A DNA stretch of 64,000 bases from Sulfurospirillum barnesii SES-3 (GTDB lineage: Bacteria; Campylobacterota; Campylobacteria; Campylobacterales; Sulfurospirillaceae), in the NCBI RefSeq assembly GCF_000265295.1, contig NC_018002.1, positions 1,798,001-1,862,000 on the forward strand. The letters are read 5' to 3'. The notes beneath the pieces are model-generated. The model saw nothing but the letters and a program-made list of their open reading frames with translations, was not told the DNA's origin and ran no database searches. Positions 1-64,000 of the stretch are shown here, in pieces. Both the position numbers and the translations under genes were made by a program. Every line of letters begins with the position of its first letter. Position 1 is the stretch's first letter.

Positions 1-399
1 AATTAAAGAGTTAATAGAACGTGAAGCCACAATAATAAATAAAGCAATAGGACGTACAAACAGAAGCGATGGTGTTGTGGTACGAGCGGCTAAAAACGCC
101 ACAGGAAAAGCCAATACAATGCCTAAAAGTGTTCCTAGTGTTGCAATATTTAAGGTATCCCACAAAGGCTTAAGCAAGCTTGGAAGATAACTCCAACGAG
201 GAGGAAACATACGATCTAGTAAATCATAGGCTTGCGTGGGTGCATCGTACACAAAAACCCACATCGTATCTTTAGTCATTTCCTGCCAACACAGTAGAAA
301 AAAACTAAGACTAAAAAGCCATGAAAACCACCACACCCATGCTTTAAAACGCATACGTTTCTGCCAGAGTTTCTCTGATGTTTCTTTTAAATAAACCAT
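1..399 (-). CDS. Phosphonate-type ABC transporter permease (PhnE family), partial
   Basis: The reverse strand encodes 133 residues from an ATG at 397-399 to the window edge, so the C-terminal half is missing. An N-terminal basic stretch is followed by a hydrophobic segment (WVWWFSWLFSLSFFLLCW). A periplasmic stretch and the start of the permease core follow (LWDTLNIATLGTLLGIVLAFPVAFLAAR), ending in a second helix. This matches the first half of PhnE-type permeases, including the TLxIAxxGTLLG region before the membrane domain. It overlaps the stop of the upstream permease gene by 13 bases, so the two are translated from one message. Such importers often have two different permease genes. The substrate (phosphonate, phosphite or phosphate) cannot be read from the sequence. 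Confidence 0.8.
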   Translation of the reverse strand, partial: MVYLKETSEKLWQKRMRFKAWVWWFSWLFSLSFFLLCWQEMTKDTMWVFVYDAPTQAYDLLDRMFPPRWSYLPSLLKPLWDTLNIATLGTLLGIVLAFPVAFLAARTTTPSLLFVRPIALFIIVASRSINSLI

Positions 400-1178
400 T
401 TTCTTACATACCCCGATACATATTCACATAAAAAAACAATCACAATAATGAGCAATAAAATTGCTGCGGCTGAATCATATTCATAACGATCAATCGCCGT
501 ATTCAGTGTTGCGCCAATACCGCCAGCGCCTACAATACCAATCACCGCTGATTCTCTAAAATTAATATCAAATCGATACAACCACAACCCAATCAAACGA
601 GGCATAATCTGTGGGACAATCGCATAATGTAGCGTTTGAAACCATGATGCCCCTGTGGCTCGAATTGCTTCCAGTGGCGCTTTATGAACCCCTTCAATCT
701 CTTCTGCTAACAACTTTGCTAAAAAGCCAATGGTAGCAAAGCAGAGCGTTAAAAATCCAGCAAATGCTCCAAAACCAAAAAGGGCAACCAAAAAAATAGC
801 AACAATCACTTCTTGCATCGAGCGTGAAATACTGATAAAAAAACGACACACCGCATAAATACTTTTAGGGCTAATGTTAGAAGCCGCACCAATCCCCACA
901 GGAATAGACAGTAAAATACCTGCAAGTGTGGATGTGACACTCATCGTAAGGCTTTCAATAATCCCTATCTTAATATCCACCCAGCGTGTTGTAAAATCAG
1001 GATGCATAAAGGCATTAAAAAAACGCCATCCTCTCTGCATCCCTTCTGCCATACGACTCCAATTCACATCAATGCTCAAACTTGCAAGGATTACATAAAC
1101 AAGAAAGGAAGTCCCCAATATCCAACGCCATTTAGCCGTTGGAATAAGATAATGCGGTCTACTCCATTGACGACTCAT
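387..1178 (-). CDS. phnE: Phosphonate/phosphite ABC transporter permease PhnE
   Basis: 263-residue inner-membrane permease that would form the channel of the PhnCDE importer. One N-terminal helix (residues about 18-35) precedes the binding-protein-dependent transport core, beginning at [29 protein letters not shown]. The cytoplasmic EAA-type loop ([23 protein letters not shown]) contacts the ATPase, and the C-terminal [18 protein letters not shown] stretch is highly typical of PhnE. Its ATG overlaps the phnC stop by four bases (ATGA), so it is translationally coupled to the ATPase gene. The family assignment is firm; the exact phosphorus compound is not. Confidence 0.9.
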
Positions 1179-1999
1179 ACGGCAAGCTCTAGTTTCATTT
1201 CGATACTTTCACTGCTACCTTTGGTGTGTATCTGTTCTTCTTTTTCTGCAGGTGTATGCCACTCTTCTTCCCCATAAATCGTTGTTAAAACCGTTTCACT
1301 CAGCGCATCAGGGGAACCATCAAAAACGATTTTTCCGCCATTGAGTCCAATAATACGATCTGCAAAATTTTGAGCAAGGGGAACATCATGAATATTAATA
1401 ATGGCAGGCAATTGCTGCTCTTTACAAATCTCACGAATCAGGCGCATAATTTGTCTGGATGTTTTAGGATCTAAACTAGCCGTTGGCTCATCAATAAGAA
1501 GCAATTCTGGATTTTGCGCCAATGCACGAGCAATGCCCACACGTTGCTTTTGTCCACCGCTTAGCTCATCAGCACGCTTATTGGTATGCTCTAAAAGCCC
1601 TACACGTTCCAAATAGGCAAAAGCCTTATCAATCTTTTCTTGTGGAAATTGACGAAAAAAAGAGCGCCAAAAAGGGACATACCCTAAGGTTCCTGAGAGC
1701 ACATTTTCCATCACACTTAAACGCTCAACTAAGGCATACTCTTGAAAAATCATACCAATAAGACGACGCTGTTCACGTAGCTTCGAAGAAGAGAGGCCGC
1801 TTAAGACCACACCATTTAACACGATAGAGCCTTGTGTAGGCTCTATCAAACGATTAACGCAACGAATCAGGGTTGATTTTCCAGCCCCTGATGGACCAAT
1901 GAGACCGAGGATTTCTCCTTTTTGAACATTAAAACTTATATCGTCTAAAATGAGACGAGAATTTTTATACGACTTACTGAGATGTTGAATTGAAAGCAT
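1175..1999 (-). CDS. phnC: Phosphonate/phosphite ABC transporter ATPase PhnC
   Basis: 274-residue ATPase subunit. Visible motifs are Walker [10 protein letters not shown] at about residues 36-44, a Q-loop ([17 protein letters not shown]), signature LSGGQKQR, Walker [13 protein letters not shown] and the switch histidine (INIHDVPLA). The leader [22 protein letters not shown] is standard for PhnC. A tail of about 35 polar residues after the ATPase core ([19 protein letters not shown]) is longer than usual and of unknown role. The gene begins eight bases after the phnD stop and overlaps phnE, completing a phnD-phnC-phnE-phnE order. Confidence 0.92.
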
Positions 2000-2007
2000 T
2001 ATTTCCC

Positions 2008-2955
2008 TTATTTACATGTATACGCTACGCCCATAGCATCATCGACTTTACGGACCACATCCCAGTGTTGTTTGAACGTGATAGGAATAAATTTGGTTTG
2101 ATTGGCACTCTCAAATTCCTTAAGAAGTTTGCTTCCTTCCCAGTTGTAACTAAAAAAGGCTTCTTTGATTTTTTCTTGAAGTTCTGGTTTAAGGTTATAC
2201 GCCATACCATAGCCTGTGGTAGGGAAAGTTTGTGATTTGTAAATGCTTACTAACTGCTCTTTTTTCACCACACCACGCTCCAACATACGTACTAAAACGG
2301 AATTGGCAATAGACGCAGCAGGGTAGTCTTTATTGGCAACACCTAAAATAGAGTTATCATGTTTGCCTGAAAAAACAGGTTCAAAATCTTTTTCTGCTTC
2401 CATTTTAAACTCTGCTTTTAAAATAGCAGAGGGTGCTTTATAGCCAGAATTTGACGTTTGTGAGGTGAAGGCTAGTTTTTTACCCTTAATATCTTCCACT
2501 TTGCTAATGCCAGAATTTGGATACGTGATAATCTCCATCTCATAGCCATAAGAGTTGTCATTGCCCGCCATCATTGCAAAAGGCTTAAAGCCTGCACATG
2601 CTACGGCAATAGGGTTTGAACCTGTGTTAAATCCTGCTACATGTAAACGACCTGCGCGCATCGCTTCAATTTGTGCAGCATTAGATTGTACGGGGAAGAA
2701 TTGCACTTTTTTTCCAGTCACTTTTTCCATGTGTACTAGAAAATCAGCCCACACTTCTGCATAAACAGAAGGGTCTTCAACAGGAGTATACGCAAAAATA
2801 AGGGTTGAGGGGTCTATGAGTTTACGAGCATCTTTAGGTGTATCTGCCACCATATCGCCATCTTTATCTTCATAGCGAGCATCCAATTTAAATTCTGCCC
2901 ATGCAAAATTTGAACACAAAAGCGAGACCAAAAATAGATATATAAAACGTTTCAT
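2008..2955 (-). CDS. phnD: Phosphonate/phosphite-binding periplasmic protein PhnD
   Basis: 315-residue solute-binding protein and first gene of the importer operon. A Sec signal peptide ([19 protein letters not shown], cleavage near residue 20) sends it to the periplasm. The mature part has PhnD-family features: [31 protein letters not shown], a central [12 protein letters not shown] loop that shapes the ligand pocket, and a [21 protein letters not shown] segment. The signature fits the phosphonate/phosphite/phosphate family but does not separate their ligands. An AGAGGAG Shine-Dalgarno about 10 bases before the ATG lies in the loop of an inverted repeat (see 2956-2995). The last codons (Y-T-C-K-stop) carry an imperfect copy of the window-wide ACATGT palindrome. 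Confidence 0.9.
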
Positions 2956-2995
2956 AGTACGTTAACTCCTCTTTAAAAATTTCGTTAACTGTACT
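2956..2995 (-). promoter_or_regulatory. Inverted repeat enclosing the phnD ribosome-binding site
   Basis: Arms at 2956-2966 (AGTACGTTAAC) and 2984-2995 (GTTAACTGTACT) are complementary over 11 base pairs with one bulged base. The 17-base loop holds the AGAGGAG Shine-Dalgarno of phnD. The start codon follows the downstream arm directly. It could be a protein operator in DNA or an RNA hairpin affecting phnD translation. The repeat is seen; the role is inferred. Confidence 0.4.
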
Positions 2996-3002
2996 ACCAC
3001 GA

Positions 3003-3020
3003 CATTACAAAATGATTACA
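3003..3020 (-). promoter_or_regulatory. Possible Pho-box-like direct repeat upstream of phnD
   Basis: On the minus strand two near-identical 7-mers, TGTAATC and TGTAATG, are separated by four bases (ATTT). This is the 7-4-7 spacing of PhoB-type boxes, about 50 bases before phnD. The bases fit the enterobacterial consensus only loosely, and C. jejuni PhosR is reported to use GTTTC repeats, so the call is tentative. The site overlaps a TTACATGTAA copy at 3016-3025, which could itself account for part of the similarity. Confidence 0.3.
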
Positions 3021-3114
3021 TGTAAACAACAATTGAGAAAACAATGATTAGAAACGCTTATCTGTCGTAGAAAGTATTGAAGAAAAGTTAAAAGAAGGAT
3101 TGAAAATAAAACGG

Positions 3115-3204
3115 TGGCGGACAGAGAGAGATTTGAACTCTCGGTCAGGTTACCCCGACGCACCCTTAGCAGGGGTGTGGTTTCAGCCACTCACCCATCT
3201 GTCC
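3115..3204 (-). tRNA. tRNA-Ser (anticodon GCU)
   Basis: The reverse strand folds as a class II tRNA. The acceptor stem is GGACAGA paired with TCTGTCC, with discriminator G and an encoded CCA at 3115-3117. The anticodon stem is CCCCT/AGGGG-like around loop CTGCTAA, giving anticodon GCU for AGC/AGU serine codons. A long variable arm (GTGCGTCGGGGTAACCTGAC) is followed by the T arm with GTTCAAATC. The 90-base length including CCA is normal for tRNA-Ser. Confidence 0.95.
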
Positions 3205-3242
3205 ATTAAAAAGTAGAGTGAAAGTATATCAAAAGTATATAA

Positions 3243-3276
3243 TAAACGGCTTAAGAGAAATCTCTCAAGCCGTTTA
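3243..3276 (-). terminator. Rho-independent-type terminator after the 47-aa ORF
   Basis: A near-perfect inverted repeat (TAAACGGCTT and AAGCCGTTTA outer stem, GAGA/TCTC inner stem, one mismatch, tiny loop) begins four bases after the stop of the small ORF at 3280-3423. On the minus strand it runs into TTTATTATATAC, a weak U tract. It separates that gene from the tRNA-Ser gene. Confidence 0.7.
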
Positions 3277-3279
3277 TCT

Positions 3280-3423
3280 TTAAATACAAAGAGAATCTCT
3301 TGATTTTAAAAACTTTTCAAGCAGTTTTTGAAGCTTTTGAGCACTGTCTTGATCTGTCTTTTTTGCCTCTTCAATCTTATCTTTAAGCATCACAACAAGC
3401 TTTACGCCTTCAATTAAATGCAT
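3280..3423 (-). CDS. Small hypothetical protein, 47 aa, predicted helical
   Basis: An ORF of 47 codons has a strong Shine-Dalgarno (AAAGGAG, five bases before ATG) and its own downstream hairpin terminator, which makes it a credible gene despite its size. The product begins MHLIEGVKLVVMLKDKIEEA and continues KKTDQDSAQKLQKLLEKFLKS. It is rich in Lys, Glu and Leu with heptad-like spacing, so it is probably an amphipathic helix or short coiled coil, without signal peptide or membrane helix. I do not recognise a family. It stands alone between the AsmA-like gene and tRNA-Ser. Confidence 0.6.
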   Translation of the reverse strand: MHLIEGVKLVVMLKDKIEEAKKTDQDSAQKLQKLLEKFLKSRDSLCI

Positions 3424-3479
3424 GAATACTCCTTTTAGATTAAGCTATATCTCTAAAAAAAGCAAAATTCATTCCTACA

Positions 3480-4913
3480 TTAAGGATGCTTCACAACGCC
3501 TTCGTAAAAAATAACACAGTTTTCGGCCGTATGGCTATTTTCTTGCTTTGACCCTTTGCTCTTATTTAACAAAGAAAGGGCAACGTTACTTAGCGTTTTT
3601 ATAGCAACGTCCTCAAGTTTAACAACAGGTTTTTGAAAGGTTCCTTCAATTTTTTGTTCAAAGCGAGCACACCCTTTTGCATCCAAAAGCGCTACTCTGA
3701 AATTTTTAAATTTTTCTTCTACAATATTCAGGGTACCCTTTAACGCAATACGATGCTTTGAGGTACTAAGCGCCACATCACTGAGTTGAATTTCAGAATA
3801 ACCAATATCCACTTTGGCATTGATCACTTTTAAGAGACTTTGTGAGTTTTGTGTAGATGTTAATCCGCCCACAAAGATGTTTGGCAATCCTTTTGTGCTA
3901 CTCAATGTATTTGCCACCGTATCAATATCGTAGCCTTTTAAAACGACATTTTCCCCATACAACTGCACAAAACCATTCACCGTGCTTTTAAACGTTAGGG
4001 TATCTCCTAGAAAAAAGGAGAGCTTTACATCGCCATTTGCTTTTCCACCCAATAACTCTTTTTGAAAAAGCTCTTTGGAAAGTTCTTCTAATTTTAAACC
4101 CTCTATTTTACTTTTCAATGAAATTTTAGGTTGTTTCCCACTCAAGTCAATTTTGACACTCCCCTCAGAAGGTGTTGAAAAAAGCGTATATTTTACATTT
4201 TCACTGGTAAGTATTGCCTCTTTCATCTCTAACGCCATACTAATATCACGAAGGGCGTATTGTGCATACTGTAATTTATCCATCGTGGTATTCGCTACAA
4301 AAGAGAGCCCCTGAAGCCTATGTTTTGATGCATCATAGCGAATATCATTGACCTCAAAATTAATATTTTCAAGTAGAAGTTTTGTATTTTCTTTAACCTC
4401 AGAATACTGAATATTTGCATTGATAAATTTAACTTTTTTCACATTGACCAAGGGGAAAGCAATTTCTTCTTCAAGACTACTGTGTGGCTCAGCAACTTTT
4501 TTTTCACTCACTCCCGTGTCTACCAAAGGCAACTCAAAGTTATACTGGTCATTTTTCATTTTTTCAATGCTTAAAACTAAGGTATCAAAAGCCACATGAC
4601 GAATTTTAATCTCTTTTTTAAGCAATGGAGCGATTTCTACAGCAACATCAAAACTTTTTAGTTTTGCAAAAGCGCCCTTTTCTTTATCATGAGGGTTGAG
4701 CACTTCAATATCAAAAACACTAATGCCCACAGGTGATAACGAAAGGGTAATATCGCCTTTTATCATCAACTCATAGCCTGTATTTTCTTTAATAAGCTTT
4801 TGAAGACGTGGCTTATATTCATTAAAATCAATCACTTTAATCAATAAGAAAAAAGCGACAATACTAAAAGCAAAAAACAACACGATACTAAGTACTATCT
4901 TTTGAAGCATCAT
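3480..4913 (-). CDS. AsmA-family protein
   Basis: 477-residue protein with one N-terminal membrane helix (LSIVLFFAFSIVAFFLLIKVI) followed by the AsmA opening IDFNEYKPRLQKLIKENTGYELMIKGDITLSLSPVGISVFDIEVLNP. The rest is a long beta-rich periplasmic region, as in AsmA proteins, which bridge inner and outer membrane and are linked to phospholipid or outer-membrane traffic. A mid-protein SLKSKIEGLKLEELSKELFQK-type segment is AsmA-like. It is shorter than E. coli AsmA (about 617 residues) but normal for Campylobacterota homologues. It is followed after 14 bases by pyrF on its 5-prime side. Confidence 0.75.
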   Translation of the reverse strand: MMLQKIVLSIVLFFAFSIVAFFLLIKVIDFNEYKPRLQKLIKENTGYELMIKGDITLSLSPVGISVFDIEVLNPHDKEKGAFAKLKSFDVAVEIAPLLKKEIKIRHVAFDTLVLSIEKMKNDQYNFELPLVDTGVSEKKVAEPHSSLEEEIAFPLVNVKKVKFINANIQYSEVKENTKLLLENINFEVNDIRYDASKHRLQGLSFVANTTMDKLQYAQYALRDISMALEMKEAILTSENVKYTLFSTPSEGSVKIDLSGKQPKISLKSKIEGLKLEELSKELFQKELLGGKANGDVKLSFFLGDTLTFKSTVNGFVQLYGENVVLKGYDIDTVANTLSSTKGLPNIFVGGLTSTQNSQSLLKVINAKVDIGYSEIQLSDVALSTSKHRIALKGTLNIVEEKFKNFRVALLDAKGCARFEQKIEGTFQKPVVKLEDVAIKTLSNVALSLLNKSKGSKQENSHTAENCVIFYEGVVKHP

Positions 4914-4927
4914 TTCCCTCTTATTTT

Positions 4928-5611
4928 TTAAATTGTTTCAATAATTTTTCGAACAACACTCAGTGGGTCACTACTTTGATAAATAGGACGCCCCACTACA
5001 ATAAAATCGGAAAGTTCGGCTTTTGCCATTGCAAGATCTGCCACGCGTTCTTGATCATCACGCGTCTCACCAAAGGGTCGAATACCTGGGGTTAAACTCA
5101 AAAATGATTCTGAAGTACAGGCTTTAATAGCACGGCTCTCAAACACAGAGCATACCACACCATGAATGCCTGCAAGATGCGCATCTTGAGCAAAATCAAG
5201 GGCTTTTTTAGCAATAGGAGCATGGTAGATCGCTTCAAATGAGGCATTGTCAAAACTTGTGAGAGCCGTCACAGCTAAAACAAGGGGTGGATTGGCAAAT
5301 GTATTGACACGTTCCATAACCATTTTCATGGCTTTAACACCACTTGAGGCATGCACATTAAACATATCAACACCCAATCCGACCATAGATTCCGCAGCAT
5401 CCGCCATGGTATTTGGGATATCATGAATTTTAAGATCTAAAAAAATTTTAAACCTTGGATTAATCGTTTTAATCTCTTCCAAAAGTGCTTGACCGTCTCT
5501 AATAAACGACCTCAAGCCTACTTTTAGCCACACGTTTTCACTTTTAAGCTTTGAAGTGAGTGCTAGATTTTCTTCTTTGGTGGACAAATCCAACGCAACA
5601 CAAAGCTCCAT
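4928..5611 (-). CDS. pyrF: Orotidine 5'-phosphate decarboxylase
   Basis: 227-residue decarboxylase that converts OMP to UMP in the last step of pyrimidine synthesis. The active-site signature DLKIHDIPNT is at about residues 58-67, with upstream ALDLSTKEE and KVGLRSFIRDG segments. The phosphate-binding end (TPGIRPFGETRDDQERVA and VVGRPIYQSSDP) is intact. Length is typical. Its start codon shares the final base of the nusB stop, giving tight coupling. The nucleotide and flavin genes here look like one ribH-nusB-pyrF operon. Confidence 0.95.
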   Translation of the reverse strand: MELCVALDLSTKEENLALTSKLKSENVWLKVGLRSFIRDGQALLEEIKTINPRFKIFLDLKIHDIPNTMADAAESMVGLGVDMFNVHASSGVKAMKMVMERVNTFANPPLVLAVTALTSFDNASFEAIYHAPIAKKALDFAQDAHLAGIHGVVCSVFESRAIKACTSESFLSLTPGIRPFGETRDDQERVADLAMAKAELSDFIVVGRPIYQSSDPLSVVRKIIETI

Positions 5612-6018
5612 TATTTAACTTCTCCCTCTTTACTAATAGCATCTAAAACGCCATTAATAAATTTAGGACTGGTTTCGTTACACAATTTTTTTGAAAGTTC
5701 AATCGCTTCATTAATGACCACAGCATTATCCAATTCTGAATACAAAACTTCATAGGCACCTAAGCGTAAAATAGCACGCTCTAACATACCAATTTCACTT
5801 AAATTCCACTCTTTAAGATGCCCATTAATGGCTTCATCAATCGTGCCTAAATGCGCTTTAACACCTTGATAAAGTCCCAAAGCAAACTCTTTTTGCTGAT
5901 TACGAATCTTTTTCTCTTCAAAAAGCTCATCTATAAATTTGTCAATTCCAGAATTTCCAATATCTTCTGCATACAAAAGGGTAATAATACTCTCTCGTGC
6001 TTGATGTCGTGTTGCCAA
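5611..6018 (-). CDS. nusB: Transcription antitermination factor NusB
   Basis: 135-residue all-helical RNA-binding factor that pairs with NusE (S10) on boxA RNA during rRNA transcription. The N-terminal MATRHQARESIITLLYA segment and the C-terminal VVINEAIELSKKLCNETSPKFINGVLDAI are classic NusB signatures. ribH-nusB adjacency is common in bacteria. It starts nine bases after the ribH stop and shares one base with pyrF. Confidence 0.95.
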   Translation of the reverse strand: MATRHQARESIITLLYAEDIGNSGIDKFIDELFEEKKIRNQQKEFALGLYQGVKAHLGTIDEAINGHLKEWNLSEIGMLERAILRLGAYEVLYSELDNAVVINEAIELSKKLCNETSPKFINGVLDAISKEGEVK

Positions 6019-6027
6019 TGCGTTTCC

Positions 6028-6492
6028 TTATAGGTTTTTATAGAGGCTAATCAGTTCAATTAAACCTGTCATGGCTTCAAAACCTTTATTACCTGCTTTA
6101 CTGCCTGCACGCTCAATCGCCTGCTCAATCGTATCGGTGGTTAAAACACCATACGTAACTGGCTTTTGGTATTTAAGCGCTGTATTGGCAACACCTTTAG
6201 TCGCTTCAGCTGCAACGTAGTCAAAATGAGGTGTACTCCCACGAATAACGGCTCCCACACAACACACTGCATCGTATTTACCAGAACTTAAAATTTTGTC
6301 AAGTGCTAAGGGAATTTCGTACGCACCAGGAACCAAAATAAGGTCTAAATTCTTTTCATCGCCACCATGACGAATAAACGCATCTTTTGCACCTTCAACC
6401 AAACGATCGGTAATAATGTGATTAAATCTACTGTTAATAATAGCAACTTTCTCATTGCCACCAAGGGCGAGTTTTCCTTCAATAATTTTCAT
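6028..6492 (-). CDS. ribH: 6,7-dimethyl-8-ribityllumazine synthase
   Basis: 154-residue riboflavin-pathway enzyme that condenses 5-amino-6-ribitylaminouracil with dihydroxybutanone phosphate; it assembles into icosahedral or pentameric shells. Key motifs are [50 protein letters not shown] (with the catalytic His of the PHFDYV loop) and [23 protein letters not shown]. First gene of a ribH-nusB-pyrF group, with AAGGATTGTA before the ATG. Confidence 0.96.
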
Positions 6493-6557
6493 TACAATCC
6501 TTCTATCAAATGTTGTTCAATGATACACTATTTTTCGTTACAATTTGATTAGGGGTA

Positions 6558-7175
6558 CTATTTTAAACTTTTAAAAACCCCTAAAGGTTGCCCCACAGGC
6601 AAAAATAAAGTTCCAAAATGCTTATTGAGTAAAATAGCACCTGCCCCATAAAAAGAGAACAATGCAATCCCTAATTCTGAATACGCTGCTAAAGTATGTG
6701 CACCTGCAAAAAGAGCAAAAACATCCCCTATCAAACCTATAAACAACAAATCAATCAGAATAAAAATCGCCAATAAAACTTTATTGGTTTCAATGGCGCC
6801 AATCGTCATAAAAAGTGTAAAAATAAGATACCCTACAAAGGCAATTCCTAGCTGTTTCGCATCGGCTTGTGCACTTAAAATATCACCAAATACGCCCATC
6901 TTCACCAACCATGAGAAGGCAACACCAAACCAAAAAAAGGCATACGCACCAAAAGCCGTTGCTCCAAAGATGTTATTGTGTTTAAAGTCAAAAAGAGAGG
7001 CAATCAATTGAACAAATGCCCCTAAAAAAATCGCCCAGGGCAATACCAAAGACAAACCCGATGTAAATCCTAATTTTTGAGAAGAAGCAACAAGTGTAAC
7101 CATGGCTAAGCCAAAAAGTCCCAGTGGTGTTGGGTCTGCAACAATGTTTTTGATGTATTGAATTTCATGAGGCAT
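6558..7175 (-). CDS. GPR1/FUN34/YaaH-family acetate/succinate transporter
   Basis: 205-residue inner-membrane protein with six predicted helices. The family motif appears as ADPTPLGLFGLAMVT (canonical NPAPLGL), and FFWFGVAFSWLVKMG is also family-typical. Members such as E. coli SatP move acetate or succinate with protons. I chose the ATG at 7173-7175 (MPHEIQYIKN) because AAGGGAG lies about nine bases upstream and homologues begin there. An in-frame ATG at 7265 would overlap ovoA. The Shine-Dalgarno sits in one arm of a strong hairpin (7184-7210). Acetate is the likely but unproven substrate. Confidence 0.82.
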   Translation of the reverse strand: MPHEIQYIKNIVADPTPLGLFGLAMVTLVASSQKLGFTSGLSLVLPWAIFLGAFVQLIASLFDFKHNNIFGATAFGAYAFFWFGVAFSWLVKMGVFGDILSAQADAKQLGIAFVGYLIFTLFMTIGAIETNKVLLAIFILIDLLFIGLIGDVFALFAGAHTLAAYSELGIALFSFYGAGAILLNKHFGTLFLPVGQPLGVFKSLK

Positions 7176-7183
7176 GAGAGATG

Positions 7184-7210
7184 CTCCCTTTAGTGTTAAA
7201 ATAAAGGGAG
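7184..7210 (-). promoter_or_regulatory. Nine-bp hairpin carrying the satP-type gene's Shine-Dalgarno
   Basis: Perfect 9-bp inverted repeat CTCCCTTTA / TAAAGGGAG with a 9-base loop, lying between ovoA and the transporter start. On the minus-strand RNA the downstream arm TAAAGGGAG contains the transporter's ribosome-binding site, so folding would hide it. No U-run follows, so it is not a clear terminator. Translational control or a transcript-processing site are both possible. Confidence 0.5.
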
Positions 7211-7239
7211 TATTATAATCTAATTTTTTAAGAATTTTA

Positions 7240-9336
7240 TTACAAAGCCTTTTTCTTCCACACACTTACATGTAAAGATTTCACAACCTCTTTTCGCTCA
7301 CTTTCATGAACGCCCAAACGCATTTCCACAGGCTTTACATGTAAAGCAAAATAAGGCGATAAATGTTCACTCAACGCATCAAATGTAGCGTATTTTTCGC
7401 CATTTTTCTTGAAGCCTCCCAACCATTTTTCACGAGGTGTTTTGGACTCATCCCAGTCATAGCTACTGGCAATGACCAAAAATCCGTTTACATGTAAACG
7501 CTCTTTGATGTTTGTCAAAAACAGCGCTGGGTCATACAAGGTATCCAGCACATCGTTGGCTAAAATGAGGTCATACCCATCAAAATAAGGCTTCATATTG
7601 TGCGGATCGGCTTGCCAAAACTCCACTTTTTGAAGCACAGGGTCGATGCCAAAATCACTTAAATTTCGCTCAACAAAAGAGGCAAGTTCTCCCTCTTCTT
7701 TTAATGCATATTTGAGTTTACCGCTCTCTTTAAAGTTGGTCGCAAGCCTGACCACACGTGCGGTAAATTCAACGCCGTGAACCATCGCAAAGTGGCGTGC
7801 AAGGGCAAATGAACCCCTGCCTGCTCCACAACCAATCTCAAGGGCTTTGCCTTTGTTTCCACCCAAAGCTATGCAAAATTGCGCCATTGCTTCGTAATAA
7901 TTGGACTCTTTTTGTCCAAAATGAGCATCACAGATTTGAGAGAGCGCAAAATCCGTTTCATAAAAAACGGAGCTTGTTTCCACCGCTTCACTAGATTCGA
8001 TATAGCGAAAACCCGCATGTTGGTAAAAATGACGACGAAAGGCGTAACGAGACGCCCTTATAATTTCATTTCCCGTGCTGATCCACGAACCGCCTTTGAT
8101 GATGTTGTGTCTGTCATCAAACGTCGGAACGGAGAAATCATCGTAAAGAGGATGCACAGCAAAGCCATCAAAGCCATTCATCGGCGTTTCGCTCCACTGC
8201 CATACATTGCCGATGACATCGTAAAACTCGCCAAAGGCAAAGGTATCCACAGGCACGCTTGAGGCAAAATATTCTAGGTTGATATTGGCAGGTGCTTTGT
8301 CCCAAAACGGCTCATCTACCTTTACATGTAAGTCTCGAAGAACGTACCACTCTTCCTCGCTTGGGAGGCGAATAGACTTACCTTCTTTCGCACTTTTCCA
8401 ATTGCAAAACGCTTTGGCTTCAAGGTAGTTAATCTCCACGGGCCAACTCCACGGCATCGGGATTTCTTCCGCCATTAAACGTAAACGATAGCCTTTTTCA
8501 TCTTTGCGCCAGAACAGAGGCATGGTCGCATTTTTATACTGTTTCCACTTCCAGCCCTCTTCATTCCAAAAACGCTCATTTTCATACCCACCTTCTTCCA
8601 TAAAGCCCAAAAACTCGGCATTACTCACAAGGTATTTGGACGCTTTAAAGTCCTTGACTTCTTTTACATGTAAACCGTATTCGTTATCCCAACCGTACAG
8701 CGCATCGTCTCTTTTTTTCTCCAAACGAAGTGTGCTACCTTTTACGCTTATCAGTTCATTTTCCACAACAGGCGTATCGAGTGGACATGTTTTCCAAAAA
8801 TCGCTCGGCTTCACACGCTCAAGCGGCAATTGACGAATCAACACCGATGACGTCTCTAAATGAATACGCTCATGCTCAATGCCCATCATAATCGCCCAAA
8901 ACGGGCTCTCCCACGAAATGGGCATGGAAAGTGGCAACGTGTCAATGAGTTCTAAAATTTTAGCTTTGACCTGCTCTCGATACGCACGAATTTCAGCAAT
9001 GCGAGGCCATTTGTAATGCGATTGGTTCAAATCATCCCAACTCATCTCATCCACACCAATCGCAAAAATCGACTCGAATATTGGATTGATACGCTTATCA
9101 ATCAGCTTAGCAAGCACCAATTTATTGATAAAAAAGGTCGCCGTATGACCAAAGTAAAACACCAAGGGGTGACGCAGAGGATCGGCGGTGAGGTAGTAAC
9201 TCTCATCATCGCTCAAAAGTTCAAAAAGCCTCTCATACACCGTGTAGGTTTTGAGAAAATAGTCTCTAATTTCCGCTCGTTTTTGTTCAGCACTTCCTTC
9301 ATTGAGAAGAATATTGCGTGTGGGAATAAGTTGCAT
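7240..9336 (-). CDS. ovoA: OvoA-type 5-histidylcysteine sulfoxide synthase with fused methyltransferase
   Basis: 698-residue enzyme of ovothiol biosynthesis, which couples cysteine to histidine C5 oxidatively with non-heme iron. Three domains are visible: an N-terminal DinB-like region with iron-ligand motif HERIHLE (H155, H159, E161) and an earlier GHTATFFINKL; a central FGE-sulfatase-like domain (about 210-450) ending VIGNVWQWSETP...IIKGGSW...ASRYAFRRHFYQHAGFRY; and a C-terminal SAM methyltransferase (about 460-698) with ALEIGCGAGRGS. The fused methyltransferase distinguishes OvoA from EgtB. The C-S lyase OvoB is not apparent nearby. Five copies of the window-wide palindrome lie here, all read as Leu-His-Val. 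It follows kdsA after one base. Confidence 0.88.
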   Translation of the reverse strand: MQLIPTRNILLNEGSAEQKRAEIRDYFLKTYTVYERLFELLSDDESYYLTADPLRHPLVFYFGHTATFFINKLVLAKLIDKRINPIFESIFAIGVDEMSWDDLNQSHYKWPRIAEIRAYREQVKAKILELIDTLPLSMPISWESPFWAIMMGIEHERIHLETSSVLIRQLPLERVKPSDFWKTCPLDTPVVENELISVKGSTLRLEKKRDDALYGWDNEYGLHVKEVKDFKASKYLVSNAEFLGFMEEGGYENERFWNEEGWKWKQYKNATMPLFWRKDEKGYRLRLMAEEIPMPWSWPVEINYLEAKAFCNWKSAKEGKSIRLPSEEEWYVLRDLHVKVDEPFWDKAPANINLEYFASSVPVDTFAFGEFYDVIGNVWQWSETPMNGFDGFAVHPLYDDFSVPTFDDRHNIIKGGSWISTGNEIIRASRYAFRRHFYQHAGFRYIESSEAVETSSVFYETDFALSQICDAHFGQKESNYYEAMAQFCIALGGNKGKALEIGCGAGRGSFALARHFAMVHGVEFTARVVRLATNFKESGKLKYALKEEGELASFVERNLSDFGIDPVLQKVEFWQADPHNMKPYFDGYDLILANDVLDTLYDPALFLTNIKERLHVNGFLVIASSYDWDESKTPREKWLGGFKKNGEKYATFDALSEHLSPYFALHVKPVEMRLGVHESERKEVVKSLHVSVWKKKAL
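7332..7347. repeat. Extended 16-bp palindrome GCTTTACATGTAAAGC
   Basis: Perfect 16-base palindrome inside ovoA, built on the dispersed TTTACATGTAAA motif. A second 16-base version, CGTTTACATGTAAACG, lies only 138 bases away at 7485-7500. Confidence 0.9.
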
Positions 9337-9337
9337 C

Positions 9338-10138
9338 TTATGCCTTTAAACTCTCTTGAATTGCTTTAATGTCTTTAATCGCCAAAGCCAAATCATCAAG
9401 ATCTAGCATATTAGGACCATCACACAGCGCTTCGCACGGGCTAAAATGGGTTTCAAAGAAAAAGCCATCGACCCCAACCGCCGCTGCTGCTCGTGAAAGC
9501 GGACGGACAAATTCACGTTTTCCACCACTTTTTCCCCCTTCCGCTCCTGGCATTTGCACCGAATGGGTTGCATCAAAAACCACAGGAGCAAATTCTCTCA
9601 TAATGCCAAAACTGCGCATATCCACCACCAAATTGCCATAGCCAAACGTACTGCCACGCTCGGTCAGCCAAATGCCTGCTTTTTTAGCGGCTTCATAACC
9701 CTCTTCCTTGACCCCTCTGGTATCTAAGATTTTTTTAACCGAATAGCGCATATCCGCAGGATTTAGAAACTGCCCTTTTTTAACATTGACCACGCATTTG
9801 GTCTGTGCGGCGGCGACTAAAAGGTCGGTCTGGCGACACAAAAACGCTGGGATTTGAAGCACATCAACGACTTCGCCCACAGGCTTTGCTTGAGTATAGT
9901 CGTGAATATCGGTTAAAAGTTTGTAGCCAAACTGAGCTCTCACCTCATCTAAAAGTTTCAATCCTTCATCCATTCCTGGACCCCTGAAACTATCGATACT
10001 CGTACGATTGGCTTTATCAAAACTGCTTTTAAAATAAAAATCTATGGTTGGATCTTCGTGATACCCTACTAATTTTTCAGCAACCCTAAACAGGTTGTCT
10101 CTGCTTTCAATAACACACGGTCCTGCAATTAAAATCAC
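9338..10138 (-). CDS. kdsA: 3-deoxy-D-manno-octulosonate 8-phosphate synthase (KdsA)
   Basis: 266-residue aldolase that condenses phosphoenolpyruvate with arabinose 5-phosphate to Kdo-8-phosphate, the committed step to the LPS inner-core sugar Kdo. Diagnostic segments are MILIAGPCVIES, YFKSSFDKANRTS, RGPGMDEGLKLL, TDIHDYTQA, LQIPAFLCRQTDLL, and DATHSVQMPG near the C-terminus. The start overlaps the end of the transporter gene by four bases. Length and motifs are complete. Confidence 0.95.
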   Translation of the reverse strand: MILIAGPCVIESRDNLFRVAEKLVGYHEDPTIDFYFKSSFDKANRTSIDSFRGPGMDEGLKLLDEVRAQFGYKLLTDIHDYTQAKPVGEVVDVLQIPAFLCRQTDLLVAAAQTKCVVNVKKGQFLNPADMRYSVKKILDTRGVKEEGYEAAKKAGIWLTERGSTFGYGNLVVDMRSFGIMREFAPVVFDATHSVQMPGAEGGKSGGKREFVRPLSRAAAAVGVDGFFFETHFSPCEALCDGPNMLDLDDLALAIKDIKAIQESLKA

Positions 10139-11028
10139 TCTTTCTCCTTTGCTACAATTATTCCGCTTAAAACGACTAAGAGTATACCAAATAGTCCTAT
10201 AAAATCAGGTAGAGGATCCCCTAAAACCATGCCAATCAGCAAGGAAAAAAAGATAATCGAATACCCAGCAGCCCCCACCACTCCTGCACGGGTTGTGGCA
10301 AATGCTTTGGTCATATACACCTGTCCAATCGCCCCTGAAAATCCCATCAACAAGATATAAACCCACGCTATGCCCTGAGGCATCACAAATTGCCCCATCA
10401 TAAAATCAAACATCGGTGCATGATAGACTTCAGAGATAAGCATAAAGAGTGCAGGAAATATCGTCCCTGTTGAAACAAAGGCTAAGACAATCACACGGGT
10501 ATCGTACACTTTATTGAGTTCTCTCACACTGGTATACGCCAATGCTGCTCCTAGACCACTAAAAAGCCCAAATAAATCGGTTTTTGAGAGCATCAAACCA
10601 TTGGGTTTCATCACCAAAACAATGCCTAAAAAACCAATAAAAACAGCCAACCATGCTTTCCATCCCATTTTTTCTCTAAGAAAAAAGAATGCCAAAATAG
10701 CAGTAAAAATAGGGGCGGTTCGTGAAAATGTAATAGCATCCGCAAGAGGAATATGAGCAATATTGTAGAAAAAAACCAACATGGATGCAAAACCGATTAA
10801 GGCTCTAAAGAGCAACAACCACGGCTTTCCACCCACTTGTTTTAGCGGTAATTTAAAAATGCTTAACGCCACAATGCACATCGTAATACCATTACGAAAA
10901 AAGACCACTTCGACTGAGTCCATACTTTGGCTAAGCACCTTGGCAAAAGCACCATCAAACGCAAAACTAAACGAAGAGATCAGCATAAATAAAACACCTT
11001 TATTTATCCGACCAATAAATACTCTCAC
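10135..11028 (-). CDS. EamA-family (DMT superfamily) transporter
   Basis: 297-residue membrane protein with about ten helices in two repeated EamA halves (FMLISSFSFAFDGAFAKVL...VVFFRNG in the first; GLFSGLGAALAYTSVRELNKVYDT in the second). Substrate unknown; relatives export metabolites. An ATG at 11038-11040 is in frame, but its would-be Shine-Dalgarno (AAGG) ends one base before it. A GTG at 11026-11028 sits five bases after GGGAG and is preferred. The gene overlaps kdsA by four bases and faces mscS across a 90-base divergent region that must hold both promoters. Confidence 0.78.
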   Translation of the reverse strand: MRVFIGRINKGVLFMLISSFSFAFDGAFAKVLSQSMDSVEVVFFRNGITMCIVALSIFKLPLKQVGGKPWLLLFRALIGFASMLVFFYNIAHIPLADAITFSRTAPIFTAILAFFFLREKMGWKAWLAVFIGFLGIVLVMKPNGLMLSKTDLFGLFSGLGAALAYTSVRELNKVYDTRVIVLAFVSTGTIFPALFMLISEVYHAPMFDFMMGQFVMPQGIAWVYILLMGFSGAIGQVYMTKAFATTRAGVVGAAGYSIIFFSLLIGMVLGDPLPDFIGLFGILLVVLSGIIVAKEKE

Positions 11029-11117
11029 AACGACTCCCATACCTTACAAATAGCGCATCATAATCAATTCTGTGTTAAAATTGGTTGATTGAATTTATTT
11101 ATTTTACAGGAGAAAGC

Positions 11118-12188
11118 ATGAATCTTGAATTCTTTTTAAACTACACCTTTTTAAAACTTCCCCTTCTTTATCTTGGGCTTTCTCTTCTGTTCTTTTTGAG
11201 CGTTGTATGGCTTCGGAATTTTATTGCCAGCGTACTCTTAAAGCCCTTTAAGCTTATAGCACGTCGTAGCAAAGGTACATGGGATGATAAAGTTATTCAT
11301 GTTCTTGAAGGACCTCTAAAAGTGACGCTTGTCTTTTTTAGCGCATACGGTGCAAGCTCATGGTTACCCTACCCTGCTTTACAACGCTTCATTGATTTAA
11401 GCTTTAAAACGTTTCTGACCTTTTTAATTTTTTGGATTTTATACCGACTTGTCAACCGTTTTTCACACCTTTTTATGTTCGTCTCTTCTAAATTTGGTAC
11501 CGAATTGGACAATGGTATTCAAAACTTCACCATTAAAGCTTTGAGAGTTTTAATTATTGCCCTAGGACTCATGGCAATTTTACAAAAATGGGGCATTAAT
11601 GTCAGTGCATTTGTTGCTTCTTTGGGGCTGGGAGGATTAGCCTTTGCATTAGCTGCCAAAGATACTGTTGCAAACCTTTTTGGCTCTTTGGTGATCTTTA
11701 GTGACAAACCTTTTCAAGTAGGAGATTGGATTGAAATGAGCGGTGTGGAGGGAACCATTGAGGAAATTGGCATTCGCTCCACCAAAATTCGTAACCATGC
11801 ACAAGCCTTAGTCAGTGTCCCAAATGCAGAAATGGCAAACACCACCATTACCAACTGGTCACGTATGGGAAAACGGCGCATACGCATGCGCATTGGACTC
11901 ACCTACGCAACAAGTGTTGAACAAATGCAAACCATTGTGCGTGAAATTAAAGCCATGCTTCAAAACCATCCTGAGGTACACCCTGAGGTTATTGTCGTTA
12001 ATTTTGATGAATTTGAAGCCAGTGCTCTGAGCATTTTACTCAATTTTTTTACCAACACCATTGTCACCGCAGAGTATTTACATGTAAAGCAAGATATTAA
12101 TTTTAAAATTATGGAGATTGTCGCACACAATGGTGCACAATTTGCCTTCCCGTCTCAGTCGCTTTACGTAGAGAGTTTACCAAAATAA
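11118..12188 (+). CDS. MscS-family mechanosensitive channel
   Basis: 356-residue channel protein that would open under membrane tension and release solutes during hypo-osmotic shock. Three to four N-terminal helices precede the pore helix TM3 (GINVSAFVASLGLGGLAFALAAKDTVANLFGSLVIF), with the Ala/Gly packing pattern of MscS. The beta domain follows (DKPFQVGDWIEMSGVEGTIEEIGIRSTKIRNHAQALVSVPNAEMANTTITNWS). The start with AGGAGAAAGC just upstream is preferred over an in-frame ATG 33 bases earlier. A TTACATGTAA copy encodes Leu-His-Val near the C-terminus. Confidence 0.9.
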   Translation: MNLEFFLNYTFLKLPLLYLGLSLLFFLSVVWLRNFIASVLLKPFKLIARRSKGTWDDKVIHVLEGPLKVTLVFFSAYGASSWLPYPALQRFIDLSFKTFLTFLIFWILYRLVNRFSHLFMFVSSKFGTELDNGIQNFTIKALRVLIIALGLMAILQKWGINVSAFVASLGLGGLAFALAAKDTVANLFGSLVIFSDKPFQVGDWIEMSGVEGTIEEIGIRSTKIRNHAQALVSVPNAEMANTTITNWSRMGKRRIRMRIGLTYATSVEQMQTIVREIKAMLQNHPEVHPEVIVVNFDEFEASALSILLNFFTNTIVTAEYLHVKQDINFKIMEIVAHNGAQFAFPSQSLYVESLPK

Positions 12189-12202
12189 CAGCAAACACAC
12201 GC

Positions 12203-12208
12203 TATAAT
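12203..12208 (+). promoter_or_regulatory. Predicted -10 box for der
   Basis: GCTATAAT matches the gyTATAAT -10 form described for Campylobacter sigma70 promoters, which often lack a -35 box. It lies 28 bases before the der ATG and just after the mscS stop. No TTGACA-like hexamer is seen 16-18 bases upstream. Confidence 0.45.
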
Positions 12209-12235
12209 CGAATCAATTATATACCAAAGGTTACT

Positions 12236-13672
12236 ATGAAAAAAATTGCTATTATTGGGCTACCCAATGTGGGTAAGAGCTCTCTTTTTAATCGCATTGC
12301 AAAACAACGCATCGCCATCACCTCTGATTTTAGCGGAACCACACGTGATATTAAAACGCATAAGGTTTACATTACCGATAAACCCTGCCTTATTTTAGAC
12401 ACAGGGGGGCTTGACAAATCTTCTGAGCTTTTTTTAAATGTTCATAACATGTCGATGGAAGCTTCCAAAAAAGCTGATGTTATCGTCATGGTTGTGGATG
12501 GTAAACTTCTGCCGAGTGAAGAAGAAAAAAAGATTTTTTATGCGCTTCAAGGATTAGGTAAACCTATTGCACTCATTATCAACAAAATTGATAATGACAA
12601 GGAAATGGAAAGAGCATGGGAATTTGACGAATTTGGAGCGGATCATGTTTTTCCTATCTCCGTATCACATAACCGAGGAGTCAGTGCGCTCTTAGAGTGG
12701 ATTGGTGAATTTTTACCCGCACCTGAGGGGAGCCCTGCTTCTGAAAGTGAAGAGTCTTTGTGTGATGAAGACGAAGCATGGGAAGAGGATAGTGCTGAAG
12801 AAGAGGAAGAGGAGATAGCCAATATCGTTGAGATGGTTGAAGACGTTGGAAATCAGCAGATTAATGTAGCGATTATTGGTCGGGTGAATGTGGGTAAAAG
12901 TTCTCTACTCAACGCACTGGTTGGAAAACAAAGAGCCGTCGTTAGCAGCGTGGCTGGAACCACCATTGACCCCGTGGATGAAAGCATTGAGTACAATGAA
13001 AAAGTGATTAACTTTGTTGACACCGCTGGACTTCGTCGCCGTGGCAAAATAGAAGGCATCGAAAAATTTGCCCTCATGCGTACCAAAGAGATGCTTGAGC
13101 GTGCAAATATTGCCTTGCTTGTCCTAGATTCTAGTGAGCCTTTCTTAGAACTTGATGAACGCATTGCAGGGCTTGTGGAAGAGAACAACCTTGCGTGTAT
13201 TATCGTTTTAAATAAATGGGATGAAGCGATGGATGACTTCGAAAAAGTCACCGCAGAGGTGCGCCACCGTTTTAAATTTCTCTCTTATGCACCGCTTATT
13301 ACAGTCTCTGCTAAAAGCAAACAGCGGGTCTCAAAAATCAAAGATATGATTTTAAGCGTGTATGAAAACTATTCTCAACACATACCAACACGACAACTCA
13401 ATGAAGTCATTCGTGAAGCAACCATCAGGCATCAAATTCCAAGCGACCACTCTAAAGTCGTAAAAATTTACTTTGCAACCCAGTACCAAACCAAACCGCC
13501 TCGTATTGCGCTTGTCATGAATAAACCCCGCTCTTTGCACTTTAGCTACAAACGCTACCTTGCCAATAAACTACGTGATGTCTTCAATTTAGAAGGCTCA
13601 CCTATTTTACTCTACCCTCGTGCAAAGGGAGAGAGAGATAACGAACAGGAAAACAGCGGTGAAGAATCTTAA
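12236..13672 (+). CDS. der: Ribosome biogenesis GTPase Der (EngA)
   Basis: 478-residue tandem GTPase that acts in 50S subunit maturation. The first G domain has GLPNVGKSS (residues 8-16), DTGG and NKID. A very acidic linker (about 160-200, Glu/Asp-rich) separates it from the second domain with GRVNVGKSS at about 214, DTAG and NKWD, and a C-terminal KH-like domain ends the protein. Both G domains keep all their motifs. First gene of the plus-strand run der-aroK-trpS-serS. Its 3-prime end overlaps the aroK start. Confidence 0.96.
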   Translation: MKKIAIIGLPNVGKSSLFNRIAKQRIAITSDFSGTTRDIKTHKVYITDKPCLILDTGGLDKSSELFLNVHNMSMEASKKADVIVMVVDGKLLPSEEEKKIFYALQGLGKPIALIINKIDNDKEMERAWEFDEFGADHVFPISVSHNRGVSALLEWIGEFLPAPEGSPASESEESLCDEDEAWEEDSAEEEEEEIANIVEMVEDVGNQQINVAIIGRVNVGKSSLLNALVGKQRAVVSSVAGTTIDPVDESIEYNEKVINFVDTAGLRRRGKIEGIEKFALMRTKEMLERANIALLVLDSSEPFLELDERIAGLVEENNLACIIVLNKWDEAMDDFEKVTAEVRHRFKFLSYAPLITVSAKSKQRVSKIKDMILSVYENYSQHIPTRQLNEVIREATIRHQIPSDHSKVVKIYFATQYQTKPPRIALVMNKPRSLHFSYKRYLANKLRDVFNLEGSPILLYPRAKGERDNEQENSGEES

Positions 13673-14180
13673 AAACAAAAATATTGTTCTTATAGGTTTT
13701 ATGGGTGTTGGCAAAGGAACCATTGCACGAGCACTCATTCAAAAAACAAAACGTATGGGACTTGATACCGATGATGTCATAGAGAGTATGGAAAATCGTA
13801 AAATAAAAACCATTTTTGAACAAGAGGGCGAAAGTTATTTTCGAGAATGTGAGAAAAAAACAGCCAAATGGTTGGAAAAAAGTGTTCAAAATACTATTAT
13901 TTCCACAGGTGGCGGTTTTTTTAAAGTCAGCAATTTAGATAAAATTGGCACCATTATCTATTTACAATCTTCCTTTGATGGGATTATAAAACGTCTTAAA
14001 GAACACGAAAATGCTGAACTTAAATTTGCCAAACGCCCTCTTTTAAGCGATGAGGAAAAAGCAAAGGCTCTTTTTCATGAACGTACCGCTTTGTACGAGA
14101 AAAAAGCCGATGTTATTATTGATGTTGAAAATAGAAGCGTTAAAGAAATTGTTAAAGAAATAATCAAACACTTACAGTAA
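13659..14180 (+). CDS. aroK: Shikimate kinase
   Basis: 173-residue kinase that phosphorylates shikimate in aromatic amino acid synthesis. P-loop GFMGVGKGT lies at about residues 11-19, the shikimate-binding DTDDVIE follows, then STGGGFF and the LID-region RPLLSDE. The reading frame is open from 13620, but GTG at 13659 is chosen: it gives the usual length, places NIVLIGFMG near the N-terminus, and follows AGGAAA. It overlaps der by 14 bases. Confidence 0.92.
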   Translation: MKNLKNKNIVLIGFMGVGKGTIARALIQKTKRMGLDTDDVIESMENRKIKTIFEQEGESYFRECEKKTAKWLEKSVQNTIISTGGGFFKVSNLDKIGTIIYLQSSFDGIIKRLKEHENAELKFAKRPLLSDEEKAKALFHERTALYEKKADVIIDVENRSVKEIVKEIIKHLQ

Positions 14181-14193
14181 CAGGATGATGTAG

Positions 14194-15159
14194 ATGAGAG
14201 TATTAACAGGAATTCAACCCTCAGGTGCACTGCATATAGGCAACTATTTTGGTGCCATCAAACAGATGATAGACCTTCAAGAAAAAAGTGATTTATTTAT
14301 TTTTATTGCCAATTATCATGCCCTGACCTCTTTAAAAGATGGTGAGGCCCTTAAAAATAACACCCTAGATGCAGCGATTAATTTTCTCTCTTTGGGCATA
14401 GACCCTTCAAAAGTCACCTTTTGGGCACAATCCGATGTCAAAGAGGTGTTGGAGCTTTACTGGATACTCTCAGGCTACACACCAATGGGACTTTTAGAGC
14501 GAGCACATAGCTACAAAGATAAAGTCGCAAAAGGTATTGCCGCAAATCACTCCTTATTTTCCTATCCTGTCTTAATGGCAGCAGATATTTTGCTCTACGA
14601 TTCAGAGGTCATTCCCGTGGGGAAAGACCAAATTCAGCACGTCGAAATTACCCGAGATATTGCCATTAAGTTTAACAATGATTTTGGGGATATTTTCAAA
14701 GTACCCGAATTTAAAGTCGATGAAGAGGTCGCCACTGTCCCAGGGCTTGATGGGGCTAAAATGAGTAAAAGCTATGGCAATACCATCGATATCTTCTGCA
14801 CCGAAAAAGAGCTCAAAAAAGCAACCTCACGCATCGTAACTGACTCAACTCCGATGGAAGAGCCTAAAGATTATCTTACATGTAATGTCTTTGCTTTAGC
14901 AAAGCTCTTTTTAGAAAATGACGAAGTAGAAGCGCTCAAAGCACGTTATCAAAAAGGGGGTGAGGGGTATGGCCACTTTAAAGCCTATCTTAACACCCTC
15001 ATTTGGGACTATTTTGCGCCTGCTCGTGAAAAAAGGGCTTACTATTTGGAAAACAAACAAGAAGTCTTTGCTATTTTAGATGAAGGTGCGAATAAAGCTC
15101 GTACGATTGCTCGTGAAAAAATGGCTTCTATTCGTGATTTAGTTGGAATTTACCGTTAA
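14194..15159 (+). CDS. trpS: Tryptophanyl-tRNA synthetase
   Basis: 321-residue class I synthetase. The HIGH-type motif is HIGN at about 17-20 ([15 protein letters not shown]) and the KMSKS loop is AKMSKSYGN at about 189-197. [15 protein letters not shown] is typical of bacterial TrpRS. It starts 13 bases after aroK with AGGATGATG ahead of the ATG. One palindrome copy here is read as Thr-Cys-Asn. Confidence 0.96.
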
Positions 15160-15167
15160 GGAAACGT

Positions 15168-16412
15168 ATGTTAGATATTAAACTGATTCAAAATGATTTT
15201 GACGCTGTGGCAACAGCATTACGTAAAAAGAAAGTGGATGAAAGCCTCTTAGAAGAAGTGCGAGCCATCTCTTTGGAGCTTAAATCCGCACGTCTGGTCT
15301 TAGAACCCCTCCAAGCCGAGCAAAATGCCAAAAGCAAACTTTTTGGTGTGTATGCCAAAGAAGGAAAAGACGTCAATGCCCTTAAAGCCGAACTCTCAGA
15401 GAATAAAGAAAAAATTGCTGAAGCAACCGAGGTTGTAAGAGCGTTAGAAGAAAAGCTTGAAGCACTTGCCACCATCATTCCCAATATGCCCTCCCCTTTA
15501 GTACCTGATGGCGAAGATGAAAACGATAATGTGGAACTCAAGCGCGTTCTTGTGCCTAAAACCTTCTCCTTCACACCTAAAGAGCATTGGGACATCGACA
15601 GCAAACAAAACTGGATTGACTTTGAGCGTGGCGTGAAGCTTTCCAAAAGCCGTTTTTCCGTCCTCAAAAATGAAGCCGCACGATTGGAGCGTGCTTTAAT
15701 TAATTACATGCTTGATTTTAACCGAAGTCGAGGTTTTGCTGAAGTAGCGGTTCCTTACATTGTAAACCGTGAAACCTTAATGGGCACAGGTCAACTGCCT
15801 AAATTTGAAGATGATTTATTTAAAATTGAGGGCGAAGAGCTTTTTTTGATTCCCACCGCCGAAGTACCCGTGACCAATCTTTTCAGAGATGAGATTTTAA
15901 GCAAAGAAGAGCTTCCTCTTAAAATGACCGCCTATTCAGCATGTTTTCGTAAAGAAGCTGGCAGTGCGGGTAAAGACACACGAGGTATGATTCGCCAACA
16001 CCAATTTGACAAAGTAGAGCTCGTCTGTATCACCACACCTGAGCAAAGTGAAGCGGTGTTTGACGAGATGCTCTCCTGCGCTTCTGATTTGCTGACTTCC
16101 CTAGGACTCCCTCACCGTCACTTGATGCTTTGTGGTGGCGACTTAGGGTTTAGTGCGGCAAAAACCGTGGATTTGGAAGTGTGGCTCCCTGGGCAAAACC
16201 GCTACCGTGAAATCAGTTCTGTGTCCAACACCTTTGATTTTCAAGCCAGACGTGCGAAAATAAGATTCAAAGATGAGGGTAAAAACCGCTTGGTTCACAC
16301 CCTTAATGGCTCTTCTCTTGCCGTTGGAAGAACACTCATTGCCATTATGGAAAACTACCAAAATGAAGATGGCACCGTGTCCATCCCTGACGTTTTGAAA
16401 AAGTACATGTAA
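15168..16412 (+). CDS. serS: Seryl-tRNA synthetase
   Basis: 414-residue class II synthetase. The N-terminal antiparallel coiled-coil arm (about 30-105) binds the long variable arm of tRNA-Ser, followed by motif 2 ([27 protein letters not shown]) and motif 3 ([20 protein letters not shown]). Its stop codon lies inside an imperfect palindrome copy (GTACATGTAA), so the last residues are Tyr-Met. The next gene begins one base later. Confidence 0.97.
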
Positions 16413-16413
16413 G

Positions 16414-18777
16414 ATGGCAGAAGAAGAAGTTATCATCCTTGAAGCAGATGATGCTTCATCAAAGGATGAAGAATCATTTGCACCCATTGAAGAAGAACAT
16501 GAAGATGGTGAAATCACCCCTTCATACGTTGTGCCCATCAACAATGAAGCGTCTACACATGAAAAAACAAAAAAAAAGTTACTGTTCTTACTCATCGCAG
16601 GGGTCGTGATTCTTCTTGGAATCAGTGTCGCACTTCTTCTTATCTTTAGTACAAAGAAAAATCCTCCTATTGCTCCTGTTATTACCCAGAAGACAGAAGA
16701 AAAACCCATACAAAAAGAACAATTCTCTCCCTCAAAAATTGATACCATGATTAAAAAAGCGCACCTTCTCTACGAACAAGGCAATAAAGAAGAAGCACTA
16801 AAAATTTATGAAAAAATTGCAACCTTTAACGAATCTATCTCTTACTATAACATCGGTGTAGCAAAATTAAAAGAACAGAATTTTCCTGAGGCTCTTGATG
16901 CCTTTAAAAAAGCGATTCAAAATAAAGAACATCGCTGTATCAGCGCAATCAATGCAGCCGTATGCGCTTTGGAGATGAAAGATGATGCGCTTTTTACGTA
17001 TTACATTGATTTAGCCTTTGCCTATCTCCCCGAAGAGAGCAATGCTCCTTTATATTCGTATTATGTAGGCTTAGTGCATTATTATAAAAACTTTTACTAC
17101 GAAGCTTTAAGTGCTCTTCGCCACCCAGAAATGGAATTTTATAAGGAAGACCAAACCTATCTCGCATCAAAAATTCTAGGCTCACTGCAATACAATAGCC
17201 TTTCTCTTTCAACGCTTGAGTCCATTAAACAAGAAAGTGATCATTTTACATTGGGTCTTTTATACGCTAAAACGGGCGATTATCAAACCGCACGAACGTA
17301 TTTACTCAAAGCTTCGCAGTACAATCCAACACAAACAAAAATAAAAATTGCCTTGGCATTGGTCGAAAATAAACTAGGCAATTTAGGCAACAGCGCCACA
17401 CTTATTCGGGATGTTTACAATGTCAACTCAACAGATACAAAACCCATTTACGGCATTCATACGATTTTAAAACCTTCACTGTTTGATATTCAAAGTGCAC
17501 AAGCCGAATTTGAGAAAGAACTTTTTTTTAACAATGAAAACACCTATAATCTTCTGTTCTATTATGCACCGTATAAAGTGTTTGATGCCAAACAAACCAT
17601 TGATTATATCCGCAAAGGGAGTATGAATATTTTTATTGATGAGATAGGGCCTGCCCTTTCGTATTTAAAAGCAAGCTCAACCATTTCAAAAGTAAACATT
17701 GCCATCAGTCAAGGGATTAAAAAAGCTCTTGATTTTCACGTTTATGAAGCCAATGCTATTTTTGTTCAAATGGTAGAGACCTATCCAAATCACTCTATTT
17801 TACACTACAATCTTGCCCTCACCTATGCACAAATGGGTGATTACGCCAACGCCTATAAAAACTTTTCAAAAAGTTATCATCTGGATAATAGCAACTATCT
17901 TGCAGGTGTTTTTGCACTCATGAGTGGAAAATTGATTGGAAGAGATATTACAAAACTTTCAGAAGATGTAAAAGATAGCCTCAATAAAAATACAAACCTC
18001 GAGAAAGAAAACCTCTATATTTCATTGATTTATCTTACGGATGGGAATCATTTTTCACTCACACGTTGGCTTGAATTAGAAAAAGATGACACTCCCCTTA
18101 GCCTTGTGTTAAATATTATTGCTGCACAAAAACTCCACAATGAACGCATGTATCATCTTGGTTCGCAAAAATTGCAAACGCTCTTGCCTAAAGATATTAT
18201 GGCAAATATCATTGCCTTTAATGTGAAACACAATAAAAAAGCAATCAAAACCTATGCAAAAGAGATTCAAATGGAGTTTAACCAACTTCCCCTGGATTAT
18301 GATGCCTTTTATTATGGACCTAATATTGTTAAAGAGCAGTATGTTAAATTGCTTCAAATTGGAGGTTTGGTGCATCAAAAACGTGATGGGGTTCGGGCTA
18401 AAATGGAAGAAGAACAAGAGGATATTCCTTCCATCATGCAAACACTCGCATTTATGGAAATTTATGCGAATCGTTTTGAAGAGGCTTTTACACTTTACAA
18501 TAAACTCATAGATGATTATCAAAAAAGAGATACCCATACCATTTTTTTAGCCTCTGTTGCAGCTATTGGTGCAGGGCACAGTGAAAATGCTATCGCATTG
18601 CTTGAGCTCTCAAAACTAACCGATCCGAGCAATGCTGAAAGTCGCTACGCACTAGGACTTTTGTATCAAGAAATTGGAAACTTTGAAGCAGCAAGTGTGC
18701 AATACCGAAGTATTGGTAATAGCGGATTTAGTTCACGTTATTTTAGTTTTAATATCATGAAATCAGCTTACATGTAA
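16414..18777 (+). CDS. Membrane-anchored TPR-repeat protein
   Basis: 787-residue protein. An acidic cytoplasmic N-terminus (residues 1-45, about one third Asp/Glu) precedes one membrane helix (KLLFLLIAGVVILLGISVALLLIF, about 54-77) and a long periplasmic region of TPR-like units. Recognisable units include AHLLYEQGNKEEALKIYEKIA, YYNIGVAKLKEQNFPEALDAFKKAI, LHYNLALTYAQMGDYANAYKNFSKSYHLD and ESRYALGLLYQEIGNFEAAS. Proteins of this layout occur widely in Campylobacterota without assigned function. It directly follows serS. Its stop codon is part of a palindrome copy and of the hairpin at 18768-18802. Confidence 0.8.
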   Translation: MAEEEVIILEADDASSKDEESFAPIEEEHEDGEITPSYVVPINNEASTHEKTKKKLLFLLIAGVVILLGISVALLLIFSTKKNPPIAPVITQKTEEKPIQKEQFSPSKIDTMIKKAHLLYEQGNKEEALKIYEKIATFNESISYYNIGVAKLKEQNFPEALDAFKKAIQNKEHRCISAINAAVCALEMKDDALFTYYIDLAFAYLPEESNAPLYSYYVGLVHYYKNFYYEALSALRHPEMEFYKEDQTYLASKILGSLQYNSLSLSTLESIKQESDHFTLGLLYAKTGDYQTARTYLLKASQYNPTQTKIKIALALVENKLGNLGNSATLIRDVYNVNSTDTKPIYGIHTILKPSLFDIQSAQAEFEKELFFNNENTYNLLFYYAPYKVFDAKQTIDYIRKGSMNIFIDEIGPALSYLKASSTISKVNIAISQGIKKALDFHVYEANAIFVQMVETYPNHSILHYNLALTYAQMGDYANAYKNFSKSYHLDNSNYLAGVFALMSGKLIGRDITKLSEDVKDSLNKNTNLEKENLYISLIYLTDGNHFSLTRWLELEKDDTPLSLVLNIIAAQKLHNERMYHLGSQKLQTLLPKDIMANIIAFNVKHNKKAIKTYAKEIQMEFNQLPLDYDAFYYGPNIVKEQYVKLLQIGGLVHQKRDGVRAKMEEEQEDIPSIMQTLAFMEIYANRFEEAFTLYNKLIDDYQKRDTHTIFLASVAAIGAGHSENAIALLELSKLTDPSNAESRYALGLLYQEIGNFEAASVQYRSIGNSGFSSRYFSFNIMKSAYM

Positions 18778-18802
18778 AGAGAAAACGCCTCTTTACATGT
18801 AA
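18768..18802. terminator. Convergent hairpin made from two palindrome copies
   Basis: Perfect 14-bp inverted repeat, TTACATGTAAAGAG / CTCTTTACATGTAA, with a 7-base loop (AAAACGC). It includes the stop of the TPR gene and ends nine bases before the leuA stop on the other strand. With convergent genes it is the natural bidirectional terminator, although neither strand has a long T-run. Each arm is one copy of the dispersed motif. Confidence 0.65.
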
Positions 18803-18811
18803 AGCAATCAA

Positions 18812-20371
18812 TTAGATGCCTTCTTGCTCTATCTTTTGAACATTTCTAAGACGCTCTTTCATTGACATGTAGCTATTAAGCGCACCAATGTACGCTTTTG
18901 CCGTTGCTAACATGGTATCAACGCTGAGTCCATGCCCCATAATAGCAGGCTTGCTCTCATCAAAGACCACCTTAACCAAAACACGTGCCATCGCATCTTT
19001 ACCTTGCGAAACGGCGTCTACTTTATAATCTTTAAGCTCGCCGCTCACACCACACACCCGATCAATGACTTTAAAGATCGCATCCATTGTGCCATTGCCA
19101 ATGGCGGCATCGGTGATCTCTTTACCATCATGCAAAATAGTCACCGCAGCACTTGGGACACCGCCCGGTGCACAATCAGAAAGTTGTAAACGTAACAAAT
19201 CAAATACTTGAGGAATCTTGGTAATCTCCTCAGCCACTAACGCACGTAAATCATCATCAAAAATCTCTTTTTTCTGATCGGCTAGAATTTTAAAACGATC
19301 AAACGCCTCATTAATCTCTTCATCTTTAAGCTCATATCCAAGCGTACATAATTTATCTTTAAACGCATGGCGGCCTGAGTGTTTTCCAAGTACAATTGAG
19401 TTTTTATCCAAACCAATGTCTTTGGCGCTCATAATTTCATAGGTTTGGGTGTGTTTTAACACACCATCTTGATGGATACCACTCTCATGCGAGAAGGCAT
19501 TTTTACCCACAATCGCCTTGTTCGGTTGAGGCTCAATACCCGTAATCGATGAAACGAGCTTACTCGTTGGATAAATCTCTTTAATGTTAATGTTTGTCTC
19601 GTAGCCACTGAAATGATCTTTACGGGTACGAAGCGCCATCACGATCTCTTCTAACGCCGCATTCCCAGCACGCTCACCCAAGCCATTGATCGTACACTCC
19701 ACTTGACGTGCACCATTTTCAATACATGCCAAAGAGTTTGCCACAGCAAGACCTAAGTCGTTATGATTGTGCACGGAGATAATCGCTCTCTCACCCACAA
19801 AATCAGACAACGATTTGATGATAGCCCCCATCTCTGTGGGTAAGCGGTATCCAACCGTATCAGGGATATTCAGCGTTGTAGCACCCGCATTAATTACCGC
19901 ATCTAAAATCTCTTTCATAAAACTCACATCGCTTCGTCCTGCATCTTCACAGCTAAACTCAACATCCTCACAAAATGTCTTAGCATACTGCACGGCTTCC
20001 ACTGCTTTTTTGATCACTTGTTCGGGCGTCATTTTAAGTTTGTATTCCATATGAATCGAACTGGTTGCGATAAACGTATGAATGCGGTTCATCTTCGCTT
20101 TGGCAACCGCCTCACCTGCTGCTTTAATATCTTTTTCCAACGCACGAGCAAGCGAACACACACGACTCTTACTAACTGCCTCAGCAATACGAGAAATCGC
20201 ATCAAAATCCCCAGGGCTCGCCGCAGCAAATCCCGCTTCAATGACATCAACGCCTAGCTTTTGTAATTGTAAAGCAATCTGAATTTTCTCTTCCGTGTTC
20301 ATGGAAGCACCAGGACTTTGCTCACCATCTCGTAATGTCGTATCAAAAATTATAATTTTATTGTTCTTCAT
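18812..20371 (-). CDS. leuA: 2-isopropylmalate synthase
   Basis: 519-residue enzyme that condenses 2-ketoisovalerate with acetyl-CoA, the first committed step of leucine synthesis. The HMGL-like catalytic half has [16 protein letters not shown] (residues 9-24), the metal site [13 protein letters not shown] and [14 protein letters not shown] linker holds [12 protein letters not shown], and the C-terminal regulatory domain (about 390-519) is the leucine-binding, feedback-inhibited part. A canonical promoter and a leucine-rich leader ORF lie upstream. Two downstream stops converge at the hairpin described above. Confidence 0.97.
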
Positions 20372-20425
20372 TGTTGTTCCTTAGGTATATTTTCGTTAAG
20401 TAATGTTAAAAAAATGAAAAAAGAA

Positions 20426-20521
20426 TTAGAGGCAGAGGAGGTGTTGCAGGAGAGCGTTTTTAATCTCTATTTTGGGTAAAATTTTGATTGATTTGATAAT
20501 GCCTATATCAACGCTATTCAT
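20426..20521 (-). CDS. Leader peptide of leuA (31 aa, leucine-rich end)
   Basis: A short ORF with GGAGAAGCG before its ATG encodes 31 residues ending A-L-L-Q-H-L-L-C-L. Five of the last eight residues are leucine, from CTC, CTG, CTC, CTC and CTC codons, and seven isoleucines lie earlier. It ends 54 bases before leuA, inside the same predicted transcript. This is the layout of an amino-acid-sensing leader in which a ribosome stalls when charged tRNA-Leu is scarce. The stop is followed by a T-rich tract. Confidence 0.7.
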   Translation of the reverse strand: MNSVDIGIIKSIKILPKIEIKNALLQHLLCL

Positions 20522-20540
20522 CGCTTCTCCTTTCAAATGC

Positions 20541-20569
20541 TTGAGGCAAAGGAAACACCTTCGCCTCAA
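20541..20569 (-). promoter_or_regulatory. Strong hairpin at the 5-prime end of the leuA transcript
   Basis: 12-base arms TTGAGGCGAAGG and CCTTTGCCTCAA (one G-U pair) enclose a 5-base loop, starting about three bases after the predicted transcription start and 20 bases before the leader ORF. The 5-prime arm plus loop (GAGGC...AGGTGTT) is also complementary to AACACCT...GCCTC in the leader's leucine codons, so two exclusive folds are possible. No U-run follows this hairpin, which argues against a plain pssA terminator. Confidence 0.6.
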
Positions 20570-20578
20570 AGTTGCTAT

Positions 20579-20608
20579 ATTATACTAAATTTTTATGGAA
20601 TTTGGCAA
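20579..20608 (-). promoter_or_regulatory. Sigma70 promoter for leuA leader
   Basis: TTGCCA (20603-20608) and TATAAT (20579-20584) on the minus strand are separated by 18 bases. The promoter lies in the last codons of pssA, with the -10 overlapping its stop. Transcription would begin near 20572. Confidence 0.65.
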
Positions 20609-21314
20609 CGCAAAAAGTATACACCCCTCGCACTAATCCATACCCTAAGTATAGGGTAATCAATGCTGTACCCGCTTCAATAGGATAGACATACAAGAAA
20701 GAAAAAAGGATAACAAGGTAGACTAAACTTTTAGTCAAATGAGCCTTTTTTAAATCAATTTTCTTAAAACTAGGATAACGAATATTACTGACCATTAAAA
20801 ATGAAAGCAACCCAATACCCACTAACAATACCCATTCAATTCCTTTGAGCACACTGTATTCGCCATAGAACAATATCCACATAGCAAGAACAACCGCTGC
20901 GGTAGGAATAGGTACACCAATAAATACTGAAGGCTCATTGACCCCAATCATCACATTAAAACGTGCCAATCGAATAGCCCCAAAAACCACATACATCGCA
21001 CATAATAAAAAGCCGATTTTGCCGTACATATGCCCAACACTAAAATAAAAAAGCATCGCAGGAGCAACCCCAAAAGCAACAATATCAGCCAAAGAATCAA
21101 ACTCCGCTCCAAATTGGCTTGTCGTATTCGTTAATCGAGCAACCCTTCCATCAAGCCCATCAAAAATCAAAGAAAGTAAAATATAAATAGCAGCCTTTTC
21201 AAATTGTCCACTTGCCGAACACAAAATACTAATAACTCCCAAAAAGGCACTAGCTGCAGTAAAAAGATTGGGGAAGATATAGATTAACTGAAATTTGTTA
21301 CCACTATTTGGCAT
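20580..21314 (-). CDS. pssA: CDP-diacylglycerol-serine O-phosphatidyltransferase
   Basis: 244-residue membrane enzyme that makes phosphatidylserine from CDP-diacylglycerol and serine. The CDP-alcohol phosphotransferase motif is complete: FDGLDGRVARLTNTTSQFGAEFDSLADIVAFG (about 51-82) with all metal-binding aspartates. About eight helices follow. It overlaps the psd-like gene by 11 bases, a pairing that in most bacteria makes phosphatidylethanolamine. Confidence 0.93.
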   Translation of the reverse strand: MPNSGNKFQLIYIFPNLFTAASAFLGVISILCSASGQFEKAAIYILLSLIFDGLDGRVARLTNTTSQFGAEFDSLADIVAFGVAPAMLFYFSVGHMYGKIGFLLCAMYVVFGAIRLARFNVMIGVNEPSVFIGVPIPTAAVVLAMWILFYGEYSVLKGIEWVLLVGIGLLSFLMVSNIRYPSFKKIDLKKAHLTKSLVYLVILFSFLYVYPIEAGTALITLYLGYGLVRGVYTFCVAKFHKNLV

Positions 21315-21963
21315 GAGTATCCTTATGGGAGAGATAACCTAAAACACTTTGACCGCTTATAACTTTATGATTCAACGAGACTTTAATGCGTACATCTAAT
21401 GGTAATAACAATGCAACTTCACCCTCTCTTAAAAATCCAAAACGCTCGTTGGCTTTAACCAATCCATCTTTTTTAAAATAAATAATTTTTTGACTAAAAC
21501 GCCCTGCACTTACAACTATTTTAAAGGAGCTAAATTGACTTTTACATGTAAAAGTTTTTCGCTCACACAATGATGAAAAGAGAGATGAAGAACTCGACAT
21601 AAAAAGACCAAAACGATTTTTAACCTCTTGAATTTCCATACCTACAGGTGCACGAAGAAGACCTACATCAAAAAGTGATTTTCGAATGACCACACATAAA
21701 GCTTCACTACCGTCTTTTAAATCGACTTTTGAAATCTTGGTTACCGTCCCATCAATAGGAGCTAATAAACACCGCTCATCACTCTCTTCTGCAATACGTT
21801 CTGGATTTCGATAGACAAAAGCTGTAGCAAGAAAAAAAACAAAAAAAAGCCACGGTAAAAAAGACAGAGCATACGAAAGAAGGAAAACCATAAACGCAAA
21901 AACAATCTGGTTCCATCCCTCTTTCGCAATAAAATGCGTACGTGTATAATTAGTTTGCATCAT
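21304..21963 (-). CDS. Phosphatidylserine decarboxylase-like protein lacking the cleavage serine
   Basis: 219-residue membrane protein of the short Psd/Asd type, with N-terminal helices (about 18-50), RNPERI, LLAPIDGTVTKI and APVGMEI. Two hallmarks of active Psd are absent. The self-cleaving Gly-Ser that becomes the pyruvoyl cofactor (RFGSR in short enzymes) reads RFGFLREGE here at about 175-182. The conserved histidine of FDVHVNR is replaced (LFDVGLLR). It is therefore probably not a conventional decarboxylase. Operon position between ftsH and pssA is as in C. jejuni (cj1115c). Confidence 0.75.
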   Translation of the reverse strand: MMQTNYTRTHFIAKEGWNQIVFAFMVFLLSYALSFLPWLFFVFFLATAFVYRNPERIAEESDERCLLAPIDGTVTKISKVDLKDGSEALCVVIRKSLFDVGLLRAPVGMEIQEVKNRFGLFMSSSSSLFSSLCERKTFTCKSQFSSFKIVVSAGRFSQKIIYFKKDGLVKANERFGFLREGEVALLLPLDVRIKVSLNHKVISGQSVLGYLSHKDTHAK

Positions 21964-23908
21964 TATTAGTTAAGCTCTCATTTAAAGAAACGACTTTTTC
22001 TGTGTTTGGATCAATATTAAACTCTTGTTCATACGCTTTAATAATCTCTCTTAATTGCTCACCATCCATGCTTTCAACCTCAGTTAGTTTAACAACAATT
22101 CGTTCAATACATTCACGGTACTCTTCTAAACGTGCCTTTACAATTTCATAACGTTCTTGCAATGCTTTTTTAATATGTTCATCCAGCTTTTCAGCCATTT
22201 TATCACTGTAATCTTTGGTTGTTCCACCGTTTAAGAAAGTATTACGCTGTTTTTCAAGAACCATTAACCCAGCCACATCGCTCATACCATAAATACTAAC
22301 CATCGCTTTAATAATATCTGTTGCACGCTCTAAATCATTGCCAGCACCGGTTGAAATTTCACCTAAAAAGACATCTTCAGCAGCTCGCCCACCTAAGAGA
22401 ACATCTACTTCAGCGATGAGCTCGTGTTTTTGCATCAAAAATTTATTCTCTTCAGGTGTGTTAAGTGTATATCCAAGAGCTGCAAGACCTCTAGGAATAA
22501 TAGAGACTTTTGAGACTTTTTTGGCACCTTTTGTTGTTTCTGCTATCAGAGCATGACCACTCTCATGATACGCAACAATACGTTTTTCTTTAGGATTAAT
22601 ACGACGACTTTTCTTCTCAAGTCCAGCAATAGCTCTCTCCACTGCTTCTACAAGATCAATCTGTTCTACATGTGATTTATTTTTACGTCCACCTAAAAGT
22701 GCAGCTTCATTAATAATATTCGCTAAATCAGCCCCTGCTAGGCCTGCTGTTAAACGAGCAATCTCTTCAAGGTCAATATTTTTATCTAATTTGATATCCG
22801 CACTATGTACTTTTAAAATATCTTTTCTACCTTGAAAATCAGGTTTATCAACCAAAACTTGTCTATCAAAACGGCCTGGTCTTAAAAGCGCAGCATCCAA
22901 GACTTCGGGACGGTTCGTTGCAGCTAAAACAATAACAGGTGATTTATCAGAGCTAAAACCGTCCATCTCCGCAAGCAGTTGATTGAGGGTTTGTTCTCTC
23001 TCATCATTCCCACCCATCATACCGTTTGCGGCTCTGCTTTTACCAATCGCATCAATCTCATCAATAAAGACAATCGCAGGCGCTTCTTTTTTAGCATTTT
23101 CGAATAAATCTCTTACACGACTTGCACCCACACCTACAAACATTTCAATGAAGCTTGAGCCTGAAACCGAGAAAAATGGTACACTTGCCTCACCTGCCAC
23201 CGCTTTGGCAAGCAAAGTTTTACCCGTACCAGGAGGGCCCACCAATAGAACGCCTTTCGGAATTTTTGCACCCAAACTCATATAGCGATCAGGGAATTTA
23301 AGAAAATCAACAATCTCTTTGACCTCTTCTTTTGCCTCTTCAACGCCAGCAACATCTTCAAATTTCACCTTTGGTTTTTCTGAGTTAACCAGTTTCTTAC
23401 TACTCCCCATTCCAAGGATACCGCCACCCATATTTTTTTGCATTTTGTTTGCTAAAAACATCCAAATACCAAAAAAGACAAAAACAGGGAGTACCCATGA
23501 AAAAAGTATCTCTGTTAAAATATTGGTCTCGTTATAGCCACCATATCCCACTTTTTTCTCATCCATTAGAGGAATAAAGGTACTATCCTCACCCACTTTT
23601 TTAACCATATAAACAGTTTTTTGTGTACCTGCGGTTGAAAACGCTTTAATGGTTGTTTGACCAATCGCTACATAATTAATTTGACCATTTTTAATCAACT
23701 CTTTTAGTTCATAATAACTGATATTTTTCGTTGCACTGTTTTGTGTTCCAAAATTTGCATCCATACTGTTCTCTGACATAGATGTAAAATTTTTAAACAC
23801 TAAAATAACAATGATGGAAAAAATTGCAAACATTAAAAGCGGATTTTGATTAAAAAAATTGTTTTTCTTTTCGTTTTTGTTATCTCTATTTTGGTTATTC
23901 TGAGCCAT
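21950..23908 (-). CDS. ftsH: ATP-dependent zinc metalloprotease FtsH
   Basis: 652-residue membrane AAA protease for damaged membrane proteins and short-lived regulators. Two helices (about 25-40 and 132-152) flank a periplasmic loop. Walker A is GPPGTGKT (224-231) and Walker [12 protein letters not shown], followed by the second-region arginines (RPGRFDRQV) and the zinc motif HESGH. It follows prmA with no gap and overlaps the psd-like gene by 14 bases. Confidence 0.97.
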
Positions 23909-24736
23909 CTAATTCCTTTTTAATACGAGTGTAAACCACTCCTCTTTTTGAAATCTTTCAACCAATGTCATGGATGAAAACTTATTTTCTACCTTATCAA
24001 CATACTTATCTAAAATACCAGAGAGAATGAGATAGCCTCCCTCTTTAACTGCTTGTTTTAAATCACTCGATAACATAATTAGTACATCAGCAATAATATT
24101 GGCGATAACAACGTCGTATTCACCCGTGCGTTTTTGAACAGAGCCTGTCCATAATGTTTCATACACTTCATCATTGAGTTCAAAATTTTCTTTAGCACTG
24201 TGTGTTGCTTGTTCATCGGTGTCACACAAATCAACTATGGCACCACATTTACGTGCAGCAATACTCAAAATACCGCTACCACACCCCACATCTAAGAGCC
24301 TTGTTCCCTCTTTAACATACTTTTGTAGCAACAATAAACAACCATAGGTAGTTTCATGATGTCCAGAACCAAAAGCAAGTGCTGGGTCAATAATAATATT
24401 TTTTTTATTGTTTTCTTGCGGAATCCAGCTAGGGCGAATATAAAAATCGCCTACATGTAAAGGTTGAATAGAATTTCGATAATTAGCGATCCAATCTTCA
24501 TTCTCTTTAACATACTGTGCAATATCAACATGAATCGTCTTACGAAGAAGCTTTGAGAGTTCTTCTGCAAATGTCTCTATCCCAAAACGGAGCATAGACA
24601 AATCCTCTTCGCTTCGCACAATTAAAGTTCCATTTAACTCTTCAACAGCCTCATCATTAAGACTCATTATCATATCAAGAAAAAGTGGGTACTCTCCACT
24701 TGGGGTTATATGAAGTTCATTATAGGTTTTATTCAT
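23909..24736 (-). CDS. prmA: Ribosomal protein L11 methyltransferase
   Basis: 275-residue SAM-dependent enzyme that methylates ribosomal protein L11. The N-terminal substrate-binding part is followed by DPALAFGSGHHETTYG, then LLDVGCGSGILSIAA (SAM motif I) and VVIANIIADVL, the NxxA/P catalytic-loop equivalent. Length fits. It lies between cheY and ftsH, as in Campylobacter. A partial palindrome copy is read as Pro-Leu-His-Val. Confidence 0.93.
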   Translation of the reverse strand: MNKTYNELHITPSGEYPLFLDMIMSLNDEAVEELNGTLIVRSEEDLSMLRFGIETFAEELSKLLRKTIHVDIAQYVKENEDWIANYRNSIQPLHVGDFYIRPSWIPQENNKKNIIIDPALAFGSGHHETTYGCLLLLQKYVKEGTRLLDVGCGSGILSIAARKCGAIVDLCDTDEQATHSAKENFELNDEVYETLWTGSVQKRTGEYDVVIANIIADVLIMLSSDLKQAVKEGGYLILSGILDKYVDKVENKFSSMTLVERFQKEEWFTLVLKRN

Positions 24737-24737
24737 C

Positions 24738-25103
24738 TTAACCTAAAACATCCTCAAGTTTTTCTTTAAGTACCTGTGGTGTAAAAGGCTTCACAATGTA
24801 GTTATTAACACCTGCTTTAAGTGCTGTGATTACTTCCGCTTTGCCACCCTCTGTTGTTACCATAATAATAGGCATACTTTCATATTTTTTCTCGGCTCTT
24901 ACCTTACGGACCAAATCCAATCCATTCATTTCAGGCATGTTCCAATCGGTGATTAAAACATTGATATCAGGTGTACGCTCCATAATTTGCCAGGCTTCAA
25001 CACCATGTTCTGCTTCCAAAACATCGTCATATCCTAGTCTCTGTAAGGTATTTTTTATTATACGGCGCATTGTTGAGCTATCGTCTACTACAAGCAGCTT
25101 CAA
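24738..25103 (-). CDS. cheY: Chemotaxis response regulator CheY
   Basis: 121-residue single receiver domain that carries phosphate from CheA to the flagellar switch. Acidic pocket DDSS, phospho-acceptor Asp in TDWNMPE, conserved Thr (MVTTEG) and Lys (IVKPF) are present. The start is a TTG at 25101-25103: AAAGGAG lies five bases upstream and the protein then begins MKLLVVDDSS like other CheY proteins. The GTG six bases earlier would abut the Shine-Dalgarno. Confidence 0.92.
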   Translation of the reverse strand: MKLLVVDDSSTMRRIIKNTLQRLGYDDVLEAEHGVEAWQIMERTPDINVLITDWNMPEMNGLDLVRKVRAEKKYESMPIIMVTTEGGKAEVITALKAGVNNYIVKPFTPQVLKEKLEDVLG

Positions 25104-25170
25104 TGTCACTCCTTTATTTTTAAGTTATGGCTTTACTCTTAATTCTAACTAACTTTAGTTTGAACTTAGA

Positions 25171-25893
25171 TTAAAACATGTTTTTAGCGAGAAAAGCGAA
25201 TGCTTCAGGCAAATCTAACGTCCCCTCATAAAAGGCTTTTCCAACAATGACTCCTGAGATTTTTTGACTCTCTTTCAGCGCTATTATATCGTCTAAATTT
25301 TTTAATCCTCCACTTGCTATGGTGGCAATGCCTGAAGCTTCTGCAATTGAGAGTGTAAAGTCTACATTTACCCCACTGAGCATCCCATCTCGTCCCACAT
25401 CCGTACAGATGATCGCTTCCACGCCTGCATCGGCAAAAGCACGGGCCAAATCGGTTGCTTTCATTGTCGATTTTTCTGCCCACCCTTCAACAGCGACATA
25501 CCCATCAATCGCATCAATACCCACGACAATACGATATTTTTGTGCCATCTCTTTTACAAAAGAAGGATTTTTCAACGCAATAGAGCCTAAGATAATTCTA
25601 TCAATTCCTAAATCAACATACCTTCGAATGGTTTCTTCATCCCGAATACCCCCACCTAATTCTAGCTTTAAGTGGCAATTTTGACGAATTTTTTCTATCT
25701 GTTCAAGGTTTTTTGGCTCGCCTGCAAAAGCACCGTTTAAATCGACTAAATGCACCCAAGATGAGCCCATTTCTTCAAACTTTTTGGCAACTTCCCATGG
25801 TTCATCCGAGTAAATTTTAGCACTTTGCATTAAACCTTTTGTTAATCTAACAGCTTGCCCATCTTTTAAATCAATTGCTGGTAAAATTTCCAT
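25171..25893 (-). CDS. hisA: ProFAR isomerase HisA
   Basis: TIM-barrel isomerase of histidine synthesis, 240 residues. Catalytic aspartates sit in PAIDLKDG (about residue 7) and CTDVGRDG, and [12 protein letters not shown] and [11 protein letters not shown] bind the phosphates. Two ATGs lie side by side (25896 and 25893). The second is preferred because GGAG is five bases before it and family members begin MEILPAIDL. It is coupled to hisH by overlap. hisF and the remaining his genes are not in the window. Confidence 0.93.
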
Positions 25894-26504
25894 CATAACT
25901 CCACAAAATTCTTTAAAATTTTCAAGCCATTTTCATGTGATTTTTCAGGGTGTGGCTGAAACCCATACACGTTATCTTTCTGTACAGCACTAGGAAATTC
26001 ATACCCGTACATGGTCTTGCCAATCCTATATTTTTCATCACAGTGCGTATGAAAACTATGCACAAAATAGAGATAAAATGACTCTGGCATACCTTTAAAC
26101 AAATCAGATTTTTGTGTCACATACAAGGTATTCCACCCCATATGTGGAATCTTAAGACGTTTATGAAATAAAGACGTATCAAAAGCAACAATCTCACCTT
26201 CAATAAGACCTAGTCCTTTACTTTTCCCAAACTCCACGCTACTCTCAAAAAGGAGTTGCATCCCAAGGCAAATACCCAAAAGAGGTTTTCCAGAAGAAGC
26301 AAAGGCACCAATTGCTTCGTCCATGCCTCGCTCTTTCAAGCAGTGCATAGCATCTTTAAAAGCACCCACTCCTGGCAAAATAATCTTATCGCATTGAGCA
26401 ATATCCTCTGCAGTTCTAATAACACTCACTTCCGTGCCTAGCTTTTCAAAAGCATTACTTACACTGCGAAGGTTCCCCATATTGTAATCAATTAAACCAA
26501 TCAT
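25893..26504 (-). CDS. hisH: Imidazole glycerol phosphate synthase glutaminase subunit HisH
   Basis: 203-residue class I glutamine amidotransferase that feeds ammonia to HisF. The nucleophile cysteine is in [10 protein letters not shown], the His/Glu pair in FQPHPEKS, and the N-terminus [14 protein letters not shown] is diagnostic. The start overlaps the pglG stop (ATGA). Its HisF partner is not adjacent. HisH/HisF-like pairs in glycan loci can serve acetamidino-sugar synthesis, but pairing with hisA here points to histidine synthesis. Confidence 0.93.
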
Positions 26505-27406
26505 TCATCTCTCTTTTGTGAAATTGCTTTCAAATAAAATGCCAATCCAAATAATAACAAGGTAACACCCCCAATAAGATAAACAGCATTTAAAATATGC
26601 GCAGAATCTATAATGGCGTATTTAAAAACTAACATTAAGGCTTCAATAGCAAGAGCAATAATAATCGAGCCCAAAAAGCGTACCATCGTTTTATGGATAC
26701 CCGAACTTTCATCACGTTCATGACGCCCTAATACTTCTTCTTCAAAAATGGTTTTCACTAAATCAAAAATAGCTAAAGAGAGCGTAATGAGAATGGTCGA
26801 TTGAAACATTGCCTCAATATCCAAAAGATTAAAGGCAAGACCATGGGTGAAAAGACTGCGCAAACCATTGAACAAAAGTAACATGGCTATGGCTAACAAA
26901 GAGAGCGAAAAAATCGAGTAAATCAATTGAGAACTTTTACCAAAATAAGATTGTAGTGATGAGGGGTGTGCAATTTTTAAAATATGTTCTAAAGAGACGT
27001 CAATACAGGCAATGTAGTGTAAACTTCCTTCATTATCATAAATAGGATACGAAGCAGTCACCGTCAAATCATTTGTCAATGTTGAGGGATACGGATCACT
27101 TAAAACACAACGCTTTTCACGTACCGCACGATAATAATATGACTTAGCACTACGATTTTGCCCTAAACCGCCTTTTTTTCGAGGATCATCGGTAATATTG
27201 TTAATCACCTGTTCACCTCGATGATCGAGCAAATAAAGTGCTTCAAACTCTTCCACTTCATGCACAATCTTGTCTAAGCTTGCACTAATCACATCAATGT
27301 TTGGCTCAGGCATACGATTAGGAATATTACGGGTAAAAAGATAACACAAATATGCCCGTGCTCGTGTTCGTACTTCAGAAAACTGTTGAATTTCACGAAT
27401 AATCAT
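26501..27406 (-). CDS. pglG: PglG-like membrane protein with periplasmic PDC/Cache sensor domain
   Basis: 301-residue protein. An N-terminal PDC/Cache-type region (about 20-155) contains FEALYLLDHRGEQVINNITDDPRKKG, SYYYRAVREKRCVLSDPYPST and LTVTASYPIYDNEGSLHYIACIDVSLEHIL. Four helices follow. It corresponds by position (between the pgl genes and prmA/cheY) and architecture to C. jejuni PglG (cj1119c), whose role in N-glycosylation is not established. No kinase, cyclase or chemotaxis output domain is present, so any signal would pass through the membrane part. Confidence 0.75.
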   Translation of the reverse strand: MIIREIQQFSEVRTRARAYLCYLFTRNIPNRMPEPNIDVISASLDKIVHEVEEFEALYLLDHRGEQVINNITDDPRKKGGLGQNRSAKSYYYRAVREKRCVLSDPYPSTLTNDLTVTASYPIYDNEGSLHYIACIDVSLEHILKIAHPSSLQSYFGKSSQLIYSIFSLSLLAIAMLLLFNGLRSLFTHGLAFNLLDIEAMFQSTILITLSLAIFDLVKTIFEEEVLGRHERDESSGIHKTMVRFLGSIIIALAIEALMLVFKYAIIDSAHILNAVYLIGGVTLLLFGLAFYLKAISQKRDE

Positions 27407-27438
27407 CTTTACACACCTTTTCTTTTTGCCTATTTTAG

Positions 27439-29595
27439 CTAAATTTTTAGCTTATACACTTTAGCATAAGCTTCTAAACTGATTGGCTCGAAAAAGCGCT
27501 CATCGTAATTTTCCAAAACAAACATTTGGATATACAATGAATTTAGCATGGCTTCGTCCACAATTAAAAATGTGTTATACGCTTGCATGTAAATAATTGA
27601 GAATACTCCGTTTACATGTAAAGTGTTGTGCACTTTAGAAAACTTCATCTCAGGAGTATACGATGTTTGAATAAACTGTTTAACCATAACCTCTTGTGCA
27701 CCTATTTTTAGGGTACCCTTTGCTTTATCAAATACAATTCCATTGCCAAAATGCAGCAGTGCCCCCTCATCTTTAAAGCGACTACTCTCAAAAAAGAAAG
27801 GCTCTTTAGCTGTTTTACCACTCATGACATCAATATTGCTAAATTGTGCCACTGTTGGAAAAATATGTATCATTCGATACGGCAAATAAAAATAAATATC
27901 CCGTGTTTTTTCGGGTAAAACAAGAGGTGTTTGTAAAGCATCTAAAAAATCATTGGCATCCCTAAAGCCATAATCTAAAGTCATTTTGGCGGTATTATTG
28001 ACAAGTTTTACTTTCTCTTTTTTAGATTTTTTCGTGTTAGACTCTTCTAAACTAAATGCTTTTTCCGTATATTCCACTTCTAAACGTGCCAATCGAGCGG
28101 CTGATTCCATAGAATTTGTGAGCATAAAACTGACAGGAAAATTGACCTCTCCGCTGTGCTTTCCCCCATCAATCAGTGTTTTAACATCGCTGTAATAACG
28201 AAGGGGGTACCCATAATCCCACCATGTCACGATATAATCTTCTCGTTGCACCTGAGATTTTAACATATCTAGTTGCGCGACTTCTGTTTGATTAAAAACA
28301 GTAGGAACACGATAATTCATTACATGTAAAAGATTGGGATACAAAATACCTAAACTAGCAAGAATCACAAAGCTCGATTTTACAATGCTCCCTACCCGAT
28401 CATTCACAAAAGAAGTCATGATAAATTCACTACATGTAAAGAGTAAATACGCCACACCCAACGCACACACAGGAACCGCATAAATGGTAAATCGAAGACC
28501 ACCCCAAAGCGCTAAAAAACCCAGTCCTAAAAGAGGTAAGGCTAAAAACATCACAGGGTAACGCTTCAGAAGCAATCCATACCCAACAAGAGATAAAATA
28601 AATGTCACCGTATGTCCACTGATACGCTCCGCAAAAACACTAAAAGGAATCTGCCCTGCTTCACGAATGGTTTGCATGACCGAAAAGAAATGAAGAGAGA
28701 GTTCTGCATCGGCTACTTCAATAGCATCTTTAAACACATAGCCTTTGAGTTGTACCCAAATAGGCTCAAACCCTCCACTTAGAAAAAAAAGTGCAATAGC
28801 AACTGCCAAAATACCATAGGTATACTTTTGAAATTTTTCTTGCTTAAAGAGCCAATACACACCCATGACAATACCACTACGAATCAGAGCATCCAATCCC
28901 ATCATTGCAAAAAGCATTATGGCTAAAAGCTGGTAATAAAAAATATTTTTGCGCTGAAAAATAAGCATATAAAGCAAAATTAACCCAAAAAAAGCAAACT
29001 CTAACGAATAACTTTGCGGATACCACCAACGATACGCAATAATTTCTATAGCTGTAATAATAAGATATTTTTCTTCTTGCGTGCGAAAAGCCAAAATCAA
29101 TGACCACACTAAAAATGTTGGGAACACAATCGTCAGCATATCCGTATCGTAATATCCCACCATAGTACGATTGTAATAACTCACGGCAATAGAGCCTAAA
29201 AGAGCAGCTAAGAATCCCACTTCTATCATTTTAAGATTGTGAGCGATGAGAATGAGAGGAATGACAATGAGCGAGCCCAAAATAGCAGGCATATAAAAAA
29301 TAATACTCTCAAACGAAAAAGGCAAAAGCTTAACAGCCACATACGTCAACCACGCAGGTGCTGAGTCAATGGGAGAGAGGTCGTACTTTTGAGAAATGCT
29401 ACTGAGCAAGTCTCTAGCCCCTTCCGCCCAATAGTATCCATCGTTGGTATTGATCATAAACTGACCTGCAAATGTAAACGCTTCATAGTCATTAAATTGA
29501 TAGACCCAAATAAGACGGACCACAAAGCTAAATAAAAACGCAATACTACTAAAAATAAAAAGATTTAAATATGAAAAACGTGACATTTTATGCAT
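27439..29595 (-). CDS. pglB: Undecaprenyl-diphosphooligosaccharide-protein transferase PglB
   Basis: 718-residue oligosaccharyltransferase (STT3 family) that moves a lipid-linked glycan to asparagines of periplasmic proteins. About 13 helices span residues 10-425, with the metal-site region NTNDGYYW (D53 area) and YYDTD (150-152), and the external-loop motif QTIREAG near 308-314. The signature WWDYG is at 458-462, almost the same position as in C. jejuni, and DGGKHSG follows. The family's length and all key motifs are intact. Three complete or near-complete palindrome copies lie in the gene. Confidence 0.95.
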   Translation of the reverse strand: MHKMSRFSYLNLFIFSSIAFLFSFVVRLIWVYQFNDYEAFTFAGQFMINTNDGYYWAEGARDLLSSISQKYDLSPIDSAPAWLTYVAVKLLPFSFESIIFYMPAILGSLIVIPLILIAHNLKMIEVGFLAALLGSIAVSYYNRTMVGYYDTDMLTIVFPTFLVWSLILAFRTQEEKYLIITAIEIIAYRWWYPQSYSLEFAFFGLILLYMLIFQRKNIFYYQLLAIMLFAMMGLDALIRSGIVMGVYWLFKQEKFQKYTYGILAVAIALFFLSGGFEPIWVQLKGYVFKDAIEVADAELSLHFFSVMQTIREAGQIPFSVFAERISGHTVTFILSLVGYGLLLKRYPVMFLALPLLGLGFLALWGGLRFTIYAVPVCALGVAYLLFTCSEFIMTSFVNDRVGSIVKSSFVILASLGILYPNLLHVMNYRVPTVFNQTEVAQLDMLKSQVQREDYIVTWWDYGYPLRYYSDVKTLIDGGKHSGEVNFPVSFMLTNSMESAARLARLEVEYTEKAFSLEESNTKKSKKEKVKLVNNTAKMTLDYGFRDANDFLDALQTPLVLPEKTRDIYFYLPYRMIHIFPTVAQFSNIDVMSGKTAKEPFFFESSRFKDEGALLHFGNGIVFDKAKGTLKIGAQEVMVKQFIQTSYTPEMKFSKVHNTLHVNGVFSIIYMQAYNTFLIVDEAMLNSLYIQMFVLENYDERFFEPISLEAYAKVYKLKI

Positions 29596-29603
29596 ACACT
29601 TCC

Positions 29604-31331
29604 TTAAGGATGATGATGAAATTCAGGGACTATCTTTTTGAGTTGTGCTAATTTATCCCTACATGTAAAAAGTTCTTCTATATCTGCTACTAATTTTTCT
29701 ACAGGATATTCGGTCTTATGCGCTACCATGATAGAGGCATATTGTGTCTTTTTATCGCTCTCATTCATAAGAAGCTCTTCATAGAGTTTTTCACCTGCTC
29801 TTAGTCCTATAAATTCGATAGCAATATCATTTTTTCCTGAAAGTTCTATCATTTTTTGCGCTAAATCAACAATTTTGACAGGTTCACCCATATCCAAAAT
29901 AAACAGCTCACCACTCTTTCCAATCGCTCCTGTTTGAAGTACTAATTCACACGCTTCAGGAATCAACATAAAATAGCGTGTAATATCAGGATGAGTCACC
30001 GTAATAGGACCTCCCTTTTCAATTTGCGCTTTGAATTTAGGAATAACAGACCCGCTACTACCCAAAACATTACCAAACCGAACGGCAACTATTTGTGTTT
30101 TGGGAGAGCTAACATTTTGCGCATAGAGTTCACACACGCGTTTTGTTGCACCCATAACATTCGTAGGACGAACGGCTTTATCGGTTGAAATTAATATAAA
30201 CGTACCTACTGCATATTGAATTGCCAAATCAATACAAATTTTTGTTCCCAAAATATTATTTAAAATACCTTCTTTTGGATTTGCCTCCACCAATGGTACA
30301 TGTTTATAGGCAGCAGCATGAACAACAATATTGGGTCTATACTGAGCAAAAACGTTTTTAAAGAGTTCTTCATTTAGAACACTTTGCATAATGGGCACAA
30401 GTTTATCGCTTTGCGACTCTTCCATAATCTGATACAGGTTAAACTCACTGTGATCAACTAAAATCAACTTTTTGGCATTGTACTTTAAACATTGTCGCAC
30501 TATTTCACTACCGATGCTGCCACCAGCTCCTGTTATCAATACAACTTTGTCGTGAATAAATGCTGAAATCTTCGCTTTATCTAGATCTTGAGGATGTCTT
30601 GCTAAAAGGTCTTCAACCGTAATATTTTTAAGTTGATTTGATAAAAAGGTATCGGAAAGAATATCTTCTAGTGCAGGTAAAATTTTAATTTCATTGAAAA
30701 AAGGCTTTAACTCTTCATAAATCGCATTCCTTTTTTTAGCAGATGCAGAAGGAATTGCAATTAACAACAAGTCATACGTACTAGTTTGCATTTTTTGTTT
30801 TAAAATATCTTTCGAAATAATTCTAACTGCATCAATACTTCGTTTTTGAAGTTTTTTATTATCATCAACAAAATAACGTATTTTATACACACTGTCTCGA
30901 AACTCTTCTGCAAGTTTTAGTCCTGCTTTTCCTGCACCATAAATCACAAGCTTTTTCTCTTTTGTAACATGACTTCTGTTTGCTAACATATAGTACGTAT
31001 ACATTAAAAAATTAATCAGAAACAGATACAAGAAAAGTTCTGAAAGCATAAAAGAAAGACGCAATTTTCCATAATAAAAAGGTGCATAGACACAAAAAGC
31101 AGCCATGTAAACAAGGCTTTTCATTAAGAAAGTTTTTTGCGTTACCTTGGACCATGAAAGTGAAAAATCTTTAAAAATAGCAATAGAAGCAATGATGCGT
31201 ACGCTAGCAACACTAGCAATCGTAAACCACTGAATTGGCAAATGAAAAATCCAAAATGTCCATACAAAACTCATACAAGTTAAAACAACAATAACAAGAA
31301 GGTTTAAAATACGTTTATCAATACTGTGCAT
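29604..31331 (-). CDS. pglF: UDP-GlcNAc C4/C6-dehydratase PglF-like
   Basis: 575-residue membrane-anchored dehydratase that would turn UDP-GlcNAc into the 4-keto-6-deoxy intermediate for bacillosamine or QuiNAc. Four N-terminal helices precede a Rossmann-like region (VIYGAGKAGLKLAEEF) and the catalytic SDR domain with ITGAGGSIGSEIVRQC and VHAAAYKHVPLVE. ISTDKAVRPTNVMGATKR carries the S-M-K triad of this subfamily. It matches C. jejuni PglF and WbpM relatives. The PglE aminotransferase and PglD acetyltransferase needed for bacillosamine are not visible in the window. Confidence 0.9.
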   Translation of the reverse strand: MHSIDKRILNLLVIVVLTCMSFVWTFWIFHLPIQWFTIASVASVRIIASIAIFKDFSLSWSKVTQKTFLMKSLVYMAAFCVYAPFYYGKLRLSFMLSELFLYLFLINFLMYTYYMLANRSHVTKEKKLVIYGAGKAGLKLAEEFRDSVYKIRYFVDDNKKLQKRSIDAVRIISKDILKQKMQTSTYDLLLIAIPSASAKKRNAIYEELKPFFNEIKILPALEDILSDTFLSNQLKNITVEDLLARHPQDLDKAKISAFIHDKVVLITGAGGSIGSEIVRQCLKYNAKKLILVDHSEFNLYQIMEESQSDKLVPIMQSVLNEELFKNVFAQYRPNIVVHAAAYKHVPLVEANPKEGILNNILGTKICIDLAIQYAVGTFILISTDKAVRPTNVMGATKRVCELYAQNVSSPKTQIVAVRFGNVLGSSGSVIPKFKAQIEKGGPITVTHPDITRYFMLIPEACELVLQTGAIGKSGELFILDMGEPVKIVDLAQKMIELSGKNDIAIEFIGLRAGEKLYEELLMNESDKKTQYASIMVAHKTEYPVEKLVADIEELFTCRDKLAQLKKIVPEFHHHP

Positions 31332-32305
31332 TACTCAAACTTCTTGTGACAATCAACCCATTTTACGATTGCATATAAAAAAACCAATGCAAGTATAAAA
31401 AAAGCCATTGTGAATTCTTGAAAGTAAAAAGCACTATACCCTAGAATCAATAAAACAAGATTGATACCCATGCCTAAAAGTACGACTTTATCATGCCTTA
31501 AGCCACTTTGGACTGCTCTTTGGTAGGCATGTTTTCGATGGGCTTTGCTTAAACGCTCTTTGTTTTTATAACGTCTTAAAAGGGTCAGTGTTGCATCAAA
31601 CCAAAAGAGCCCAAAAAGAATAAGCCACACAAAAATAGAAACTCCATTATTTTGATCATAAAGAGCAAAAATAGAAACGGTGTACCCTAAAAGCGTACTT
31701 CCGACGTCGCCCATAAAAATTTTTGCTTTATGCCAATTCCATACTAAAAAACCAGCCACAGAAACCATTAAAATCAAAAAATGTTCTCCACCAAATATTA
31801 ACCATCCTGCAAACGTTAAAAAAATGGCTTCACTTCCAGCATAACCATCAATGCCATCTAAAAAATTATAGAGATTGATACACCACATAATTCCCAAAAA
31901 AGCCACTATATTGCAAAACAATGAATTATCAAGTACCAAAAATCCAAAATCAATATGATTGAGCCCACCTAATGTATAAAGCCCTGCAATACTAACCAAA
32001 GCCTGAACAACAAGCCTTACTTTGGGTGATAATTCATATACATCATCTATATAACTTACAAAAGAGAGCACACTACCACACATAAGTGCATAAAATAAAG
32101 AGGGTTCTATCTCTTTACATGTAAAAAAATAAAGAAGTCCCAAAAACCATGTTAAAGCTATTGCAATACCACCGCCATGCGGTGTTGGTACCGTGTGCGA
32201 GCTACGCTCAGTTACCTCAGCCAAGAGAGATTTTTTTAATGCAACAAAACGAATACCATACGTCAAAAGAAATGAAACAAAAAACGCAAGAACATATATC
32301 ATCAT
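31331..32305 (-). CDS. Undecaprenyl-phosphate sugar-1-phosphate transferase, WbpL/WecA-like
   Basis: 324-residue polytopic transferase that starts glycan assembly by placing a HexNAc-1-phosphate on undecaprenyl phosphate. GT4-family MraY/WecA motifs are SYIDDVYELSPKVR, FLDGIDGYAGSEA, NWHKAKIFMGDVGSTLLG and a C-terminal KAHRKHAYQRA loop. The paired NAD-dependent reductase/epimerase downstream and PglF upstream resemble the WbpL-WbpV-WbpM set of Pseudomonas, which suggests a UDP-QuiNAc or related acceptor sugar. A second, more WecA-like paralogue is at 45332-46351. Confidence 0.85.
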   Translation of the reverse strand: MMIYVLAFFVSFLLTYGIRFVALKKSLLAEVTERSSHTVPTPHGGGIAIALTWFLGLLYFFTCKEIEPSLFYALMCGSVLSFVSYIDDVYELSPKVRLVVQALVSIAGLYTLGGLNHIDFGFLVLDNSLFCNIVAFLGIMWCINLYNFLDGIDGYAGSEAIFLTFAGWLIFGGEHFLILMVSVAGFLVWNWHKAKIFMGDVGSTLLGYTVSIFALYDQNNGVSIFVWLILFGLFWFDATLTLLRRYKNKERLSKAHRKHAYQRAVQSGLRHDKVVLLGMGINLVLLILGYSAFYFQEFTMAFFILALVFLYAIVKWVDCHKKFE

Positions 32306-33159
32306 TCTTTTTCACCTTCAATCATAAGCCTAATCCCTTCTTCAACTCTGTATGGATTTTTAAAATCTAATGTCGCTTTTGTTTGAGAATTATCCACGAC
32401 CAAATCACAAAATAACCGCTGATACAGTGAGGGCTTTAACCATCGAAGCATGTACTCAAAAAGCTTTACATGTAAAAGGTATTTTTTTTTATTTTTAGCC
32501 CTTGCAATGTGTTCAATCAACTGCGTTGTAGAAAGTGGTGCATCATCACTCGCCAAAAAAATACCACTTTGTCGCTGCTTCATAATGCAATCTATCATGG
32601 CACACAAATTGCCCACATACACAAAACTGCGTTGATTCATAATGCCACCAAAAGGCAATATAGGTACTTTATCGATGAGTTTCATTAAGCTCTTAATATT
32701 ACCAGGTGCATTTGCACCATAGACCATAGGTGGACGAATAATAGAAACCTTAAAGTGTTCATCTTCCAAAGCCAATAACTGTTTCTCAGCTTCCAATTTA
32801 CTTTGACCGTAAAATGTTGCAGGGTTAAGGAGTGAATCTTCGTTTAAAAATGTCAAAGAGGTATCATAAACAGCAATCGTACTCATAAAAACGAACTGTT
32901 TGACACCTGCTTCTTTTGCTTTTAATGCAAGATTTACTGTTTTAGAGACATTGAATTCATTGCATAAAGCTTGTGTTGCATTGGGTTGATGCACAATTGC
33001 AGAAAGATGAAGAATAGTACTAATCCCACCTAATGCTAATGCATCCAAATTTTCTTGGTGAAAGGAACAAAAAGATATATTGTAAGTAGCGCTATAATGC
33101 GTTGTAAAGTAGCCACCTATAAATTCTGATGCCCCCGTTACTAATACGTGATGCTTCAT
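32302..33159 (-). CDS. NAD-dependent epimerase/reductase (WbpV-like), altered nucleotide-binding motif
   Basis: 285-residue SDR-family protein. Order next to a WbpL-like transferase suggests reduction of the PglF product to UDP-QuiNAc, or epimerisation. Conserved parts include FMSTIAVYD, YGQSKLEAEK (YxxxK catalytic pair), IIRPPMVYG and NQRSFVYVGNL. The dinucleotide-binding loop reads VTGASEFIGG, so the expected middle glycine of GxxGxxG is Glu at residue 12. The gene also has an A9 run near 32482-32490. Either an unusual enzyme, an inactive copy or a sequencing error. Confidence 0.75.
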   Translation of the reverse strand: MKHHVLVTGASEFIGGYFTTHYSATYNISFCSFHQENLDALALGGISTILHLSAIVHQPNATQALCNEFNVSKTVNLALKAKEAGVKQFVFMSTIAVYDTSLTFLNEDSLLNPATFYGQSKLEAEKQLLALEDEHFKVSIIRPPMVYGANAPGNIKSLMKLIDKVPILPFGGIMNQRSFVYVGNLCAMIDCIMKQRQSGIFLASDDAPLSTTQLIEHIARAKNKKKYLLHVKLFEYMLRWLKPSLYQRLFCDLVVDNSQTKATLDFKNPYRVEEGIRLMIEGEKE

Positions 33160-33902
33160 AATCGCTTCTGCAAGAATTTACTCATGATATTCACACCCAC
33201 ATAGTAAAATGATTTAAAAATTGAAAGCTTTTCATGCTCTCTAAAAAGTATATAATGATACTTGACTAACGCTAATTTATTACTTGAAACTGAATTCTTA
33301 CGAATACGATAAACTGCTAAGGGCTCAAGTAGTCCCTGTGTTGTCCCAATTATTTTGAAAATTTTTAACCATAAGCCATAGTCTTGCCGTTTTAAAATAT
33401 CAGGCATATAGATTTTTCCCAGTTTTTTGGTATCGTATATAGCAGTGAGACAGCCAATTTTATTTGAAGAAAGCATAGCTGTATAGTTAAGCTTTTCTGG
33501 TGCTAGAGTTTGGCCACAATGATTACCTATCTCATCAATCAGCACATAAGAACAATAGGTAAAATCAAGATGCTTCTCTTGCATAAAGGCTATTTGCTTT
33601 TGTAACTTTTCAGGCAACCATACATCATCGGCATCCAAAAAAGCAATGTACCTTCCTTGTGCTGTTTCTATCGCCGTGTTTCGAGCAATAGCTGGACCAC
33701 TGTTTTTTTCTAATCTTATAAGCTTTATGCGACTATCTCTTTGAGAATATTCTTCTACAATATCATTTGATTTATCAGGTGAAACATCATCAACTATAAT
33801 CATTTCCCAATTTTGATAGGTTTGAGACAATACTGACTCAATCGTTTGAGATATAAAAAGTTCTGAATTATAAGATGGGGTTATTATTGAAACAAGTTCC
33901 AT
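33156..33902 (-). CDS. Family 2 glycosyltransferase
   Basis: 248-residue GT-A-fold transferase: VSIITPSYNSELFISQTIESVLSQTYQNWEMIIVDDVSPD at the N-terminus and the metal-binding FLDADDVWLPEKLQKQ segment. The start is set at 33902 (MELVSIITP) because GGAG lies nine bases upstream and the stop of the previous gene overlaps as TAATG. An ATG 15 bases earlier has no Shine-Dalgarno. Donor and acceptor unknown; probably adds a sugar on the cytoplasmic side of the lipid-linked glycan. Confidence 0.85.
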   Translation of the reverse strand: MELVSIITPSYNSELFISQTIESVLSQTYQNWEMIIVDDVSPDKSNDIVEEYSQRDSRIKLIRLEKNSGPAIARNTAIETAQGRYIAFLDADDVWLPEKLQKQIAFMQEKHLDFTYCSYVLIDEIGNHCGQTLAPEKLNYTAMLSSNKIGCLTAIYDTKKLGKIYMPDILKRQDYGLWLKIFKIIGTTQGLLEPLAVYRIRKNSVSSNKLALVKYHYILFREHEKLSIFKSFYYVGVNIMSKFLQKRL

Positions 33903-35080
33903 TACGATTGTCTCCATATTTGAACATATTTCTTCATCAAGTCTTCTACATCAAAATTTTCTAAGATAAATTTTTTTGCTTCTTCTCTCATTTGCTCTTT
34001 CTTCGTTTGAGTTAATGACATCACTAATTGGGGAATACTATCGTATTGACCATTCTTTATAATAAATCCTGTTTTGCCATCTTCAATTAACTCATGAATT
34101 CCTGGGGTATCTGAGACAATGCATATACACCCTACCAACATTGCTTCTTTCACAACATTTGGTAATCGTTCTCGACTTGACAGCAAAAGTAAAACATCTG
34201 ATTTTGCCATATACTGTAAAAGAAGATGCTGTGAAATATGCCCTTTAAATTCAACACGATTTTCAAGTCGCATCATGGTAACTTGTGTTTTCAACACCTC
34301 TTTAAGCTCACCATCTCCACACACTAACATTTTTGAATTATCAATATTTTTGGAAAAATCACCAAAAATATCAATCGCCATCTCAAATCTTTTTAATGGT
34401 ATCAACCTTCCAGCGACGATCCAGAGATGATTCTCTTTTTTGATACCCTCAAGAATCTTTAAATGTTCTTTGGCGCATGTTCCTCTATGTACAACATGAA
34501 TTTTATCTTCCTCTATACCTAAGTGTCTTAAAGACTTTTCATTAGCATAGGCATGTGTAAATATCCAATCGGCTTTTTGCGCTAAACTTCGACTGACTCC
34601 CAAAGCATATTCTAAGTCATATGCCCCTAAAAACATTGAAAGTTTAACGTGAGGAAGTCTTTTTTTTAATAAAAATCCAACAACACTAGGATAATGACCC
34701 CAAAAAAGATGTACAACGTCTGGTTGGAGTTTTTTTAATTGTTTTAAAATATAAAAACTAATGGGCATAAGAGCAATCAGGCGTATGCAATGTTGTGGCT
34801 TCTTTATATCGTTTAAAAGTATCCATTTGAGTGTACTTAAAAAGAGACAAGAGGATTTAAAAATTTCAATAACCCCTGCCAATACTTTTTTACTATTGCT
34901 AGCGCAAAGAGGTATATCCTCTAATGCTCTTTCTTTTAGCATTTTATCGTGTAAAACATGTTGCGATCTCATTGAAAAAACGGATATATCCATCCCAATT
35001 TTTTTTAATGCAACCACATCATGTGATGCGAAAGTTTCACTGGGTGAGGGAAATTGCATGGTAATATAGGCTATTTTCAA
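33902..35080 (-). CDS. Family 4 glycosyltransferase
   Basis: 392-residue GT-B-fold enzyme. The N-terminus IAYITMQFPSPSETFASHDVVALKKIGMDISVFSMR resembles WcaL/exopolysaccharide GT4 proteins. The C-terminal half has VAGRLIPLKRFEMAI, VCGDGELKEVL, VEFKGHIS and the donor-binding SDVLLLLSSRERLPNVVKEAMLVGCICIVSD (E-x7-E). It overlaps the neighbouring genes at both ends, so it is translated with them. Confidence 0.87.
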   Translation of the reverse strand: MKIAYITMQFPSPSETFASHDVVALKKIGMDISVFSMRSQHVLHDKMLKERALEDIPLCASNSKKVLAGVIEIFKSSCLFLSTLKWILLNDIKKPQHCIRLIALMPISFYILKQLKKLQPDVVHLFWGHYPSVVGFLLKKRLPHVKLSMFLGAYDLEYALGVSRSLAQKADWIFTHAYANEKSLRHLGIEEDKIHVVHRGTCAKEHLKILEGIKKENHLWIVAGRLIPLKRFEMAIDIFGDFSKNIDNSKMLVCGDGELKEVLKTQVTMMRLENRVEFKGHISQHLLLQYMAKSDVLLLLSSRERLPNVVKEAMLVGCICIVSDTPGIHELIEDGKTGFIIKNGQYDSIPQLVMSLTQTKKEQMREEAKKFILENFDVEDLMKKYVQIWRQS

Positions 35081-36171
35081 ACTAGAAGACCTTCAAGAAC
35101 AGCTTTTGCTCTTTTTTCCCAAGTATATTTTGTTAATAAGCAATTATAAGCATTTTCGCCTAGCTCCATTCTCAGCGAAATATTAGATGCTAAATTTTCT
35201 ATAGCACTTCTCCACGCCAAAAAATCATCAGGATTAACTAAAATAGCATTACTTTTATTGAGTACTTCTTCAAGCACCTCAAACTTTGAAACAACCATAG
35301 CTTTTCTTGATGCCATATATTCAAAAATTTTTAATGGGGACATCCATCTTGCAGTATCTCTTCCGCTGGATGTCTTAGGACCTACTTGATAGGGTGCTAA
35401 TAAAATATCACATTCATGTAAAAATGCACCAACTTCTTTAGGCTCCCGTTTCCCATACCAATTGATATTATTGCTTCTCTGTAAAGTTTTCCACTGTTCA
35501 ATATCATTAATATCTCCACCTACAATATGAAACTGCAAAAGAGGTAGTTCGTTTGCTAAATCCATCATTAAACGTAAACCATTCCCTTCTCGTAATCCCC
35601 CTGCATAACCTATGTTTATCTCTTTTTTATTTTCTAACAAAAATTTTTCGGAGTGATAAGAAAGGGTTGCCCCATCATGTGCGACTATAATGTTGCTTAT
35701 CTCAAACTCTTTTACCAAATCTAACTTTAGTCCTTCGGAGATCACAACAACTCTTAATAAATTTTTATTTCTTAATAATGAGCGATAAAGCCATTTTAAA
35801 AATTTTGAATGCGGCATCTCATGAAATTCGACAATTGATTTTAAGCCTAAGTTCATAGTAAAAAAAGCACTCAATAGACACCGACTATAACACAAATCTG
35901 GCTTTATACATAATCTTGCTTTAAACGCTTGAATTAATCCATATAAAATAGGACCTAAAAATTTAATATTTTTAGATTGAACACAAATAAGCTTAAAATC
36001 ATTTTTAATACCATAATCATCAAATAAAAAATCTCTATTTTGAGCATTACACTTTGCATGTAAATAAATTTGATGCCCATTTTTAGCAAAAGAAGAAGCC
36101 ATATTCATTACATGTATAGCATTGGCAACTTTTTTTTCTAAAGGGCTATTTGATAGATACGCTATTTTCAT
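35077..36171 (-). CDS. Family 4 glycosyltransferase
   Basis: 364-residue GT-B-fold protein beginning IAYLSNSPLEKKVANAIHVMNMASSFAKNGHQIYLHA. Later motifs are NIGYAGGLREGNGLRLMMDLA, FHIVGG, WYGKREPKEV and the donor site CDILLAPYQVG...WMSPLKIFEYMASRKAMVVSK. The first gene (5-prime end) of the 26.5-36.2 kb pgl-type run; upstream lies an AT-rich gap and a cassette of different character. Confidence 0.85.
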   Translation of the reverse strand: MKIAYLSNSPLEKKVANAIHVMNMASSFAKNGHQIYLHAKCNAQNRDFLFDDYGIKNDFKLICVQSKNIKFLGPILYGLIQAFKARLCIKPDLCYSRCLLSAFFTMNLGLKSIVEFHEMPHSKFLKWLYRSLLRNKNLLRVVVISEGLKLDLVKEFEISNIIVAHDGATLSYHSEKFLLENKKEINIGYAGGLREGNGLRLMMDLANELPLLQFHIVGGDINDIEQWKTLQRSNNINWYGKREPKEVGAFLHECDILLAPYQVGPKTSSGRDTARWMSPLKIFEYMASRKAMVVSKFEVLEEVLNKSNAILVNPDDFLAWRSAIENLASNISLRMELGENAYNCLLTKYTWEKRAKAVLEGLLV

Positions 36172-36449
36172 ATTACTGTCCTTACTCTTTTCACATTATG
36201 AGTTTATTTAGATTATTTTTTTAAATGAATATTTAATATAGATAATACTACTCAAACATCTATTTGATCACATTTCTTTTCTAGGAGACTATTCAAATTT
36301 TTCTCTATCCTACAAGATCTACTTGTTTTAAGTCTAACCAATTTTTTTTATCATATTTTGTAAATATTTCTAGGTCTAATTTTTTCATTAAAATCAAAAT
36401 AATTAATATAATATTTATGAAAATTTATCAAAACTAGATTTCTTAAGTA
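36172..36449. other. AT-rich intergenic gap bounding the glycan cassette
   Basis: 278 bases with very low GC and no convincing gene. The longest minus-strand reading frame with ATG is 27 codons (36305-36388), without a Shine-Dalgarno. It separates the pgl-type run from the cassette at 36.45-45.2 kb and may hold the promoter of the 35.1-36.2 kb gene. No transposase, tRNA or clear direct repeats are seen. Confidence 0.6.
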
Positions 36450-37448
36450 TTATTCTATTACTTTAAAGAATAGTATAGCTTTAAAAAACTGCTTAACTTT
36501 TTTAGACTTATTTTTTTTCTGAATAAAGTAATCAAATAAGATGTTAGGAATTAATAAAATAAATATTATTTTTAAATGATTAATAAAAGTAAATTTATTT
36601 GTACACAAGATTTTCAGTATATTTTTTCCATTTTTATTTTTTTTATTTTTAATTACTTTATTTAAAAGATGCTTGTCTATATATAGACTAAGCCACTTTT
36701 TAATATCTTCGTTGTGTGCTAAATTCTTATAATTCATTAAGTTTATTTTAGTAGGTAGTGGCATTTCAAGTCTATCTGTTATAAAGGCTGTATTATTCTC
36801 TGTTTCACTAAGATATATAGCACATTCTTTGGTGTTATATACGATTCTTTTTTCAAGAGCAACTCTAGCCCACACATATTGGTCCTCTCCATATTTTTCA
36901 TCTTCAGGAAACCATATATTATTTTCTACAAATACTTTTTTAGGAATACATGTTGCGGATGTCCAAACTAAATTACTACCTTTTACAATGGATTCAAAAT
37001 AATTTGGGATTAATCCTATATAATCTTTTGAAGGTAACCCTTGTATATCAATTCCACTTTCTTCGCCATTTGCTTTTCTCTTTTTATATGCTGTAGCATA
37101 AAGTCCAGCATCTGGAAAGTTTTGTCTTAGTTCATAAATAGTTTGCAAGAACTCAGGCAGCCACAAATCATCAGCATCTAAAAAAGCTATATATTCTGCT
37201 TTTGCTTCTTTTATGCCATTATTTCTTGCTACTGATACCCCAGCGTTTTCTTGGTTAATGAGCCTTATTCTTTCATCTCGCATCGCTTCAACCATCTTCG
37301 CACTATCGTCTTTTGAGCCATCATTTACCACCACTATTTCAAAGTCTTGAAAAGTTTGAGCTAAAACTGTTTCTATAGTTTCTTTTACATGATTTTGTTT
37401 ATTATAAAGCGGTATCACCACACTAAAAAATGGTTTATCTTCGCCCAT
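36450..37448 (-). CDS. Family 2 glycosyltransferase
   Basis: 332-residue transferase: FFSVVIPLYNKQNHVKETIETVLAQTFQDFEIVVVNDGSKDDSA, then the metal-binding IAFLDADDLWLPEFLQ and the conserved EDQYVWARVAL. The C-terminal 60 residues are very Lys/Asn-rich (KNKKNKNGKNILKIL) and end in a hydrophobic stretch, possibly a membrane tether. It overlaps the pyruvyltransferase-like gene by 14 bases and is the last gene of the cassette. Confidence 0.85.
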   Translation of the reverse strand: MGEDKPFFSVVIPLYNKQNHVKETIETVLAQTFQDFEIVVVNDGSKDDSAKMVEAMRDERIRLINQENAGVSVARNNGIKEAKAEYIAFLDADDLWLPEFLQTIYELRQNFPDAGLYATAYKKRKANGEESGIDIQGLPSKDYIGLIPNYFESIVKGSNLVWTSATCIPKKVFVENNIWFPEDEKYGEDQYVWARVALEKRIVYNTKECAIYLSETENNTAFITDRLEMPLPTKINLMNYKNLAHNEDIKKWLSLYIDKHLLNKVIKNKKNKNGKNILKILCTNKFTFINHLKIIFILLIPNILFDYFIQKKNKSKKVKQFFKAILFFKVIE

Positions 37449-38562
37449 TATTCAATGCTCTCATTAAAAACTCCAAAGACTTCTTCTTTTGCATGCCTAA
37501 AATCTCGTTCACTTTATTGTAGTTTATCTTTCCCAGCTCTCCACCTTCAAAGTTTTTCACATTAAAAACAAGCCTCTCTTTCAGTCCTAGCGCATCAAGC
37601 AAAGATATAAACCTATCAAGCCCTCTGCTCTCATTTCCTATAACTACAAACTCTTTTTCAAAGATGATAGAAAAAACCATCCCATGAAATGAGTCCGTCA
37701 CCACAAAGTCAGCACCAGCAAATGCCGCTAACCATTGGGGCGCAGAGTACGTTACATGTAGCGTGTCAAAACCTTTTAAATGGAGTACATTTTCAAACTT
37801 GTAGATATTTTTTGTAAACTCTATAATCTCTTTTTTCTCTTCCGCCTCATCGAGGACATAGGTAAGAAGTCCCCCTTTACCCACGCCCGTCACGTTGTGT
37901 TTTTTTATAATTTCTTCTTGGTAAAAATCTTTACTCATAAGCATTGTCGGGTCTAGTACATGTACAGCTTTTTCATAGCCAAATGCTTCTTTACATGTAA
38001 GAACTCCCGAAGCTTCTCGCATAGATACAGCCGTAAAATCTTGAAGTAATTTTGCTATCTCCGCATGGTCATTCTCACCCTCCCAGTGGTCTTTTCCAAA
38101 AGAAGCTGCATAGGCTATTTTTTTCGTCCTGCTTCCATCCACAAAGTCTAAAAAATAATTTTTGTAGTATTTCTCATCTATGTATTTCTTTCTCCAAACT
38201 TGGTCGCTTCCTACTATCACAACATCTAGCTTTTGTTCTCTTGCAAACTCTTCTAGGTCTTGCCTTGTGTGCAAATCTTTACTCATTTCAGATATCTCTT
38301 TTTCGATAAATCCTCTATGAAACGCTTTTCTCTTAAGCCTCTCTTTATTGTTTTTATAATTACTTTTTAGACCTCTAAAATCTTGAAAAGGTATTTTTAC
38401 GATCAATGCAATAATAAGCCGCTTCCAAAATACTTGTTTTTTTTGTTTGTATATCAAAACCACATCATGACCTTGAGAACTTAAAAATCTATACAATGCT
38501 ACAGCTTGTAAAATTCCACCATAATTTTCTGCTATTGGTAGGGTTAATATTCCTATTTTCAT
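37435..38562 (-). CDS. Polysaccharide pyruvyltransferase-family protein
   Basis: 375-residue member of the PS_pyruv_trans family, which adds ketal-linked pyruvate from PEP to surface sugars. Typical parts are IGILTLPIAENYGGILQAVALYRFLSSQGHDVVLIY, VVIVGSDQVWRKKYI, KIAYAASFG and the conserved DFVVTDSFHGMVFSIIF. The ATG at 38562 (MKIGILTLP) is favoured over one 42 bases upstream that would overlap the previous gene. Such genes often sit beside FrhB-like genes, as here. It carries the only canonical palindrome (37991-38000) in the cassette. Confidence 0.82.
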   Translation of the reverse strand: MKIGILTLPIAENYGGILQAVALYRFLSSQGHDVVLIYKQKKQVFWKRLIIALIVKIPFQDFRGLKSNYKNNKERLKRKAFHRGFIEKEISEMSKDLHTRQDLEEFAREQKLDVVIVGSDQVWRKKYIDEKYYKNYFLDFVDGSRTKKIAYAASFGKDHWEGENDHAEIAKLLQDFTAVSMREASGVLTCKEAFGYEKAVHVLDPTMLMSKDFYQEEIIKKHNVTGVGKGGLLTYVLDEAEEKKEIIEFTKNIYKFENVLHLKGFDTLHVTYSAPQWLAAFAGADFVVTDSFHGMVFSIIFEKEFVVIGNESRGLDRFISLLDALGLKERLVFNVKNFEGGELGKINYNKVNEILGMQKKKSLEFLMRALNNGRR

Positions 38563-38582
38563 ATTGTAATACACATACTTTT

Positions 38583-39500
38583 CTATAACTTTGTAAAATC
38601 GCAATTATCTGGGTCATATCTTAACCTCATATTTTCATCAATATCATCTATTCTCATAATCTCACTTTTATCTAGTTCAAAATTAAATATATCAATATTT
38701 TTTTCTATATTAGTTTTATTCATAGATCGTGGAATTGCAGGAATTCCTTTTTGGGTATGCCATCTTAAAACTATCTGTGGCACAGATTTATTATACTTTT
38801 TGGCAATTGCTATTAAATCCTGATTTTTAACAATTTTAGGATGCACTCTACCTATTGGAGTATATGCCATTGGCACTATATCTTTTGATTTACAAAACTG
38901 TACTAGTTTTTTTTGCGTCATCAAAGGATGTATTTCAAACTCATTGACAGATGGTATCACCGTAGCAATTTTTAAAATATCCTCAAGATGGTGCTCGTGA
39001 CAGTTTGCCACACCAATTGACTTAACTAAACCTTCTTTGTAAACTTCTTCCATCTGCTTCCAAGTGTCTAAAAACTGGTCAGAAACTGGCCAATGAAACA
39101 TAAAAAGGTCTATATAGTCTATGTTTAATTCACGCAAAGATTTATCTACAGATTCTCTAACTGAGCTATTCCATTGCTCTTTATTGCTAATTCGTGTAAT
39201 GATAAATAAGTCTTCTCTTTTTATCTTACTCATTTTGATACCAAGACTGATATAAAAACCATTTCTATAAGTAGAAGATGTATCTATCATACGATATCCA
39301 GACTTTATAGCATTTTTTATTAAAAAAGCCATTTTAAAGCCTCTCATTATCCATAAAAATCTAAAAAGTGTCCTATGATACAGTGCATTGGTCCATCTTC
39401 CTTTTACCCATTTGGGGGGCTTTACATCATGCATAGGGTCAGCTGTTCCTAGTCCAAAAATAGGCATTGTATTTCCACTAGTTAATAATATATCTTGCAT
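38583..39500 (-). CDS. Aldo/keto reductase
   Basis: 305-residue NADPH-dependent reductase fold. Catalytic residues are in YRMIDTSSTYRNG (Asp, Tyr), the IITRISNK strand and LFMFHWPV (His). The cofactor end is IPAIPRSMNKTNIEKNI, matching the usual IPRS-x4-RI(E)-N phosphate site. The ATG at 39500 follows GGAAAG by seven bases; an earlier ATG overlaps the acyltransferase. It sits with a FabH-like synthase and ACP, so its substrate may be a keto sugar or a 3-ketoacyl thioester. Confidence 0.82.
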   Translation of the reverse strand: MQDILLTSGNTMPIFGLGTADPMHDVKPPKWVKGRWTNALYHRTLFRFLWIMRGFKMAFLIKNAIKSGYRMIDTSSTYRNGFYISLGIKMSKIKREDLFIITRISNKEQWNSSVRESVDKSLRELNIDYIDLFMFHWPVSDQFLDTWKQMEEVYKEGLVKSIGVANCHEHHLEDILKIATVIPSVNEFEIHPLMTQKKLVQFCKSKDIVPMAYTPIGRVHPKIVKNQDLIAIAKKYNKSVPQIVLRWHTQKGIPAIPRSMNKTNIEKNIDIFNFELDKSEIMRIDDIDENMRLRYDPDNCDFTKL

Positions 39501-39502
39501 AA

Positions 39503-40198
39503 TTAAACTTTCCACTCTATATTTTTTTGTATAGGCATCGCTGGGTTACCTGCTACAAGTGTTTTTTCGGGAATATTTCTTATTACCCAAGACCTAGCAC
39601 CTACTATTGAACCATCGCCTATTGTTACACCCTTTGAAATCAATACACCTTCCGTAATCCAGCAGTGATCCCCTATTACAATTGGCTCTTTAATTTTAAA
39701 ATTATCATCAATTATATAGTGAGCATCATAATCTCGGATAACTACATTTCTACCTATCAAAGTACTTTTACCAATAGTAATTTTATCTGCACAAACAATT
39801 TGACAGTGTATGTTACATCCAGCGGCTGGACCACCTTTAAAAATTAAACATCCACCCTCAAAAACTTGCATATCTGCACCTGCATACATTGTAAATTTAT
39901 CGTTTATCGCAAAAAGTGTATTTTTTTCTAGTCTAATTCGTGTTTCAAGTTTAGAGCCTTTTACTTTTGAATACCCTACTGTAACCAAGCCACAAACTTC
40001 AATTTTGGCTTCTGGATGTATATCAAAAACGCAATATTTTGTAGGTATAATTAGATTGCTTTTTTTAAAGTTTGTAAAGCTATTTTTTCTAAAAAAATTA
40101 ATCCAAAAAAACTTATACCATGTCGTTATTGAAAACCCCATGTTTTTATAGAGCAACTTTAAACCTTTTAAAAATTTGATCATTTTATCCCAAATCAT
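39503..40198 (-). CDS. Hexapeptide-repeat (LbH) acyltransferase
   Basis: 231-residue left-handed beta-helix transferase of the WbbJ/maltose-acetyltransferase type. Hexapeptide repeats run through KITIGKSTLIGRNVVIRD, then HYIIDD, EPIVIGDHCWITEGVLISKGVTIGDGSIVGARSWV and the closing AGNPAMPI. The catalytic His is probably in YDAHYI. It likely moves an acetyl or other acyl group to a sugar hydroxyl or amine. It starts within the end of the FrhB-like gene (14-base overlap). Confidence 0.83.
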   Translation of the reverse strand: MIWDKMIKFLKGLKLLYKNMGFSITTWYKFFWINFFRKNSFTNFKKSNLIIPTKYCVFDIHPEAKIEVCGLVTVGYSKVKGSKLETRIRLEKNTLFAINDKFTMYAGADMQVFEGGCLIFKGGPAAGCNIHCQIVCADKITIGKSTLIGRNVVIRDYDAHYIIDDNFKIKEPIVIGDHCWITEGVLISKGVTIGDGSIVGARSWVIRNIPEKTLVAGNPAMPIQKNIEWKV

Positions 40199-41378
40199 AC
40201 TTACTGGCTCCTGGCTTTACAATATTTCTTGCTATCTTTCTAATTTTTTGCTTTAAACTCAGCTTTTTCTTTGGAAAGTATTTGTTTGTAACATAGTCAA
40301 AGTCATATCTGTCCAAATCTTCAAAAAAATATTCTCTGTTTTCTGTAGATTCACTTACTGACTGATATAAGCTTCTATTGCCTGGAATTATGTCTTCTAT
40401 GGTTACTTTCTTAAAGTCAATATTATCAAGTGCTTGAAAATAATTCATTCCTTGATCTGTATTACACATTATTAGTGAAGTTCCCAAGTTATCATCTAGT
40501 TCAGGTGCAACTTTTTCTACACCCCAAAAATCTCCCATCGTAATATCTGCTATTCGTGGATTTTTTTTGAATTTACAATCAAAACATGATACTCGTGTGA
40601 TATTGCCCGTTTGAAGATATCCTCTTGTATAGTTGTCATCTCTACCTTTTGCATAATAGGCTTCACCATTTTCAAAAGTTGCTTTAAAAGTTAAGCTTCT
40701 CCATCCTAATTCTTTGTTTTTCGCTTTTAAATAATTGATTTTTGATCCAAACTTTTTTTCTAAACTATTTAAGTGTTTTTGATAAACTTTTGGAGAGTTG
40801 ATGCCTCTACAAATAAAATCTAAAATAAGTAAGTTTTCATATGGCTTTCGTAAAAACATTCTAAGTCCTGCCATTTGGCAAGGGGTACCACACACAAGAA
40901 CTTTTTCACCTTTTCTTAAAAGTGCTTTGACAGATGCATGAAAACCTGTTAAATCACTTTGTGCATATTTTGAGCTTCTTAGTTTTGGTAAATCATTGAC
41001 GTCATTTGTAACAATATGTTTGATATTAAAATCATTATCATATACTGCTCCCCCAACATACCCTCCCATTTGATAAAATAATTCAGCAAATGCTGTAAAG
41101 ACACCTCCGCTTGTACTATCTTTAATAACTTCTTTGTCTTTGTGTCTTGCGGCATATACTATAGGCTCTTTCCCAACTTTTAGCTTAGGAGAATCAGCAT
41201 TCAGCTCTGGACAAACTTTTTCACAAACCCCACAATCAGTACACTTATCTAAATCAACTTTGGGATACCAAAAACCCTCTTTATCTATCTCAAATCGAAT
41301 CGCCTGAGCATCACTGCATGCATCAAAACAAGCATTACATCCATTGCACTCTTTTTTATCGATAATATTTATTGGCAT
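40185..41378 (-). CDS. FrhB-like iron-sulfur protein (F420 hydrogenase beta-subunit family)
   Basis: 397-residue protein. Two 4Fe-4S clusters are predicted at the N-terminus (CNGCNACFDACS and CTDCGVCEKVCP). The FrhB N and C domains follow: STSGGVFTAFAELFYQMGGYVGGAVYD, LRSSKYAQSDLTGFH, GTPCQMAGL, DFICRGINSPKVYQKHL, CFDCKFK and ADITMGDFWGVE. Campylobacterota do not make F420, so flavin is the likelier cofactor. Members in polysaccharide loci near pyruvyltransferases have no established reaction. Confidence 0.83.
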   Translation of the reverse strand: MPINIIDKKECNGCNACFDACSDAQAIRFEIDKEGFWYPKVDLDKCTDCGVCEKVCPELNADSPKLKVGKEPIVYAARHKDKEVIKDSTSGGVFTAFAELFYQMGGYVGGAVYDNDFNIKHIVTNDVNDLPKLRSSKYAQSDLTGFHASVKALLRKGEKVLVCGTPCQMAGLRMFLRKPYENLLILDFICRGINSPKVYQKHLNSLEKKFGSKINYLKAKNKELGWRSLTFKATFENGEAYYAKGRDDNYTRGYLQTGNITRVSCFDCKFKKNPRIADITMGDFWGVEKVAPELDDNLGTSLIMCNTDQGMNYFQALDNIDFKKVTIEDIIPGNRSLYQSVSESTENREYFFEDLDRYDFDYVTNKYFPKKKLSLKQKIRKIARNIVKPGASKYDLG

Positions 41379-41408
41379 ATTGCAACCTCTCTGAAATCTT
41401 AGACTTTA

Positions 41409-42416
41409 TTATTGACATTCCAATACACAACCAGCCCACGAATAGCCAACACCAAATCCTGCTAGTAAGACCTTATCTTTTTTATTAACTTTATTTTCTT
41501 TTATAGCTCTATTTAAAGCAATCGGAATAGTCGAGGACACTGTATTACCTACATCATCTATACTATATATAAATTTCTCATTTGAAATTTTTGATATTGT
41601 TTTTAGTGTGTCTAGCATAAACTTATTTGCTTGATGAAAAATAAACTGATCGATGTCATCTTTTGATAAAGCATTTTTTTCAAGAGTATCTTTTACAAGC
41701 TTAGGAACAGTGTCCATACTAAACTTAAAAACTTCCGCACCATTCATATATAAATTATTTGGAAAATGATCTTTTTCTATAGCTTCATTCTCATCAAAAT
41801 CCATCATATCATGAAATTTAAATGCACCTGTCTTAACTATTAGATTTTCTGAACCTCGTCCATCTGTTCCAAAACTAAAATTTCCAATTTTTAAGTTTCC
41901 AGTTGTAGAAACTATTGTTGCAGTTGCTGCATCTCCGAAAATAGTTCTATTTTTTTTATCTTTACTGTGCATATGCTTACTATAGGCTTCAGAAGTTATA
42001 AGTAGAACATTTTTAGCCATATTCCCGTTTATTAAACCTTTAGCTAATGATAATCCATAAACATACCCAGAACAACCTAAATTAAAGTCTAATGCCCCAC
42101 AACTTGTTGATAGTCCCAATCTTGATTGCAATGTACATGCTGTTGTAGGTAAAAAATAATCTGGTGTTTGAGTACATAGCAGAATAAAATCGATTTCTGA
42201 CTTATCAATATTATTTTCTGAGAAAAGCTTTTCACTTGCTTGATATGCCATATCTCCTACTGTTTCATTTTTATCAGCAATATGCCGAGAATTTATACCA
42301 ACTTTTTTTGAAACTTTTTCAACTGTCCATTTTGGAAACTCTTTTATCAATTCTTCATTTGTTAATACTTTTTTAGGAAGATAATAGCTTTGAGCTTTTA
42401 TAAAAACATCTATCAT
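41409..42416 (-). CDS. 3-oxoacyl-ACP synthase III-like (FabH family) in a glycan cassette
   Basis: 335-residue thiolase-fold condensing enzyme with a complete Cys-His-Asn triad: C115 in NLGCSGYVYGL, H261 in FIFHQANKFML and N291 in DDVGNTVSST. The closing GFGVGYSWAGCVLE is FabH-like. It abuts a dedicated ACP gene by one base. Its surroundings (ACP, aldo/keto reductase, LbH acyltransferase) suggest synthesis of a short acyl group for a surface sugar, not bulk fatty acids. Very low GC. Confidence 0.87.
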   Translation of the reverse strand: MIDVFIKAQSYYLPKKVLTNEELIKEFPKWTVEKVSKKVGINSRHIADKNETVGDMAYQASEKLFSENNIDKSEIDFILLCTQTPDYFLPTTACTLQSRLGLSTSCGALDFNLGCSGYVYGLSLAKGLINGNMAKNVLLITSEAYSKHMHSKDKKNRTIFGDAATATIVSTTGNLKIGNFSFGTDGRGSENLIVKTGAFKFHDMMDFDENEAIEKDHFPNNLYMNGAEVFKFSMDTVPKLVKDTLEKNALSKDDIDQFIFHQANKFMLDTLKTISKISNEKFIYSIDDVGNTVSSTIPIALNRAIKENKVNKKDKVLLAGFGVGYSWAGCVLECQ

Positions 42417-42650
42417 TTATAAACCTTTTTGTACCAAATCAAATACTTCACCAATAGTTTCACATTCATTTATATCTAACCCAGATAGGTTGACACCGTA
42501 TTCAATATTGATAGCTGCTGACATAGATAAAGTAGCCAAGGAATCAAAACCTTCTAAATCGTCTAAGTTTGTTTCCATACTAATACTTTCTACTGATATA
42601 TCTTCTAAACAACCTGCTATTAACTCTATAAATTTTTGATTATTTTCCAT
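42417..42650 (-). CDS. Dedicated acyl carrier protein
   Basis: 77-residue acidic four-helix carrier with the phosphopantetheine site at S37 in EGFDSLATLSM (canonical DSL). The end, INECETIGEVFDLVQ, matches helix 4. It is clearly divergent from housekeeping AcpP and lies one base before the FabH-like gene. It likely carries the acyl chain made there. Confidence 0.88.
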   Translation of the reverse strand: MENNQKFIELIAGCLEDISVESISMETNLDDLEGFDSLATLSMSAAINIEYGVNLSGLDINECETIGEVFDLVQKGL

Positions 42651-42667
42651 TTTATTTCCTTTTAATT

Positions 42668-44182
42668 TTATTTACCAACATAATTAGTAATATAAATAAG
42701 AATTTTATTTCGCATAGATTTACTCATGTCAAAGTAATATATACTCAATAAAACACCTATTATACTAAGTATAATTATAACAAAAGGGTTCATTACTGTT
42801 AGCACAATAATATCACTCAATACCATTACAATACTCATAACTTTTAATACAGGTAATAAAAAATCATGCCAATATTCATCAAATGAAATATCCGTAAGCT
42901 TGTTAAGTAAATATACTTTTACAACAAAAGCCACTACTATAACTGCAACTATTTGAATATAGAGAATAGCAGTTGGTTCTAAATCATAAAATTTGTAACT
43001 TATATATCCCATTGGTAAGACTAGTAAATATGTAACACCTCCTAATATCTGGTTTTCTTTTATGTTGCCAAGTGCTTTAAATATTGTTCCGAATGACATA
43101 TCAAAAGTTTGTATAAGTGAAAATATCAACATCAATTTACAAAACTCCACAGTCCATTCTGGCACCTCTACAAGCCAAATATTTAAGATTGTTTCTATCT
43201 CTAAATACAAAGGAAGGATCAGCAGTAAAGCTAAATAAAATGTATATCTTGCACTCAATAGTGAGAGATGCTTCATTCCCTCACTATTTTCACCACTATG
43301 CATTTTCACTATCTGTGGATCTACTGCCATTCTAAAACTATTTATTAGTGAGCCAATAGCCATATTTACTTGCATGGAGATACCCCTAGCGGAATTCACT
43401 GCTGGACCAAAAAAAATATTTAGCATGATATTTATGCCATGATTCATAAGCATCCAGGCTAGACTTCCAAACAAACTCCATCCGCTAAAAGAAAGCATCT
43501 CTTTTGCAAGTGGCTTGTCCCATGTGAGACTAAAAGTTGTTTCTGCCTTGTAATACTTTTTATTATAGAAATAGTAAAATCCTAAAATCATCAATACCAC
43601 AAACGCTGTAAAAGCTGCATAAGCAACCAGCTTATCAAAAACAATTATTACCAAAAGATAGACTGCTGCAAGTCTCAAAAGTGCTTCTAGTATGCTCATA
43701 TATGCAAAAAAGCTCATCTTTTCATGAGCAATCACCATTGCATGATAAGGCACTTTTATGATATTTACCATAGTGCTTAATACTGCAAATTGAAACACCC
43801 AAAAAGCTGCCTCTATTCTATCGACTGGAATATTGAGCTTGTTGTTTAAAAACCAAAGACCTATAATCTCGGCTAAAATAAAAACAACTAATGCTAGCCC
43901 AATATGAATAATCATGGAAATAGAAAATACTTTTTGTAACTCTTGGGCTCCAAGCTTACCTAATTCAAAAGTTATAAATCTTTGTGTGGCGGAGGTAAGA
44001 GCAGAATTTAAAAATGCGAGCATAACTACAAAACTAGCTACTACATTATATATACCAAAATCAGTAACCCCTAGAGTAATCAGAACTATTCTAGTGGTGT
44101 ATAAACTCACCGCCATGATAATTATCATGCGGAAGTAAAGGAACATTGTATTTCTAGCTATTCGTTTGTAGTTCTGGGTCAT
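42668..44182 (-). CDS. Wzx-type polysaccharide flippase (MOP superfamily)
   Basis: 504-residue polytopic protein with 12-14 helices. The N-terminus IARNTMFLYFRMIIIMAVSLYTTRIVLITLGVTDFGIYNVVASFVVMLAFLNSALTSATQRFI is characteristic of O-antigen/LPS flippases. It would turn a lipid-linked oligosaccharide across the inner membrane. It starts at the base next to the acyltransferase stop. With a PglK stump downstream, it may have taken over from an ABC flippase. A second MOP flippase is at 54139-55422. Confidence 0.87.
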   Translation of the reverse strand: MTQNYKRIARNTMFLYFRMIIIMAVSLYTTRIVLITLGVTDFGIYNVVASFVVMLAFLNSALTSATQRFITFELGKLGAQELQKVFSISMIIHIGLALVVFILAEIIGLWFLNNKLNIPVDRIEAAFWVFQFAVLSTMVNIIKVPYHAMVIAHEKMSFFAYMSILEALLRLAAVYLLVIIVFDKLVAYAAFTAFVVLMILGFYYFYNKKYYKAETTFSLTWDKPLAKEMLSFSGWSLFGSLAWMLMNHGINIMLNIFFGPAVNSARGISMQVNMAIGSLINSFRMAVDPQIVKMHSGENSEGMKHLSLLSARYTFYLALLLILPLYLEIETILNIWLVEVPEWTVEFCKLMLIFSLIQTFDMSFGTIFKALGNIKENQILGGVTYLLVLPMGYISYKFYDLEPTAILYIQIVAVIVVAFVVKVYLLNKLTDISFDEYWHDFLLPVLKVMSIVMVLSDIIVLTVMNPFVIIILSIIGVLLSIYYFDMSKSMRNKILIYITNYVGK

Positions 44183-45217
44183 TTATTTAAAACCTAATAC
44201 TTCTATAATCTTTTTTGGAAAAATTTTTCTTGAAATTAAAATGATTAAAACACAAAAGCTTAAGACGGATGAAGCTAATAGGGATTGATAAACTAGTTGA
44301 TTTTCTATTAGAGATGGTACAATTTTTACGATAAGGGGGGGGATAATTTTTAATAATAAAACATGTATTAAATATATTCCAAAAGATATTTTTCCTAGAT
44401 ATTCTAGTGTTCTAGATTTAAAAAAATCAATATTTTTAAAAAGTAAGATAATCAAAAAAAATGAAAACATAAAAGACGAAGGTTTCATAGCCGTAGCAGC
44501 AAGTCCTCCATTTCTAAAAAGTGAAAATAAAAAGTATGATTCAAGGCAAGATAATATATAAAAAGTTACCACTAAAGTAATAAGTAGTTTATTGCTTATA
44601 GAAATTTTTTTTATTGACCCAAGATATAAACCAAGAACAAAAAATACTAATAAAACAGGAAAATTTCCTGCATAAAGTATTAGTGGTAGTTTTATGCCCA
44701 TATAATTTCTAATATAAAATGTAATACCTACTACAGCAAAACTTATAAGTAAGCTAATAATCAATCCTCTAAAGTTTGCAAGCTTTTTTAGTATTGGCAA
44801 TAAAATATAGTATTGAATAATTAGAGCTATGAAATAATAAGGTCCGGACGATTGAAAAACCACTAATTTAAATAGTTCACTTGCAATTGATTGATTAAAA
44901 ATCAAAACTTCTAATATTAAAAATACACTAGACCAAAATAAAAAAGGGATGTATATTTTTGGAATTTGCTTTTTGATAAAACTAAAGTATTCACCCCATC
45001 TGGATATATTTTTTTGAACTAAAAAATAACCTGAAATTGCAAGGAATAAAGGAACAGCTATATTTATTAATTGTCTAGTTAATACTGTGAAGTTAAAATT
45101 AAAGCTATCACTTGAAAATTGAAATCCCTTATTTGATGAGTGTATTATCACAACGAAAATAATTGCAGTTCCTCTTAACATATCAAAATATTTAATTCTT
45201 TCATAACTTAACTTCAT
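44183..45217 (-). CDS. Acyltransferase family 3 membrane protein with a C8 tract
   Basis: 344-residue membrane acyltransferase (OafA/NodX type), ten or more helices. The opening IKYFDMLRGTAIIFVVIIHSSNKGF holds the conserved RG and catalytic His; VPLFLAISGYFL follows. Such enzymes O-acetylate surface glycans. A run of eight C residues on the coding strand (44335-44342) spans I-P-P-L at about residue 292. Addition or loss of one base would frameshift the last 50 residues. The start overlaps the PglK stump stop (ATGA). Confidence 0.87.
   Translation of the reverse strand: MKLSYERIKYFDMLRGTAIIFVVIIHSSNKGFQFSSDSFNFNFTVLTRQLINIAVPLFLAISGYFLVQKNISRWGEYFSFIKKQIPKIYIPFLFWSSVFLILEVLIFNQSIASELFKLVVFQSSGPYYFIALIIQYYILLPILKKLANFRGLIISLLISFAVVGITFYIRNYMGIKLPLILYAGNFPVLLVFFVLGLYLGSIKKISISNKLLITLVVTFYILSCLESYFLFSLFRNGGLAATAMKPSSFMFSFFLIILLFKNIDFFKSRTLEYLGKISFGIYLIHVLLLKIIPPLIVKIVPSLIENQLVYQSLLASSVLSFCVLIILISRKIFPKKIIEVLGFK
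44335..44342 (-). repeat. C8 homopolymer in acyltransferase gene (possible phase-variation tract)
   Basis: Eight consecutive G on the plus strand, C on the coding strand, in a very AT-rich gene. I saw no other G/C run above six in the window. G/C tracts of eight or more are the usual phase-variation switches in Campylobacter surface-glycan genes. The present length is in frame. Confidence 0.75.
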
Positions 45218-45339
45218 ATAGATGCCACCCCAATAATTTCCGCAAAAGACATAAAGATGACTAAAAGTTGTAAACGATAAAATTGTTTGCGCTGAGCAAA
45301 TGTCAGTAAAAAAAACAACTCTTTAATAAGCTTATACAT
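45214..45339 (-). pseudogene. Truncated PglK-type ABC flippase, N-terminal stump of 41 codons
   Basis: The reading frame starts with an ATG that overlaps the end of the WecA-like gene by eight bases. It begins M-Y-K-L-I-K-E-L-F-F and ends F-A-E-I-I-G-V-A-S-I. This is the first helix of MsbA/PglK-type ABC flippases, where homologues continue G-P-F-M-A-L. Here homology stops at TGA exactly where the acyltransferase ATG begins. The remaining 500 or more residues, including the ATPase domain, are gone. It appears to mark the right breakpoint of the 36.4-45.2 kb cassette. It may still be translated. Confidence 0.7.
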
Positions 45340-46351
45340 TCTCTTTATAGCCCTTATCTGATATTGTCAAAAGCGAATAGACCAAAACAAAAACGAGCGC
45401 ATACAATACAAAAATAAAAATATCATCTCTTACTTTAAATCCTAACCCAATATACGAAAACAAAATTTGTAATAAACCTAAAATAAAAACTGTTCTAGGA
45501 ATACTTTTGTGGTAGTTTAAAATAAGATGATGCATATGCGTTTTATCAGCCTTAAAGGGATGTACTCCTTGTAAAAAACGACGGAGCATCACGATTAATG
45601 TGTCTAAAATAGGAACCCCTGCTAAGAAGAGTGCTGAAATAGCTGTGATGTACTCTTTTTTAATAGCATAAACAACAATGATTGCGATCATAAAACCTAA
45701 AAACATACTACCGCTATCACCCATAAAAATTTTTGAAGGATGCCAATTAAGCAGCAAAAATCCGAAAATACTGCTCATAAGCATCAATGTTATTGAAAAT
45801 AAAAATAAATCGGTGTATTTATATCCCATATAAGCAAAGGGTAATAAAATTGCTAAAGAAACAACTGATGCTAATCCATCAAGACCATCAATCAAATTCA
45901 ATGAACTTACAAAACCTGATATTGCAAATGAAAAAAACAGCAAAGCAAAGCCATAACTTAAAACAATCTCTTTGCCAAAAAATGTGCCAAAGTGTTCCAA
46001 ACTAAAACCCATGTGAAAAAGACCTACCGCGGGAAGTGCCGTTAAAAAAAGTTTGAGTTTAGAAGAAAGTGGTCGCATGTCATCGTACAATCCAACAAAA
46101 AACACAAAACTCACAGGAATCAAAAAAAGCAAAGAATCAATATAACCTGAGCAAAAGATGCCTACCAGAAAAGATGCAAATAAAGCAATGCCACCACTTC
46201 GTGGTGTTATTTTTGTATGAGAGCTTCGTTCATTTGGAATGTCCAATAGCGGTAAACGATTTTGAAAGCGAATAAGAATAAGATTGAGGGTAAAGGAGAG
46301 TAGTAAAACACAGCAAAGCATAACACTTAAAGGTATATCGATAAGAGCCAT
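45332..46351 (-). CDS. Undecaprenyl-phosphate N-acetylhexosamine-1-phosphate transferase, WecA-like
   Basis: 339-residue polytopic initiating transferase. It has VGLYDDMRPLSSK, NLIDGLDGLASVV, NWHPSKIFMGDSGSMFLG and the C-terminal HMHHLILNYHKS, close to the HIHH motif of WecA. Probably places GlcNAc-1-phosphate on undecaprenyl phosphate for an O-antigen or other polymer. Its paralogue at 31331-32305 lacks the HxHH form, so the two may start different glycans. It is the conserved gene immediately outside the cassette breakpoint. Confidence 0.87.
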   Translation of the reverse strand: MALIDIPLSVMLCCVLLLSFTLNLILIRFQNRLPLLDIPNERSSHTKITPRSGGIALFASFLVGIFCSGYIDSLLFLIPVSFVFFVGLYDDMRPLSSKLKLFLTALPAVGLFHMGFSLEHFGTFFGKEIVLSYGFALLFFSFAISGFVSSLNLIDGLDGLASVVSLAILLPFAYMGYKYTDLFLFSITLMLMSSIFGFLLLNWHPSKIFMGDSGSMFLGFMIAIIVVYAIKKEYITAISALFLAGVPILDTLIVMLRRFLQGVHPFKADKTHMHHLILNYHKSIPRTVFILGLLQILFSYIGLGFKVRDDIFIFVLYALVFVLVYSLLTISDKGYKENV

Positions 46352-46377
46352 TGCTATCCTTTTATTTTACAACAGAC

Positions 46378-47496
46378 TTAATTATAAAATAAAAGCTCTT
46401 TAATAGCCTTTAAATAGCACTTAATCACAATAACCTCATCATACTCTTTTTTTATTTTTTCGTGTCCCATTTTCCCCATATGGATTCTTTGTTCATTAGA
46501 TAAAGAAGCCATTTGTGCCATTTTTTTCATCAAGTCGTCGCTATCATTGCGCTGACATAAAAACCCTGTGATGCCATCCTCAACAACGTCTTTACATCCA
46601 ACAGCATCGGTAGTGATAATAGGCTTTGCCATAGCAGCGGCTTCCAATAAACTGCGAGGCGTTCCCTCACGATAACTAGGCAATACCACACAATCTGCTT
46701 TTCCAATGACCGCTTCAACGGAATCACTCGTCCCCAAATAGCGTAAAGGAACCCTAGCACACAAGGTTTCTATCTCTTCTTTAGAAATTGCTGTTTTGTT
46801 ATGAACATCACACGCACCTAGCAACCAACACTCAATAGCGGAGTTTAAAAGATAAAGCTTTTGACTCGCCTCAATAAATTCATAAATACCTTTGTCTTTT
46901 AACATACGAGCGACCAATAAAAAAATAATTTTTTCATGCTGCTTATGTGCAAGCTGTGGATAAAAACGTTTCAAATCAACGCCACTTCCAGAGATAACCT
47001 CTGCACGTAAAGGATTGACAAGTTTTTCAGAACAAAACAGAGTGAAATCATCTTTATTTTGAAAAAAAACTTTACATGTAACGTGCAATGTGAACCGATA
47101 CAGTAATTTCACAAGAGATGTAAGCAAAGAACGATGAATAAAAACCGTTCCAAGTCCTGAAATGTTATTAATACTTTTAGCTCCAACCAAAGATGCGACC
47201 CACGTACCATAAAGGTTGGGTTTAATCGTGTAATTTAAAACCACATCTGGCTTTAGTTTTCGAAATAACCGATACAAAAGCCACATGGTTTTCAAATCAG
47301 CAAAAGGGTTTATTCCTTTGGCGTCAAAAGGAATGGCATAAAAAGGAAACTCTTTTTCTATTTGTGGTGTATACAAAGCATCATAGGGTGCTACACACAC
47401 CACCTTATAGCCCTCATTTTTTAGAGCACGTGCAAGATTGAGTCTAAAATTGTACATGTTCCATGCCGTGTTTAAAACGATTGCAACCGTTTTCAC
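46378..47496 (-). CDS. Family 4 glycosyltransferase
   Basis: 372-residue GT-B-fold protein: VAIVLNTAWNMYNFRLNLARALKNEGYKVVCVAPYD, KPDVVLNYTIKPNLYG, VSGSGVDLKRFYP, LVARMLKDKGIYEFIEAS and the donor motif VVLPSYREGTPRSLLEAAAMAKPIITTDAVG. It resembles PglA/WbaN-type transferases that act on undecaprenyl-linked HexNAc. The start is a GTG at 47496 in a GTGA overlap with the asnB stop, with GGA six bases upstream. An ATG 54 bases earlier would run deep into asnB. Confidence 0.86.
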   Translation of the reverse strand: MKTVAIVLNTAWNMYNFRLNLARALKNEGYKVVCVAPYDALYTPQIEKEFPFYAIPFDAKGINPFADLKTMWLLYRLFRKLKPDVVLNYTIKPNLYGTWVASLVGAKSINNISGLGTVFIHRSLLTSLVKLLYRFTLHVTCKVFFQNKDDFTLFCSEKLVNPLRAEVISGSGVDLKRFYPQLAHKQHEKIIFLLVARMLKDKGIYEFIEASQKLYLLNSAIECWLLGACDVHNKTAISKEEIETLCARVPLRYLGTSDSVEAVIGKADCVVLPSYREGTPRSLLEAAAMAKPIITTDAVGCKDVVEDGITGFLCQRNDSDDLMKKMAQMASLSNEQRIHMGKMGHEKIKKEYDEVIVIKCYLKAIKELLFYN

Positions 47497-49406
47497 TGTG
47501 CATCCAACCATGCTTGAAACATCAAAATATCCCACAAATGGTACGCCCAATTTTGCTTACATGTAAGATGTTCATGCCACCGTTTTCGAACTAAAGGAAC
47601 ATTAAAAAATCCTTCCTCCCTCAAACGGCGCTCATCAAGTAACTCCTCTGCCCACTCTTTTAATTCATTACGTAACCAATGCTCTAAAGGAATACCAAAA
47701 CCCATTTTAGGTCTATCGATTAATTTTTTTGGCACATAGTCATAGAGTAACTCTTTTAAAATATATTTTCCCTCCCCTTGATGAAACTTCATGCCAAAAG
47801 GTAAAGACCATGCAAATTCAACCACATTGTGATTTAAAAAAGGTACCCTCGTCTCCAAGGAAACAGCCATAGCCGCACGATCCACCTTAACTAAAATATC
47901 ATCAGGCAAATAGCTTATTGCATCGTATGCCATCATTGTTTCAATACGTCCTAATGTATGAAAATGTGTTTGCTTCGAATTTAAGACTGTTTTTGGTTCT
48001 TGCACATTGAGAAGCATCTTCTCAGGAAATAATTCATGCGATACAAGCTTTAAATAGAGCTCTTCCATCGTTTTACATGTAAGAAGTTGTGTTCCCTTAC
48101 GCATTTTATCTCCCAAATGTGCATACGATTTCAAGGAAACAGCATTTAGCAACTCAAGAGGCAAAACATCTAAACCTTTTGCAACAATTTTACGAGTAAA
48201 CAAAGGCATTTTAATGATTTTATTCCAAAGATTATGCGTCATGGTATAGCGATTGTATCCACCAAAGAGCTCATCCGCTCCATCACCAGAAAGGGCAACA
48301 CTGACTTTCGTTTTGGCTAACTGAGCAACCAAAAAGGTAGGGATTTGAGAAGAATCAGCAAAAGGTTCATCGTATAATGTTGTTAAGGTTGGTATTACAT
48401 TAAGAGCATCCTTGCTAGACACATACAACTCTGTATGGTCTGTACCTAAATGCTCTGCAATGGCTTTAGCAAAAGGCGCTTCATTAAAGCGCTCCTCTTC
48501 AAATCCAATGGAAAACGTTTTAATCTTTTGCATAGATTGGGCTTGCATCAACGACACAACTATACTCGAATCCACACCTCCTGATAGAAAAGCGCCCAAA
48601 GGAACATCAGAAAGCATCTCAGAACCAATACTTTTTTTTAACACAAAGTCTAAACTCTCTTTGGCTTCTAAAAAACTCCCTTGAAAAGGTTTTTGTTTTG
48701 CAGTAGAAATGCTCTCTTGTAAAGACCAGTACGTTTTTTTAATTTCACCACCATCTTTAAAAATAGTTAAATAACAACCTTGTTCTAATTTATTTACATG
48801 CTCATAAATAGAATAAGGGGTTGGAATATAGTTGTGACGTAATAAAAGAGCGATAGCTCCTTTATTGAGTGTTGCATTGAAATTTGGATGAGGCTTGAGC
48901 CCTTTTAACTCTGAGGCGAAGAGAAAACACTTTCCACTCCACCCATAATAAAGTGGCTTTTCACCCATACGGTCTCGTGCTAAGGTAAGAGTTTGTGTAT
49001 GCTTATCCCACAATGCCAAGGCAAACATTCCTTCTGTTTTTTGCAAGGTTTTCTCAATTCCCCATACCTCAAAACATTCCAAAAGTGTTTGGGTATCACT
49101 GTGCCCATTCCATTCAATGCTAACCTTTTGATTCAGCTCATCTCTCAATACAAGATGATTATAAATCTCTCCGTTAAAGACTAAAATATACCGATTTGAG
49201 CGAGAGTGCATGGGTTGATGCCCTGCCAAAGAGAGATCAAGAATCGAAAGCCTACGGTGCCCTAAACCAATTTGTGAATGTGCATCAAACCAAACCCCAG
49301 CATCATCAGGTCCTCGATGACGTAATTGAGATGCCATTGCCTGCAAGAGAACGTGTGCATCACTCTGTGTGAAATCTCCACCCCAAAAACCCACTATTCC
49401 GCACAT
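47493..49406 (-). CDS. asnB: Asparagine synthase (glutamine-hydrolysing) family, probably a sugar amidotransferase
   Basis: 637-residue two-domain enzyme: N-terminal glutaminase with nucleophile C2 (MCGIVGFWGG), RHRGPDDAG and FNGEIYNH, then a synthetase domain with the PP-loop SGGVDSSIV and ALSGDGADELFGGYNRY. Homologues inside O-antigen loci, such as WbpS, amidate uronic acids. A UDP-HexNAc dehydrogenase at 57671-58927 would supply such an acid. A housekeeping asparagine synthase is the alternative. Overlaps both neighbours. Confidence 0.88.
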   Translation of the reverse strand: MCGIVGFWGGDFTQSDAHVLLQAMASQLRHRGPDDAGVWFDAHSQIGLGHRRLSILDLSLAGHQPMHSRSNRYILVFNGEIYNHLVLRDELNQKVSIEWNGHSDTQTLLECFEVWGIEKTLQKTEGMFALALWDKHTQTLTLARDRMGEKPLYYGWSGKCFLFASELKGLKPHPNFNATLNKGAIALLLRHNYIPTPYSIYEHVNKLEQGCYLTIFKDGGEIKKTYWSLQESISTAKQKPFQGSFLEAKESLDFVLKKSIGSEMLSDVPLGAFLSGGVDSSIVVSLMQAQSMQKIKTFSIGFEEERFNEAPFAKAIAEHLGTDHTELYVSSKDALNVIPTLTTLYDEPFADSSQIPTFLVAQLAKTKVSVALSGDGADELFGGYNRYTMTHNLWNKIIKMPLFTRKIVAKGLDVLPLELLNAVSLKSYAHLGDKMRKGTQLLTCKTMEELYLKLVSHELFPEKMLLNVQEPKTVLNSKQTHFHTLGRIETMMAYDAISYLPDDILVKVDRAAMAVSLETRVPFLNHNVVEFAWSLPFGMKFHQGEGKYILKELLYDYVPKKLIDRPKMGFGIPLEHWLRNELKEWAEELLDERRLREEGFFNVPLVRKRWHEHLTCKQNWAYHLWDILMFQAWLDAQ

Positions 49407-50527
49407 GGCATTTTTCCCTCTAAAATATTACACCACTGTTTGGCAATGGACTCTATGGCAAAATCTTGGGCTCTTTTGAAAGCTTGAGAACAATAATGAG
49501 CATATAAGACCTCATCATCAATAAGACATTGCATCGCTTTTTGCATCGCTTGTGCATCATTGATAGGCACTAAAATCCCAAATTCTGCCACTTCAATATC
49601 CTTTGTCATCTGATACATGTAATCTGTTTGTGGTGCTAAAATCTCCCTAGGACCCGATAAACAATCCGTAGAAATCACAGGAAGTCCACACGATAAAGCT
49701 TCTAATAAGACATTAGGAAATCCCTCATATAAAGAACTAAACACAAAAGCATTAGCTTGCAATAACCATTGAGCAGGGTTTGCTTGATACCCTAAAAGTT
49801 TCACTTTATGCTTAAGGTTGAGTTTTTCTATCTGGTATTCCAGTTTGCTTCGTAACACACCCTCTCCAATAATCCACAACTGCGCATTAACATGCACCAT
49901 TGCTTCAAGAAGACTGCAATGATTTTTCCCCTCATCCAAACGCCCTATTGTGATAAACGTAAAAGGAATCTTTTGTTTTTGAACGCTATCCGCTTGAAGC
50001 GTCGTGGGATTAACAATAGTCTTGACATTTTTTAAGCCAAAAGCATTGTGAAGTACCCATGCATTTCTTTTAGAGTTTACAATAATACACTCCGCTTTAG
50101 GATACAACCATCGCATCAATAAACGATTTACAAACCCTTTCAGACCGTATTGATGTTGCAATAAGGGCATGGCTCTTTCAGAAATAATCATCTTTACATG
50201 TAAGCCCATACATTGCGCTAAAACAGCACAATAATTAGGTCGATTTAAAAAAGAGAGGGAAATCTCAATACCCAATGATTGACACCTCTTTTTATAGTGC
50301 CATGCCAAAAAAGGTAAAGCCAAAAAGCGCCCTAAAAATTTTGCTCTCTGGTCTAAAATAATGATGCGAACATCAGGAGGAAGGGGATAGTTTATTGTAT
50401 TATTAAATAGAATAAGCGTCACATCATAATGCAAAAGTAACTCTGGTATCAGTAAAGACACCACACGTTCTGCCCCTCCTGCTTCCAAGGAAGAGATAAA
50501 AAATGCTACTTTTAGCCTATCACGCAT
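49394..50527 (-). CDS. Family 4 glycosyltransferase
   Basis: 377-residue GT-B protein: LKVAFFISSLEAGGAERVVSLLIPELLLHYDVTLILF, later TIGRLDEGKNHCSLLEAM, IIGEGVLRSKLE, VKLLGYQANPAQWL and AFVFSSLYEGFPNVLLEALSCGLPVISTDCLSGPREIL. The GPREIL form is typical of GalNAc-transferring PglH/PglJ-like enzymes, though specificity is uncertain. The ATG at 50527 overlaps the stop of the upstream gene; an ATG 24 bases earlier is less likely. Confidence 0.86.
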   Translation of the reverse strand: MRDRLKVAFFISSLEAGGAERVVSLLIPELLLHYDVTLILFNNTINYPLPPDVRIIILDQRAKFLGRFLALPFLAWHYKKRCQSLGIEISLSFLNRPNYCAVLAQCMGLHVKMIISERAMPLLQHQYGLKGFVNRLLMRWLYPKAECIIVNSKRNAWVLHNAFGLKNVKTIVNPTTLQADSVQKQKIPFTFITIGRLDEGKNHCSLLEAMVHVNAQLWIIGEGVLRSKLEYQIEKLNLKHKVKLLGYQANPAQWLLQANAFVFSSLYEGFPNVLLEALSCGLPVISTDCLSGPREILAPQTDYMYQMTKDIEVAEFGILVPINDAQAMQKAMQCLIDDEVLYAHYCSQAFKRAQDFAIESIAKQWCNILEGKMPCAE

Positions 50528-51638
50528 TATCAAGCACCTGCAATAAAACATTTTCTGTTCTCATAGCCATTTCAGAAAGACTAAAATAATTCTCAACTCT
50601 TTTTCTGCTCTCTTTTGCCATTTGCGCCCTCTCCATAGAAGCCATTTGTAGTATAGCATCATACAATGCCTCTTCATCATTAGGAGGAATTACGATACCC
50701 CATTCCCCTACAATCATTTTACTATCCCCAACATCGGTGACAATACATGGAACTTCACAACCCATCGCTTCAGCAATAACATTGGAAAATCCCTCACCAA
50801 ATAAAGAGGTTGAACAACATATATCCAATCCCACATAATAATCTTCAATATTTTCCACAGCATCTAACCAAATAAAGCGTGCTTGATGGTCTTGACCTAA
50901 GATAGATTGGCATGCTTGTTTTATAGCTTCATCTCCACTTCCTATTGCAACAAAACAAAAACGCTCATTTTCCTCTAAGAGTTTTTTCGCAACTCTTACA
51001 AAAATTTCATGACCTTTCATTACATCAATGCGAGCAACTAAACCAACAATAATCTGCCCATGCCCAACCCCATATTGCTTTTTACATGTCACTGTTTTTA
51101 ATGCATTGGGACAAAAACGTTGGGTATCAATACCATTGGGAATAACACATGATTGTTCCATCATAAAGCCCTCTTGCGTATGAAATCTTTGTGATGCATA
51201 GGAGTTTGTAATAATACAATTAACCCTTTTAGAGAGAATTTTTTGGAGAAAAAAGAGCCATTTTGCCATTAAGCCATACTGTTTAAAATCCATATTTGAA
51301 GCCCTAAAACCCCAGATAATTTTTGTATGCAAGGGTTTACATGTAAAAGAAAAAAGATTCATCTCTGGCAAAAAAGAATAAATCACATCTGGATGAATCG
51401 AAGCTAAATAAGCACGATACCTTATAAAAAAAGACAATACATCATACCGTCCTTTTTTTTCTAAATTGATATACGTAATAGCAGGGATTTTTTTGACTTC
51501 ATCTTCTAAAATACCACCATACATTGTACAAACATAAATATCAAATTTTGTTTTATCTATCTGCTTAACAAGCTCTATAAATTGACGCTCCGCACCTCCT
51601 AAATTTAAAGAGCGAATGGATAAAACAAGCTTTATCAT
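50520..51638 (-). CDS. Family 4 glycosyltransferase
   Basis: 372-residue GT-B transferase: LVLSIRSLNLGGAERQFIELVKQID, IPNGIDTQRF, LVARIDVMKGHEIFVRVAKKL, GSGDEAIKQ and DICCSTSLFGEGFSNVIAEAMGCEVPCIVTDVGDS. The start at 51638 uses an ATGA overlap with the upstream gene's stop; an in-frame ATG 33 bases earlier is less likely. One complete and one imperfect palindrome copy are read as Thr-Cys-Lys. Confidence 0.86.
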   Translation of the reverse strand: MIKLVLSIRSLNLGGAERQFIELVKQIDKTKFDIYVCTMYGGILEDEVKKIPAITYINLEKKGRYDVLSFFIRYRAYLASIHPDVIYSFLPEMNLFSFTCKPLHTKIIWGFRASNMDFKQYGLMAKWLFFLQKILSKRVNCIITNSYASQRFHTQEGFMMEQSCVIPNGIDTQRFCPNALKTVTCKKQYGVGHGQIIVGLVARIDVMKGHEIFVRVAKKLLEENERFCFVAIGSGDEAIKQACQSILGQDHQARFIWLDAVENIEDYYVGLDICCSTSLFGEGFSNVIAEAMGCEVPCIVTDVGDSKMIVGEWGIVIPPNDEEALYDAILQMASMERAQMAKESRKRVENYFSLSEMAMRTENVLLQVLDNA

Positions 51639-52699
51639 TTTGAATAAACTCTTTGAATAATTTCTTCCCATTGTTGAATGATAGACTCTATCGCATATTT
51701 CTTTGTTACTTTTAGAGCTTTTTGAGATACATCTTGACGCATAGAATCATTCTCCATAAGTACCTGCATCCACTCTGCTAGCTGCTCTATATTTTGATTT
51801 TCAACCAATATACCATTTACCCCATGCTCAATGATTTCAGCAGGCCCACAAGGACAATCAAAACTAATACAAGCGCAACCACAAGACATTGCTTCTAACA
51901 AAGCATTAGGAAAGCCTTCTTTTTCAGAGGATAAAACAAAGATAGAAGCCTTAGCATAATAATCAAAAATATTCTTTTGAATTCCTAGTAATTTAATATT
52001 TTGTATATTGGATTCGCTTATTTGCTTTTCCAACGCATCTCGCTCACATCCTTCTCCAACAATCCATAATTCCCAATCATCCTTAGAAGAGAGTAGTTTA
52101 TATGCCATGATGAGTTTATCAAACCCCTTTTGTTTATCTAATCGTCCCACAGCTAAAATAATCTTTTCTTTTTGATGGCTCAAAGAATCAGAAGATACAA
52201 CAATAGGATTATAAATAATCATAACATTTTTAACAAAACTATACTTTTTCGCATCTTCGTGTGTTTGAGTTATCAGATAATCACATAAGGGATACGTCAA
52301 CTTTCTTATTAAATTAAGAGTCCATGAAGAATAAAAAACATAGGTGATTCTCTCAGAAATAATAATTTTACGTTTTGTCCATTTAGCAGCCAATAATGCG
52401 ATGATGTTAGTATGTGTCATAAAACTAATGATTATATCTGGATCAAGGGTTTCTATCACTCTTGATAAAATAAAGAATCGCCTCAAACTGTTATAAAGTG
52501 TCTCAACAATAGTATGAGATGGTTTTAGCAAATCTAAACACATATGTTGAATCTTTTCATCGAGTGGATAAAAAGAGTCTGTATTAGAAAAAGTAGCAAT
52601 GCTTACTTTATGTTTTAAACATAAAGTATTTGCAATATTCACCAGCACCCTTTCCGCACCTCCGTGAGATAAAGATGAGATAACAAACAGAATTTTCAA
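51635..52699 (-). CDS. Family 4 glycosyltransferase (PglH/PglJ-like form)
   Basis: 354-residue GT-B protein: ILFVISSLSHGGAERVLVNIANTLCLKHKVSIATFSNTDSFYPL, VGRLDKQKGFDKLIMAYKLL, IVGEGCERDALE and SIFVLSSEKEGFPNALLEAMSCGCACISFDCPCGPAEII. The GGAERV and GPAEII pattern matches the PglH/PglJ subgroup. It follows the TylF-like gene after three bases and is coupled to the next transferase by a four-base overlap. Confidence 0.86.
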   Translation of the reverse strand: MKILFVISSLSHGGAERVLVNIANTLCLKHKVSIATFSNTDSFYPLDEKIQHMCLDLLKPSHTIVETLYNSLRRFFILSRVIETLDPDIIISFMTHTNIIALLAAKWTKRKIIISERITYVFYSSWTLNLIRKLTYPLCDYLITQTHEDAKKYSFVKNVMIIYNPIVVSSDSLSHQKEKIILAVGRLDKQKGFDKLIMAYKLLSSKDDWELWIVGEGCERDALEKQISESNIQNIKLLGIQKNIFDYYAKASIFVLSSEKEGFPNALLEAMSCGCACISFDCPCGPAEIIEHGVNGILVENQNIEQLAEWMQVLMENDSMRQDVSQKALKVTKKYAIESIIQQWEEIIQRVYSK

Positions 52700-52702
52700 T
52701 CG

Positions 52703-53434
52703 TTACTCTTTAATGATAAAAGCTTGACCTGTTGGTAAAAAAATGATATTTTCAGATTTTGTCTGCATCACTTCATCAAAAGCTTTTTTAGCTCCAGGGC
52801 AACTTTTAAAACCGTAATCATCACAGATTAAAAGGCCACCTTTCACCAACCGATCGTAAAAAAATTCTATGCTATCTTTCGTGGGTTGATACAAATCAAC
52901 ATCAACATGAACAAATTTGAAACGGGTCTCTTCATTTTCTTTAAATCTTATAGGAATCAATCCTTGCTTATACTCTATAGTTTTAAATTGCTTTAAACGA
53001 GTTTTTACAAAATCTATCCCTGCACTCAAATCACCTTTACTCCAGTATATTCCATCTTCTTGCGAAGGTTCACTGAGTCCTTCAAATGTATCGTATAAAA
53101 AGAGCTTTTCATTATTTTGCATAGCGTTCGCAATCAAATAAGCAGTAGCACCTTGGAAAACACCACATTCCGCATAATTTCCTGACAAATGAGTTACAAT
53201 TTTAAGTAAATTCATGAGTGTAAATTTTCTATCATAACTGTGAAAATTATCTCCTACAAAATCTCTGTAATACGTTTGAAATTCCATATCTTCATAATAA
53301 ATATTACCAAATTCTGATATTTTTATTTTTGGATAAATAACGTTAAATAACTTTTCTGCTAAATAATATCGACTCCACTCATCCTTTAAGAGTAACCCCT
53401 TAGAGAGTAACTTTATAAATGTTAATAATTTCAT
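52703..53434 (-). CDS. TylF/MycF-family O-methyltransferase
   Basis: 243-residue SAM-dependent enzyme of the macrocin O-methyltransferase family. Seen: NYAECGVFQGATAYLIANAM (SAM motif), LFLYDTFEGLSEPS, VHVDVDLYQPTKDSIEFFYDRLVKGGLLICDDYG with the metal-binding aspartates, and CPGAKKAFDEV. In glycan loci these methylate sugar hydroxyls. Overlaps the preceding methyltransferase by four bases. Confidence 0.86.
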   Translation of the reverse strand: MKLLTFIKLLSKGLLLKDEWSRYYLAEKLFNVIYPKIKISEFGNIYYEDMEFQTYYRDFVGDNFHSYDRKFTLMNLLKIVTHLSGNYAECGVFQGATAYLIANAMQNNEKLFLYDTFEGLSEPSQEDGIYWSKGDLSAGIDFVKTRLKQFKTIEYKQGLIPIRFKENEETRFKFVHVDVDLYQPTKDSIEFFYDRLVKGGLLICDDYGFKSCPGAKKAFDEVMQTKSENIIFLPTGQAFIIKE

Positions 53435-54105
53435 TTTTGACCTTCAAAATATAAATTCAAACCACTTTTCTTTACGTTCAACATGAAAAACAGATACTTC
53501 AAAATAGCTTCTACTTTTCCTTTCCAATTCAGTGTCTTCCATGAGATAAACATTTTTGGTTTTACATGTAAAGATAAAAATTTACGTTCTAATAGCTTTT
53601 TAAGACCTCTCTCATTGAAACTCTGCAAGTGTCCCCATCGATGAAATTTTTTACCACAATCTGGACAAACGACTATTTGTTCTAAAAGATTTTCACAATA
53701 AGGTACCGTTCCTATAAATCTGCCGTTTACTTTTAACACTCTGTAAACTTCACTGATCGTTGTATGCAAGACTTCATCGCTTAAATGTTCTAGCACTTCA
53801 GACATGACAACACCATCAAAAAAATCATTTTCAAAAGGAATAGATTGAGAATAGCCAACTTTAGCTTTTGAGTTTCCTACAAGTTGCTGAAGAACATTTA
53901 TTGCTTTTTCATTAGGGTCTAGAGAATAAACATCTATTTTTTTTTCTAAAGCGATTCTCTCAAAGAAACATCCTCCAACGCCTATATTTAAAATTTTATC
54001 ACAAGGGTTAAACTGTTTTACTAAAAAAGCCAGTCTACTTTTACTGCCTTCAAAACTATGAACACCTTCATTTTGAAAATAATCCCAAATCTTATTTTGA
54101 TTCAT
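53431..54105 (-). CDS. Class I SAM-dependent methyltransferase with Cys pair
   Basis: 224-residue Methyltransf_11-type protein. Motif I is KILNIGVGGCFFERIA, followed by VYSLDPNEKAI and FFDGVVMSEVLEHLSDE. A VCPDCGKKFHRWGHLQSF insertion at about 150-165 resembles a small zinc site (two Cys, two His). Substrate unknown; probably a sugar or glycan-linked group given its partner TylF-like gene. A palindrome copy encodes Leu-His-Val, and an A9 run lies near its middle. Confidence 0.8.
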   Translation of the reverse strand: MNQNKIWDYFQNEGVHSFEGSKSRLAFLVKQFNPCDKILNIGVGGCFFERIALEKKIDVYSLDPNEKAINVLQQLVGNSKAKVGYSQSIPFENDFFDGVVMSEVLEHLSDEVLHTTISEVYRVLKVNGRFIGTVPYCENLLEQIVVCPDCGKKFHRWGHLQSFNERGLKKLLERKFLSLHVKPKMFISWKTLNWKGKVEAILKYLFFMLNVKKSGLNLYFEGQK

Positions 54106-54138
54106 CCTTAATCCTCTTTGATACTTTTCATCAAAAGA

Positions 54139-55422
54139 TCAATTCTTTTTGATGATTATTGCACCCAAACAATAAATACTTGTAAAACAATAAACAAAAG
54201 TCGTTGAGTAAGCTAATAGCTCTAAACCTGAAATATGATTCATAAAAATTACGATAAAGAATAGCTTACAACAAAAAGCAAAAAAACCACTCCATGCAAT
54301 TACCCAATAACGCCTCTGACTAATAATAGAATAGGAAAGAACAATACTCGATAAAAAAAAAGGGATTTGATAAGAAGATAGTTTTAAAAAAGAGGCAACT
54401 TTCATAACATCCATAAAAGTAAATGCACCCCGCTCAAAAATTATTTTTACTATATCCGTAGCATAAAGTGAGATAAAAACTGAGAGTATTATTCCAACCA
54501 AAAATAATCCAGAAGAAATTTTTAAAACTAACAACTTTAAGATATCCGTATTATGCACATGAATCTTCGAAAAAATAGGCAAAATGGACCGACCTATAAC
54601 AATAGTCGCTAAACTTAAAAAAAGTCCTAATATTTTATCACTATAGCTTAAAATGGACAGGCTACCAGATGCCAATGTAGCAGCAAAGTATTGATCGATC
54701 AAAGTAATACCACTCATAAAAAATTGTCCAAGAAGGACAATTCCGCTTGCTGTAAAAAACAGCTTCCAGTAAGGTGATGTACAAGAGATTTGAGGTAAAA
54801 AGAGTTCCTTTTTAAAATACAAAAAAACCCCCAATACTGAAGCCTGTATAAAACTCCCAACTAAAATGCCATAAACTAAAGACATATACGTATCGAAACA
54901 TCCTAACAATAAGATAACTCCCAAGGATGGGCACAATTCTAATAAGGTATTAATATGTTTTTGATTTGCCATTGTGATAACAGAGAATAAAGCAATTAAA
55001 AAACCCAAGGGTATGTAAAAAATTAAATACTTTAAAAATACTATTTGAAATAATGAGTGTTGAAAAACATTATAATGTATCAAAAAATGAAATGTAAAAT
55101 AGATAACTATCAAAATAAAAATACTAAAAAGAATCGTTAAAGCAAAAACTTCTTTATAAAAGAGTTCTTTTTCACTGGTAGTTTCACGCGCTATTTTATG
55201 AATGATTGGAATTAAGACAGCAGTCATAATAGAAGTAAAAATGGTAATCGGCCACTGAACGATAGCAAAAACAAAAGAAAATGCATCAACAACAGGACCA
55301 ACACCAAATTTGTAAGCTATAACTATTTCTTTAAATGCCCCAAAGATTTTTACCAAAAATATAAATAAGAATATGACAGAAGACGCTTTTAAAATATCTT
55401 TGATTTCCAATGAAAATTTCAT
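54139..55422 (-). CDS. MurJ/Wzx-like lipid-linked glycan flippase
   Basis: 427-residue polytopic protein resembling the MviN/MurJ branch of the MOP superfamily. The N-terminus has ASSVIFLFIFLVKIFGAFKEIVIAYKFGVGPVVDAFSFVFAIVQWPITIFTSIMTAVLIPI; the middle has YFAATLASGSLSILSYSDKI and IFERGAFTFMDV. It is shorter than MurJ (about 510) and lacks the last helices. Its place in a glycan locus suggests export of a lipid-linked polysaccharide unit, not lipid II. Confidence 0.78.
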   Translation of the reverse strand: MKFSLEIKDILKASSVIFLFIFLVKIFGAFKEIVIAYKFGVGPVVDAFSFVFAIVQWPITIFTSIMTAVLIPIIHKIARETTSEKELFYKEVFALTILFSIFILIVIYFTFHFLIHYNVFQHSLFQIVFLKYLIFYIPLGFLIALFSVITMANQKHINTLLELCPSLGVILLLGCFDTYMSLVYGILVGSFIQASVLGVFLYFKKELFLPQISCTSPYWKLFFTASGIVLLGQFFMSGITLIDQYFAATLASGSLSILSYSDKILGLFLSLATIVIGRSILPIFSKIHVHNTDILKLLVLKISSGLFLVGIILSVFISLYATDIVKIIFERGAFTFMDVMKVASFLKLSSYQIPFFLSSIVLSYSIISQRRYWVIAWSGFFAFCCKLFFIVIFMNHISGLELLAYSTTFVYCFTSIYCLGAIIIKKN

Positions 55423-55431
55423 TTCAATGGG

Positions 55432-56493
55432 CTATTTTAGAGACAAATGATAAAACTCCACATACCAATCCACAAATGTATCAATGCCCTCTTGAATCGG
55501 TGTTGCGGGCTTATATCCCAAATCCTCTACCAAATCGCTCACATCCGCAAAGGTCGCAGGGACATCGCCTGCTTGCAGTGGCAAAAAGTTTTTTTCTATT
55601 TTTTTTCCTAATTTTTTCTCAATCGCCTCAATAAAATCCATCAGTTTCACAGGATTGTTATTACCAATATTATAGACTTTATACGGGGCAGACGAAGTGG
55701 AAGCTCGTCCATCTTTTCCATTCCATAAGGCATCACTTTTTGCAGGATTGTCAATCACACGTATGACACCTTCAACAATATCATCAATATAGGTAAAATC
55801 ACGCTGCATCTCTCCGTTATTAAACACATCAATACTTTTTCCCTCAAGTGCTGCTTTGGTAAATAAAAAAAGTGCCATATCAGGACGTCCCCATGGACCA
55901 TACACCGTAAAGAAACGAAGTCCTGTTGTTGCTATGCCAAAAAGGTGACTATACGTGTGTGCCATCAGTTCATTTGATTTTTTACTGGCCGCATACAAGC
56001 TAATGGGATGATCAACATTATCGTCCGTTGAAAACGGTAATGTTTCATTGAGTCCATAGACCGATGAGCTACTGGCATAACTGAGATTTTTCACACCATA
56101 ATGCCTACAACACTCCAAAATATTGATAAATCCAATAATATTGCTATCGATGTAGGCTTGAGGATTACTAAGACTATAACGAACCCCCGCTTGTGCGGCA
56201 AGATTACACACCGCATCAAATTTTTCAGAAGCAAAAAGCGTTTCAAGAGATGCTTTATCTTCAAGGTTAAGTTTAATAAAACGATAATTTACATGTAAAG
56301 AGGATGGTACTATTTTGTTATACTCAATTACATCTTGTGCAATTCCTGCTCTTTCTAACCTACCGTATTTGACACGTTGGTCATAGTAGTCATTGATGTT
56401 ATCAAGTCCTATGACCTCATCACCTCGTTCCAACAATCTCTTGGCTAAATGACTACCAATAAATCCTGCCGTTCCTGTCACTAAAATCTTCAT
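55432..56493 (-). CDS. UDP-glucuronate 4-epimerase
   Basis: 353-residue extended SDR. NAD site is [16 protein letters not shown], then the subgroup-specific [40 protein letters not shown], catalytic ASSSSVYG and YAASKKSNE (YxxxK), and [20 protein letters not shown]. It matches CapI/LspL-type enzymes making UDP-galacturonate. It follows the UDP-glucose dehydrogenase gene that makes its substrate, with an eight-base gap. Confidence 0.92.
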
Positions 56494-56501
56494 TTTATTC
56501 C

Positions 56502-57671
56502 TTAACTATCACTATTGAAAATATCACGGGTATAAACTTTCTTTTGAACATCTTCAAGTTCATGACTCATACGATTGGCAATAATCACATCGCACGTTGC
56601 CTTAAATTCATCCAAATTCTTTATTACAGCAGAGTGGTAAAAGCTCTCTTCTTTGATGCTTGGCTCATACACAACAACCTCAACACCCTTTGCTTTGATG
56701 CGTTTCATAATACCTTGAATGGCAGAACTTCTAAAGTTATCACTGCCCTCTTTCATCACCAAACGATAAATCCCCACACGAGTTGGATTTCTTTTCAAAA
56801 TGGCATCGGCAATAAAATCTTTACGGGTTGAATTGGATTTGACAATCGCCTCAATCAAATTAGAAGGCACACTCGCATAATTGGCTAAAAGCTGTTTGGT
56901 ATCTTTGGGTAGACAATACCCACCATAACCAAAACTGGGGTTATTGTAGTGAAGCCCAATACGAGGGTCTAAGCCCACACCTTCAATAATCTGCTTGGTA
57001 TCTAAACCATGAATCGCAGCGTAAGAATCCAACTCGTTAAAATATGCCACACGCATTGCTAGATAGGTATTGGCAAAAAGTTTAATCGCTTCAGCTTCGG
57101 TGCTATCAGTAAAGAGTTTTGGAATATCCTTCTTAATCGCCCCCTCTTCAAGCAGTGAAGCAAAAAGCTGGGCTCGCTCACTCTTTTCACCGACAATAAT
57201 ACGACTCGGATGCAAATTATCAAACAAGGCTTTTCCCTCACGTAAAAATTCAGGGGAGAAGATGATGTTATCGGTGTTAAAACGCTCACGCAAGCTTTTA
57301 GTATAGCCTACGGGAATGGTTGATTTAATCACCATCGTTGATTGAGGATTACATGTAAGAATATCTTTAATAACACTTTCAATGGATTTGGTGTTAAAAT
57401 AGTTACTCTCAGGATCATAATCTGTGGGTGTTGCAATGATGATAAACGAAGCATCCCTGTACGCCTCTTCTTTATCTAAAGTGCCTTTGAAATTTAACGC
57501 TTTTGTTTTTAAATATTCTTCGATTTCTTTATCCTCAATCGGAGAGATTTTAGCGTTAATCATCTCAATTTTTTCAGGCACAATATCAAGAGCTACAACC
57601 TCATGATGCTGTGCCAGTAAAATCCCATTTGAAAGTCCTACATACCCTGTTCCAACGATGGCTATTTTCAC
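56502..57671 (-). CDS. ugd: UDP-glucose 6-dehydrogenase
   Basis: 389-residue NAD-dependent four-electron oxidase giving UDP-glucuronate. [15 protein letters not shown] binds [18 protein letters not shown] and KSTIPVGYT are family-specific; [12 protein letters not shown] and [17 protein letters not shown] precede catalytic Cys in [12 protein letters not shown]. The short E. coli-type Ugd with the C-terminal [11 protein letters not shown]. Shares its last base region with the neighbouring dehydrogenase gene. Confidence 0.93.
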
Positions 57672-58927
57672 TATAATCTCCCATCAACAATAGATTTTGG
57701 TAAGCACGATTTTATATCATAAATCACTTGATGCGTTTGTTTTTGTAAATCAATCGCCATAAATTCTTGATGTGCTACTGCTAAAATAATCGCTCCATAG
57801 GCACTAAAATCGGGCAGAGAAGAAAGCAAATCTTTTTCATATTCATGTGCGACCTCTTTAGCATCTGCCCAAGGATCATACACATCAATCATGACACCAA
57901 ACTCTTCTAATTCTTTAATCACATCAATCACACGAGAATTACGAATATCAGGACAATTTTCTTTGAAAGTAATCCCTAATACCAACGCTTTTGACCCCTC
58001 AATTGTGTGCCCTTTTTTGATCATCAGCTTGATAATTTGACTAGCAACATAGGTTCCCATATTATCATTCAAACGTCTTCCTGCTAAAATAATCTCTGAG
58101 TTATAGCCAACCTCTTGCGCTTTATGGGTTAAGTAATAAGGATCAACCCCAATGCAATGTCCCCCAACAAGACCAGGACGAAATGGCAAAAAGTTCCATT
58201 TGGTACCAGCAGCTTCTAAAACCTCTTGGGTATCAATACCTAAACGATTAAATATGATAGAAAGTTCATTGACAAAAGCAATATTAATATCACGCTGTGA
58301 ATTTTCAATGACTTTTGCAGCTTCTGCTACCTTAATGGATGATGCTTTATGCGTTCCAGCACTAATAATACTGCGATACAATGCATCTACTTTTTCTGCT
58401 ATTTGAGGTGTTGAACCAGAAGTGACTTTCAAGATTTTTGTCACCGTATGTGTTTTATCTCCAGGATTAATACGCTCAGGAGAATACCCACAGAAAAAAT
58501 CTTTGTTAAATTTAAGATTTGAAAATTTTTCCAAAACGGGAACACACTCTTCTTCTGTTGCGCCAGGATAAACGGTACTTTCATAAATCACAATATCATC
58601 TTTTTTTAAAACCTTACCAAGCGTTTCACTGGCTTTGATCAAAGGCGTTAAATCAGGACGTTTATGCTTATCAATTGGAGTAGGTACCGTGACAATAAAA
58701 ATATTACACGATTTTAAACTCTCAACACGTGTTGTAAATTCTATTCCAGATGCAATAGATGCTTTAACATCAACTTCTAAGAGCTCCAAAGTTCTATCAT
58801 AGCCTCTTTTTAGCTCATCAATACGTATTTGAAAAATATCAAATCCAACAACAGAGTATTTTTTAGAGAACTCAACAGCCAAAGGAAGTCCCACATAACC
58901 TAGCCCAATAATTGCAATTTTATCCAT
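57671..58927 (-). CDS. UDP-N-acetylhexosamine 6-dehydrogenase (WbpO/TviB-like)
   Basis: 418-residue nucleotide-sugar dehydrogenase: [95 protein letters not shown] and catalytic Cys in [19 protein letters not shown]. These strings fit WbpO/TviB, which oxidise UDP-GalNAc or UDP-GlcNAc to the uronic acid. With the AsnB-like enzyme it may yield HexNAcA amides. Confidence 0.9.
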
Positions 58928-58938
58928 ATCTATACCTT

Positions 58939-59754
58939 TTATAATTCTTCTTTCATGCGCAAAAATACTGGAAAACGAGGTTTTCCATTTTTCGTTAATT
59001 CTTTATATTTATAAGTGATTTTTGTTCCAATGGCAGGTGGATTGTGCCTTTGTTCATCACTAAAACCAGAACCGATTTTAAACATTGCTCCTTCATCGTT
59101 TTTACATGTAAGCGCACCTAAAACGCTTTTGTATTTACCCTCACCTTTGTGGTGAGCAAGCACAGTACATTCTGCATCGTGAAAGGTTTTAACTTTCAGC
59201 GAATACGCATCTCTTCCCTCAGCATACAAGCCATCAGGATGGCGAATCACCACGCCCTCACCTCCTGCTTTTTCAACTTCGCTCAAAAAGCGTTTAAGAT
59301 CATTTGCATCTTTACATGTAAACTGCGGAGCAATTTTTAAATAATCCACATAATCTGATTTTAAATAATAATCTAACTTTGATAAGCGCTTGGTTAACCC
59401 TCCCACTTCTTTGGGAACATCAAAGGCATAAAAAGCAAGTTCCCTCCATCCTTCATGTGCCTCTTTTTGCATCACAATGGACTGAATATGCTCAAAATCA
59501 CCCCGCTTACTCCACAACTCTCCATCCACCGCAAAATAAGGAAAGCCTTTGGTAAACCATGAAGGTGTGGCAAAGAGGGTTCCACCTCTTGAGAGGAGCT
59601 TCTCACCATCCCAGTAAGCTCTCACCCCATCCATCTTTTCACTCATCAGCCACCCTGAGATAGTTTGGTCTTTGTAGCTCTCAAGCAGTAAAAGGGAAGG
59701 CTTATCTGCCCACAGCAAACATAAAAACGTCAAGCAAAGCCAAAAAAATTTCAT
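58939..59754 (-). CDS. Secreted ATP-dependent DNA ligase (LigE-type)
   Basis: 271-residue small ligase with a signal peptide ([16 protein letters not shown]), so it should act in the periplasm. The AMP-accepting lysine is K40 in [13 protein letters not shown]; later motifs are [23 protein letters not shown] and [15 protein letters not shown], and an OB domain follows. Minimal ligases of this type occur in Campylobacter, Haemophilus and Neisseria, possibly tied to DNA uptake or extracellular DNA. The ATG at 59754 overlaps the rfbB stop (TAATG). Its place in a sugar operon is odd. Confidence 0.88.
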
Positions 59755-60770
59755 TATGCCTCGTATTTTCTCAAATACCACTCAATCGTTTTGACGATAC
59801 CACTCTCAAAATTCTCCTCAGCGACCCAGCCCAACTTCGTCTCAATTTTTGTCGCATCAATGGCGTAACGTCTATCGTGCCCTGCTCTATCTTCTACAAA
59901 ACTGATTTGCTCTTTATAGAAAGTTGCTTTGGGTTTTAAGGTATCTAAGATTTCACAGATTTTATGAGCGATGTAGAGGTTGTCCCGCTCGTTACGCCCT
60001 CCAATATTATAGGTCTCTCCTGAAGTGCCCTCATGAAAAACGAGGTCTATCCCTTTGCAGTGGTCTAATACATAGAGCCAATCACGAATGTTTTTACCAT
60101 CCCCGTAAATGGGAATGTTTTGATTGGAAAGTGCTTTTCGTATGATGGTAGGAATCAGTTTTTCATCGTGTTGTTTAGGCCCGTAATTGTTCGAACAGTT
60201 TGTAATCACCGTATTCATTCCATAGGTGTGATGATAGGCACGTACTATCATATCGGAGCTGGCTTTACTCGCCGAATAGGGAGAATTAGGCGCATAAGGT
60301 GTACTCTCTGTAAACAAACCCATCTCTCCCAATGTGCCATAAACCTCATCGGTGGAGATATGATGAAACCTGCACGTTTCAAACCCCTCTTTTAAAACAA
60401 AAGGCTTTTGCATCCACGCTTTGTACGCCACGTCAAGAAGTGTAAAGGTGCCATTGACATTAGTTTCCACAAAAACACCTGGATTTTTAATGGAATTGTC
60501 CACATGTGACTCTGCTGCAAAGTGAATCACCCCTTGAATAGTGTATTGCTCAAACAAAGACTCCACAAGGTCTCTATCACGAATGTCTCCTTGCACAAAG
60601 GTATGACGAGGATGGTTTTGCACTTCGCTAAGATTTTCCATAGTGCCTGCATAGGTTAAAAGGTCTAAATTAATAAGATGATACTCTGGATGCTCCGCCA
60701 AAAAGTAGGGAACAAAATTGGAGCCAATGAAACCTGCACAGCCTGTTACTAAAATTGTTTTTTGATTCAT
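59754..60770 (-). CDS. rfbB: dTDP-glucose 4,6-dehydratase
   Basis: 338-residue SDR dehydratase: [53 protein letters not shown] with the catalytic Asp-Glu pair, YSASKASSD (YxxxK) and CSNNYGPKQ. Gives dTDP-4-keto-6-deoxyglucose from the RfbA product. Overlaps rfbA by four bases. RfbC and RfbD for rhamnose are not in the window. Confidence 0.95.
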
Positions 60771-61630
60771 TTGACCAAATCCTTGAGGTATTCACCATAC
60801 CCGTTTTTGCTCAGAGGCTTGGCAATTTCTAAGACACGCTCTTTATCAATCCAGCCATAATTATAAGCAATCTCTTCCAAACAGGCGATTTTGTAGCCTT
60901 GGCGTTTCTCAATGGTTTGCACAAACATTCCCGCCTCTATCAAACTATCATGTGTTCCTGTATCTAGCCACGCAAACCCACGTCCGAGCACTTCTACATG
61001 TAAATCCCCACGCTTCAAGTACGCCTCATTCACACTGGTGATTTCAAGTTCACCTCGCTCACTGGGTTTGACATTTTTAGCGATTTCAATCACATCGTTA
61101 TCGTAAAAATAAAGCCCCGTCACCGCAAAATTTGATTTTGGATTTTTTGGTTTTTCTTCGATGCTGATGGCTTTTTGATGCTCATCAAATTCCACCACAC
61201 CAAAACGTTGTGGGTCTTTCACCTGATAGCCAAAGACCACCGCTCCTTTTTCAAGTTTGGCTGAGCTTTGAAGCAAAGGGGTAAAGCCTTGTCCGTAGAA
61301 GATATTATCGCCCAGAATGAGACACACGCTATCATTACCTATAAATGCTTCACCCAAAAGAAACGCTTGTGCAAGTCCATCGGGGCTGGGTTGAATTTTA
61401 TAGACAAGCTCTATGCCCCATTGGCTTCCATCGCCCAGAAGCTCCTCAAATTTTCCAATATCACTCGGTGTAGAGATAATGAGTATCTCACGAATCCCCG
61501 CTAACATCAAAACCGAGAGCGGATAATAAATCATCGGCTTATCATAGATAGGTAAAAGCTGTTTAGAAATAGACTTTGTCACAGGATAAAGCCTCGTTCC
61601 ACTGCCTCCTGCTAAGATAATCCCTTTCAT
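60767..61630 (-). CDS. rfbA: Glucose-1-phosphate thymidylyltransferase
   Basis: 287-residue nucleotidyltransferase: [46 protein letters not shown] at the N-terminus, then [51 protein letters not shown] and [16 protein letters not shown]. Makes dTDP-glucose. Two bases separate it from the mutase gene, which would supply glucose-1-phosphate. Confidence 0.96.
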
Positions 61631-61632
61631 GG

Positions 61633-63003
61633 TTAATGAAGCTCCGCTTTAGCCATAGCTATAATTTCATTTAACTTTTGCTCGTACAGTTTTGCATTAC
61701 TCTCATTGGTCGATTCAAAACGGGTGACTAAAACAGGCGTGGTGTTACTCGCCCTTACAAGTCCCCAACCATCACTAAAAATAACTCGTACACCATCCAC
61801 ATCCACAATCTCTTTAATGGCTGGAAAATCTGCTGGAGGATTTTTAAGAAGCTCTTTGACTTTATCGACTAAAGGAAATTTATCGTTTTCATTGGTTTCA
61901 ACTTTAAGCTCTTCGGTAGAATACACCACAGGCAATTTGGCGATTTCGCCGTCCACATCCAACCCATTTTTAACAAGCTCTATCATACGAAGGGTCGCAT
62001 AAATGGCATCGTCATACCCAAAATATCTATCGTTAAAGAAAAGATGACCGCTCACCTCTGCCGCAAAGTCTGCATTCGTTTTTGCTATCATGACTTTGAG
62101 GTTACTGTGCCCCGTTTTGTACATAATCGCCTTACCACGGGCGTTGATGTCATCGTACATAATTTGAGAGCATTTCACCTCACCAATCACCGTTGGGTTT
62201 TTCATGGCACGGGAGAATAAAATCGCCATAATGTCGCCTTTGACATTGTTTTTCTTCGTTAAAAAGGCAATTCTATCCGCATCACCATCGTAGGCAAAAC
62301 CCAGTTCAAATTCCCCTTCTAGCTCTTTTTTAATATCTTTAAGATTTTTCTCCACCGTTGGGTCGGGATGGTGATTTGGAAACGTGCCATCAGGATCAAC
62401 AAACAACCCTTTACATGTAAAGTTCAAAGCTTTGAAAATATCTTGTACAACAACCCCAGCAACGCCATTTCCACAGTCATACACAAACGGTTTATCAAAA
62501 CCTTTAAGGTGGTCAAACTCTTGAATCATATAAGCAATGTAACGCTCTTTCGCATCAATAAACGAGGCGCTAAAATCATCCTCAATTTCCATGGCATAGT
62601 TTTGCATAATCTCACGACCCAATGCGTAAATATCTTCGCCAAAAAAAGGCTTTTTATCAATGGTAATTTTAAAACCGTTGTACTCACTAGGATTGTGTGA
62701 GCCTGTTATCATAATAGAAGCATTTGGGGTTGTCCCATTGAAAGTTTGAAAATTGCTAAAGTAATTCACAGGGGTTGCCACAAGTCCCATATTGAGGACT
62801 TTACAGCCTGCTTTGTTCAGCCCACTTGTGAGGTATTCGCACAAAATAGGAGAGTGCGAACGGGCATCATAACCAATAGAAACCACCTTTCCTACCTTTA
62901 CAATTTGCTTTCCTAAAAAATATCCAATGAGTTTTACCATCTGCTCATTGAGCTCTTTTTCGTAAATGCCCCGAATATCATACTCTCTAAAAATTGTTTT
63001 CAT
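61633..63003 (-). CDS. Phosphomannomutase/phosphoglucomutase
   Basis: 456-residue alpha-D-phosphohexomutase (AlgC/ManB type). [15 protein letters not shown] opens the protein. The phosphoserine loop is [15 protein letters not shown], the metal loop is YDGDADRI, the sugar-binding loop EVSGHLFF, and the phosphate site near the C-terminus is [14 protein letters not shown]. It interconverts hexose 6- and 1-phosphates, feeding rfbA and possibly GDP-mannose. First gene of the sugar-nucleotide group; overlaps the exonuclease gene by one base. Confidence 0.92.
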
Positions 63004-63788
63004 TACCCTTCCTTATATAATTCTTCTTCAATCGCAATGCCAAACACGTCTGTGTAGGATTTGTCATGCTTCAAATTTTCCTGCATTGTAGCCAAAGCTC
63101 GCTGATAATCCTCTATAATAAGGTTGCCTTTAAGCAGTTCGTATTTCAAAAAAAGCCAGTAGGTATTGAGCACATCGCTCTCGCAATACTCCTTAATTTT
63201 CTCAATCTCACCTGCGTAAAAAAGCTCCATTACCTGATCGCCATGCACGTCATATTTTCCAGGAAGTCCCACCATCGCACAGACATGGTCTAACTTTAAG
63301 CCACGCACCGCTCCAAATTCACACAGATGGTCCATCACATCCACATGAAAACGGTCTGAATAACGTGAGCGGTAATTTTCCCATTTATTTTTACTGAGCT
63401 CCTTGTTTTCCACTTCAAAATAAGCGTTACATGTAAGGTTGTATTGCATGGCTCGAAGCATGAGAAGAGGCATATCAAAACTGCGTCCGTTAAAGCTTAC
63501 TAGCTTAGGATTGTGTTTGTTGATAAAACCTAAAAAGTTTTTCACCATCTCAAACTCATTCTTTCCCTCAATGCTGCTCACTTTACGAAAGATACCAAAA
63601 TCATCGGCAATCACCGCAGAAATCGCCACAACTTTATGAAAAGGTAGAGGCAAAAACGAACTTCCACTCTTCTCTTCTTGCTCCTTAATAGCGAAGCGTG
63701 AAACCTCCTCATCACTCCCCTCGTGCCCCAAAATCTTGCGAATCAGCTCACAATCGGGAATGGTTTCGATGTCAAATACACAAATCAT
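63003..63788 (-). CDS. Predicted 3'-5' exonuclease (PolB-like DEDD domain)
   Basis: 261-residue nuclease-fold protein: MICVFDIETIPDCEL (Asp-Glu of ExoI), LVSFNGRSFDMPLLMLRA (ExoII) and the final acidic region YCESDVLNTYWLFLK (ExoIII). The ATG at 63788 is chosen because AAGGTACTTT precedes it and the motif FDIET lies at the N-terminus; an ATG 39 bases earlier is less likely. Members are common in proteobacteria; their substrate is unclear. Probably unrelated to the glycan genes it precedes. Confidence 0.85.
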   Translation of the reverse strand: MICVFDIETIPDCELIRKILGHEGSDEEVSRFAIKEQEEKSGSSFLPLPFHKVVAISAVIADDFGIFRKVSSIEGKNEFEMVKNFLGFINKHNPKLVSFNGRSFDMPLLMLRAMQYNLTCNAYFEVENKELSKNKWENYRSRYSDRFHVDVMDHLCEFGAVRGLKLDHVCAMVGLPGKYDVHGDQVMELFYAGEIEKIKEYCESDVLNTYWLFLKYELLKGNLIIEDYQRALATMQENLKHDKSYTDVFGIAIEEELYKEG

Positions 63789-63858
63789 AAAGTACCTTTT
63801 TAGATTTTTTAAAGTAAAATGAAGCAATTATATAGAAATTTTACACGGAACACATTGA

Positions 63859-64000
63859 ATGCACACCCATGCGTATACCCTTTCGCCAAACTTTCAAAAA
63901 CATGATGCTTTTTTGCAAAACATCAAAACACACTTTAATGCTAGCAACGAGAGTATTCATCGTGCCAGAAATGAATTAAAAGTCTTACATGTAAACGAAA
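63859..64000 (+). CDS. LPS/Kdo kinase-like protein, N-terminal part
   Basis: 47 codons are visible before the window ends. The segment ESIHRARNELKVLHVNE resembles the start of Kdo/WaaP-type lipopolysaccharide kinases, where IHKARNELK precedes the kinase core. ATG at 63859-63861 with a weak GGAA upstream. It is divergent from the exonuclease gene across 70 bases. Assignment rests on a short match and is tentative. Confidence 0.5.
   Translation, partial: MHTHAYTLSPNFQKHDAFLQNIKTHFNASNESIHRARNELKVLHVNE

Follow-up and report, generated by a model that had tools for sequence, protein, structure and literature searches.

One of the described systems closest to the locus analysed here is the viosamine island of Pseudomonas syringae pv. 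tabaci. There, vioS, acp, vioR and vioB lead to an N-(3-hydroxybutanoyl) group on viosamine, and modified viosamine is lost when vioR, which encodes the reductase, is deleted (PMC3927599). Open reading frames homologous to this island are also found in the glycosylation island of P. aeruginosa PAK (PMC3927599). Like our locus, the viosamine island combines a ketosynthase III, its own acyl carrier protein (ACP) and an acyltransferase within a glycan locus; unlike our locus, it has an SDR-type reductase and the aminotransferase gene vioA, and it is without an aldo/keto reductase (AKR), an FrhB-like protein or a PF04230 protein. The flagellin/vioA locus of the Burkholderia glumae plasmid pBGF3 is similar, with a ketosynthase (48% identity), an ACP, an SDR and an acetyltransferase, but differs from ours in carrying vioA, the SDR, a Rieske protein and another ketosynthase, and again has no AKR, FrhB or PF04230.

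The window studied here is a stretch of 64,000 nucleotides from the complete 2.51-Mb genome of Sulfurospirillum barnesii SES-3. A first-pass annotation had read five of its genes (ACP, a FabH-like ketosynthase, FrhB, a hexapeptide (LbH) acyltransferase and AKR) as a self-contained pathway for decorating a glycan with acyl groups. The open reading frame list bears out their positions, minus strand and contiguity, and all five score above Pfam cut-offs. The reading frames are intact and tightly spaced; ACP and ketosynthase abut, FrhB and LbH overlap by 14 bp, and LbH and AKR share 13 bp when the AKR start is placed at the GTG, while an internal start at Met6 would leave a 2-bp gap. The run extends past position 38583 into a PF04230 gene downstream of the AKR; this reading frame (37435-38604) opens at a TTG at 38604, with a likely ATG start at 38562, 20 bp past the AKR stop. 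Upstream of the ACP, the same run holds a Wzx gene, preceded by one for an Acyl_transf_3 protein. The features are as follows.

44183..45217, minus strand: membrane acyltransferase of the Acyl_transf_3 family (PF01757), at the head of the run (Pfam 139 bits)
42668..44182, minus strand: Wzx-like flippase (PF01943; homologues 38-42% identical in the cognate Bacteroidota loci)
42417..42650, minus strand: dedicated ACP, with Ser37 in a DSL motif (PF00550, 34 bits)
41409..42416, minus strand: FabH-like beta-ketoacyl-ACP synthase III of a glycan-locus clade (PF08541/PF08545, 102/76 bits)
40185..41378, minus strand: FrhB/FdhB-family flavin and Fe-S protein (PF04432/PF04422, 66/31 bits, plus Fer4)
39503..40198, minus strand: LbH acyltransferase, WbbJ/WcaF/NeuO-like (Pfam Hexapep, 31.7 bits)
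38583..39515, alternative start near 39500, minus strand: DkgA/YvgN-like AKR (PF00248, 142 bits)
37435..38562, minus strand: PF04230 polysaccharide pyruvyltransferase-family protein (PS_pyruv_trans, 132.7 bits)
36450..37448, minus strand: GT2 glycosyltransferase, next downstream, of uncertain membership in the cassette (Pfam 115 bits)

Our preferred reading, to which we assign a probability of roughly 0.6, is that the genes from Acyl_transf_3 through Wzx, ACP, ketosynthase, FrhB, LbH and AKR to PF04230 form a laterally acquired polysaccharide-decoration cassette of Bacteroidota affinity, joining two modules: module A, the ketosynthase and its ACP, and module B, built around FrhB and PF04230. 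The five genes of the first-pass annotation are a real set that recurs elsewhere, but probably not one simple pathway. We build on the observed gene content, conservation and fusions, the separability of the two modules and the modelled fold of FrhB, and infer every catalytic step and substrate below.

Searching other genomes for the neighbourhood, as the first-pass annotation had suggested, returned FrhB, LbH, ACP, ketosynthase and AKR together in four of the best-scoring 80 ketosynthase loci: L092 (a Paraprevotella MAG), L096 (a Bacteroides MAG), and L101 and L117 (Bacteroidales genomes). A fifth, L119, has all of these activities except the AKR. Wzx and PF04230 also occur in the three of the four full-set loci that are long enough. 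These Bacteroidota comparators are few (4-5 with the whole set) and mostly MAG contigs. The set of five activities recurs on unrelated contigs and therefore well beyond chance, so we reject an artefact confined to the window. The full-set loci, for which we found no name in the literature searched, differ from the window in that FrhB and LbH are fused, an SDR is present in three of the four, and the gene order is different.

The ketosynthase has both ACP_syn_III domains and a Cys115-His261-Asn291 triad which, as first annotated, is intact (invariant in a nine-sequence alignment); the ACP likewise carries Ser37, within GFDSL. The ketosynthase scores 282 bits against NCBIfam NF006829 (cut-off 249) and falls short of the housekeeping FabH model TIGR00747 (254 bits, cut-off 292), and a separate housekeeping FabH, 35% identical to it, is encoded in the same genome (C1:229 kb). 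A third KASIII of this genome sits among other ketosynthase genes in an aryl-polyene-like setting and was rejected as a part of the system. When the genomes of 84,980 species were scanned, the best-scoring 80 loci of a larger list held ketosynthases 52-62% identical to it, in polysaccharide loci that are nearly all from Bacteroidota; fractions taken from these 80 are not unbiased. In the 56 of these best-scoring loci with a full-length ketosynthase and enough flanking sequence, an ACP lies within 5 kb of the ketosynthase in 55 and an SDR reductase is present in 51; their acyltransferases are mostly PglD-type LbH proteins or GNATs, and a DegT aminotransferase is often present.

Ketosynthase and ACP pair in the window's glycan locus as they do in the viosamine island. 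That the two are dedicated to acylating a glycan, as first proposed, is plausible and has an experimental precedent in vioS/acp/vioR/vioB (PMC3927599). The ketosynthase would condense an acyl-CoA, probably acetyl-CoA, with malonyl carried on its own ACP; that this yields 3-oxoacyl-ACP is well grounded in the enzyme family and in viosamine biosynthesis. The linked SDR 3-oxoacyl-ACP reductase of the viosamine type is missing. We saw no SDR of the module type in the window locus, the best SDR elsewhere in the genome is 34% identical to that type, and no VioA/DegT sugar aminotransferase was recognised by eye among the window's reading frames. The 3-oxoacyl-ACP may be reduced by a reductase that is not linked to the locus (housekeeping FabG) or used unreduced, and either the membrane Acyl_transf_3 or LbH would then transfer the acyl group to a sugar.

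The first-pass annotation had instead given the reduction to the AKR. In such a single pathway, the AKR would stand in for the SDR, LbH would pass the product to a sugar nucleotide, at an amino or a hydroxyl group, and FrhB would add a further redox step. The close packing of the genes in one run and the lack of an SDR agree with this, and L117 likewise has ACP, ketosynthase and AKR with no SDR between ACP and ketosynthase, as the idea predicts. However, the usual partner reductase is an SDR, and of the four Bacteroidota loci with the AKR, all but L117 encode an SDR in addition. The same AKR subfamily also adjoins FrhB in L171, a locus from a genome without the ketosynthase. The enzyme itself is unusual; the window AKR has D78, Y83 and H141 of the Asp-Tyr-Lys-His tetrad, but the Lys is replaced by R108, a change that the first-pass annotation did not mention. 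This Arg is common to all six close AKRs (those of the window, L092, L096, L101, L117 and L171), whereas seven AKRs of other kinds in the alignment, including those of L202 and L204, retain the Lys. We therefore consider a single pathway through the AKR unlikely.

The six close AKRs also share a longer N-terminal part (an insertion of about 35 residues in the window AKR) and, where complete, a C-terminal RYDPDNCDF. Full-length members of this subfamily occur in only 2 of 393 Bacteroidales genomes, and a scan of genome contigs with the AKR alone as query gave no match. The predicted AKR structure is of low confidence (pLDDT 67). The missing SDR and the lost catalytic Lys could also be taken as signs of a decaying, non-functional import. 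All reading frames are intact and closely spaced, though, the catalytic residues of the ketosynthase and ACP are conserved, and the Arg is common to the five close relatives and is therefore a trait of the subfamily; we consider decay very improbable and reject it.

In five ketosynthase loci without an SDR (L057, L066, L079, L084 and L129), a membrane acyltransferase adjoins the ACP-ketosynthase pair, and its domain is confirmed as MBOAT in all of these except L057. By analogy, the window's Acyl_transf_3 could fill the role of this enzyme. One version of the two-module arrangement goes further and has module A feed Acyl_transf_3, which would O-acylate a lipid-linked or exported glycan, leaving LbH as an ordinary O-acetyltransferase using acetyl-CoA. 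The position of Acyl_transf_3 at the head of the run, its fusion to PF04230 in L096 (a 697-aa reading frame) and the similarity of LbH to O-acetyltransferases are consistent with this. Even so, among the full-set loci we noted Acyl_transf_3 only in the window and L096, its fusion partner there is PF04230 and not the ACP or ketosynthase, and acetyl-CoA is the usual donor of the family. We regard this version as possible, if on the unlikely side.

The first-pass annotation had taken LbH to be a dedicated acyl-ACP transferase, and LbH-type acyltransferases (VioB) do serve the viosamine islands. Here, LbH is nearest to O-acetyltransferases of the WbbJ/WcaF type (NCBIfam WbbJ-type model, 77.6 bits, below its cut-off), and the LpxA/LpxD model scores lower than these models, which are themselves under cut-off. 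FrhB and LbH are a single reading frame in eight loci, including one of about 600 aa in each of L092, L096, L101, L117 and L119, and the fusion ties the two proteins together. It is also found where ketosynthase and ACP are absent, which speaks against both a dedicated acyl-ACP transferase and a single pathway. In L092 and L101, we saw no acyltransferase besides the FrhB-fused LbH, and LbH could therefore still take acyl-ACP there.

FrhB carries two sets of 4Fe-4S cysteines (C11/14/17/21 and C46/49/52/56), all eight of which are conserved. It has the PF04422/PF04432 domains, and its AlphaFold model (pLDDT 85) shows the FrhB/FdhB fold, with Z scores of 20-27 to F420-reducing subunits, F420-dependent sulfite reductase (Fsr) and HCAR. 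The F420 hydrogenase beta subunit, the N-terminal half of Fsr and HCAR share this modelled fold (Z 17-27) and the 4Fe-4S motifs, but their identity to the window protein is about 20%, and the latter is partnered by PF04230 and not by a hydrogenase. The host genome contains no F420 ligase (PF01996), which the same search found in methanogen controls. We therefore reject F420 as the electron carrier and consider ferredoxin or another donor likelier.

The first-pass annotation omitted the strongest partner of FrhB, the PF04230 gene. Within the best-scoring 80 ketosynthase loci, PF04230 is present in 8 of the 9 with FrhB but in 1 of the 71 others (eight have both, one has FrhB only and is a short contig, one has PF04230 only and 70 have neither; Fisher p 2.8e-9, with related loci counted as independent). 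Most FrhB relatives in polysaccharide loci of Bacteroidales have PF04230 adjoining or a few genes away; of four without it, most are surrounded by non-polysaccharide genes. On annotated plasmids, from Pseudobutyrivibrio, R. albus and B. finegoldii, the two genes also sit side by side, and in L142 they are fused. Together with the FrhB-LbH and PF04230-Acyl_transf_3 fusions, this defines a concrete and testable set of partners, distinct from the known acyl-ACP module.

Modules A and B are separable. Combinations of FrhB, LbH, AKR and PF04230 occur without a ketosynthase in L140, L171, L202, L203 and L204 (fused FrhB-LbH with PF04230 in L140, L202 and L203), and hence AKR and LbH track module B and not the ketosynthase. 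At E<=1e-60, a ketosynthase of the glycan type is absent from the genomes of L171, L202, L203 and L204; that of L140 (G359) has one of the glycan clade on a different contig. The original idea is thus supported as a ketosynthase-ACP module for glycan acyl groups, but not in its AKR and LbH steps, nor as a self-contained unit, since the dedicated SDR is missing and PF04230 had been left out. Similarly, its remark that no described system has this exact set needs dividing; the acyl part is of an already described kind, while the combination of FrhB, PF04230, LbH and AKR is undescribed within the literature searched, where we also found no functional study of FrhB/F420 hydrogenase with polysaccharide pyruvyl transferase.

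In module B, a sugar would receive a PEP-derived group from the PF04230 protein, and this group or the sugar may undergo a flavin-dependent reduction by FrhB, which would be supplied through its two Fe-S clusters and not by F420. LbH and AKR would act on the same residue, and the product is possibly a reduced pyruvate-derived (lactyl-ether) substituent. A more specific proposal is that FrhB and PF04230 resemble the MurA/MurB pair, with enolpyruvyl transfer from PEP and then flavin-dependent reduction giving a lactyl (1-carboxyethyl) ether. The linkage and fusion of the two genes fit this, and reductases, HCAR for one, are found among the FrhB relatives whose role has been established. The Klebsiella capsules K22, K37 and K66 bear 4-O-(1-carboxyethyl)-GlcA, and Butyrivibrio exopolysaccharide bears 1-carboxyethyl sugars. 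Lactyl ethers are documented as parts of glycans (PMC10609480). In a survey of Klebsiella capsules, types K8, K22, K37 and K66 have PF04230-type genes and no pyruvate, and for the cps genes as a whole a 'coenzyme F420 hydrogenase' is listed once and nitroreductases twice (PMC4616057).

The characterised PF04230 enzymes, however, form ketals; CsaB, Pvg1p and WcfO (PMC6801904) share the Pfam domain of the window protein, which differs in its linkage to FrhB and matched no PDB sequence at E<=0.01. In addition, FrhB relatives of Bacteroidales are not confined to polysaccharide loci, since those of L211-L213 and L218 are found elsewhere. A MurA/MurB-like pair is therefore a rather doubtful proposition. 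Its extension, in which a new substituent, completed by the Arg-type AKR and the FrhB-fused LbH, is linked to the acyl-ACP-derived group, seems improbable. FrhB-like proteins are widespread in the polysaccharide loci of anaerobes, with no function assigned there within the literature searched. If lactyl ethers are indeed the product, pyruvyltransferase annotations beside FrhB would need changing, and glycan structures could be better predicted for many gut bacteria.

The distribution of the genes suggests where the cassette came from. The locus ketosynthase and AKR occur in only one of 44 genomes of the family, that of the host; the other family genomes have a housekeeping FabH of about 35% identity, and two have more distant AKRs. 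Across the phylum, relatives of over 40% identity were found in 8 of 397 genomes, the host included. In E. coli genomes, megablast with the five genes as queries gave no match. The G+C content is 28-33% at 36-46 kb of the window, compared with mostly 36-42% outside the glycan locus. The simple reading of these sequence data would be lateral acquisition from or via Bacteroidota. At the downstream edge, where the window has its GT2 gene, several relatives show weak GT2 matches downstream of the PF04230 gene.

FrhB_FdhB_C is followed by PS_pyruv_trans (PF04230) within one 805-aa ORF in the comparison locus L142 (7736-10153), which is a natural fusion of the FrhB and PF04230 families.

SDR-less ACP-ketosynthase pairs are accompanied by MBOAT in four loci, L066, L079, L084 and L129 (and in L057), where the MBOAT gene is in turn followed by a ~310-aa gene; the one copy of this gene that was scanned had no Pfam match. 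Possibly, the set carries out membrane O-acylation of polysaccharides, fed by acyl-ACP. MBOAT is also present in a FrhB-AKR locus without a ketosynthase (L171:13663-16142), with an AlgJ/SGNH-like gene directly downstream.

The window also contains the following glycan genes, the first two entries identified by reading of the sequences:

27439-31331, PglB-like oligosaccharyltransferase and PglF-like dehydratase, adjoining the locus
31331-32305 and 45332-46351, ORFs for two sugar-phosphate transferases resembling WbpL/WecA, both at one locus
59754-61630, RmlA-like and RmlB-like genes

With two WbpL/WecA-like ORFs present, two glycans may perhaps be initiated at this locus. PglB-like and PglF-like genes, likewise recognised by reading of the sequences, are also close by in L047, which has a related ACP-ketosynthase module. 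No RmlC or RmlD was recognised within the 64-kb window; the compound tied to its RmlA-like and RmlB-like genes would be dTDP-4-keto-6-deoxyglucose.

Elsewhere in this genome, several ketosynthase genes surround the third KASIII-like gene (L054; G000 C1:2210000-2222000), and these surroundings are reminiscent of an aryl polyene cluster.
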